Positions 1 through 33,483 of a stretch of 33,483 nt of DNA are shown here, one piece after another. Made by a program: the position numbers and the translations under genes. The stretch comes from Solirubrobacterales bacterium. GTDB lineage: Bacteria > Actinomycetota > Thermoleophilia > Solirubrobacterales > Solirubrobacteraceae. Numbering within the stretch: position 1 is the first letter of the stretch; every line of letters starts with the position of its first letter. The notes under the pieces are model-generated. The model was given only the letters and a program-made list of their open reading frames with translations. It was not told the DNA's origin and ran no database searches. Location: the NCBI GenBank assembly GCA_019241635.1, contig JAFAWR010000240.1, positions 1-33,483 of the forward strand, in the 5' to 3' direction.

Positions 1-205
1 AGCTCTTGCCGAACTCACCGTCCGAGACAATGTCGACGCCCGCCTCCTTCTGCCTGCGCACGACCTCCCGCACGGCCGGGGCGAGCACACCCTGGCGCTC
101 GGCCGCGTCGACCATCTCCCCCTTGTCGAGCCGGCGCATGATCGCGATAACGTCGTCGGGGCGCGTGAGGCTCCCGACGTGCGTGACCTTGATGCGGTCC
201 GCCAT
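1..205 (-). CDS. MetE-like cobalamin-independent methionine synthase family protein, 5' part
   Basis: The reverse strand starts with ATG at 205 and stays open to the window edge, giving 68 N-terminal residues; the rest of the gene lies outside. The opening MADRIKVTHVGSLTRPDD and the later segment EAGVDIVSDGEFGKS match the start of the UROD/MetE-like superfamily (cobalamin-independent methionine synthase II and related methyl- or coenzyme M-transferases), where THVGSLPRP and the EAGIDIVxDGE motif form the first beta/alpha units. A strong ribosome site (AGGAGAGG) precedes the ATG. Such short MetE-like proteins often act in catabolic gene sets rather than methionine synthesis, and the zinc ligands lie outside the window, so the substrate cannot be assigned. 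Family is confident, reaction is not. Confidence 0.8.
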   Translation of the reverse strand, partial: MADRIKVTHVGSLTRPDDVIAIMRRLDKGEMVDAAERQGVLAPAVREVVRRQKEAGVDIVSDGEFGKS

Positions 206-268
206 TCCCTCTCCTGTTCTCGAGTGCGGCCCGAGCCTACTGTGGCCCAGTACCGGTAGCGGTCCACC

Positions 269-445
269 TTATACCGGCCCTCGACCGGGATTGAGCCCTA
301 GATACTTCGCCTGCTCCGCACTCAACTCGGCCAGGACGCCCCCGAGCGTGCGAATGCCGCGCGCCACCTTCCCAACCGCGCCGCGGTAGTCGGCTTTCGA
401 GATCGAGTACCGGTATGCGTCGGATATGTTGGGCTGATCAGTCAA
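269..445 (-). CDS. unrecognised short ORF upstream of the MetE-like gene
   Basis: A reverse-strand frame from TTG at 445 to TAA at 269 would encode 58 residues ending KYLGLNPGRGPV. Its sequence (alternating charged and hydrophobic residues, segment GVLAELSAEQAKYLGL) looks more protein-like than its surroundings and lies 63 bp upstream of the MetE-like gene on the same strand. There is no ATG or GTG start, no clear ribosome site, and upstream stops close the frame at about 490. It could be the 3' remnant of a decayed gene. I recognise no family. Confidence 0.25.
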   Translation of the reverse strand: MTDQPNISDAYRYSISKADYRGAVGKVARGIRTLGGVLAELSAEQAKYLGLNPGRGPV

Positions 446-771
446 GTCTGACGATCTGGACGTTCTCGCGATACGTCGCGGAAATCAAAGCGAGTCTTAT
501 CGCGCGCGTCGCCCGCGCATCTCCCATTCGCCATGAGCACGTTCGCCCGCCTCGACCGATGTCCGCTGAGCGTTGCTCGAATGAGACGCGCTGCGCGGTC
601 CCTCGGCGCCGTCGTAAGGGGCAGCACATCGTCGTCGTCAGCGGTCGTTTGAGTACTCCCGGCTCGGGCCGATGACCGCGCGAATCTGCGGGAGAGTGCG
701 GCGGTCCCGAGTGGTACAACGAACTGGTACAACGGTCGCGTCCGGGACGGCGACGGACGAAGGCTTGGTGG
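446..771. other. no gene recognised
   Basis: About 325 bp in which I see no convincing coding frame. Long reverse-strand frames run through here and across the tRNA gene, but they are Arg/Ser-rich, lack ribosome sites and do not resemble proteins. I see no repeats or terminator apart from the tRNA terminator that begins at 772. Confidence 0.4.
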
Positions 772-793
772 AAAAAGCCCCTCTAATGGGCGC
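772..793 (-). terminator. terminator of tRNA-His
   Basis: Read on the reverse strand, a short hairpin (GCGCCC, ATTAGA loop, GGGGC, with one bulged base) is followed directly by TTTTT. It starts about 12 nt beyond the 3' end of the tRNA gene, as expected for a factor-independent terminator. Confidence 0.6.
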
Positions 794-805
794 ATTTTCA
801 CCAGA

Positions 806-879
806 GGTGAGCGATGGGACTCGAACCCACGACCGCCTGGACCACAACCAGGAGCTCTACCAACTGAGCTACGCCCACC
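806..879 (-). tRNA. tRNA-His (anticodon GTG)
   Basis: The reverse strand folds as a complete tRNA. The acceptor stem is GTGGGCG with CGCTCAC (one G-U pair). The D arm holds AGCTCAGTTGGTAGAGCT. The anticodon stem CTGGT/CCAG encloses a loop with anticodon GTG. The T arm carries GTGGGTTCGAGTCCCAT. An extra G at the 5' end (879) faces discriminator C73 (806), the G-1 hallmark of histidine tRNAs. CCA is not encoded. It stands alone, followed by its own terminator. Confidence 0.95.
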
Positions 880-1161
880 GCGGGAGGTTGAATCTAGCAT
901 TGCCGCGCATCGCGAATGGACATCCTGGACGGTTGGAGCGCGGTCTAGATGTGCCTTCCCCGCCGGCGCCTGGACGCGCGGTGGTTCTCGGCGCTGACCT
1001 CGCCGTGCCCGAGGATCGCGACCGGCGGGTTCCAGCCGCTGCCCCACAACGCCGGCTACTCGGCGGCCAAGGCTTATGGCTGCCGCGATGGCTGGTCCTG
1101 CCGACCAGCAAGCGGATGACCGCAAGGCGCTGAACCTGACCGGGATGAGAGGATGAGCGCC
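880..1161. other. intergenic region, possible gene debris
   Basis: No intact gene. On the plus strand around 1030-1075 one frame reads PHNAGYSAAKAYG, which faintly recalls the YxxxK active-site region of short-chain dehydrogenases, but there is no open frame around it and no other motif. The last bases hold the ribosome site of the next gene. Confidence 0.3.
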
Positions 1162-1584
1162 ATGGACACTTCAAGCATCGATCAGGCTTATCAGCAGGTT
1201 CAGACCGAGTTCCAGGACGTGGCGAACTCAATCCAGGCACTGGCCCAGAAGCTTCAGGCGGCGGCCCAGGCCGGAGACGCCAACGCCAAGGAATGGCTAC
1301 TCGATCTCAAGCAGATCGCCCTCGACGTCAAGGACGAGCAGATCCAGGTCAACGGCCTGCTCCAGACGATCCACGGCTTCGTCGACAACACCAACCAGCA
1401 GTACCAGCAGCAGTACCAGCAGATGCCCCAGCAGGTCGTCCAACAGATGCCGTCCGGGATGTTCGGCGGTGGCGGCGGCCGTGGCGGGCTGCTCGGCGGC
1501 TTCCTGAACAGCGGCTTCGGCCGGGCCATGGAGGTCGGCGCCGGAATCGGGGTGGGCGAGGATCTGATCAACAGCATCTTCTAA
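1162..1584 (+). CDS. hypothetical protein with helical N-terminus, Gln-rich middle and Gly-rich C-terminus
   Basis: A 140-residue protein of no family I recognise. I chose ATG 1162 over ATG 1153 because GAGAGG at 1147-1152 is 9 nt from the former but abuts the latter. Residues 1-80 look like an amphipathic helical or coiled-coil region (DQAYQQVQTEFQDVANSIQ, then a Lys/Asp-rich helix). Residues 80-100 are a Gln/Tyr run (QQYQQQYQQMPQQ). Residues 105-120 are a glycine tract, followed by a short helix ending EDLINSIF. There is no signal peptide. The Gly-rich end resembles flexible tails of self-associating or membrane-associated small proteins, but no function is assigned. It is monocistronic. 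Confidence 0.65.
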   Translation: MDTSSIDQAYQQVQTEFQDVANSIQALAQKLQAAAQAGDANAKEWLLDLKQIALDVKDEQIQVNGLLQTIHGFVDNTNQQYQQQYQQMPQQVVQQMPSGMFGGGGGRGGLLGGFLNSGFGRAMEVGAGIGVGEDLINSIF

Positions 1585-1663
1585 ACACCCCGAGGCCCCG
1601 CCGGGCCGTGCTGAGCTAAGCCGCAACCGCGTCAGTCACTTGTCGTCGCGCGGTCGCGCGGCG

Positions 1664-1927
1664 CTAGCTGCCCGTCCCTTTCGAGCGCTTGCCGGCGCCG
1701 AGAAACCCGACCCCCGAGACGACGTACGAGGCGATTCGGGTCGGCGTGGAGTTGTGCGTGCTCATCGCGTCGATCAGTACGAACATCGCCGCGCCAGCGG
1801 CGACCAGCGTGTTCGTCCGTAGTCCGGCGCCTCGGCTGCGCCATTGCCGTTCCAGGCCGATCAGGGCTCCCGCGCATACGGCCGTGACGACGCGGAGGAC
1901 GAACTCATACCAGTGGAGCACGCTCAC
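1664..1927 (-). pseudogene. truncated MgtC/SapB-family membrane protein remnant
   Basis: Reverse strand, GTG at 1927 or 1921 to TAG at 1664, 87 residues. The N-terminal core of MgtC is clear: a first membrane helix, then GALIGLERQWRSRGAGLRTN, a second helix with AAMFVLID, and SYVVSGVGFLGAG. In intact MgtC proteins this glycine-rich segment continues into an INTAATLW-type segment and two more helices. Here it ends abruptly in KRSKGTGS and stop, and no continuation appears in any frame downstream. MgtC proteins are inner-membrane proteins tied to magnesium starvation and ATP synthase control. Missing the second half, this copy is probably non-functional. Confidence 0.7.
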
Positions 1928-1991
1928 GGATGATCGAGGCCCCGGCTCGCCTGGTCGTGATCGGATTGTGAACGCAGCGAATGCCCCGGAA

Positions 1992-2363
1992 TCACGACGC
2001 GGCGCGCCGGACCGGGTGCGCCGCCGCGCCAAGCTGCATGTGCTCGACGTGCCCGATCGCCTGGTCGACCAGCCACGCCACGTGGTGGTCACAGAGCGAG
2101 TAGATCACGCGGCGCCCGTGGCGCTCGCCGACCACCAAGCCGCTGTCGCGCAACAGCTTGAGCTGATGCGATACCGCCGATTGCTCCATTCCAACCGCCG
2201 CCACGAGCTCCGAAACCGTGCGCGACCGCTCGCGGAGCTCGGCCAGGATGAGCACCCGACTCGGCGTCGAGAGCGCCTGCATCGTCTCGGCAACCCGCTC
2301 GGCAACCTCGAGCGTGACCGGAGCCCGATGAGTGTGTCCCTCGCGGTGATCCTTAGCCGACAT
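1992..2363 (-). CDS. nmtR: NmtR-like ArsR/SmtB-family nickel/cobalt-sensing repressor
   Basis: A 123-residue winged-helix repressor. The recognition region MEQSAVSHQLKLLRDSGLVVG is the ArsR/SmtB signature. The C-terminal alpha-5 segment is DHHVAWLVDQAIGHVEH: Asp, His at +2, His at +13 and His at +16 match the four metal ligands of mycobacterial NmtR (Asp91, His93, His104, His107). A His-containing N-terminal arm (HREGHTHR) also fits NmtR, whose N-terminus takes part in metal binding. NmtR releases DNA when it binds Ni(II) or Co(II). The gene is divergent from a His-rich nickel/cobalt exporter and starts 8 bp from a large palindrome, so it very likely represses both. Family and metal class are confident; which metal is physiological is inferred. 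Confidence 0.88.
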   Translation of the reverse strand: MSAKDHREGHTHRAPVTLEVAERVAETMQALSTPSRVLILAELRERSRTVSELVAAVGMEQSAVSHQLKLLRDSGLVVGERHGRRVIYSLCDHHVAWLVDQAIGHVEHMQLGAAAHPVRRAAS

Positions 2364-2370
2364 CGCGCTA

Positions 2371-2405
2371 ATATGATCGAGCGTTCATTGAACGGTTGAT
2401 CATAT
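2371..2405. promoter_or_regulatory. palindromic operator shared by the repressor and exporter genes
   Basis: A 35-bp inverted repeat centred on T2388. Outer arms ATATGATC and GATCATAT are perfect, inner arms CGTTCA and TGAACG are perfect, and 15 of 17 base pairs match overall. It starts 8 bp upstream of the repressor ATG and 76 bp upstream of the exporter ATG. AT-rich TGAAC/GTTCA palindromes are typical ArsR/SmtB operators. Confidence 0.8.
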
Positions 2406-2480
2406 GATACCGGAAGCTGCAGCCGTTTTCGAACTTCGCCGCCCTCGCCAATCCCGCTGGCCGCGCCGGCGGCCACCGGC

Positions 2481-3212
2481 ATGAGCGCCACCACTCCAGC
2501 CCTGATCGCGGTGGCGGCGGGCGTCGGACTAGGTCACGCGATCATGCCCGACCACTGGGTACCGCTCGCCGTGGTTGCCCGCACGCGCCGATACCCGCTC
2601 GGCCGGGTGGCCCGCCTGTCGGGCATGGCCGGCATCGCGCACGTGCTCGTGTCTCTGCTTCTGGGCGGCCTGATCGCCGCGGTCGGACTCCAATTTCGCG
2701 CGACCGTCCAGAGCGTCCAGGACACGATCGTTGGCGGGGTGCTCATCGCCACCGGGCTGGGGTTCATCGTGCTTGAACTCACGGGGCGTGGACACACGCA
2801 CGAGCACACGGGCGAGCACGGCCACCATCATCACCACTCCGCTGGCCACCATCACCGCCACCACGACTCCGATGGCCACCATCACCACGACCACTCTGCG
2901 CCCGCCGCTTCCGAGCCGCCGAGCCGGCTCGGCGGCCTGGCGGGGATCATGATCCCGTTCGGGGCTGCCGCATCCCCTGATCTCACCATCCTGCCCGTGT
3001 TCCTCGCCGCCACTGCCGTCGGCGCGGGCACCGCGATCGGCTCGCTGGCCGCATTCGCGGTGGTGACCATCGGAACGATCGTCGCGCTGACGCTGCTCGC
3101 GACCGCCGGCGGCTACCAGGTGCGCGGCAAGTGGCTCGAGCGCTGGGGCAACGCGATCACCGCCGCCACACTCCTCGCCATCGGCACGCTCGTCCTCACC
3201 GGAGCCATCTAA
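2481..3212 (+). CDS. NicO-type nickel/cobalt exporter with His-rich cytoplasmic loop
   Basis: A 243-residue membrane protein. Residues 9-40 contain GHAIMPDHWVPLAVVAR, the GHxxxPDHxxP motif of the NicO/UreH/RcnA-type transporters. About six hydrophobic segments are visible. Between the third and fourth, residues 104-140 form a loop with more than twenty histidines in runs such as HGHHHHHS and DGHHHHDHS, like the metal-binding loop of RcnA. It is divergent from the NmtR-like repressor across a palindrome, which supports metal-induced efflux. No strong ribosome site precedes ATG 2481. Import rather than export cannot be excluded from sequence, but the pairing with an NmtR-type sensor that de-represses on metal argues for efflux. 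Confidence 0.85.
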   Translation: MSATTPALIAVAAGVGLGHAIMPDHWVPLAVVARTRRYPLGRVARLSGMAGIAHVLVSLLLGGLIAAVGLQFRATVQSVQDTIVGGVLIATGLGFIVLELTGRGHTHEHTGEHGHHHHHSAGHHHRHHDSDGHHHHDHSAPAASEPPSRLGGLAGIMIPFGAAASPDLTILPVFLAATAVGAGTAIGSLAAFAVVTIGTIVALTLLATAGGYQVRGKWLERWGNAITAATLLAIGTLVLTGAI

Positions 3213-3264
3213 CCCCGCGCGGACACGGCGCCGGCTAACCCGCTGGTCGAGATACTTCGCCGTC

Positions 3265-4758
3265 ATGTGGCTACGAAGGCGGCGCCACACGAGGGTCACG
3301 GCGAGCGCAGGCGTTCCGGTCGCGGGTCAGGCCGCTGCTGCCGCGTCTCCGTCGCCCCCGGGCCGGAGGTTCATTTCCGGGACGGCGCTGGCGATGATGA
3401 CCGTCGGATCGGTCGGGTATCTGGGATCGGCGCCGGCCACGTCGGTGTTCGGGCTCGCGTCGGTCTTCCTGTACGTCGTTCCCGCGTTCGTCTTCCTCGT
3501 GCCCGTGTCCCTGGTGGCCGCCGAGCTGGCGTCCGGATGGCAGGGCGGCGTCTACAACTGGGTGCGCGAGGGCGTCTCCGCACCGATGGGCTTGCTCGCC
3601 GTGTGGTGCGAGTTCTCCCAGACGATCTTCTACTACCCGGCGCTGCTCGGTTATGTCGGCAGCACCCTCGCCTACGTGATCGATCGCCGCCTGGCCAGCA
3701 ACGGCCCATACACGGCCGCGGTGATCATCGTGATGTTCTGGGCCGGCGTGCTCGTGTCCTCACGCGGGGCTTCGCTCGCCGCGCGCCTGTCCTCGAGCGG
3801 GACCTTGATCGGGACGCTGGTGCCGGGAGGGGTCCTGGTCGTACTCGGCGTCATCTACCTGGTTCAGGGCAACCCGTCGGCGGCCCCGATGAACGTTCAC
3901 CACGTGTTGCCACCGTGGCATGGACTCGCGGGCATCGTCCTCGTCGTGAACAGTTTCTTCACCTATGCCGGCGTCGAGGTCACCGCGGTTCACGTTGACG
4001 AGCTCCACAACCCGGGCCGGGAGTACCCGAGAGCGATCTTCCTCGCCATGGGCCTTGTCCTTGCCGTGTTCATCCTCCCCACGCTGGCGATCGCGTGGGC
4101 GATCCCGTCGGCTCAGATCAGCCTGACCGCCGGCGTGATGCAGGCCTTCAATACGTTGCTGACCCATTTCAACCTCTCCTTTGCCGTGCCCCTGATCGCG
4201 ATCGCCCTGGCGCTCGGTGCATTGGCGGGGATGATGGCCTGGCTGGACGGACCGTCGGAGGGTCTGCTGAGGATCGGACGCGAGCAGGGCTATCTCCCGC
4301 CCTACTTTCAAAAGGTCAACGGTCAGGGCATCGAGGTCCGCATCCTCTCCGCGCAGGCCGTGGTGATCACGCTGATCGCCCTGCTCTACGCGTTCATCCC
4401 GACCATTTCCCGGGCGTACTGGATCTTCACCGCGATGGCGACGCAGGTCTACCTGATCATGTACGTGCTCATGTTCATCGCTGCGCTGCGCCTGCGCCGC
4501 AACCAGCCGGATCACCCCCGGGGATATCGGACGCGCGGGCTGCCCGTCCTTTGCTTCCTGGGCGGGGCATCCTCGATCACCGCCTTCGTGATCGGGTTCG
4601 TGCCCCCGTCACAGCTCGGGCATCAAAGCGCGCTCACGTATGCCCTGCTGCTGGTCGCGGGAATCCTCGCGATCGGGATCGTCCCCCCGCTCCTCATGGA
4701 CCGACTCCGCAAGCCGGGATGGAAGGCGGACGGGCCCGGCCCGCCGACACCGGTGTGA
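3265..4758 (+). CDS. APC-superfamily amino acid permease (glutamate/GABA antiporter-like)
   Basis: A 497-residue polytopic membrane protein with about 12 predicted helices. After an Arg-rich tail, helix 1 contains MTVGSVGYLGSAPA (the APC unwound helix-1 region), followed by ELASGWQGGVYNWVREG, the conserved segment between helices 2 and 3, and FFTYAGVEVTAVHVDELHNPGREYPRA, the helix-6 and following signature. This pattern fits the glutamate:GABA antiporter (GadC/YjeM) branch. Its role would be exchange or uptake of an amino acid; the substrate is not readable. The start at 3265 has no good ribosome site, and an internal start is possible. Its 3' end overlaps the convergent gene at 4694-5050 by 65 bp. 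Confidence 0.8.
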   Translation: MWLRRRRHTRVTASAGVPVAGQAAAAASPSPPGRRFISGTALAMMTVGSVGYLGSAPATSVFGLASVFLYVVPAFVFLVPVSLVAAELASGWQGGVYNWVREGVSAPMGLLAVWCEFSQTIFYYPALLGYVGSTLAYVIDRRLASNGPYTAAVIIVMFWAGVLVSSRGASLAARLSSSGTLIGTLVPGGVLVVLGVIYLVQGNPSAAPMNVHHVLPPWHGLAGIVLVVNSFFTYAGVEVTAVHVDELHNPGREYPRAIFLAMGLVLAVFILPTLAIAWAIPSAQISLTAGVMQAFNTLLTHFNLSFAVPLIAIALALGALAGMMAWLDGPSEGLLRIGREQGYLPPYFQKVNGQGIEVRILSAQAVVITLIALLYAFIPTISRAYWIFTAMATQVYLIMYVLMFIAALRLRRNQPDHPRGYRTRGLPVLCFLGGASSITAFVIGFVPPSQLGHQSALTYALLLVAGILAIGIVPPLLMDRLRKPGWKADGPGPPTPV

Positions 4759-5050
4759 CCGTCCGCTGGGTTCGGGGCACAGCGCGGAACGGGCGGGCAG
4801 CCGCAAATTCCGACGCCGCCAGACCGCCGAAGGTGGTGGCCGCCAGGACCACCGCGACAGTCCACGCGGTGGCGGCCGAGGAGGCGCGCTGAACCAGCCC
4901 ATCCACCGCAAGACGTACGAACAGCCCGGTGCGCGAGCGTCCCTCGTGCGCTATGAGGTCGTCGATCAGGTCCACGATCTCCGGGCCGTGACCCTCGCGG
5001 ACCCGGCGCGGGTAGAGCAGCAGGATCGTCCTGGTCAGGCGTCGCGTCAT
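4694..5050 (-). CDS. small single-pass membrane protein co-transcribed with padR
   Basis: A 118-residue protein. Residues 1-50 (TRTILLLYPRRVREGHGPEI, then DDLIAHEG) resemble the short N-terminal 'permease prefix' module that commonly follows padR genes in actinobacteria. One membrane segment spans about 60-80 (AATAWTVAVVLAATTFGGLAA). The Pro/Arg-rich tail is low complexity and lies opposite the 3' end of the permease gene. ATG 5050 overlaps the padR stop (ATGA), so translation is probably coupled. In this arrangement PadR usually controls itself and the membrane protein. Function unknown. Confidence 0.65.
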   Translation of the reverse strand: MTRRLTRTILLLYPRRVREGHGPEIVDLIDDLIAHEGRSRTGLFVRLAVDGLVQRASSAATAWTVAVVLAATTFGGLAASEFAAARPFRAVPRTQRTVTPVSAGRARPPSIPACGVGP

Positions 5051-5346
5051 GCGCCACCCACGGCAATCCGCTCGAGCCCGACGCTGGCGATCCGCGCGGA
5101 TTCGGCCAGACGCTCAGCCAGCACAGTCCGGCCCGCGGCAGTCAGCCTGTACGGGTAGCGCCGGTCGTCAGCGGGCAGACGCTCCACGAACCCGTCGGAT
5201 TCGAGCTTGGCCAGTGCCCCGTACAAGGTCCCGGGTGACAGGACAACCCCGGAAAAGCTCTTGATGTCCTTGATCAGCGCATACCCGTGGCGGTCGCCAC
5301 CGGCCAGGCTGGTCAGCACGAGGACGCTGCGTTCGGGCAAGCGCAT
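5047..5346 (-). CDS. PadR-family transcriptional regulator
   Basis: From ATG 5346, 99 residues beginning MRLPERSVLVLTSLAGGDRHGYALI, the usual opening of PadR winged-helix regulators, followed by the turn-recognition region LSPGTLYGALAKLESDGFVE and the wing RYPYRLTAAGR. It lacks the long C-terminal coiled coil, so it belongs to the short PadR-s2 type. Upstream in-frame starts exist, but ATG 5346 lies only 5 nt after the lepB stop and gives the canonical N-terminus. It is the middle gene of lepB-padR-membrane protein. The ligand is unknown. Confidence 0.85.
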   Translation of the reverse strand: MRLPERSVLVLTSLAGGDRHGYALIKDIKSFSGVVLSPGTLYGALAKLESDGFVERLPADDRRYPYRLTAAGRTVLAERLAESARIASVGLERIAVGGA

Positions 5347-5351
5347 GTGAC

Positions 5352-6020
5352 TCAGAGTACGCCGATCCGGTCGGGCGGCCAATAGGTGAAGAACGCGACG
5401 CCGATGATGTAGCGCTGCGGGACCGGACCCCAGTAGCGACTGTCATCGGAGTCCCCGCGATTGTCGCCCATCATGTAATAGTCGCCGGCCGGAACCCGGA
5501 TCGACCGGGAGAACGTGCACTCCGCCGCCCCATCGCACGCGGCGATGTATGCGTCCGGCTCCGGCTTGCCGTTGCGGAACACGTGCCCGCCGACGATCCG
5601 CAGCACATCACCCGGCGCGCCGACGACGCGCTTGACGAAGGTCTGGCTTGACTCACCGGCCAGCGACCGGTCACACGCCTGAGCAAGCGGAGCCCCATCC
5701 ATCGTGAACCCCTGCTGGGCATCGCCACACTGGTTCGACTCCAAGTCGGCACCGTGCGGTGGATGGAAGACGACCACCTCCCCGGTGCGTGGGTGCGTGT
5801 CGATCCGAGCGACCAGGATCCTCTGGTCGATGCCCAACGTCGGCTCCATCGATCCGGAGGGCACCCGGTAGGGCTTGACCAGGAACGCCTGGATCAGGAA
5901 GGCGAGAGCGACAGCGACGCCGACGGTAAGCGCCAGCTCTGCGAGCGGACGCAGGTAGCGTGGAGATGACTCGGATTTCGTTATAACGGTTTCCGAGCGT
6001 AGCAGCCCGTGGGGCCTCAT
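5352..6020 (-). CDS. lepB: signal peptidase I
   Basis: A 222-residue type I signal peptidase, which cleaves signal peptides of exported preproteins at the outer face of the membrane. A single N-terminal membrane segment (about 27-48) precedes box B, PSGSMEPTL, with catalytic Ser57, then box D, FVKRVVGAPGD, with general base Lys130, and box E, MGDNRGDSDDSRYWG. The length is normal for one-TM actinobacterial enzymes. ATG 6020 is chosen because longer versions would run into the divergent methyltransferase gene and carry an Arg/Ser-rich, non-homologous extension. The segment between boxes B and D has two Cys (NQCGDAQQ and QACDRSL), plausibly a surface loop disulfide. It heads a run with padR, which is an unusual partner. 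Confidence 0.93.
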   Translation of the reverse strand: MRPHGLLRSETVITKSESSPRYLRPLAELALTVGVAVALAFLIQAFLVKPYRVPSGSMEPTLGIDQRILVARIDTHPRTGEVVVFHPPHGADLESNQCGDAQQGFTMDGAPLAQACDRSLAGESSQTFVKRVVGAPGDVLRIVGGHVFRNGKPEPDAYIAACDGAAECTFSRSIRVPAGDYYMMGDNRGDSDDSRYWGPVPQRYIIGVAFFTYWPPDRIGVL

Positions 6021-6142
6021 GCGGAACCAGGCCCGAGGAAGCTGAGCTTTCGGCGACCCGCGATCCGCGAACCGTCCACGCCCGGCGGCCGTATTGCCCG
6101 GTGAACCGCCCATCTGCCGAGGCCAAGACGAGGAGACACACG

Positions 6143-7039
6143 ATGCTCGACACATCATCAACCCGATCAGACCGACACGGCCACGCCTCGACGGTTGCCG
6201 GAGGATCCGCCGTCGCCTCGCCGGTGTACACGATCGGGAGCGACGCGGCCGAACGCGACCGGCTGCGCAGCCAGAGCGACGAGCTACACGAGCACACCGA
6301 GGCGCTGCTCGAGCACGTGGGCATCCAGCGCGGCTGGCGGGTGGCCGAGGTGGCGTGCGGACCCCGCGGCGTTCTCGAGCGGCTCGCCCAGCGCGTCGGC
6401 CCGACGGGCACGGTGACCGGCTTGGACATCAACCCGACGCACGTCACCCAGGCGCGCGAACACGTCACCTCGCTGGGGCTTGGCAACGTGAGCGTCATCG
6501 AGGCTGACGCCCGGCAAACCGCGCTGCCCGCCTCGTCGTTTGACCTGGTCTACGCGCGCTTCATCCTCATCAACATCCCCGACCCGCAAGCCGTAGTCGC
6601 AGAGATGGTCCGGCTCGTCCGGCCGGGCGGCTGGGTCGCATGCGAGGAGGCCGACGGCGGCGCGATGCTCTGCCACCCTCCGCACCCCGCGTACACCCGC
6701 CTGAACACCACCTTCAGGACCCTCTATCTCCACGACGGCGCCGACATTCACACCGGCCGGCGCCTCCCTGAGCTCCTCGACGCCGCCGGCCTCCTGGACA
6801 TCGGTGTGGAAGCCCGCGCCGACGTACCCCCACCCGGCCATCCGCGGCGGACCGTCATGCTCGACATCCTGCGCGCGATGCGGAGCAAGATCATCGAGCA
6901 GCGCCTGCTCCACGGTGCCGAGCTCGACCGGCTGGACCGCGACGCCCGCGAGCATCTCGGCGACCCCCACACCCTCGTGATGCCCCACCTCTCGTTCATG
7001 GCGTGGGGGCGAAAGCCCGATCAACCACCCACCGCCTAG
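6143..7039 (+). CDS. class I SAM-dependent methyltransferase
   Basis: From ATG 6143 (AGGAGA 6 nt upstream) 298 residues. Motif I is VAEVACGPRGVLERLAQRVG (about 67-86), motif II the acidic GLDIN (about 93-97), followed by EADARQTALPASSFDLVYARFILINI (motifs III and IV), and RLVRPGGWVACEE (motif V), a Methyltransf_11/25-type Rossmann fold. The acceptor is unknown. Motif I departs slightly from the usual GCGxG (ACGPRG). The first 30 residues are low complexity. It is divergent from lepB, with about 120 bp between the starts. Confidence 0.85.
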   Translation: MLDTSSTRSDRHGHASTVAGGSAVASPVYTIGSDAAERDRLRSQSDELHEHTEALLEHVGIQRGWRVAEVACGPRGVLERLAQRVGPTGTVTGLDINPTHVTQAREHVTSLGLGNVSVIEADARQTALPASSFDLVYARFILINIPDPQAVVAEMVRLVRPGGWVACEEADGGAMLCHPPHPAYTRLNTTFRTLYLHDGADIHTGRRLPELLDAAGLLDIGVEARADVPPPGHPRRTVMLDILRAMRSKIIEQRLLHGAELDRLDRDAREHLGDPHTLVMPHLSFMAWGRKPDQPPTA

Positions 7040-7168
7040 CGTACTCAGCAGCCCGCTTACCCCGGAGGTAATTGACCGGTCACCGTTTCCTCACGATCCT
7101 CTCGGCGGCGCTGGGCGAATCAGCGATCGAACCCACCGCCCCTACAGGAGTCGCAGAGAGGAAATTCG

Positions 7169-7858
7169 ATGAAGACCACGATTGTCAGTGACAACCTGAT
7201 CATGCTCACGCGCCGCAACCTCGTGCTGCCGAACGCTTATCTGGTGCGCGAGGACGACGGGTTCACGCTGATCGACACGACGACCCGCGGCGCCGCCGCG
7301 AAGCTCACCGACGCCGCGTCTCGCGCCGGCGCCAAGATCCGCCGGGTCGCGCTCACGCACGGGCACGGAGACCACGTCGGCTCGCTCGATGCGCTGAAGC
7401 AGAGACTCGGCGAGGACATCGAGGTCCTCATGCCCGAACTCGACGCTCGCATTCATGCGGGCGAAAAGGTCGTGGAGGGCAAGCTGGCTGGCAGCTGGCC
7501 CAAAGTCGCCACGAGGCCCGACGTGGCTCTCCAGGACGGCGATCGGGTCGGCAGCCTCGAGGTGATCGCGTGCCCCGGGCACAGCCCTGGACACGTGGCC
7601 TTTCTCGACACTCGCGATCGGTCATTGATCGCGGGTGACGTGTTCACGTCGATCGGTAGCGTCCAGGTCACAAATCATTTCTACCTCCGCTTTCCCCTGG
7701 CCCAGATGGCGACCTGGGACAAGGCCAAGGACCTCGAATCCGCTCAGGCACTCACCAGGCTCACGCCGACCCTCCTCGCCGTCGGTCATGGCCCCGCCGT
7801 GCCCCACCCAGTGCCGGCAATGGAGGCGTCCCTGCGATCCGCCGTTCCCGTCAGCTGA
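7169..7858 (+). CDS. metallo-beta-lactamase-fold hydrolase
   Basis: A 229-residue protein with the metal site THGHGDHVGS (His64, His66, Asp68, His69), a further His in CPGHSPGH (about 137-141), Asp in AGDVF (about 155) and His in VGHGPA (about 212). These are the full set of binuclear metal ligands of the glyoxalase II/YcbL-like group. There is no signal peptide, so it is probably cytosolic and acts on a thioester or similar small molecule, not on beta-lactams. AGAGGAAA precedes ATG 7169. The last 8 bp overlap the convergent Ddn-like gene. The 130 bp upstream carry no visible gene. Confidence 0.87.
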   Translation: MKTTIVSDNLIMLTRRNLVLPNAYLVREDDGFTLIDTTTRGAAAKLTDAASRAGAKIRRVALTHGHGDHVGSLDALKQRLGEDIEVLMPELDARIHAGEKVVEGKLAGSWPKVATRPDVALQDGDRVGSLEVIACPGHSPGHVAFLDTRDRSLIAGDVFTSIGSVQVTNHFYLRFPLAQMATWDKAKDLESAQALTRLTPTLLAVGHGPAVPHPVPAMEASLRSAVPVS

Positions 7859-8273
7859 CCGGCTCGAGCACGATGGCCGGGATGAGTCGCTCTGTCTTGC
7901 TCTGATACTCGGCGAAGTTGGGGGAGCGCTCGGCCATCGCGGCGAACAGCCGCTCGCGCTCCTCGCCGGTCGCCTCGTGCGCGGTCGCGCTGAGCGTGTC
8001 GGTGCCGATCTCAATCGTCACGTCGGGATGGGCCCGCAGATTGTGGTACCAGTCCGGGTTGGTCGGAGCCCCCGCCTTCGAGGCGAAGACGACATACCGA
8101 TCCCCGTCGGCCAGATAGGCGAGGGGGTTGACCCGCTCGGCGCCCGTCCGGGCGCCCGTGTGATGCAGGAGCAGAAGCGGGGTGTTCTCAAAGGGCTCTC
8201 CGACCCGCCCGCCGTTGGCGCGAAACTGCTCGATGATTCGAGCGTTGAAATCGTCGGGCGAGCTGGTCGACAT
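7851..8273 (-). CDS. Ddn-family F420-dependent nitroreductase/quinone reductase-like protein
   Basis: A 140-residue protein of the deazaflavin-dependent nitroreductase family. The markers are the N-terminal FRANGGRVG and LLLLHHTGARTGAERVNPL (the TTGRKSG-type phosphate-binding segment), YVVFASKAGAPTNPDWYHNL with the conserved Lys/Gly and WYHNL, and the C-terminal YQSKTERLIPAIVLEPV. These enzymes use reduced F420 to reduce quinones or nitro compounds. GAGGAG lies 6 nt before ATG 8273. It is divergent from an LLM-class enzyme 51 bp away, so two F420-family genes share a promoter region. Confidence 0.9.
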   Translation of the reverse strand: MSTSSPDDFNARIIEQFRANGGRVGEPFENTPLLLLHHTGARTGAERVNPLAYLADGDRYVVFASKAGAPTNPDWYHNLRAHPDVTIEIGTDTLSATAHEATGEERERLFAAMAERSPNFAEYQSKTERLIPAIVLEPVS

Positions 8274-8324
8274 CGGCGGCTCCTCGGTCTGGTCGGTGCG
8301 AGCGCGAGTCTACGCTGTGCGGAG

Positions 8325-9212
8325 ATGAAGATCCGTTTCGCCGTCGGCCCACATGGCGGCTCCCTCTCCGCAGCGGAGCTGGTCGCCTTCGCCGAGGCGC
8401 TCGAGGCCGCTGGCTTCGACGGGATGTGGCTCTCGGACCTGCCGGTCGCGCCGGTGCTCGACCCGCTGCTCGGGCTGGCCCTCGCCGCCGGACGCACGCA
8501 CCGGCTACGCCTCGGCGCGAATCTCGTTCCGCTCGGACGCAACCCGTTTCTGCTGGCCAAGGAGCTCGCTCAGCTCGATCAGATCTCCGGCGGCCGACTG
8601 CTGCTCAGCTTCGTCACCGGCCTCTGGCAACCCGGGGAGCGCCAGGCGCTTGGGCTGGACGGCGCGCGCCGGGGCGACGTGCTCGAGGAGGTACTCGGAC
8701 TGCTGCGAGGCTGGTGGACCGGCGACGCTGTGGACCATCACTCGGCCCGCTGGAGATTCGATCAGCTGCCCGCCGCCGCGCGCCCGGTCCAGGATCCCCT
8801 CGAGGTGTGGCTGGGCGGACGCGGGCCCCAGGCGCTCGACCGCGTCGGGCGGATCGCCGACGGCTGGCTCGGCGCTCAGCTGACTCCTGCCGAAGCGTTG
8901 CTCGCCCGCCGGCAGATCCAGGCTGCGGCAGGCCGAGCCGGACGTGAGGTCGACCCTGAACACTTCGGGATGAGCATCCCCTATGCCCACGAGGACCCGG
9001 CCGCCGAGCTTCTGGCCCCAATCGCCGCCCGCCGTCCCGACGTCGATCCGCTGGCGTTCGTACCGGCCGGCCGGACGGGCCTGCGCGACTTGATCGGAGC
9101 CTACGTCGACGCGGGCCTCTCGAAGTTCGTCGTGCGTCCGCTTGGCGCCGTCGCCTCCTGGGCGGACGAGGCGGCGTGGCTCGCCGAGAGCATCCTCGAC
9201 CTGCAGACTTGA
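8325..9212 (+). CDS. LLM-class (luciferase-like) F420-dependent oxidoreductase
   Basis: From ATG 8325, 295 residues. The luciferase-like barrel is marked by EALEAAGFDGMWLSDLPVAP near the N-terminus, RLRLGANLVPLGRNPFLLAKELAQLDQISGGRLLLSF in the core, and EVWLGGRGPQALDRVGRIADGWLG towards the middle, the usual signatures of the F420 branch. The frame is open much further upstream, but the family starts at MKIRFAVGPHGG. GGAG abuts the ATG, and TACGCT lies 8 nt before it, so the transcript may be leaderless. The substrate is unknown. The neighbouring Ddn-like gene suggests a shared F420 redox function. Confidence 0.9.
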   Translation: MKIRFAVGPHGGSLSAAELVAFAEALEAAGFDGMWLSDLPVAPVLDPLLGLALAAGRTHRLRLGANLVPLGRNPFLLAKELAQLDQISGGRLLLSFVTGLWQPGERQALGLDGARRGDVLEEVLGLLRGWWTGDAVDHHSARWRFDQLPAAARPVQDPLEVWLGGRGPQALDRVGRIADGWLGAQLTPAEALLARRQIQAAAGRAGREVDPEHFGMSIPYAHEDPAAELLAPIAARRPDVDPLAFVPAGRTGLRDLIGAYVDAGLSKFVVRPLGAVASWADEAAWLAESILDLQT

Positions 9213-9221
9213 TCGCGGTGT

Positions 9222-9245
9222 CCGCCCGAGACGGGCGGCTTGATT
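9222..9245 (+). terminator. intrinsic terminator-like hairpin
   Basis: CCGCCCG, loop AGA, CGGGCGG form a perfect 7-bp stem followed by CTTGATTT, 9 bp after the stop of the LLM gene. The T tract is weak. Confidence 0.6.
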
Positions 9246-9276
9246 TCCGACGGCGGGGCCCATAGGTTGACCACGC

Positions 9277-9504
9277 ATGAGCGACGAAATCACGCCGTCC
9301 GCGGAGCGAACTGGCCCCGACGCTCCCGGAACTCCGGAGGCGACTGTCTTCTGCAGTCTCGAGGGAGCGAATTTTCCGGGCGCCGAGTTCACCTCGGACC
9401 CGCAGTGGGGTCTCGTGCACCAAACGACACATCCCCACACGACGATGGGGTTTTTCATCGACACCGAGCCGAAGCCCACGCCCAACGCTCCCGACTTCAT
9501 CTGA
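9277..9504 (+). CDS. unrecognised 75-residue protein
   Basis: ATG 9277 to TGA 9504. The sequence is Pro/Thr-rich, with one Cys and several aromatic/Gly pairs (EGANFPGAEF, then WGLVHQTTHPHTTMGFFID). It has no membrane segment, signal peptide or known domain. It ends 11 nt before the coiled-coil membrane protein gene and probably forms a two-gene unit with it. No strong ribosome site. Coding potential rests on codon bias and position. Confidence 0.5.
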   Translation: MSDEITPSAERTGPDAPGTPEATVFCSLEGANFPGAEFTSDPQWGLVHQTTHPHTTMGFFIDTEPKPTPNAPDFI

Positions 9505-9515
9505 CCCTGGGTTGA

Positions 9516-10319
9516 ATGTCTGACGACTTTCTGCCGGAGCCGCCGAACGACCCGCCCAAGGAGGCGGTGCCGACGCTCACTGAGGCGCGGTATCAAAAGC
9601 AGCTCGATATCGCCCAGACCGAGCATGTGGTGCGCGCGGACACCGCGTTGGCGCTTCAGAACGCGCGTGCCGACACACAGCGCGCCGTCGACGTCGCCCG
9701 CGAGAACGCCGCCCTCGCGCTTCAGAACACGCGCGCCGACACACGGCAGGCGGTACTGGAGGCTCGGGTCAACGCCGATCGAGCCGCGGAGGTCGCGCTG
9801 CTCAAGTCGATTCACGACGCGTACATCACGGTCGCCCAAGGCACGATGGATCGGACGGTCACCCGCGCGCAGTTCCTCACGGCGGCCATTGGCGCGGTGG
9901 CCACCACCTATACGACGCTGCTGGGCGTCAACTATGCGGTGGCGAGCCATCATCCCGCGCCGGGACGTGCACTGATTCCGGTGATCTTCCTCGGCCTGGC
10001 GTTCGTGCTCGCCAGCGTGTACGTCGCCTACCTCAGTCCGACATCCGGGCGCCGGAACTTGCTCCCGACATCGATCGGCGGAACCGTCGCCGAAGACCGG
10101 CTCCGGACGTTCATGGAATGGACTTTCGCCTCCGCCCTGGCCAGGGCGTGGGCGATCCGGGGCGCCGTGGTTGCCTTCGGCATAGCGATCGCCTTACTTC
10201 CGCTGCCCTTTCTGAGCCTCTCCAGCAACGGCGAAGTCACCATCGTCGTGCTGGTGGGCGGTGTGCCGGCGGTGGCCTGGGTCCTTGCCGAGCTTTATGT
10301 GTCGAGAACTCGCGGCTGA
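9516..10319 (+). CDS. hypothetical membrane protein: N-terminal coiled coil plus four TM helices
   Basis: A 267-residue protein of no family I recognise. Residues 1-22 are acidic and Pro-rich. Residues 25-93 are an Ala/Arg/Asp-rich helix with an internal 22-residue repeat (ALALQNARADTQRAV and ALALQNTRADTRQAV), a spacing that fits a hendecad coiled coil. Four hydrophobic segments follow at about 112-135, 150-172, 210-232 and 240-262, with a 35-residue loop (SPTSGRRNLLP, then TVAEDRLRTF) between the second and third. This resembles membrane sensors or pores with a cytosolic oligomerisation stalk, but no function is assigned. The gene before it encodes a 75-residue soluble protein. Confidence 0.75.
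   Translation: MSDDFLPEPPNDPPKEAVPTLTEARYQKQLDIAQTEHVVRADTALALQNARADTQRAVDVARENAALALQNTRADTRQAVLEARVNADRAAEVALLKSIHDAYITVAQGTMDRTVTRAQFLTAAIGAVATTYTTLLGVNYAVASHHPAPGRALIPVIFLGLAFVLASVYVAYLSPTSGRRNLLPTSIGGTVAEDRLRTFMEWTFASALARAWAIRGAVVAFGIAIALLPLPFLSLSSNGEVTIVVLVGGVPAVAWVLAELYVSRTRG
9651..9782 (+). repeat. two tandem 66-bp units encoding a 22-residue helical repeat
   Basis: GCGCTTCAGAACGCGCG at 9651 recurs as GCGCTTCAGAACACGCG at 9717, and about 30 bases around each copy are nearly identical. The 66-bp period equals two hendecads of coiled coil. This suggests length variation by duplication within the stalk of the membrane protein. Confidence 0.7.
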
Positions 10320-10355
10320 CCGGGCGCGCCGATAGCGACGACTGCGCTGGTCTGT

Positions 10356-10886
10356 CTACGCTGCGGCACGTCCCACGCCGAGACGTTGTTGCACTGCCGC
10401 GCGATCGACGCCCAGCGCGGCGATCAGCCCGGCGGCGGGATCTGGCGGCTCGAGCTCGAGGACGTCCAGGAGCACCACCAGTTCCGCGGCGATTTGCGGG
10501 GGATGGTGAGCACGGCGTATCTCTTTGTACGACTTCTCGAGCGCTGTCTTGGCTGCGGGCGTCATTGGCAAACGGTCGCGCAACACGGCCTTGAATGTCG
10601 GCCTCGACTGCCGTTTGACCGGCTCGTCGATCGGAATCGGAGGTGCGGTGAAGGCAGCGCCCAGGCCGACGGTGGCGAGCGCATCGTGATCCATCGCGTC
10701 GAGCGCGTCGCGGGCGGTCTGCAGATCACATCCGAGGGCCTGCGCCACGACTGGCTCCCTGAGCAGCCCGAGTATCAGGTGATCGGTGCCGACCTTGCGG
10801 TCACCGCGGCGCCGGGCCTCCTCGCGAGCGTCGATGTACGTGCTCCACGGGTGATACGCGTCGCCTGATTTCGAATGCTTGCTCAT
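10356..10886 (-). CDS. stand-alone Clp N-domain protein
   Basis: A 176-residue protein made only of Clp R (Clp_N) repeats, the substrate/adaptor-binding module of ClpA/ClpC-type unfoldases, without an ATPase domain. Repeat 1 includes AREEARRRGDRKVGTDHLILGLLREP and the following AQALGCDLQTARDAL. Repeat 2, about 103-165, includes MTPAAKTALEKSYKEIRRAHH and DPAAGLIAALGVDRAAVQQRL, as in R(A)GHxxVGTEHLLLGLL-type repeats. Such free-standing proteins could bind Clp adaptors or substrates, or compete with ClpC; this is inference. Its ATG overlaps the stop of the HTH gene (ATGA), so the two are translationally coupled. Confidence 0.85.
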   Translation of the reverse strand: MSKHSKSGDAYHPWSTYIDAREEARRRGDRKVGTDHLILGLLREPVVAQALGCDLQTARDALDAMDHDALATVGLGAAFTAPPIPIDEPVKRQSRPTFKAVLRDRLPMTPAAKTALEKSYKEIRRAHHPPQIAAELVVLLDVLELEPPDPAAGLIAALGVDRAAVQQRLGVGRAAA

Positions 10887-11095
10887 GGGAGTCGCTTTCC
10901 GTATTTGGCGTGGACTGATTGGCGGGTGACGCCGAGCGCGTCACCGATCTGCTGCCATGACCACCCCTGCCGGCGGGCAGTCGCGACGTGGTCCGCCTCG
11001 ACCCGTTCCGCGAGCCGGTGCAGAGCCAGGGCGGCGCGTAGTCCCAGCGACGGGTCATCGGACGTGATCGCGGAGGCGATGTCTTCGGCGGTCAT
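10883..11095 (-). CDS. small HTH protein, likely autoregulator of the Clp_N operon
   Basis: From ATG 11095, 70 residues. The C-terminal half RRQGWSWQQIGDALGVTRQSVHAKYGKRL is a sigma-70 region-4-like or AsnC/XRE-like helix-turn-helix. The N-terminal helix (SLGLRAALALHRLAERVEADH) probably dimerises it. A longer start at 11188 is rejected because a consensus promoter lies between the two starts. Promoter TTGACA, 17 bp, TAAACT ends 7 nt before ATG 11095, so the mRNA is probably leaderless. Two TGTCA-N8-TGACA sites cover this promoter, suggesting autorepression. HTH-ClpN gene pairs occur in actinobacteria, but their role is not established to my knowledge. Confidence 0.85.
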   Translation of the reverse strand: MTAEDIASAITSDDPSLGLRAALALHRLAERVEADHVATARRQGWSWQQIGDALGVTRQSVHAKYGKRLP

Positions 11096-11098
11096 GTT

Positions 11099-11143
11099 TG
11101 TCAGTTTAGATTGACAACGGCCGCTTGTCAACCCAAACTGACA
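11099..11143 (-). promoter_or_regulatory. leaderless promoter with two TGTCA-N8-TGACA operators
   Basis: Read on the reverse strand, the -35 box TTGACA (11126-11131) and -10 box TAAACT (11103-11108) are 17 bp apart, and the -10 ends 7 nt before the HTH gene ATG. Inverted repeats TGTCA-N8-TGACA lie at 11099-11116 and 11126-11143, 27 bp apart. One covers the -10/start site and the other covers the -35. Confidence 0.8.
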
Positions 11144-11306
11144 CGCGTTGCGTTTCCGCGGAAACGCTGTTGTCCCGGCGGCAGGCAAGCCGCGCGGATG
11201 ACGACCTGATCGATGTTCGCCGATCCCGGCTCACGCGAACGCTGTCCCCTAAGCGTGCGCACGTTCGTGGTTAGGCGACAATCCACTCTTCTCCAGGAGG
11301 CTTCAG

Positions 11307-11645
11307 ATGAAGTACGCGATGTTGATCCACGTAAAGCCCGGCCAGTTCGAGGCGATGGCCGAGGACGAGCAGAGGTCCGTGTCCGCCGAGTACTTTGCGC
11401 TGGCTGATGACCCGCGCTCCCAGGGCGGCGCGGAGCTCCAGGGGATCGAGACCGCTACCACGGTCCGGGTGCGGGACGGGCAAACCCTGACCACCGACGG
11501 TCCGTATGCCGACACCAAGGAGGTGTTCGCCGGTTACTACGTATTCGAGGCGGACACCCTCGACGAGGCGATCGAGTTTGCGGCACGGATCCCGGCAGCG
11601 CGGCTCGACGGCGCGATCGAGGTCCGGCCGGTGGTGGAGCGGTAG
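11307..11645 (+). CDS. YCII/DGPF-domain protein
   Basis: A 112-residue YCII-like protein. It opens MKYAMLIHVKPGQFEAM and carries the DGPF-type segment TLTTDGPYADTKEVFAGYYVFEADTLDEAIEFAARIP, ending in GAIEVRPV. The fold is a dimeric ferredoxin-like barrel of unknown catalytic role. CCAGGAGG lies 7 nt before ATG 11307. DGPF proteins are the standard genomic partners of ECF42-type sigma factors, and here the sigma gene follows immediately, with the start within a few nt of this stop. It is thought to act as a sensor or effector of that sigma pathway; inference from family context. Confidence 0.92.
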   Translation: MKYAMLIHVKPGQFEAMAEDEQRSVSAEYFALADDPRSQGGAELQGIETATTVRVRDGQTLTTDGPYADTKEVFAGYYVFEADTLDEAIEFAARIPAARLDGAIEVRPVVER

Positions 11646-11647
11646 CG

Positions 11648-12805
11648 CTGCTGGAAGAGGTCTTCCGCGACGAGTGGGGGCGTGTACTTGCCTCCCTGGT
11701 CGGCTTCCTTGGCGATTTCGATCTCGCCGAGGAGGCCGCCCAGGAGGCGTTTGCGGTCGCTGCGGAGCGGTGGCCCCGCGACGGGCTTCCGGCCAACCCG
11801 GGCGCGTGGTTGACGGTCACCGCGCGCAACCGCGCGATCGACCGGATCCGACGCGACCGCACGCTCGTCGAAAAGACCCGGCAGCTGGAAGTGCCAGAAG
11901 CCACGATGGACGAACTTGACGACACGGTGATCGAGGACGAGCGGCTCGAGCTGATCTTCACCTGCTGCCATCCCGCGCTCGCTCTCGAGGCCCAGGTTGC
12001 GCTCACGCTACGGGCGCTTGGTGGACTGACGACGGCGGAGATAGCGCACGCGTTCTTAGTCTCAGAGGAGACGATGAAGCGGCGCCTAACGCGTGCGAAG
12101 ACGAAGATCAAGGCGACGGGGATTCCGTTCGCCGTCCCGGCCGAGCATCTGCTGCCGGACCGTCTCGACGCGGTCCTGGCGGTGGTGTACCTGATCTACA
12201 ACGAGGGCTACAGCGGACGCGTGGACCTGGCCAGCGAGGCGATTCGGCTTGGCCGCGTGCTGGCGGCGCTTATGCCTGACGAGCCGGAGGTGCACGGACT
12301 GCTGGCGCTGATGCACATTCATCACGCGCGGCGCGAGGCGCGGTTCTCCGGCGAAGAGTTGGTCTTGCTCGAGGACCAGGATCGGTCGCTCTGGGACGCT
12401 GAGGAGATTGCGGGCGGTCGGAAGGCGCTCGATCGCGCACTCGCGCTGCGAGGTCGCGGGACTTACGTGCTGCAGGCGGCGATCGCCTCTCTCCAGGTGG
12501 ATGAGCGGATCGACTGGAACGAGGTGGCGGCACTGTATGGCCAGCTCGCCCAGATAACACGCTCGCCAGTGGTCGAGCTGAACCGCGCGGTTGCAGTGGC
12601 CCAGGCCGGATCAACCGAGCAGGCGCTCGAGATCGTCGAGCAGCTGACGCTCGAGGACTATCAGTATCTGCACTCGACGCGCGCCGAGCTGCTGCGCCGG
12701 CTCGGCCGCACCAATGAGGCGCGCGAAGCGTTCGAGCGCGCACTCGACCTCGCAAGCTCGCCGCGCGAGCGGCGGTTCCTCAAGCGGCGAATCGCCGAGC
12801 TGTAG
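11648..12805 (+). CDS. ECF42-like RNA polymerase sigma factor with C-terminal TPR-like extension
   Basis: The sigma frame is homologous from LLEEVFRDEWGRVLASLVGF onward (sigma region 2, with AEEAAQEAFAVAAERWPRDG). Region 4 is LTLRALGGLTTAEIAHAFLV followed by SEETMKRRLTRAKTKI. The long extension typical of this group carries VVYLIYNEGYSG and TPR-like helices (VVELNRAVAVAQAG, then ALEIVEQL). That gives 385 residues from CTG 11648. There is no ATG, GTG or TTG in frame between a stop at 11405 and 11810, and 11810 lies inside region 2. CTG 11648, 3 nt after the YCII stop and 9-10 nt after GGTGGAG, is the most plausible start. A frameshift with the YCII frame is the alternative. No anti-sigma gene is present. 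Confidence 0.85.
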   Translation: MLEEVFRDEWGRVLASLVGFLGDFDLAEEAAQEAFAVAAERWPRDGLPANPGAWLTVTARNRAIDRIRRDRTLVEKTRQLEVPEATMDELDDTVIEDERLELIFTCCHPALALEAQVALTLRALGGLTTAEIAHAFLVSEETMKRRLTRAKTKIKATGIPFAVPAEHLLPDRLDAVLAVVYLIYNEGYSGRVDLASEAIRLGRVLAALMPDEPEVHGLLALMHIHHARREARFSGEELVLLEDQDRSLWDAEEIAGGRKALDRALALRGRGTYVLQAAIASLQVDERIDWNEVAALYGQLAQITRSPVVELNRAVAVAQAGSTEQALEIVEQLTLEDYQYLHSTRAELLRRLGRTNEAREAFERALDLASSPRERRFLKRRIAEL

Positions 12806-12907
12806 AGCGCTCCCGGCGACAGCGTCGTGGCTGTCCCCTGGGCGCCCGCCCGTTCGTCGTCGAGACGTATGCAACACAGCCACAACAAACCTGCCCCAGG
12901 AGGCCCG

Positions 12908-14374
12908 ATGACATCCACATCCGCACATATCAATCGCTGGCGTGCGTTCGCGCTGTTGGCGGTGTCGTTCTTCATGACGATCATCGATCTGACGATCGTC
13001 AACGTCTCGCTGCCCACCATCGGTCGCGACTTGCACTTCAGTGCGACCAGCCTGCAGTGGGTGGTGACTGCCTACGCGCTCACGTTCGGCGGCTTCATGC
13101 TGCTCGGCGGTCGTGCCGCGGACCTGCTCGGCCGCCGCCGGATCTTGATGGCCGGGCTTTCGTTGTTTACGGTCGCGTCGCTGGGAGCCGCGCTGTCGAA
13201 CGACGAAACCTCGCTGATCGCGGCCAGGGCCGTTCAGGGGCTGGGAGCGGCGATGATGCTCCCCGCCGCCCTGTCGATCGTGATGAACATGTTCGCCGAG
13301 GGCGCCGAGCGCAATAAGGCGCTCGGGATCTGGGGAGGGCTCGGTGCCGGCGGCGCGACCGTTGGCGTGATCGCCGGCGGGTTTCTCACCCGCTACGCGG
13401 GGTGGCAGTACATCTTCTATCTGAATGTCCCGATTGGGGCCGTCGCGCTGGTCCTCGCACCCAGCATCGTGCCCGACAGCCGCGTTGCCAGCACGCGCCG
13501 GCGGTTCGACGCGCTCGGGGCGATCGCGGGGACGAGTGGGCTCGTGCTGCTGGTCGACGCGATCTCCCAGGCACCGCAGTACGGCTGGGGCGCCACGCGG
13601 ACGGTCGCTCTGCTGGCGGCCTCGGCGGCGCTGCTCGTGGCGTTCGTGGTGATCGAGGCGCGGGCGAAGGAGCCCGTGCTCCCGCTGTCGATATTCCGGC
13701 TGCGCACCCTCGCCGGCGCCAACCTGGCGGGGCTGCTGTTGGGCGGCAGCTTCTTCGCGTTCATCTTTGTCGGCACCCTCTACATGCAGCAGGTACTGCA
13801 CTACAGCGCCCTGCAGACCGGTCTCGCATGGCTGTCCGCGTCGTTGACCTCGGTCGCCCTCGCCGGCATCTCACAGGCACTGGTCACCCGTGGCGGCGCG
13901 AAGGTCGTGATGGCGATCGGAATGACGCTGATCGGCGCGGGGGTGATGTGGGCGACCCAGGTGCCCGTCCACGGACACTTCCTCGCGAACCTCGCCGGGC
14001 CGTTCGTCGTCGCCGGCGCCGGGACCGCGTTCGCCTTCATCCCGATCTCGATCGCCGCGCTCGCCGGCGTCTCAGAGCACCAGGCCGGGCTCGCGTCCGG
14101 GCTTCTGAATACCAGCCAGCAGCTCGGCGGAGCGATCGGGATCGCGATCGCCTCAAGCCTTGCGGCGAGCCATACCCAGACACTGTTGCATGCTGGCGAC
14201 TCCGCACCCTCGGCCCTCACTGGCGGCTTCCAGCAGGCGCTCTGGGTGCTCGGCGCGATCGCGCTGCTCGCCGTCCCGACGATCTTGGCGCTGGTCCGCC
14301 GCGACGAGCTGTCCGACGCAATTGCCAAGACCACGATCCGCGAGCCGCAGCCCGCGCTCGCGAGCGCGAACTGA
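12908..14374 (+). CDS. MFS transporter, DHA2/EmrB-QacA type (14 TM)
   Basis: A 488-residue drug:H+ antiporter-like protein. Helix 1 carries MTIIDLTIVNVSLPTIGRDL, with the DHA2 motif D1 and its membrane Asp. The motif-A loop is LLGGRAADLLGRRRIL. Motif C in helix 5 is a glycine-rich variant (GAGGATVGVIAGGFLT). Fourteen hydrophobic segments fit the family. ATG 12908 follows AGGAGG by 4 nt; upstream in-frame codons to 12827 are not conserved. It lies 102 bp after the sigma gene and could be co-transcribed, as target genes of ECF42 systems sometimes are. The exported compound is unknown. Confidence 0.9.
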   Translation: MTSTSAHINRWRAFALLAVSFFMTIIDLTIVNVSLPTIGRDLHFSATSLQWVVTAYALTFGGFMLLGGRAADLLGRRRILMAGLSLFTVASLGAALSNDETSLIAARAVQGLGAAMMLPAALSIVMNMFAEGAERNKALGIWGGLGAGGATVGVIAGGFLTRYAGWQYIFYLNVPIGAVALVLAPSIVPDSRVASTRRRFDALGAIAGTSGLVLLVDAISQAPQYGWGATRTVALLAASAALLVAFVVIEARAKEPVLPLSIFRLRTLAGANLAGLLLGGSFFAFIFVGTLYMQQVLHYSALQTGLAWLSASLTSVALAGISQALVTRGGAKVVMAIGMTLIGAGVMWATQVPVHGHFLANLAGPFVVAGAGTAFAFIPISIAALAGVSEHQAGLASGLLNTSQQLGGAIGIAIASSLAASHTQTLLHAGDSAPSALTGGFQQALWVLGAIALLAVPTILALVRRDELSDAIAKTTIREPQPALASAN

Positions 14375-14415
14375 CTCAGCCACGCGAATGGAGAATAAAG
14401 CGCAGTCCTGCGTGA

Positions 14416-14718
14416 CTACAGTCCGCGGGCGCGAGCGTCCTCGCTCAGCGCCTTGCCGAGCGCCCCCGGCTGTGTCCGAGTTTCGAGGTCCGTGATCCGC
14501 TTGGCGTTTCTCGAGGCCTCTCGGTGGACCGAGTCTTGGAGCCACTAAACGAGCTGCTCGAGATGCGCGACTCGAGATTCGAGCGCCCGAACCTGATCCT
14601 GTCCAGGAGCAACGCGATCCTGTCCAGGAGCAACGCTCGGAGACTGTCCCGGTTGCTCAGCTTCTGTCCTACGCCGCATCTGGCGGATCCGCGCGATCAA
14701 TCCCTCGGGCTCTCGCAC
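14416..14718 (-). pseudogene. hypothetical protein gene broken by an in-frame amber codon
   Basis: The reverse frame from GTG 14718 (or TTG 14700) to TAG 14416 reads as one protein except for TAG at 14545-14547. Upstream half: REPEGLIARIRQMRRRTEAE, then two copies of VAPGQDR/Q, then ALESRVAHLEQLV. After the amber: WLQDSVHREASRNAKRITDL, ending in ALSEDARARGL. Both halves have the Leu heptads of a continuous coiled coil, so the stop interrupts one gene of about 100 codons. Either it is a recent pseudogene or the amber is read through. Function unknown. Its start is 4 nt past the stop of the neighbouring small ORF in the same frame. Confidence 0.6.
14595..14636. repeat. perfect tandem duplication of 21 bp
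   Basis: GATCCTGTCCAGGAGCAACGC is present twice in a row (14595-14615, 14616-14636). Each unit contains the inverted repeat TCCTG-TC-CAGGA. In the broken gene it duplicates the heptapeptide VAPGQDR/VAPGQDQ without shifting the frame. Confidence 0.9.
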
Positions 14719-14721
14719 ACC

Positions 14722-15111
14722 TCACCGCCGGCCCGAACGCTTGGGCGATGCCGGGCGGTGCGGATACCGCCGACGCTCTTCCTCGGTCATCTTGCGGATC
14801 ACCAGCGAACCGCTCTCGACCTGCTCGCGAATCAGCTCGAGCTTCGCCTCGCGCTTCTCCTCGGCTCTCTCCCAAGCGCTTTTCACCTCGTCACCCCGCA
14901 GGATCGAATCGCTTTGACAACGTAGAGAGTCATCTGCCTCCTTCCCTGGCCGGCGCGGAAGAACGTTCGGAAGGAGATTCGCTTCGTCGGCTAGGAGAAC
15001 CTCACGAGCGGCAACGCCGCTCGCACCAATCACCGTAGCACCGCGGCACGCGTAGCAGTGCAGGTCCTTCAGCCCGCTCGGGTCGATAGCCTCTCCATCG
15101 ATGCCGACCAC
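14722..15111 (-). CDS. hypothetical small protein with charged helical C-terminus
   Basis: The frame runs from GTG 15111 to TGA 14722 (129 residues). The C-terminal 54 residues, from an alternative GTG at 14886, are the convincing part: WERAEEKREAKLELIREQVE, then SGSLVIRKMTEEERRRYP and a basic tail, a compact charged helix plus strand. The N-terminal part contains a Cys pair (HCYAC) in a stretch of high GC3, then about 50 codons of poor codon bias, so this may be a short gene joined to decayed sequence. It lies directly upstream of the amber-broken gene on the same strand. No family recognised. Confidence 0.4.
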   Translation of the reverse strand: MVGIDGEAIDPSGLKDLHCYACRGATVIGASGVAAREVLLADEANLLPNVLPRRPGKEADDSLRCQSDSILRGDEVKSAWERAEEKREAKLELIREQVESGSLVIRKMTEEERRRYPHRPASPKRSGRR

Positions 15112-15171
15112 CCCACGAACCGAGTGCCGTCCTCGCGACGCACAGCCCGTCGTGACGCGCCAGCCTGACCA

Positions 15172-15402
15172 ATGACCTCGAGCGAGAGCCAGCCGCAGCC
15201 TACGACCGCCACGACGGAGCTAGTCGTCGTGACCGGGGACCGGCACCGCGTCGAGGGCGACGTCAAGGATGTGGAACGGATCATTCTCGACGCGGCTCGG
15301 GGCTCGATCATGCAGCTGGCGTGGCTCACCGACGCTGAGACAAGGACCGACCTGGCCGTCAACCCCAAACACGTGGTCCTGATCCGAGCCGCCCGGCCCT
15401 GA
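15172..15402 (+). CDS. hypothetical small protein (76 aa)
   Basis: ATG 15172 to TGA 15402. After a Ser/Thr/Gln-rich N-terminus, the core TELVVVTGDRHRVEGDVKDVERIILDAARGSIMQLAWLTDAETRTDLAVNPKHVVLIRA (residues 16 to 74) has strand-helix-strand character. This resembles short actinobacterial proteins that bind or accompany other factors, but I assign no name. It is divergent from the small reverse-strand ORF at 14722-15111 and about 100 bp before the ABC exporter genes. Confidence 0.6.
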   Translation: MTSSESQPQPTTATTELVVVTGDRHRVEGDVKDVERIILDAARGSIMQLAWLTDAETRTDLAVNPKHVVLIRAARP

Positions 15403-15500
15403 CGTGCGTCCTGGCCTGCACGGGCGGGCTTCGGAAACGCTGGTATCGTCGGTGATCGACCGGCGCGACTCCCTCGCGGCGGGGTTTCCTGCGGCTGTAG

Positions 15501-17255
15501 GTGAGCTTTGTTGACCCGTCCGACCTCGGCCTGTTGCCGACTTTTCGCCGGTTGCTGCGCCTCTGGCGGGATCAGTGGCGTCTCGGTGTGTTCGGCCTCG
15601 CCTGTTCGCTGGCCTACACGCTGATCTCGACAGCCATCCCGGTGCTCATCCAGCAGGCGATTGACCGCTCAATCGTCCATCACGCGCAGCCGTTGTGGCC
15701 GTATTTGGCGATCATCGCGGGGCTCGCGGCGCTGCGTGCGGTCGTCAACTTCAACCGTCGCTATGCAACTGCGCGCATCGGCGTCCGGATCGAGGCGCGG
15801 ATGCGCGAGCTCCTCTATCAGGCGTACCTCAGATATCCGCGCGGCTTCTACGACCGCCATCCCACCGGGCAGGTGCTCTCGCGTGCGACGAACGACCTCT
15901 ACCCGATTCGCTACTTCATCGGCTGGGGCTTCGTGCAGGGAATGCAGAGCCTGATGATGATCACGGCCGCTGCGGTCGTGCTGACCGTCGTCGATGCTCG
16001 CCTCGCGCTGTATACGGCCGTCGCGATGCCGCCGATCACGGTGCTCGCGCTTCGGTTCGCGCGTCGCGTCGCGCCCATCTCCCGACAGGTGCAGGAGCGC
16101 AAAGGGGACGTGACCGAGGCGGCGGACGAGGCAGTGGTCGGGATCGAGATGGTGCAGACCTTCGGCCGCGAGGATGACGTGCGCGGCCGGTTCGGCGAGA
16201 AGGCGGAGGGTGTCCGCTCGACCGTGCTGCGGCAGGCCGGCGTCGAGTCGCGACACCTACCCGGCCTGTACTACCTGCCCGCATTGTCGATCGCCGCGGT
16301 TCTGTTCTTCGGTGGCCGACAGGTGATCGGCGGCCACCTGTCAATCGGACAATTCGTCCTGTTCGAGACGCTGTTGCTCCAGCTCGTGTGGCCGCTCGAG
16401 GCGCTCGGGTGGATCACGAACCTCGCGCAGCGCGCGCTCGCGTCGGCCGGCCGGAGCTTCGCGTGGCTCGAGGGGATCGAAGCGCTGCCCGAGCCGGCGC
16501 GCCCGCGCCGCCTGCCCGCGGGCCGGCTCGACGTTCGCTTCGAGCGGGTGAGCTTCGCGTACGGAGGCGAGGCGGATGTGTTGCACGACCTCGACCTCAC
16601 GATCGAGCCGGGGGAGATCGTTGCCGTCTGCGGTCCCACTGGCGCTGGCAAGACGTCGCTTCTGAACCTGCTGCCACGCTTCTATGACCCGACCGCGGGT
16701 CGTGTCCGCCTCGGCGGTGTCGACGCGCGGGACGTGCCGATCGCCGAGCTCCGCGCCTCGGTGGCGCTCGTCACGCAGCGACCCGTGCTGTTCTCGGTGC
16801 CGCTGCGCGAGAACCTGACGGCGGGGCGCGAGGAGGCGGATTGGGACGAGGTACTGGCCGCGTGTCGGGCCGCTGGAGTCGACAGCTTCGGACCGTCGCT
16901 GCCGGAGGGTTACGAGACGCTTATCGGCGAGCGCGGCGTGAATCTCTCAGGCGGCCAGCGCCAGCGGGTCGCGCTCGCCCGGGCTCTGGTCACCGGCGCG
17001 CGCGTTGTCGTGCTCGACGATCCGCTGTCTGCCGTCGACACGTTCACCGAGCGGCAGCTCGTCGCGCGCCTGCGCCCCGCGCTGGCGGGCCGGACGGTTC
17101 TCGTCGCGACGCAGCGCCTCTCCACCGTATGGATCGCCGACCGGGCCGTCGTACTCCTCGACGGTCGTATCGTCGAGTCGGGCCGGCCGGCCGAACTGGT
17201 TCGCGCGGGCGGACCGTTCGCAACGCTGTTCGGCGACGAAGTGGTGGCTGCATGA
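15501..17255 (+). CDS. heterodimeric ABC exporter, subunit with degenerate ATP site
   Basis: A 584-residue half-transporter. Six membrane segments fill residues 1-320 and the ATPase domain 340-575. Walker A is GPTGAGKTS (about 377) and the signature is the canonical LSGGQRQRVALARAL (about 482). Walker B ends in VVVLDDPLSAVDT (about 503), with Asp instead of the catalytic Glu, and the switch loop is ATQRLSTV with Gln instead of His. Together these mark the inactive-site half of a heterodimeric type IV exporter such as TM287/288 or BmrCD. Start GTG 15501; no strong ribosome site. The stop overlaps the next ATG (ATGA). Probable substrate: lipid or drug; unknown. Confidence 0.93.
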   Translation: MSFVDPSDLGLLPTFRRLLRLWRDQWRLGVFGLACSLAYTLISTAIPVLIQQAIDRSIVHHAQPLWPYLAIIAGLAALRAVVNFNRRYATARIGVRIEARMRELLYQAYLRYPRGFYDRHPTGQVLSRATNDLYPIRYFIGWGFVQGMQSLMMITAAAVVLTVVDARLALYTAVAMPPITVLALRFARRVAPISRQVQERKGDVTEAADEAVVGIEMVQTFGREDDVRGRFGEKAEGVRSTVLRQAGVESRHLPGLYYLPALSIAAVLFFGGRQVIGGHLSIGQFVLFETLLLQLVWPLEALGWITNLAQRALASAGRSFAWLEGIEALPEPARPRRLPAGRLDVRFERVSFAYGGEADVLHDLDLTIEPGEIVAVCGPTGAGKTSLLNLLPRFYDPTAGRVRLGGVDARDVPIAELRASVALVTQRPVLFSVPLRENLTAGREEADWDEVLAACRAAGVDSFGPSLPEGYETLIGERGVNLSGGQRQRVALARALVTGARVVVLDDPLSAVDTFTERQLVARLRPALAGRTVLVATQRLSTVWIADRAVVLLDGRIVESGRPAELVRAGGPFATLFGDEVVAA

Positions 17256-18988
17256 GGCGGCTGGGGAGATATCTCGAGGGTCGGAAGTTGACGGCGGCGC
17301 TCATGGTGCTCGTCGGAGCGGGCAACGCGGCCGCGCAGACCGGCGGCTGGCTGCTCGTCCGGAACGCGATCGATAAGGGCATCACGGCGGACAACGAACA
17401 CCACCTGACGATCGTCGTGGCCATCTACCTCGGCGTAGCCGCCGCCGGCTGGTTTCTTCAGGCGATGCTGATCCGCGGGCTCGCGACGATCGGCCAGGCA
17501 ATCGTGATCGGATTGCGGCGCGACCTGTTTGACCATCTCACCGGCCTGTCCCTCCGCTACTTCTCGCAGCAAAAGGCCGGCTGGATCATCGCCCGGCTCA
17601 CCAGCGACGTCGACGCGGTCTCTGACGTTCTCTCGCAGGGAATGCCGACGCTCGTCTCAAACGTCATGCTGCTGCCCGCCGCGGTCACCGCCCTGCTCAT
17701 CGCCGACTGGCGGCTGGGGATCGTCTCCCTGGCCGTGCTGCCCCCGGCACTCGCGCTGTCGCGCTGGTTCCAGCGCGTGTCGCATGCGGCGAATGTGGAA
17801 CAGCGCAACCGGATCGCCGCGGTCACAGCCCAGATCGCCGAGTCGGTTGCCGGCATGGCCGTCGTGCAGGCGTTCAACCGCGAGCGCCGCTTCCAGGCCG
17901 AGTTCGACGCGCTCAACGAAGCGAACCGTGCCCAGTCGACGTACGTCCAGAAGATCTTCTCGGTCTTCTTCCCATCGATCGAGTTCCTCGGCGTACTCGC
18001 GATGGTGGCCGTGCTCTACGTCGGCTCGCACCTTTACGCGCAGGACACGCTCACGATCGGAACGCTGATCACCGCGATCTATCTCCTGCAGCTCGTCTTC
18101 CAGCCGCTCCAGGAGCTCTCGGACGTCTACGGGCAACTCCAGTCTGCGGGCGCCGCGATGGTGAAGATCGCAAGCATCCTCGACGAGGAGCCGGAAATCC
18201 GAGACCGCCCTGGAGCGAAGCCGCTGCCGCGACTCTCTGGCGATCTCGATATCGACTCGGTGGTCTTCGCCTACGGCAAGGACCCCGTGCTGCACGGAGT
18301 CTCGTTCCGCGTGCCGCCCGGCGGCTGCTTCGCGCTGGTCGGCGAATCCGGCCACGGGAAGTCGACGCTAGCGCGGCTGATCGGCCGCCACTACGACCCC
18401 GACGAGGGAGCCGTGCGCGTGGACCACCACGACCTGCGTGACGTCCAGCTGCGCTCCTACCGGCGCCAGCTCGGTGTTGTGCTCCAGGATCCCTTCCTGT
18501 TCAGCGGCACGATCGCGTCGAACATCCGCTTTGCGAAGCCGGACGCGACCGACGAAGAAGTCCAGGCCGCCGCCGCCGCGGTCGGCGTCGACCGCGTCGC
18601 GGCACGCCTCTCCGGCGGCCTTGAGCATGAGGTGCGAGAGGGAGGCGCCGGGCTGTCCTCCGGCGAGCGCCAGCTCATCTCGATCGCGCGCGCTCTCCTC
18701 GCCGACCCGCGCATCCTCGTCCTCGACGAAGCAACCTCAAACATCGACCGGCCCACCGAAGTGCTGATCGAGCGGGCGCTCGACCGGCTCCTCGCCGGTC
18801 GCACATCGATCATCATCGCGCACCGTCTCTCGACCGTGCGGCGCGCGGAAAAGATCCTCGTCGTCGAGCACGGGCGGATCGTCCAGCGCGGCGCCGAGCG
18901 CGACCTTCTCTCCGAGGACGGCGTCTTCCGCCGCCTAGCGCACACGCTCGAGGGCGGCGACGAAACCGAGTTCGCTGCGGCCGGCTGA
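17252..18988 (+). CDS. heterodimeric ABC exporter, subunit with canonical Walker B
   Basis: A 578-residue half-transporter, six membrane segments followed by the ATPase. Walker A is GESGHGKST (about 364). The signature is LSSGERQ (about 468), degenerate from LSGGQ. Walker B with catalytic Glu is ILVLDEATSNID (about 488), and the switch His is in IIAHRLSTV (about 521). The partner supplies the canonical LSGGQ. In the heterodimer one site is therefore intact (this Walker motif with the partner signature) and one is doubly degenerate. ATG 17252 overlaps the partner stop. The long in-frame extension upstream is antisense-free shadow inside the first gene and is rejected. Confidence 0.93.
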   Translation: MRRLGRYLEGRKLTAALMVLVGAGNAAAQTGGWLLVRNAIDKGITADNEHHLTIVVAIYLGVAAAGWFLQAMLIRGLATIGQAIVIGLRRDLFDHLTGLSLRYFSQQKAGWIIARLTSDVDAVSDVLSQGMPTLVSNVMLLPAAVTALLIADWRLGIVSLAVLPPALALSRWFQRVSHAANVEQRNRIAAVTAQIAESVAGMAVVQAFNRERRFQAEFDALNEANRAQSTYVQKIFSVFFPSIEFLGVLAMVAVLYVGSHLYAQDTLTIGTLITAIYLLQLVFQPLQELSDVYGQLQSAGAAMVKIASILDEEPEIRDRPGAKPLPRLSGDLDIDSVVFAYGKDPVLHGVSFRVPPGGCFALVGESGHGKSTLARLIGRHYDPDEGAVRVDHHDLRDVQLRSYRRQLGVVLQDPFLFSGTIASNIRFAKPDATDEEVQAAAAAVGVDRVAARLSGGLEHEVREGGAGLSSGERQLISIARALLADPRILVLDEATSNIDRPTEVLIERALDRLLAGRTSIIIAHRLSTVRRAEKILVVEHGRIVQRGAERDLLSEDGVFRRLAHTLEGGDETEFAAAG

Positions 18989-19005
18989 CCAGGCGATCCT
19001 CGCGA

Positions 19006-19296
19006 TCACCGTTGGGGCGGCGGCGCCCACAGCATCTGATCGTTTGGGTCGGGCGCCGGACAACCAGGAGGAAGCCAAACCGTCGTCTGCCTGCCCGTCA
19101 GCTCATTGAGCACGACGCCGACCTCGCCCTGAACCGTGGTCTCGAACAGCGTGTAACGCCCGCTCGAATCCACTCCGACGTACGGCAGCACGCTGAGTGT
19201 TCACGAAACCGGCGCCCGCGCAGCCCAGGACGCGACTGCCACAGCGCACAAAACGGCCAAACAAACAACCGTGGCGATCCCCACGCGCCAGCGCAT
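19006..19296 (-). pseudogene. secreted protein gene interrupted by TGA after its signal peptide
   Basis: On the reverse strand ATG 19296 opens a typical signal peptide (basic MRWR, then GIATVVCLAVLCAVAVA, then AARAPVS), and TGA follows at 19203-19201. The same frame continues without further stops for 64 residues (PYVGVDSSGRYTLFETTVQG, then LNELTGRQTTVWLPPGCPAP) to TAG or equivalent at 19006. The continuity of frame and sense suggests one small exported protein of about 96 codons with a nonsense mutation. The downstream part recalls strands of beta-propeller or beta-sandwich exported proteins, but no family is assigned. Confidence 0.5.
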
Positions 19297-19388
19297 CGCC
19301 GCTCACATCCTAACCGTCAATTGGGAAGCACCCCCGGATCGAACCCCGCACGGGTCCGTCACCAGAGCTTCGAGATCGTCACGGGACA

Positions 19389-20003
19389 CTAGGACGGACG
19401 TAGGCCAAGATGCCGCGCCAGCCACTCCGACTGCCACCGGCGCTCCGCGTCGTAAGCGACCGGTCCGCCGATCCGCTTGGCGGCATGAGCCGCGACGTAC
19501 GCGCCCATCGGGGCGGCGTGGGTCAGTGCGCAGGCGGCGCCGTCCTGGGACATGAGCAGGCTGATCCGGGCCTCGGGATTCAGTTCGGCGAGCTCTCCTG
19601 CGGCATCGCGGAGTTCGATCAGCGTGCCGGCGCCGGCCATCCGCGCCGCCTGCTTCTCATGTCCGTGTCGCCTGAGCGCTTCGATCGCGTGGTCGCGCGC
19701 TCGCCAGGCACACGCCTTTGCGTACTGGTCCGCGCACGCGGGAGTCCAGGCCTCGATGCGCGAGCGCAGGCACCCCCCGCGGGCGATGAGCTTGTGTTCG
19801 TCGGTGGCAGCGTCGTCCTCGAGCTCGATCTCCCAGAGCTCGTTGGCGAGCCACCAGGGCAGGTCGCGCAGCCGGCATGCGTGAATGCCCGTGCGGCAGC
19901 CGGCCAGACCCGCCTCGGCGCGCACCCACACCCCGCATTCCGGCCACTGAAAGCCGCTGAACGGGCCGATTCGCCCGGCCCGCAGGAACTTGTAGGCGAT
20001 CAC
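19389..20003 (-). CDS. conserved hypothetical protein in sigma/anti-sigma operon
   Basis: A 204-residue protein starting MIAYKFLRAGRIGPFSGFQWP, followed by CRTGIHACRLRDLPWWLANELWEIELE, a pattern I associate with uncharacterised actinobacterial proteins containing a YKFL/GxHAC module. The rest is helical and Ala/Arg-rich, with Cys at several positions. There is no signal peptide or membrane segment. ATG 20003 overlaps the stop of the anti-sigma gene (ATGA), so it is the third cistron of the ECF operon and may be an output or co-regulator. The function is not established. Confidence 0.75.
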   Translation of the reverse strand: MIAYKFLRAGRIGPFSGFQWPECGVWVRAEAGLAGCRTGIHACRLRDLPWWLANELWEIELEDDAATDEHKLIARGGCLRSRIEAWTPACADQYAKACAWRARDHAIEALRRHGHEKQAARMAGAGTLIELRDAAGELAELNPEARISLLMSQDGAACALTHAAPMGAYVAAHAAKRIGGPVAYDAERRWQSEWLARHLGLRPS

Positions 20004-20266
20004 CGCGAATCCTCCCTTCGACGACGCAACGCCGCCAGGATCGCGGGCGACGGCTCGCCGGCGGGCGGTTCGTCATCCAGGGCGCGAAGCGCCCTCATCG
20101 TGGCCCGGATCTGCTCGGCGTACGTTTCGCAGTAGTGGCACATCACGAGATGCTCCTCGACCCGGTTCTGTGTCCGGGGCCCGAGGGCTCCCTCGAAATA
20201 GTCGGTCACCAGCTCCACGAACTCCTGGCAGCTAATCTCCTCGACGTGCTCGCGGGGGGCGGTCAT
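20000..20266 (-). CDS. zinc-finger (zf-HC2) anti-sigma factor
   Basis: From ATG 20266, 88 residues. The N-terminal CQEFVELVTDYFEGAL and RVEEHLVMCHYCETYAEQIR form the zf-HC2 ZAS domain with the HxxxCxxC zinc site (His in EEHL, Cys in VMCHYC). There is no membrane segment, so it is a cytosolic, RsrA/ChrR-like anti-sigma that could release its sigma upon thiol oxidation; this is inferred from the ZAS motif. The longer frame to 20371 would overlap the sigma gene deeply. ATG 20266 overlaps the sigma stop as ATGA. Confidence 0.9.
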   Translation of the reverse strand: MTAPREHVEEISCQEFVELVTDYFEGALGPRTQNRVEEHLVMCHYCETYAEQIRATMRALRALDDEPPAGEPSPAILAALRRRREDSR

Positions 20267-20958
20267 GCGGCCTCCTCCGCAAGGTACCTGTCGAGCGAGG
20301 CGCGCAGCCGCGAGCGTCCGCGATGCAGCAGTACCCGCTGGTTCTCTTCGCTCAGATCGAGCAGCGAACACACTTCCTCGGCCGAGCAGCCCTCGACGTC
20401 GCGCAATCCGACAACCTGCCGCTGGCGTTCCGGCAGCTGCCCGAGCGCATGTCTGAGATGCTCGCGCGCCTCGAGTGACAGCAGCCGGCGCTCGGGGCTA
20501 TGCCAGGGCCGCGGCCCCATTGCCCAGTGGCCGGGCCAGGCGTCGCCCTCTTTCTCGAACTGGTCTGCGTCGACAGATGGCCCGTCGCCGGTGTGGGATC
20601 CGAGGCCGCCGAACGGCGTCGAACGTCGCTCGCGGACGCCGTGCTTGCGGGCCTGGTTGATCAGGATCGAGGAGATCCATGTGTTGAGCGATGAGCGCGA
20701 CTCGAACCGGTCGATTCCGTTGACGACCGCGAGCCAGGTCTCCTGAACGATCTCCTCGGCGACTGCGTCCGATGCCACAAATCCGCGCGCGATGCGCTTC
20801 ATCAGCCCAGACTTGCGCTGGAACAACTCGCGGAACGCGTCCTCGTCGCCGCTGCGTAGTGCCTCCACGAGCGCGGCGTCGCCCGATGAGCGGCACGCAC
20901 GGTTCGAGCCGACCCGCGAAGCGAGTGCTTCGGAACGTGAGGGAGAGCATCCGGCCAC
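20263..20958 (-). CDS. ECF sigma factor
   Basis: A 231-residue RpoE-type sigma factor. Region 2 includes LVEALRSGDEDAFRELFQRK and AVAEEIVQETWLAVVNGIDRFE, then the NTWISSILINQARKH segment. Region 4 is LGQLPERQRQVVGLRDVEGC, followed by SAEEVCSLLDLSEENQRVLL and HRGRSRLR. The linker (110-160) is longer than usual and Gly/Asp/Pro-rich. Start at 20958 is tentative; the first 25 residues are poorly conserved in character and a later start is possible. It heads a three-gene operon with overlapping stops and starts. Target promoters are not identifiable here. Confidence 0.92.
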   Translation of the reverse strand: MAGCSPSRSEALASRVGSNRACRSSGDAALVEALRSGDEDAFRELFQRKSGLMKRIARGFVASDAVAEEIVQETWLAVVNGIDRFESRSSLNTWISSILINQARKHGVRERRSTPFGGLGSHTGDGPSVDADQFEKEGDAWPGHWAMGPRPWHSPERRLLSLEAREHLRHALGQLPERQRQVVGLRDVEGCSAEEVCSLLDLSEENQRVLLHRGRSRLRASLDRYLAEEAA

Positions 20959-21135
20959 TGTGATCGTGAACTCTGCCGGTCAGCCGCAGGCAGCACATCG
21001 GGCAAACGACTACTTCTCACTGCGGGCTCTTTAGGAGCTCACGACGAATCTTTAGATGTGGCGGGCCGTGTAACGCCTGGCGCGGTCCCGGGACGAACAA
21101 GCATTCTCCCCATCCGCCAGACGAGGAAACGAACC

Positions 21136-24100
21136 ATGATCGCGCTCAGTCAACTCATCGCTTCCGGGTTCAGAATGGCCCGGCTACCGCTAACCAACAC
21201 CCGCTCTCGGCCGAGGGTGAGACGGGCGCTCGCTTGCGTCGCCGCGGCTCCGTTGGTCGTGTTCGCGCTGGGCCTGGCGACGCACGCCACCGCGCGCGCC
21301 GCCAGCGGCGGCAGCGATGTGTTCAGCTACACGGGCTCATCGCAGACGTTCACTGTCCCGCCCGCCGTTAGCGAGGTGACCGTGACCGCAATCGGCGCTC
21401 CCGGCGGCTCCGGTGCGGGGGCGCAGGCCGGCGCCGGGGCTCCCGCGGCGGGCGGCGTTGGCAGCACGGTGACCGCCGTTCTTCCCGTCACCCCCGGCGA
21501 CACGTTGACGGTCGATGTGGCGGGGCACGGGGGCGACGCCGCCAGCAACGGCCTCGGCGGGCACTACGGGAGCGGCGGTGGACCAGAGGGCTCTCCCGGC
21601 GGGTACGGTGGCTTCGGCTTCAATCTAAGCGGAGGCGGCGGAGGCGGGGGAGCCAGCACGCTGTTTGACTCGACCGGGAAATTGCTGCTGATCGCGGGCG
21701 GCGGTGGTGGTGGTGGCGGTGCGGGTGTCGTCGAGGGCTACAACGGCGGCGCGGGCGGCAGCGGTGGCCTGCAGGCGGGCGGTGGCGGCGACGGCGGCTC
21801 GGGAGTTGGGCCGGGCAGCGGCGGGATACCGCAGGCCGGCCCTTCCTTGCTCGGTCAGAACGGCGCCGACGGCGCCACGTCCTCCGCAGCGGGCGCTGGC
21901 GGGGGCGGGGGCGGCGGATACCTCGGCGGCGGGGGCGGGGGCGGCGGCACGGCCAACGGCGGTGGTGGTGGCGGTGGCGCCGCGGGATCCTCGTACGTCG
22001 AGCCGTCGGCGATCGGCACTCCGACCTTCGGCCGTGCAGGCAGCACGGCCAACGGCGAGGTGATCGTTTCCTGGAGCGCGGCCGCCACCTCGACGGCCCT
22101 GTCGGTCGTTCCCGCTCCGAACGGCGCGGCAACATTCACGGCCACGATCACCCCACCGCCGGGGGTCACCTCACCGGAACCCACCGGGACCGTGTTCTTC
22201 CACGACGGCAGCCGCTTGATCGGCGAGGCGACCCTCAGCGGGTCCAGCCCTGACACCGCGGTCCTGTCCACCAACGCGGGTGGGGTACCTCCCGGGACCG
22301 GAAGCTTCAGCGCGGACTATGACGGCGACTCGGTGTACTCGGGCAGCACGTCGGCTTCTGTCCAGGCGCTCGTGCCCGGCGGGGCGATGACGACGCTGTC
22401 GTTGAGCCGAACACCGGGGATCGCTGGCCAGCCGGAGACGCTGACCGCGACCGTGAAGCCCTACTTCAGCGGTGGGCCCGAGCCCACCGGAGTGGTGGCC
22501 TTCTGCGGGCCGCCGGCGATCGGTTGCGCCAACGTCCCCCTCGACGGAAAGAACCCTGACCAGGCCACGTATACGACGACGGTCGGGAACGTCGCCGCCG
22601 GCACGTATCCGGTGAGTGCCAACTACGGGGGTGACAGCGTGTACCCCGGTTACTCCGACCTCGGCACGACCGTGATGTTGCCCGTAGTGGTCGCGGGTCC
22701 GCTGGCGGTGAGCACGACCACGCTGTCCGCTGGGCGGGTGGGCAGCGCCTACTCGGCCACGGTGGCCGGCACAGGTGGGGTTACCCCCTACCGCTGGTCG
22801 CTGGCCTCTGGATCACTGCCGGCTGGGCTGACGTTGAACCCGGCCACTGGCGCCATCACCGGTATCCCGACCCGCTACGGGACCGCAAGCTTCACCGTCC
22901 AGGCCACCGACTCGACGGCACCGACGGCCGAGACCGCCACGCGCGGCCTCAGCCTGACCGTCGCGCCGGCGCCGCTGGCCATAACGACGACGGCCCTCGC
23001 CACCGGCAAGGTCGGGTCCGCGTATTCCGCCAAGTTGACCGCGACCGGCGGTGTCACCCCCTACCACTGGTCGGTGGCGTCCGGATCGCTGCCGGCCGGC
23101 CTGACGTTGAACACCGCCACCGGCGCCATCACCGGCACCCCGACAAGCTCGGGCACGGCGAGCTTCACCGTCAACGTGACCGACTCCAACTCTCCAACGG
23201 CGACGCGCGCGACCCAGGCCGTCACCCTCACGATTGCGCCGGCCGTGCAGGCCGCGGTGTTCGTCACTCAGGGTGGCTACAGCGGTCTCACCTCCTATCC
23301 GCTGGGCGCCAACGGCAACGTGTCGCCCTACACCGACCTCACCGGACCGGCAACCGGGCTCGACGGGACGACCGCGGTGGTGATCTCCCCGACTGGGACG
23401 ACCTACATCGCAAGCGAGGGCAACGAGGAGATCGCCGAGTATCCCTACGCGGCGACTGGGAACGTCGCTCCCACCACCACGATCGCTGGTGGCGCGACCG
23501 GCCTGAGCTCCCCATCCGGCCTCGCGCTTGATTCGAGCGGGCGGCTCTACGTCGCCAACTACGCCGCCGCGACGATCACCGCCTACGCCCCCGGGGCGAG
23601 CGGCAACAGCGCGCCGATGGTGACGATCGGCGGGCCCGGCACTGGCCTGTTCGGCCCGACGGCGGTGACCTTCGACGGCAAAGGCGACCTGTGGGTGGCG
23701 AATGTCGCCAACAACACGCTCGAGGAGTTCGCGCCCGGCGCCAACGGGGACGTCTCGCCGATCGCGACGATCTCGGGACCGGACACCGGGCTGGACGGAC
23801 CTAGCGCGATCACGCTTGACGCGGCCGGCAACGTGCTCGTCGCGAACACCTACGGCGGATCGCTGACCGAGTACCCAACCAGCGCCAGCGGCGACGCGCC
23901 GCCGTTGCGGACGATCGCGGGTTCGGCGACCGGACTTTCGTTCCCCGACGGGATCGACGTCGACGCGAGCGGCAACATCTACGTGGCCAACGAATTCGCC
24001 GGCCTGGACGAGTTCGCTCCCACCGCGGACGGCAACGCGGCACCGCTGGACGCCGTCGGCGGATCCGCCACCGGGCTGTCGGCGCCGGGGCAGATCGCCG

Positions 24101-24423
24101 TCGCGCCACCGCTGTCGGTCGCGACCCACCACCTCGCGGCGGCGACGGTCGGCGCCCGCTACGCCGCCGTATTCATCGCCAACCTCGGCACGACCCCTTA
24201 CCGCTGGCGTGTCAACGCCAGTCATCTCCCGCCTGGGTTGCACCTCACCCAGAACGGCGCATTGCGGGGCACCCCGCGCCGGGCAGGAACCTATCGGTTC
24301 ACCGTCCGCGTGCACGATTCATCCCGCCCGACGATGACCGCCCGTCAAACCGTACGCCTGCTCGTCAAACCCGCCCGGCGGACGGGCCGATCGTCTCGCG
24401 CACCTGCTCGAAGCTCCGCCTGA
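21136..24423 (+). CDS. large mosaic surface protein: Gly-rich, Ig-like and beta-propeller regions
   Basis: From ATG 21136 (GAGGAAAC 8 nt upstream), 1,095 residues. A signal peptide ends near 60 (VVFALGLATHATARA). Residues 68-311 are Gly-rich, with runs of up to eight Gly. Two Ig-like domains (Big_3 type, YDGDSVYSGSTSA and YGGDSVYPGYS) lie at 315-518. Two He_PIG domains (SGSLPAGLTLNPATGAITG) lie at 522-703. A six-blade NHL/SMP-30-like propeller (GLALDSSGRLYVANY, GIDVDASGNIYVANE) spans 705-991, and a third He_PIG 993-1081. There is no LPXTG or membrane anchor, and a basic tail ends the protein. It is probably an adhesive or exopolymer-binding secreted protein. The last 20 codons lie opposite an integrase remnant, so the native C-terminus may have been replaced. 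Confidence 0.88.
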   Translation: MIALSQLIASGFRMARLPLTNTRSRPRVRRALACVAAAPLVVFALGLATHATARAASGGSDVFSYTGSSQTFTVPPAVSEVTVTAIGAPGGSGAGAQAGAGAPAAGGVGSTVTAVLPVTPGDTLTVDVAGHGGDAASNGLGGHYGSGGGPEGSPGGYGGFGFNLSGGGGGGGASTLFDSTGKLLLIAGGGGGGGGAGVVEGYNGGAGGSGGLQAGGGGDGGSGVGPGSGGIPQAGPSLLGQNGADGATSSAAGAGGGGGGGYLGGGGGGGGTANGGGGGGGAAGSSYVEPSAIGTPTFGRAGSTANGEVIVSWSAAATSTALSVVPAPNGAATFTATITPPPGVTSPEPTGTVFFHDGSRLIGEATLSGSSPDTAVLSTNAGGVPPGTGSFSADYDGDSVYSGSTSASVQALVPGGAMTTLSLSRTPGIAGQPETLTATVKPYFSGGPEPTGVVAFCGPPAIGCANVPLDGKNPDQATYTTTVGNVAAGTYPVSANYGGDSVYPGYSDLGTTVMLPVVVAGPLAVSTTTLSAGRVGSAYSATVAGTGGVTPYRWSLASGSLPAGLTLNPATGAITGIPTRYGTASFTVQATDSTAPTAETATRGLSLTVAPAPLAITTTALATGKVGSAYSAKLTATGGVTPYHWSVASGSLPAGLTLNTATGAITGTPTSSGTASFTVNVTDSNSPTATRATQAVTLTIAPAVQAAVFVTQGGYSGLTSYPLGANGNVSPYTDLTGPATGLDGTTAVVISPTGTTYIASEGNEEIAEYPYAATGNVAPTTTIAGGATGLSSPSGLALDSSGRLYVANYAAATITAYAPGASGNSAPMVTIGGPGTGLFGPTAVTFDGKGDLWVANVANNTLEEFAPGANGDVSPIATISGPDTGLDGPSAITLDAAGNVLVANTYGGSLTEYPTSASGDAPPLRTIAGSATGLSFPDGIDVDASGNIYVANEFAGLDEFAPTADGNAAPLDAVGGSATGLSAPGQIAVAPPLSVATHHLAAATVGARYAAVFIANLGTTPYRWRVNASHLPPGLHLTQNGALRGTPRRAGTYRFTVRVHDSSRPTMTARQTVRLLVKPARRTGRSSRAPARSSA
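22700..23245 (+). repeat. tandem He_PIG domain duplication, 273-bp period
   Basis: Two consecutive units of 91 codons are nearly alike. CTACCGCTGGTCG at 22788 aligns with CTACCACTGGTCG at 23061, and the SLPAGLTLN segment repeats. The high nucleotide identity suggests a fairly recent domain duplication within the surface protein gene. Confidence 0.8.
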
Positions 24424-24600
24424 GCGCGTGGCGATAGCGCTGCTGGGCGGCCTTCACGCTGTGCCCGGAGATATCGGCCAGGTCGGCGACGTCGATGCTG
24501 GCGGCGCTCAGGTTGCTGACGTAGCTGTGCCGGAAGTCCTGGGGTGTGCACTCGAGGCCCGACGCGCGCCATTAGCGCGGCGGCGTCCTCGGCGAGCGCA
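24365..24600 (-). pseudogene. tyrosine recombinase (phage integrase) C-terminal remnant
   Basis: On the reverse strand the frame ending at TGA 24365 reads TPQDFRHSYVSNLSAASIDV, then ADLADISGHSVKAAQQRYRHAL, ending in ETIGPSAGRV. The second catalytic Arg region (FRHS), GHS and the nucleophile Tyr in QRYRH match the C-terminal core of tyrosine recombinases. Upstream the frame hits TAA at about 24570; an adjacent frame continues in integrase-like fashion (ALAEDAAALMARVG) before another stop, indicating a frameshift and decay. The N-terminal half is missing. Its 3' end overlaps the antisense 3' end of the surface protein gene. No attachment-site repeat seen. Confidence 0.75.
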
Positions 24601-24730
24601 CGAGCGACCGATCGTGTCCGCTACCAGGGAGAGCCGGTTGCCGACGTTGTCGCCGCCAACCGTCCGAGGGGCACCAGGACGTGCTGCCGCGGCGATCATG
24701 CCGCCCCCTGATCCTGATTCGTCGGCCGCT

Positions 24731-24760
24731 TATATTAACCGTCTCGTCGGTATAATACAA
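24731..24760. promoter_or_regulatory. TetR-type operator, site 1
   Basis: ATTAACCGTC, TC, GTCGGTATAAT form a near palindrome (ACCG/CGGT core). A perfect TATAAT (24751-24756, plus strand) forms its right edge. On the minus strand TTGTAT (24755-24760), 17 bp, TAATAT (24732-24737) makes a second promoter, so the layout copies site 2. The plus promoter points at tetR 215 bp away through a 65-codon Arg-rich frame (24769-24966) that ends 4 nt before tetR but does not look like a protein. The minus promoter points at a 63-codon frame (24508-24699) and the integrase debris. Confidence 0.75.
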
Positions 24761-24970
24761 GCGGAGCAATGAAACATTCGATGGGCGGACTTCCGGTTGA
24801 CGTCAAACCCGCACGGTCAGCGGTTCCAGTTCGCACGCGTCGTGCCCGCGTGGTTCCGGCCTCGGTTAGTCGGAACACCTTGCGGCGACACAGGCTCGCC
24901 GCCGGGCGTGGGGGGCACGATTGGCCGCCGTCCCGTCCAGTTCGGCGGGGCTTGCGCTTACACTGACCCA

Positions 24971-25789
24971 ATGGCCCGAGCCCGCGACAATAAGGCCACA
25001 CAGGGCGACGGTGTGCTGCCGCTCTCCGGGGTAATCGATGTGCTGAAGCGGGCGGCCGAGCGTGGAGAACTGAGCGCCAACGAGCTCGACTGGTCTATCG
25101 CCCGTCTCTCGGGGAAGGTGCGTGCGGGAAATCCGCGCCTTGAGGGGATCGATCGCCGCGACAGCATCTTGCGTGCGGCGATCGAGATCTTCCGCCGAGA
25201 GGGCTACAACCGTGCCGGAATCGAGACGATTGCCAACGAGCTCTTCGTTTCCAAGGCCGCCGTCTACCATTACTTCTCCTCAAAGCAGGAGATCCTCGAC
25301 GCGATCTGCGAACGGTCAAGCATCGCCACGTACGATGGCGTCATGGCGGCCAAGGAGGCGGAGGCGGGCGGCGATCCCGATTCCCGGCTGCGAAGCATGC
25401 TCGGTGGCTACGCGCGGGCGTGCATGAATGAGCCCGGGTTCAGCATCCTCATGCGGCATTTCGACGAGGTCTCGGACGTCGAGCGGGAGAGAGTCCAGCG
25501 CCGGGGCAAGGAAGTCGAGGCGGCCTTCCGCGAGACAGTCGCCGAGGGCGTGGCTGCCGGGGTCTTCAGGCCGCCGGACCCCCGTATAACCGTCTTCGGC
25601 ATGCTGGGTTCCCTCAACTACATGTACGCCTGGTTCAAGCCCGAAGGACGGCTATCGCCGGAGCAGGTCGGCGACGCCTTGGTGACGTTCATCGTCGATG
25701 GCGTGCGCGGCAACGGCGCTCGCCCACCGCAGCGAGCGCGGAAGGCGCCGGCGAGCGGTCGCCGGACGGCGAAAAGCCACCCGCGCTAG
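24971..25789 (+). CDS. TetR-family transcriptional repressor
   Basis: From ATG 24971, 272 residues, long for the family. Residues 1-55 are an N-terminal extension (VIDVLKRAAERGELSANELD). The TetR DNA-binding domain is at about 57-110 (RDSILRAAIEIFRREGYNRA, then ETIANELFVSKAAVYHYFSS and KQEILDAI). The ligand domain runs to 240 (TetR_C/KstR2-like FGMLGSLNYMYAWFKPEGRLSPEQ), then a basic tail. TACACT lies 6 nt before the ATG, suggesting a leaderless transcript. Operator-like palindromes near tetR and two transport/CoA promoters indicate a local regulon, probably with an acyl-CoA inducer, by analogy with KstR2-type regulators. Its stop shares CTAG with that of the convergent CoA-transferase gene. 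Confidence 0.9.
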   Translation: MARARDNKATQGDGVLPLSGVIDVLKRAAERGELSANELDWSIARLSGKVRAGNPRLEGIDRRDSILRAAIEIFRREGYNRAGIETIANELFVSKAAVYHYFSSKQEILDAICERSSIATYDGVMAAKEAEAGGDPDSRLRSMLGGYARACMNEPGFSILMRHFDEVSDVERERVQRRGKEVEAAFRETVAEGVAAGVFRPPDPRITVFGMLGSLNYMYAWFKPEGRLSPEQVGDALVTFIVDGVRGNGARPPQRARKAPASGRRTAKSHPR

Positions 25790-27003
25790 ACCACTTCGCG
25801 GCGGCGCAAGTCGCCGATCTGACCGCTTGAGAAGCCCAGCTCAGCGAGCACCTCGTCGGTGTGCTGCCCGACGTGCGGCGCCGCGGAGCGGATGCTCACG
25901 GGCGTCTCGGAGAAGTCGACCGGCGTGGGGACGTACCAGAACTCGCCAAGCTCGGGGTGTGGCAGCCGTGTCAGGTACTGGTTGGCCAGTATCTGCTCGT
26001 CGGACGAGAGGTCCGTGAGCGCGTTGACCCGGCAGGAGATCATCTCGTGCTCGCGCACCAGCCCCTCCCATTCGGGCCAGGTCAGCTTGGCAAACGCCTG
26101 GTCGAGAAGAATGATCAGCTCGCGGTGGTGAGCATCCCGGTCCGCATGCGTCGCGAAGCGCGAGTCGTCGACCAGGCGCTCGAGTCCGAGCGCCCTACAT
26201 AGCACCGGCCAGTCCTTCTGGCCGTGGACGATCATGCCGAGAGCGATCCACGTGCCATCTTTCAGCTCGTAGACGTTGTAGAGAGGGTCGTGTTGGTCAC
26301 GACGATCAAGCGGTCGCGGGTCCTGGCCCGTGTTCGCAGCGCAGCTGATCGCCACAGCCTGCAGGCTCAGCGTCCAGCCCAGCAGCGAAGTGCGCACCAG
26401 CTGTCCCGTCCCCGTGCGGTCGCGCGCGAGGAGCGCTCCGAGAATCCCGAAAGCGAGCCCGATGGCACCGAGGCGATCGTTGAGCCCGATGGTGGGGTAG
26501 ACCGGTTCGTTGCCGACCTTGGCGGACCCGAGCATCAGGCCCCCATGAGCCTGACCCATCATCTCCAGACCGGCCTTGTCGGTGTCCGGACCGCGTTCAC
26601 CGTAGGCGGTACCACGCGCGTACACGAGGCGCGGATTAAGGGCCGACAACGTCTCGTAGTCGAGCTGCTGCTTACGGGCTGCAGCCGGGCGGAAGTTTGT
26701 CACGAACACGTCCGCGCGCTCGACCAGCCGGTGGACGATGTCTCGGCCCTCCGGCTGATTGAGGTCGACGGTGATGCTCCGCTTGTTGCGCAGCAGATCC
26801 TCCGTGAACGTATTGCGCTCATGATCGAGCAGGAACCTATACCCCCAAAGGCTCGCGAGTCGGCGGAGGGAATCGCCGCCGTCGCGGACCTCGAGCTTGA
26901 CCACTTCCGCCCCCATGTCGCCCAGAAACATCGATGCGCCGGGGCCCAGATGTTGATGCGCCCACTCCACGACCCGGACTCCGGATAGGGGACCATTCGC
27001 CAC
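25786..27003 (-). CDS. CaiB/BaiF-family (class III) CoA-transferase
   Basis: About 405 residues from GTG 27003 (ATG 27012 is inside the -10 box of the promoter that precedes it, so it is rejected). Family signatures are GPLSGVRVVEWAHQHLGPGA at the N-terminus, MGAEVVKLE, LNQPEGRDIVHRLVERADVFVTNFRP and GERGP. The transferase moves CoA from a donor such as succinyl-CoA to an acid. At the position of the catalytic Asp (usual pattern GYDxxxQAxSG) this protein has Glu147 (KAGLEMMGQAHGG). It is transcribed divergently from the transporter genes across operator site 2 and is probably the activation step for the imported acid. Confidence 0.9.
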   Translation of the reverse strand: MANGPLSGVRVVEWAHQHLGPGASMFLGDMGAEVVKLEVRDGGDSLRRLASLWGYRFLLDHERNTFTEDLLRNKRSITVDLNQPEGRDIVHRLVERADVFVTNFRPAAARKQQLDYETLSALNPRLVYARGTAYGERGPDTDKAGLEMMGQAHGGLMLGSAKVGNEPVYPTIGLNDRLGAIGLAFGILGALLARDRTGTGQLVRTSLLGWTLSLQAVAISCAANTGQDPRPLDRRDQHDPLYNVYELKDGTWIALGMIVHGQKDWPVLCRALGLERLVDDSRFATHADRDAHHRELIILLDQAFAKLTWPEWEGLVREHEMISCRVNALTDLSSDEQILANQYLTRLPHPELGEFWYVPTPVDFSETPVSIRSAAPHVGQHTDEVLAELGFSSGQIGDLRRREVV

Positions 27004-27006
27004 GGC

Positions 27007-27039
27007 TTGCATATTAACCGACGCGTCGGTATATTGCAA
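27007..27039. promoter_or_regulatory. TetR-type operator, site 2, inside two face-to-face promoters
   Basis: A perfect 14-bp palindrome ACCGACGCGTCGGT (27017-27030). Plus promoter: TTGCAT (27007-27012), 17 bp, TATATT (27030-27035). Minus promoter: TTGCAA (27034-27039), 17 bp, TAATAT (27011-27016). Both spacers contain the palindrome. The minus -10 ends 7 nt before GTG 27003, so the CoA-transferase mRNA is probably leaderless; the plus transcript has a leader of about 120 nt. Confidence 0.85.
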
Positions 27040-27160
27040 CCCGACGGTCGGAAGGCATCGGAGCACGCGCCTTCGAGTACGGATGTCGGTGCCTTTCCGG
27101 GCCGGCCATCTGAAGTTCAGACCACTTCCCCGGCCGCGGGATAACAGAGGAGAGGAAGCA

Positions 27161-28267
27161 GTGCTAACGGCAAATGCGATCGGTGGGCGGGAGCGGACAG
27201 CGACCATGACCCAAGACCAAGCCGCTCCGCCGCCAGTTCCACCGGGCGAGCCAACCGGCGCCCGCCGTAGCCGCACGTGGCTTCGTGCGCTGAGCATCAA
27301 GCGATTGAGCGCTGTCTACTTGTTCGTCTTCTTTATCGTGCTCTTCGGCATCATCAGCCCGGACACGTTTTTGACCGTGACGACGTTCCGGCTGGTGTTT
27401 CGCTCCGGTGTGATCACCGGTGTGCTGGCCCTGGCGTTCTTGGTGCCGCTGACCGCCGGGGGCTACGACCTGTCGATCGGCGCCGTAATGTCGCTGTCGT
27501 TCGGGATCATTGTGTATCTCTCGATCCACACCGGCATACCGATCCCGGTCGCGGCGATCCTGGCGCTTCTGCTATCGGCGTTCTGTGGCCTCGTATCAGG
27601 ATTCATCGTCGTGCGCTTGCACGTCAACTCCTTCATCGCGACGCTCGGCGTTAGCCAGGTGCTGCTGGGCGCCGTCCTGCTGCTCACCAGCAACTCCCAG
27701 CTCGTCGGCAACATCCCTCAGTCCTGGTCAAACCTCGGAAACAACAACCTGCTCGGCATTCCGATTGTCGTGTACTTCCTGTTTGCATTGGCTCTCGTTC
27801 TGTATTACGTGTTGGAGCACACTCCGGTCGGCCGCTACCTTTTCGCTACCGGCGGCAATACGGACGCGGCGCGTCTCGCCGGCGTGCCAACCGAGCGTGT
27901 GGTGTGGGGTAGCTTTATCGCCAGCGGCACGATTGCGGGGCTGGCCGGCGTGATCTTCTCGATGCAGAACGGCCTGTTTGACTCGAGCATCGGCCCTGGA
28001 TACCTGTTCCCCGCGGTCGCCGCGGTTTTCTTCGGCGCCTCCCAGCTATCACAGCGACCGAACGTGTGGGGGACGCTCATCGCCTATTTCGCACTCGCGT
28101 TCGGCATCCAAGGTCTCGTCCTGTCGGCGAGCGGGGCGTCCGTGTGGAGCACACCCGTCTTCCAGGGCGTTTCGCTCATCATCGCCGTCGCCCTCGCCAG
28201 CCGGCCCGCGCTCCGCAAGCTCCGTGCCACAAAGGCCGAGGCCACCGCCATCAGCCCGGTGAAGTGA
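27161..28267 (+). CDS. RbsC-type ABC transporter permease
   Basis: From GTG 27161, which follows an excellent ribosome site (GAGGAGAGGAAG), 368 residues. ATG 27206 is a weaker alternative. About 10 hydrophobic helices; family marks are VLALAFLVPLTAGGYDLSIGAVM (the DLSVG motif), GLVSGFIVVRLHVNSFIATLG, FATGGNTDAARLAGV and SGTIAGLAGVIF. RbsC-like permeases form a homodimer with an RbsA-type ATPase and a lipoprotein receptor. Permease and ATPase are adjacent here, and the receptor is 2.4 kb downstream, separated by decayed genes. Although the family is sugar-associated, the CoA-transferase and crotonase neighbours suggest an acid substrate. Confidence 0.9.
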   Translation: MLTANAIGGRERTATMTQDQAAPPPVPPGEPTGARRSRTWLRALSIKRLSAVYLFVFFIVLFGIISPDTFLTVTTFRLVFRSGVITGVLALAFLVPLTAGGYDLSIGAVMSLSFGIIVYLSIHTGIPIPVAAILALLLSAFCGLVSGFIVVRLHVNSFIATLGVSQVLLGAVLLLTSNSQLVGNIPQSWSNLGNNNLLGIPIVVYFLFALALVLYYVLEHTPVGRYLFATGGNTDAARLAGVPTERVVWGSFIASGTIAGLAGVIFSMQNGLFDSSIGPGYLFPAVAAVFFGASQLSQRPNVWGTLIAYFALAFGIQGLVLSASGASVWSTPVFQGVSLIIAVALASRPALRKLRATKAEATAISPVK

Positions 28268-28268
28268 C

Positions 28269-29834
28269 ATGCAAAGCAACCGAGATATGACAGCGCCGGC
28301 CGCGCAACCCGCGCCGATCTTGACGATCCGCGGGCTGAGCAAGACATTTCCCGGAACCAAGGCGCTCGACCGGGTCGACCTCGACCTTCGAGCCGGCGAG
28401 GTGCACGCCCTCGTGGGGCAGAACGGCTGTGGCAAGTCGACGCTAATCAAGGTCCTGGCCGGCTACCACCAACCGGACCCGGGTAGTGAAATCAGGGTCT
28501 CCGGCGAACCGGTGGATTTCCACGACACCGGCGCGTCGCGCGACGCGGGGTTCCGCTTCGTGCACCAGGACCTCGGGCTCGTCGAGACGCTGAGCGCAGT
28601 CGAAAACCTGACCCTTGGCCGCGACCTGAACACCAGCTTCGGCGGTCGCATCCGCTGGCCGGCCGAACGACGGGCGGCCGAAGAGCGCATTCATGCGCTC
28701 GGATATGACTTCGACGTCAACCGCCCAGTGGCAGAGCTCGGGAGCGCCGAGCGTACCGGGATCGCAATCGCGCGTGCATTGTGGGACTGGGAGCGAGCCC
28801 GCGTACTCGTCGTGGACGAGCCGACCGCCTCACTCCCGCGTGAAGAGGTCAAGATCCTGTTCGAGGCCCTGGATCGGATCCGCAAACGAGGCCTCGGGAT
28901 CATTTACGTCTCGCACCGGCTGGACGAGATCTTCACGATTGGCGACCGGGTCACGGTCCTCCGCGACGGCAGGCTCGTCGGTACGTGGGCCGTCGCCGAA
29001 CTCAACCAAGACAAACTCGTCTCGTTAATGGTGGGTGGCGCGGAGCTGCGGCCGCCGCACCATGGTACGTTCGCCGGGACACATGAGGTGGTGCTCGACG
29101 TCCAACAGCTGCGAGGCGTCGACGTCGATAACGTCGACATCCAGGCCAGACGTGGCGAGGTGCTCGGCATCGCGGGCCTCATCGGGTCCGGTCGAGAGGA
29201 ACTGCTCCCGCTGCTGTTCGGCGCGCAGTCGCGCGGCGGCGAGGTCCGCGTCAACGAGAAGCCCGTTCCTGCCACCACACGCGGCGCGATCGCAGCCGGA
29301 ATGGCGCTTGTGCCGGCCGACCGACGCGGCGAGGGCGCGATCGTTGGCCTCAGCGTCAGCGAGAACTTCACGCTCACCGACTTGAAACGTCACTCCGGAC
29401 CGGCTGGGTTCCTCAACCGAGCGGCCGAGCGGAACGAGGTGACGGAATGGATCCAGCAACTCGACGTACGACCGCAGCGGGCTGATGCCATATTCGCCAC
29501 CCTCTCCGGGGGTAACCAGCAAAAGGTTGTTCTGGCGAAATGGCTCCGTCGTCAGCCAACCGTGCTCCTGTTAGATGAGCCCACTCAAGGAGTCGACGTC
29601 CACGCGAAAGCGACCATCCACGCGTTGGCCCGGGAAATTGCCGCCCAGGGCGCGGTCGTGCTGATTGCCTCCTCTGATGACACGGAACTCTGCGACACCT
29701 GCGACCGCGTTCTGGTCATGCGCGGGGGCGCCATCGTGGCGGAGGTTCAACGGGAACGCCTCACTCCTGAGGAGCTTGGGAGGCTGCAGCTCGAGGCTGC
29801 GAACAACGAAGACGAGAATCGAACGCTTGCATGA
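28269..29834 (+). CDS. RbsA-type ABC transporter ATPase (two ATPase domains)
   Basis: A 521-residue tandem ATPase starting 1 nt after the permease stop. Domain 1: Walker A GQNGCGKST, Q-loop FVHQDLGLVETLS, signature LGSAERTGIAIARAL (degenerate), Walker B VLVVDEPTASL, switch YVSHRLDE. Domain 2: Walker A replaced by GLIGSGREEL, signature LSGGNQQKVVLAKWL (canonical), Walker B VLLLDEPTQGVD. This split is normal for RbsA/MglA. The alternative start M7 (28287) is possible. Its TGA overlaps ATG 29831 of the decayed flavoprotein gene, showing that a third cistron once followed. Confidence 0.93.
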   Translation: MQSNRDMTAPAAQPAPILTIRGLSKTFPGTKALDRVDLDLRAGEVHALVGQNGCGKSTLIKVLAGYHQPDPGSEIRVSGEPVDFHDTGASRDAGFRFVHQDLGLVETLSAVENLTLGRDLNTSFGGRIRWPAERRAAEERIHALGYDFDVNRPVAELGSAERTGIAIARALWDWERARVLVVDEPTASLPREEVKILFEALDRIRKRGLGIIYVSHRLDEIFTIGDRVTVLRDGRLVGTWAVAELNQDKLVSLMVGGAELRPPHHGTFAGTHEVVLDVQQLRGVDVDNVDIQARRGEVLGIAGLIGSGREELLPLLFGAQSRGGEVRVNEKPVPATTRGAIAAGMALVPADRRGEGAIVGLSVSENFTLTDLKRHSGPAGFLNRAAERNEVTEWIQQLDVRPQRADAIFATLSGGNQQKVVLAKWLRRQPTVLLLDEPTQGVDVHAKATIHALAREIAAQGAVVLIASSDDTELCDTCDRVLVMRGGAIVAEVQRERLTPEELGRLQLEAANNEDENRTLA

Positions 29835-30268
29835 CGGCTTGACGAGATGTAATCGTCGTCCGGGCCGGAACGGCTCGCCTCTCGGCGACGCTCGCGGCCA
29901 GCGAGGCTCGGAGTGACGTTCTCATTCTGGAGAGTGAGTCGTCCGTCGGAGGATCGATGGCCATCAGCGGCGGCCTGATCTGGGCGCCTGCGACATTTGA
30001 ACTCGCACGACGATGAATCCCTCGTGGCGATCCTGCGCTGCAACGGCTACTCGTGGACGCATTAGCGGACGATTGGTCATGGCTAGAGGGGCATGACTTG
30101 CCTCTCGAACCGCCCGTCGCGTGACTCAAAGAGCGCATGGGCCGAGGCCGCCTCATATCCATCGGGGACGCCGGCGCTCGGGAACCGTGGTCGCAGCGGC
30201 TGCTCGACTCCGCTCGGTGCGAGGGCGCTGAGATGCCTCGAGTCACGCGTCGACACATGCCGCTGTAG
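29831..30268 (+). pseudogene. decayed FAD-dependent dehydrogenase (fumarate reductase/ketosteroid dehydrogenase-like)
   Basis: ATG 29831 overlaps the ATPase stop. The frame reads MTA, TGA, then DVIVVRAGTARLSATLAASE, VLILESESSVGGSMAISGGLI, then WAPATFELAR before another stop. The FAD motif VVGAGTAGLSAALAASEAG is recognisable, but two of its glycines have become Arg. Later pieces are out of frame with one another (LQRLLVDALADDWSWLEGHD, then stop; GRGRLISIGDAGAREPWSQR, then stop). Multiple lesions plus loss of the C-terminal domain identify an old pseudogene. It was probably the acyl or ring dehydrogenase step of the operon. Confidence 0.8.
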
Positions 30269-30384
30269 GCGTGGAGGAGCCACGCCCCATCCCAGAACGT
30301 CGCTGGAATTGTTTCGGGGTCACGCGGCGGGTGGCTGCTGCCGCGCCCGCCCGCTCTCCGCAATGGTCTGAGCAAACGCGCTGA

Positions 30385-30621
30385 GAGGAGCCCTCCGAAT
30401 TGATCATGGGCGCGCGGGGGGTCGGGGAAGGCGGCGCGATCACCGCGCCCGATGCGGTCCTAAATGCGCTCGACGACGCGATCATCGCCGCCGGCGATGG
30501 CCGGATCGGTCGAACGCCCTGCGCGCCTACCGAAGTTCTCCGGGCGCTCGGCGTCCCGCTGGCCCAAAGCCCACCCGACCACGCCTTGTTCCACAGTGAG
30601 CCGGATTCCGGCGGCCAGTAG
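30385..30621 (+). pseudogene. C-terminal remnant of a molybdenum hydroxylase large subunit (xanthine dehydrogenase/CoxL family)
   Basis: A 78-codon open stretch starts just after a TGA and reads EEPSELIMGARGVGEGGAIT, then APDAVLNALDDAI, then TEVLRAL before TAG 30621. GARGVGEGG (usually GAKGVGEGG with the catalytic Glu) and the following helix are the C-terminal active-site region of the Mo-cofactor subunit. Everything N-terminal of this (about 700 residues) is gone. It is fused to nothing recognisable upstream, where the flavoprotein debris ends. Confidence 0.75.
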
Positions 30622-30651
30622 TCCCAGCTCGCAACTTCTTCTTGCATGCAC

Positions 30652-30693
30652 TTGACGAACTGAAGTCGATTCTATAATTTTCCGACTGGTCGG
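30652..30693 (+). promoter_or_regulatory. promoter of the binding-protein gene with TetR-type operator, site 3
   Basis: TTGACG (30652-30657) and TATAAT (30673-30678), 15 bp apart, form a plausible promoter. CCGAC-TG-GTCGG (30682-30693) covers the expected start point and is followed by TTAAT, so the right half GTCGGTTAAT is the exact reverse complement of the half-site ATTAACCGAC seen in site 2. Confidence 0.75.
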
Positions 30694-30716
30694 TTAATTT
30701 CTCAGGAGGAGACACA

Positions 30717-31871
30717 ATGAGAAGGTCAATGCTGGTAACCGCTCCGTTGCTCATAGCCATGTTCGCCGTCGCAGGGTGCGGCAGCAGCAGCAGCAGCAGC
30801 AGCAGCTCGAACACAGCCGCTAATGGCAGCGGTAGCACGAACACAACCACCAACGCTGCCGCCACCGGATCCGCAACGGCGCCGCCGACCACCCCGCCGA
30901 CGAGCATCCCCATCACCCAGGCGCTTCCAAAGGCGCCACCGAAGGGCAAGACAATCCTCTACCTGCAGTGCGAGCTGCCCGCCTGCGCGCGCACAGCGCC
31001 TGGCATCCAGCAGGGCGCGGCTGCTCTCGGCTGGAACAGCAAGGTTCTCGTTTACAAGAACGCCGACCCGGGCGCTGGACTGCAGTCCGCGATCCAGCAA
31101 CACCCCAACTACATAGCGATCACCGGCATCCCCACGGCAGCAATGAAGCCACAACTCGCCGCTGCCAAAAGCGCCGGGATCCCGGTGCTGTCCTGTGGCA
31201 CGACCGACAAGCCGTCTCCCGATGGCTATGCCATCGAGTGCGGTGGCACACTCGAGCGGGACGCCGAATACCTCGGCCGCTGGGTTACCCGTGACTCGGG
31301 CGGTAAGGCGAATGTGGTCGCGGTGTCGATTCCCCAGTTCCCCGCGCTTGTGACCATCACGGACTGGTTCAAGCACAATTTCAGCGGGATGTGCTCCGGC
31401 TGCAAGTTCGACGAGCTCGACGTGACCGTCGACGACATCGGCTCCGGACAGGTTGGATCGAAGATCGTCGCCTACCTGCAGGCGCACCCGAACGTCAACT
31501 ACGTGCTCTTCACCTTCGCTGATCTTGCGACCGGCGTGCCACAGGCCATCCAGAGCTCGGGGCTCGCACATCAGGTCAAGCTCGTCGGCGCCGTCGAGAG
31601 CGAAGGAATCGTCAAGGGCGTCCCGACGACCTATAAGGCGTGGACTCTCTCGCCCAACGAGTACATGGGCATGGTGATGGTCGACGCCGCCGCGCGTCTG
31701 TCACTCGGCGAAACGCTCTCGCAACAGTACCTTGACGAGATCTACCACAACCCCACCTGGGTGCTCGACTCGGCCGCTGAAGCTAACGCACTCGCTGCTA
31801 CGAACGATACCTGGCCTGGACCTGCTGGATACGTGGGGCAGTTCAAAAAACTCTGGCAGGTCGGAAGCTAG
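30717..31871 (+). CDS. sugar-type ABC transporter substrate-binding lipoprotein
   Basis: A 384-residue lipoprotein with lipobox AVAGC (Cys21). Residues 22-75 are a Ser/Asn/Thr/Ala-rich linker with nine consecutive Ser. From about residue 78 (GKTILYLQCELPACARTAPG) the periplasmic-binding fold type I (Peripla_BP_4) begins, with IAITGIPTAAMKPQLAAAKSAGIPVLSCG and, in the C-terminal lobe, YVLFTFADLATGVPQAI. Cysteines in CELPAC and CSGCKF could form disulfides. AGGAGGAG lies 5-6 nt before ATG 30717. Operator site 3 precedes it. It is the receptor for the RbsC/RbsA-type permease and ATPase; the ligand is unknown. Confidence 0.92.
   Translation: MRRSMLVTAPLLIAMFAVAGCGSSSSSSSSSNTAANGSGSTNTTTNAAATGSATAPPTTPPTSIPITQALPKAPPKGKTILYLQCELPACARTAPGIQQGAAALGWNSKVLVYKNADPGAGLQSAIQQHPNYIAITGIPTAAMKPQLAAAKSAGIPVLSCGTTDKPSPDGYAIECGGTLERDAEYLGRWVTRDSGGKANVVAVSIPQFPALVTITDWFKHNFSGMCSGCKFDELDVTVDDIGSGQVGSKIVAYLQAHPNVNYVLFTFADLATGVPQAIQSSGLAHQVKLVGAVESEGIVKGVPTTYKAWTLSPNEYMGMVMVDAAARLSLGETLSQQYLDEIYHNPTWVLDSAAEANALAATNDTWPGPAGYVGQFKKLWQVGS
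30783..30806 (+). repeat. AGC trinucleotide repeat (8 units) in the lipoprotein linker
   Basis: Eight consecutive AGC codons followed by TCG encode the poly-Ser start of the tether just after the lipidated Cys. Slippage here would change tether length without changing frame. Confidence 0.9.
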
Positions 31872-31886
31872 AACAAGTCCAACGCC

Positions 31887-31917
31887 GCGCGGCGGGGGGT
31901 CCGACCCCCCGCCGCGC
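31887..31917 (+). terminator. strong GC hairpin between the binding-protein and crotonase genes
   Basis: A perfect 14-bp stem (GCGCGGCGGGGGGT with its complement) closes on a CCG loop, starting 16 nt after the lipoprotein stop. No T tract follows (TGGTGGG), so it may be a 3'-end stabiliser or attenuator rather than a classical terminator. The next gene starts 54 nt later. Confidence 0.7.
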
Positions 31918-31970
31918 TGGTGGGCAACGCGGGAACGTGGAATGCTGGAGGCAGCGATCAGGAGCGACTC

Positions 31971-32774
31971 GTGTTCGAAGACATCCTCTACGCCGTGGAC
32001 GGCGGCGTTGCCACCATCACCTTTAACAGGCCGGCGCGACACAACGCGTTAGGCATGCGCGGCTTCGACGAGCTCGTCACAGCCCTGCGCCAGGCCGAAG
32101 CGAATGAGCACGTCGGCGTGGTCGTGATCACCGGGTCCGGGCGGTCGTGGTGCGCTGGCGGCGACATCGAAATGGCTCAGACCATCCTCACCAATGAGGC
32201 CGCCGCACGCACGCACTTCTTCGGACGCATGATCGAGGCCTCACACTGGATGCTCGCGCTCGGCAAGCCCGTGATCTGTGCGATCCACGGTGCGTGCATC
32301 GGGGGTGGCGCCGAGCTCATGACATTCGCCGACTTCGTGATCGCCGACGAGAGCGCGTTCTTCGTGTACAACGGGACCGCAATCGGCGGCTGCAGCTGGT
32401 GGGGTGGGCCGCAGCTGCTGCCCCTATTGGTCGGCCTGCGGAAGGCAGAGGAGATCCTGTACCTCTCGGCTCGCGTCGACGCCGAGGAGGCAGCCCGGAT
32501 CGGTCTCGTTAATCGGGTCGTCCCAGTCGGCCAGCTGGAGGGAGCGGCGAACGAGTATTGCCAGAAGCTGCTCGATCTCTCAGAGGAGGGCGTACGCATG
32601 ACTAAGGCCGCTCTGCGCGCCACAAAGGAGATCCTTCTCGCGAACATGAGCGCCGCGGCCGAGATGAACGTCGCCGGGCTGGCAAAGCCCCATCTGCACG
32701 CCGCCTTCGATGCCTTCCGCGAAGGTCGCGAAATGTCCTGGCGAGCGCTGCGCCCCGGCTTAACATCCGAGTAA
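31971..32774 (+). CDS. enoyl-CoA hydratase/isomerase (crotonase) family protein
   Basis: From GTG 31971 (CAGGAG 6 nt upstream), 267 residues. The frame is open to ATG 31920, but that would begin in the hairpin 3' flank. The crotonase core is present: TGSGRSWCAGGDIE (oxyanion-hole strand 1), KPVICAIHGACIGGGAELMTFADFVIADESA (second oxyanion-hole Gly at AxGGG), then LSARVDAEEAARIGLVNRVVP. At the usual hydratase Glu region it has NGTAIGGCSWWGGPQLL, more like MenB/BadI-type ring-processing members than the classical EcaH pair of Glu; this is a tentative reading. It probably hydrates or cleaves the CoA intermediate made by the transferase. Confidence 0.88.
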   Translation: MFEDILYAVDGGVATITFNRPARHNALGMRGFDELVTALRQAEANEHVGVVVITGSGRSWCAGGDIEMAQTILTNEAAARTHFFGRMIEASHWMLALGKPVICAIHGACIGGGAELMTFADFVIADESAFFVYNGTAIGGCSWWGGPQLLPLLVGLRKAEEILYLSARVDAEEAARIGLVNRVVPVGQLEGAANEYCQKLLDLSEEGVRMTKAALRATKEILLANMSAAAEMNVAGLAKPHLHAAFDAFREGREMSWRALRPGLTSE

Positions 32775-32801
32775 AATCGCGCTCCCGATGGCCCCCGGGA
32801 C

Positions 32802-33483
32802 GTGACCAGGCGCGAGCGATCCAACCGCCCGGATGAGCCGCACCGCGGCCCGTTGGTCGGCGTGCGTGTGATCGAGTGGGCGCACGCTCACATGGGCCCA
32901 GCGGGCGGCACATTCCTCGCCGATATGGGCGCGGACGTCGTCCACGTGGAGCGGCCCGACGGCGACATCATGCGACACACGGTCGGGACCTGGGGCGTGA
33001 ACCACATGCTCCCTAAAGGGCGCAACGCGATCTTCGAGGACCTCTCGCGCAACAAGCGCAGCCTCGCGCTAGACCTCAACAAGCCGGCCGCACAGCGGAT
33101 CATGCACGAGCTCGTCAAGCGCGCCGACGTTTTCCTGACCAACATGCGCCCCGCCGCAGCCCTCAAGCACAGGCTCGATTACCCGACACTCTCGGAGCTC
33201 AATCCACGCCTGATCTACTGCGGCGCAACCTCGTTCGGCGAGCGCGGCCCCGAGCGCGATAGCCCAGGCCTAGAGATGATGGGCATGGCGCGCAGCGGAA
33301 TGCTATTCGGCTCCTCGGTCCAGGGCCAGCCACCCCAGCACCCCACCGTCGGCACCAGTGACAGACTCGGGGGCATCGGGATCGCCCTCGGGATCGTCAG
33401 CGCGCTGTACGCACGCGAGCACACCGGAGAAGGACAGGCGGTCTACACATCGCAGCTCGGCTGGGGCATCAACCTGCAGACGG
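32802..33483 (+). CDS. second CaiB/BaiF-family CoA-transferase, truncated by window end
   Basis: From GTG 32802, 227 residues to the window edge. A paralogue of the divergent CoA-transferase at 25786-27003: GPLVGVRVIEWAHAHMGPAG, MGADVVHVE, SRNKRSLALDLNKPAAQRIM, RADVFLTNMRPAA, LNPRLIYCGATSFGERGP. As in the paralogue, the catalytic Asp position holds Glu158 (SPGLEMMGMARSG). The gene lies 27 bp after the crotonase gene. Two such genes together may form a heteromeric enzyme, as BbsEF does, or act on different acids. Confidence 0.9.
   Translation, partial: MTRRERSNRPDEPHRGPLVGVRVIEWAHAHMGPAGGTFLADMGADVVHVERPDGDIMRHTVGTWGVNHMLPKGRNAIFEDLSRNKRSLALDLNKPAAQRIMHELVKRADVFLTNMRPAAALKHRLDYPTLSELNPRLIYCGATSFGERGPERDSPGLEMMGMARSGMLFGSSVQGQPPQHPTVGTSDRLGGIGIALGIVSALYAREHTGEGQAVYTSQLGWGINLQT

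Follow-up and report, generated by a model that had tools for sequence, protein, structure and literature searches.

The window analyzed here, the whole 33,483-nucleotide stretch of contig JAFAWR010000240.1 of a Solirubrobacterales bacterium, contains a TetR-family regulator gene next to the genes of an ABC importer and of CoA enzymes, and one 18-bp palindromic site that occurs three times among them. The features are as follows:

24736-24753, no strand: operator-type site 1, TAACCGTCTCGTCGGTAT, overlapping a TATAAT (24751-24756) directed towards tetR
24971-25789, plus strand: tetR, with TetR_N and TetR_C_24 domains
25786-27012, minus strand: caiB1, class III CoA-transferase fold, start ATG 27012 or GTG 27003
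27015-27032, no strand: operator-type site 2, TAACCGACGCGTCGGTAT, within the spacers of two opposed promoter-like pairs
27206-28267, plus strand: single ribose-type (BPD_transp_2) permease, from domain match and tree
28269-29834, plus strand: double ABC ATPase of the importer, from domain match
29846-30148, plus strand: relic of the N-terminal part of an FAD-dependent (FAD_binding_2-type) dehydrogenase, with stops inside
30385-30555, plus strand: molybdopterin hydroxylase relic (C-terminal end), from sequence match
30679-30696, no strand: operator-type site 3, TTTCCGACTGGTCGGTTA, directly 3' of a TATAAT (30673-30678)
30717-31871, plus strand: substrate-binding lipoprotein-like protein (Peripla_BP_4), with Cys85/Cys90 and Cys226/Cys229
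31971-32774, plus strand: crotonase-fold protein (ECH_1), whose ORF opens at 31920, with GTG 31971 as the suggested start
32802-33483, plus strand: caiB2, class III CoA-transferase fold, truncated where the contig ends

The gene list given by an earlier, sequence-only reading was correct. The tetR product has a TetR_N domain (53.7 bits, cut-off 24) with about 60 residues ahead of the HTH, and its start codon, chosen by eye, lies 217 bases 3' of site 1. The importer has a ribose-type composition, i.e., a Peripla_BP_4 binding protein, a BPD_transp_2 permease and a double ABC ATPase; a structure of the binding protein predicted without an alignment was poor (pLDDT 45.7) and was set aside. The CoA_transf_3 domain is found in the full CaiB1 (340.8 bits) and in the cut CaiB2 (218.5 bits), which are 56% identical to each other. 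The crotonase-fold protein scores 171.7 bits for ECH_1 (cut-off 27); its GTG start is suggested by an AGGAG at 31960 and by its orthologs.

The repeated site is a two-fold pseudo-palindrome, WWACCGACNNGTCGGTWW, and with at most one mismatch the three listed places are the only ones in the 4.42-Mb assembly, which is 75% complete, so that more sites may be absent from it. At two mismatches there are seven further places elsewhere in the genome, and a one-mismatch search in 27 other genomes of the genus gave five places in total, in four genomes. The half-sites were found where they had been claimed, the decamer ATTAACCGAC at 27013-27022 (plus strand) and 30689-30698 (minus strand) and its one-mismatch form ATTAACCGTC at 24734-24743 (plus strand). 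Throughout the assembly there are two exact copies of the decamer, both of them in the window, and a fourth copy, with one mismatch, lies at 33178-33187 within caiB2. These four matches compare with 0.50 expected, and none of 100 shuffles reaches four. Eight of the 12 outside places were inspected (the five of the genus and three of the seven two-mismatch places of the own genome). Six of the eight fall within a predicted ORF, and by the markers used none has a TetR or this importer type nearby.

Chance palindromes were considered as a source of the triple and rejected. When palindromic 14-mers are defined loosely, three similar ones within 6 kb are frequent (186 of 300 shuffles; 115 of 118 control pieces), and this test cannot separate the triple from the background, whereas the flank-restricted and the genome-wide tests do. 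With an A/T-A/T flank condition, which was set post hoc once the sites had been seen, the region holds one triple, compared with none when the 6-kb region was shuffled 1000 times or the entire window 200 times, and none in 209 real 6-kb pieces from relatives.

As had been proposed, each site stands in a promoter-like position, and all three are intergenic; the promoter boxes were read by eye. Two opposed pairs, TTGCAT-17-TATATT (plus strand, 27007-27035) and TTGCAA-17-TAATAT (minus strand, 27039-27011), enclose site 2 in their 17-base spacers, and site 3 ends 20 bases 5' of the binding-protein ATG. From these boxes, transcript starts are predicted by eye near 24763, 27004, 27042 and 30685. A consensus promoter scan recovers not one of these visually assigned promoters, and its sole match at a site is a minus-strand TTAACC-17-TAGAAT across site 3.

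Similar arrangements are known from other TetR-type repressors. The operator of PaaR of Burkholderia cenocepacia, ACCGACCGGTCGGT, was tested by mutation and lies between -10 and -35 (PMC2770484); it agrees with site 2, ACCGACGCGTCGGT, in 12 of 14 core bases. PaaR also controls a CoA-dependent catabolism, but its targets are phenylacetate genes, none of which is seen here, and the present putative regulon contains an importer. The genes at our sites are tetR, caiB1, the importer genes and the binding-protein gene, with none assigned as paa, and for the crotonase the PaaG model stays far below its cut-off. In the MbdR/3-methylbenzoyl-CoA circuit of Azoarcus (PMC4424350), a TetR-type repressor likewise has sites at the promoters of an ABC-importer unit and of CoA catabolism, and also at its own gene region; it differs in its operator, ATACN10GTAT, and in serving an anaerobic aromatic pathway.

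Because the palindrome is rare, occurs three times with no other one-mismatch copy in the assembly, is placed each time between genes at a promoter-like position, has tetR within its set and has a precedent in PaaR, the local regulon of the sequence-only reading is well supported by the sequence. Our best reading is that the local TetR-family protein would bind the three 18-bp sites and repress its own gene, the caiB1 and permease-ATPase genes that diverge from one operator enclosed by two putative opposed promoters in their spacers, and a putative unit of binding-protein, crotonase and caiB2 genes. The importer would take up a carboxylate, or a compound that is oxidized to one; the CaiB proteins would convert the carboxylate to its CoA thioester, which the crotonase-fold enzyme would process, and TetR might be released by an early CoA ester or by the imported compound itself. 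We regard it as probable that the cluster is such a small local catabolic regulon, with importer, CaiB and crotonase serving a CoA-catabolized substrate. It had been suggested that the system may be uncharacterized, and this is consistent with the literature listings, in which no description of it was found.

One possible option is that the sites are real operators of another TetR-family protein, for example of the fatty-acid or phenylacetate type, and that the local TetR has its targets elsewhere. Several TetR proteins, e.g., PaaR and TTHB023, have half-sites of the ACCGAC type, and the genome contains other TetR candidates (41 at first look). However, a wider regulator would need further sites, while the assembly has no other one-mismatch copy, and site 1 precedes the local tetR; we consider this option unlikely. 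A search of 399 genomes of the class, in which the six best candidates per genome were scored, gave no ortholog of this TetR, the best among the matches listed having 36% identity, and a scan of genome contigs gave 17 loci with relatives of 27-39% identity. Footprinting through TetR orthologs was dropped as none was found.

Another question concerns the imported compound. Ribose-type (CUT2) importers are commonly annotated as sugar importers, and the cluster could be a ribose-like uptake operon that merely lies beside CoA genes. The importer proteins indeed match ribose/arabinose-type models best, all below every cut-off, and share with RbsABC the same set of components. Yet in the permease tree, whose controls are those matched by the window permease, a single branch (support 100/99) separates the 35 rows of this importer type from the 31 rows of controls, and the window permease does not group with the canonical ribose-type members. 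The binding protein also differs from the RbsABC type in its Cys-pair motifs. Among 39 loci of related binding proteins, 27 carry CoA-enzyme markers, compared with four of 40 controls; once the query-supplying loci and second loci on the same contig are dropped, the figures are 20 of 32 and four of 40 (p = 3e-6). Of the 39, 12 show no CoA marker, and CaiB is present in only four. One rare site, moreover, is shared by caiB1, the importer genes and the binding-protein gene. A sugar operon is thus improbable, and from the separate permease clade and the CoA-enzyme neighbors a sugar substrate appears unlikely. The sugar-type uptake of the sequence-only reading therefore stands for the fold family only.

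The related loci suggest instead that this importer branch feeds the CoA-based breakdown of non-sugar compounds, probably cyclic or branched ones, and a cyclic carboxylate would be our guess here. The importers PatDABC (phthalate) and CamABCD (cholate) were considered as leads; the excerpts available of their descriptions do not give the importer family. If the branch does import non-sugars for such catabolism, sugar-importer annotations should change, and the operator would be a direct handle on the regulator's ligand and on the substrate.

The CaiB proteins also deviate at the expected catalytic residue. The catalytic Asp of class III CoA-transferases is Asp169 of CaiB/FRC and Asp165 of MCT (PMC9196870). 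Our proteins share the CoA_transf_3 domain with CaiB/BaiF and FRC, but at the expected position there is a Glu in CaiB1 (Glu151), in CaiB2 and in both CaiB1 orthologs (four of four in the clade), compared with Asp in 24 of 28 others. Against every named model listed, the score falls well short of the cut-off, and the carnitine (cai) pathway was rejected (L-carnitine CoA-transferase NF002914, 90.7 bits, cut-off 413). The two catalytic Glu of enoyl-CoA hydratase are, in the numbering of the rat enzyme, Glu144 and Glu164. A comparison of motifs by eye suggests that the crotonase keeps the first Glu (GGGAEL) and has Gly at the second, as do both orthologs. A Glu-type CaiB clade would probe how far class III CoA-transferases tolerate an altered nucleophile. 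Tentatively, a whole ribose-family branch, characterized by one permease and by binding proteins with Cys pairs, may have been repurposed for cyclic or branched lipophilic compounds whose degradation involves CoA esters, P450s and mycofactocin-coupled dehydrogenases; here the local TetR would wire it to a CaiB pair in which Glu takes the place of Asp in catalysis.

Both oxidoreductase relics lie in the gap 5' of site 3; the dehydrogenase relic is 33% identical to proteins of two loci, L065 and L013 (E 1e-9 and 9e-8). Together with a phage-integrase relic immediately upstream of the cluster (27.0 bits, cut-off 27.1), they could point to a decaying remnant of a larger oxidation pathway whose route no longer works, but this is unlikely, as family domains and a coding-type third-position GC are retained both in the six complete ORFs and in the one that runs off the contig, and site 3 stands at the binding-protein gene, beyond the 3' end of the relics.

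Orthologs of caiB1 and the crotonase, 63-65% identical, are adjacent in two congeners, G018 and G023 (loci L192 and L193). The module resembles ours in its Glu at the expected Asp, and the G023 locus has a gene 67% identical over 57 residues to the molybdopterin hydroxylase relic. There it adjoins a LIV-type importer (Peripla_BP_6), with two BPD_transp_2 permeases in G023. The module stretches (7.6 and 19.1 kb) hold no match to the window TetR and no such operator, so the link of regulator and operator to the module is not conserved; footprinting through these orthologs was also given up, with only two congeners, both without the operator. In L193, a different palindrome, AAACTGAGATCAGTTT, is seen by eye between caiB1 and a divergent dehydrogenase gene.

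The sequence-only reading had claimed a TetR regulon with three shared half-sites, and in the window sequence all three half-sites were confirmed where it had placed them. The complete element is an 18-bp pseudo-palindrome, WWACCGACNNGTCGGTWW, which with at most one mismatch is found at three places in the 4.42-Mb assembly, all in the window: site 1 (24736-24753), site 2 (27015-27032) and site 3 (30679-30696). At two mismatches there are seven further places in the assembly, outside the window, and a search of 27 other genomes of the genus at up to one mismatch gave five places in four genomes. Eight of these 12 outside places were inspected for neighbours; no TetR or importer marker lies near any of the eight, and six fall within a predicted ORF. 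Loose palindromes, three alike per 6 kb, are frequent by chance (186 of 300 shuffles and 115 of 118 control pieces). When A/T flanks are required, a condition set post hoc with the sites already seen, there is one such triple in the region versus none in the controls (0/1000, 0/200 and 0/209).

By eye, site 1 overlaps a TATAAT directed at tetR, whose ATG lies 217 bases beyond the site, and two promoter-like pairs facing opposite ways, towards the permease-ATPase genes and towards caiB1, both have site 2 within their 17-base spacers. Site 3, also by eye, is immediately 3' of a TATAAT and ends 20 bases upstream of the binding-protein ATG. A consensus promoter scan recovered none of these by-eye promoters; its sole report at the sites was a minus-strand pair spanning site 3. 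The reverse promoter of site 2 would begin the caiB1 transcript near 27004, which would favour GTG 27003 over ATG 27012 as the caiB1 start.

Judged from the sequence, the putative local regulon is real and well-formed. Twelve of the 14 core bases of site 2 match the Burkholderia cenocepacia PaaR operator, which was tested by mutation and is located between -10 and -35 (PMC2770484). The same core is similar to the Thermus TTHB023 sites (PMC7022988). Based on this likeness, the mode of regulation is of a known kind; what is of interest is the importer branch and the Glu-type CaiBs. In the best reading, TetR would repress tetR itself, caiB1 with the permease-ATPase genes, and the binding protein-crotonase-caiB2 genes. 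The substrate, or a CoA ester formed early in the pathway, might release it, by analogy with MbdR, which 3-methylbenzoyl-CoA releases (PMC4424350). As to the substrate class, our guess from the context is a cyclic or branched carboxylate. No description of such a combination was found in the literature covered, which included few subscription papers.

The Pfam domains of the cluster are TetR_N with TetR_C_24, CoA_transf_3 (twice), BPD_transp_2, ABC_tran (two stretches), Peripla_BP_4 and ECH_1. Among the matches listed (the best 25 for two proteins), none of the seven proteins reached an NCBIfam cut-off, and we therefore claim no named pathway.

The window binding protein has 37 other places (E up to 1e-20) in 146 genomes of the family. 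In a tree of the permeases matched by the window permease, one branch (100/99) separates 35 rows of the window-importer type from 31 control rows. In an alignment of the window binding protein with those of 22 of the 37 places, Cys85 and Cys90 are each present in 20 of 23 rows, and the counts for Cys226 and Cys229 are 22 each. The two Cys motifs do not occur together in any of 40 control domains. The 37 places and two weaker matches from another search made 39 test loci, which we compared with 40 control loci from the top of a Peripla_BP_4 list; these were a non-random choice by rank and contig room and came from 12 of 25 genomes searched. At least one CoA marker (CaiB, crotonase, acyl-CoA dehydrogenase, AMP-forming ligase or SCP2-type thiolase) occurs at 27/39 test loci versus 4/40 controls, and at least two kinds at 14 versus 0, with several test loci truncated by contig ends, a bias against detection. 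By marker, the test and control counts are 4 and 0 for CaiB, 8 and 0 for crotonase, 17 and 2 for acyl-CoA dehydrogenase, 18 and 2 for ligase, and 4 and 0 for thiolase; P450 is found at 10/39 and 1/40, query loci counted. The marker queries came from four of the test loci, without which 23/35 carry CoA markers; when the second of same-contig pairs is also left out, the comparison is 20/32 versus 4/40 (p = 3e-6). The window's own genome has a paralogous ribose-type importer on another contig (binding protein 35% identical). On one side of it, 2 kb from its end, lies the mycofactocin gene mftF, with mftE and mftC farther out; on the opposite side are a mycofactocin-coupled dehydrogenase and a CoA ligase. 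A Rhodococcus jostii plasmid relative likewise has a mycofactocin-coupled dehydrogenase beside it.

Close orthologs of caiB1 (64% and 63%) and crotonase (65% and 64%) stand side by side in two congeneric genomes, G018 and G023; outside these, none was found in searches of 61 and 146 genomes, and in a 399-genome sample of the class the only addition was a caiB1 relative at 40%. In G018 and G023 the pair adjoins a LIV-type importer (Peripla_BP_6 with BPD_transp_2), the operator is absent from both loci, and the surrounding stretches hold no match to the window TetR. The caiB1/crotonase pair is thus a module whose partner importers and regulators differ between loci. Where class III CoA-transferases have their catalytic Asp, Glu is found in the two window CaiBs and the two orthologs. 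Among 28 other relatives with loci given, the residue is Asp in 24, Ala in three and Gly in one, and it is Asp in all nine CaiBs from other retrieved loci. At the G023 locus, a different palindrome, AAACTGAGATCAGTTT, was seen by eye at about 11184 and upstream (locus numbering), in the interval that separates the caiB1 ortholog from a divergent dehydrogenase, and is perhaps another regulator's operator.

The window also holds relics and other features:
804-879, minus strand: tRNA-His, the sole RNA gene found in the window
15501-18988, plus strand: two adjoining ABC exporter half-genes (ABC_membrane with ABC_tran)
21058-24423, plus strand: protein of 1121 residues that carries Ig-like domains and NHL repeats, encoded just upstream of the cluster
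24368-24571, minus strand: C-terminal relic of a tyrosine recombinase (Phage_integrase 27.0 bits against a cut-off of 27.1)
29835-30680: gap before site 3 that contains two oxidoreductase relics of different kinds

One gap relic is of an FAD-dependent dehydrogenase (33% identity), and the other is the C-terminal part of a molybdopterin hydroxylase; over 57 residues it shares 67% identity with a G023 gene that lies 2 kb from caiB1 there. Given these relics, one of them akin to a gene near the G023 caiB1, the window locus probably once contained more of the same pathway. The recombinase relic lies just upstream of site 1, and the cluster may have arrived via a mobile element. At 26001-32000 the GC content is 0.64-0.66; most of the window is at 0.66-0.70.
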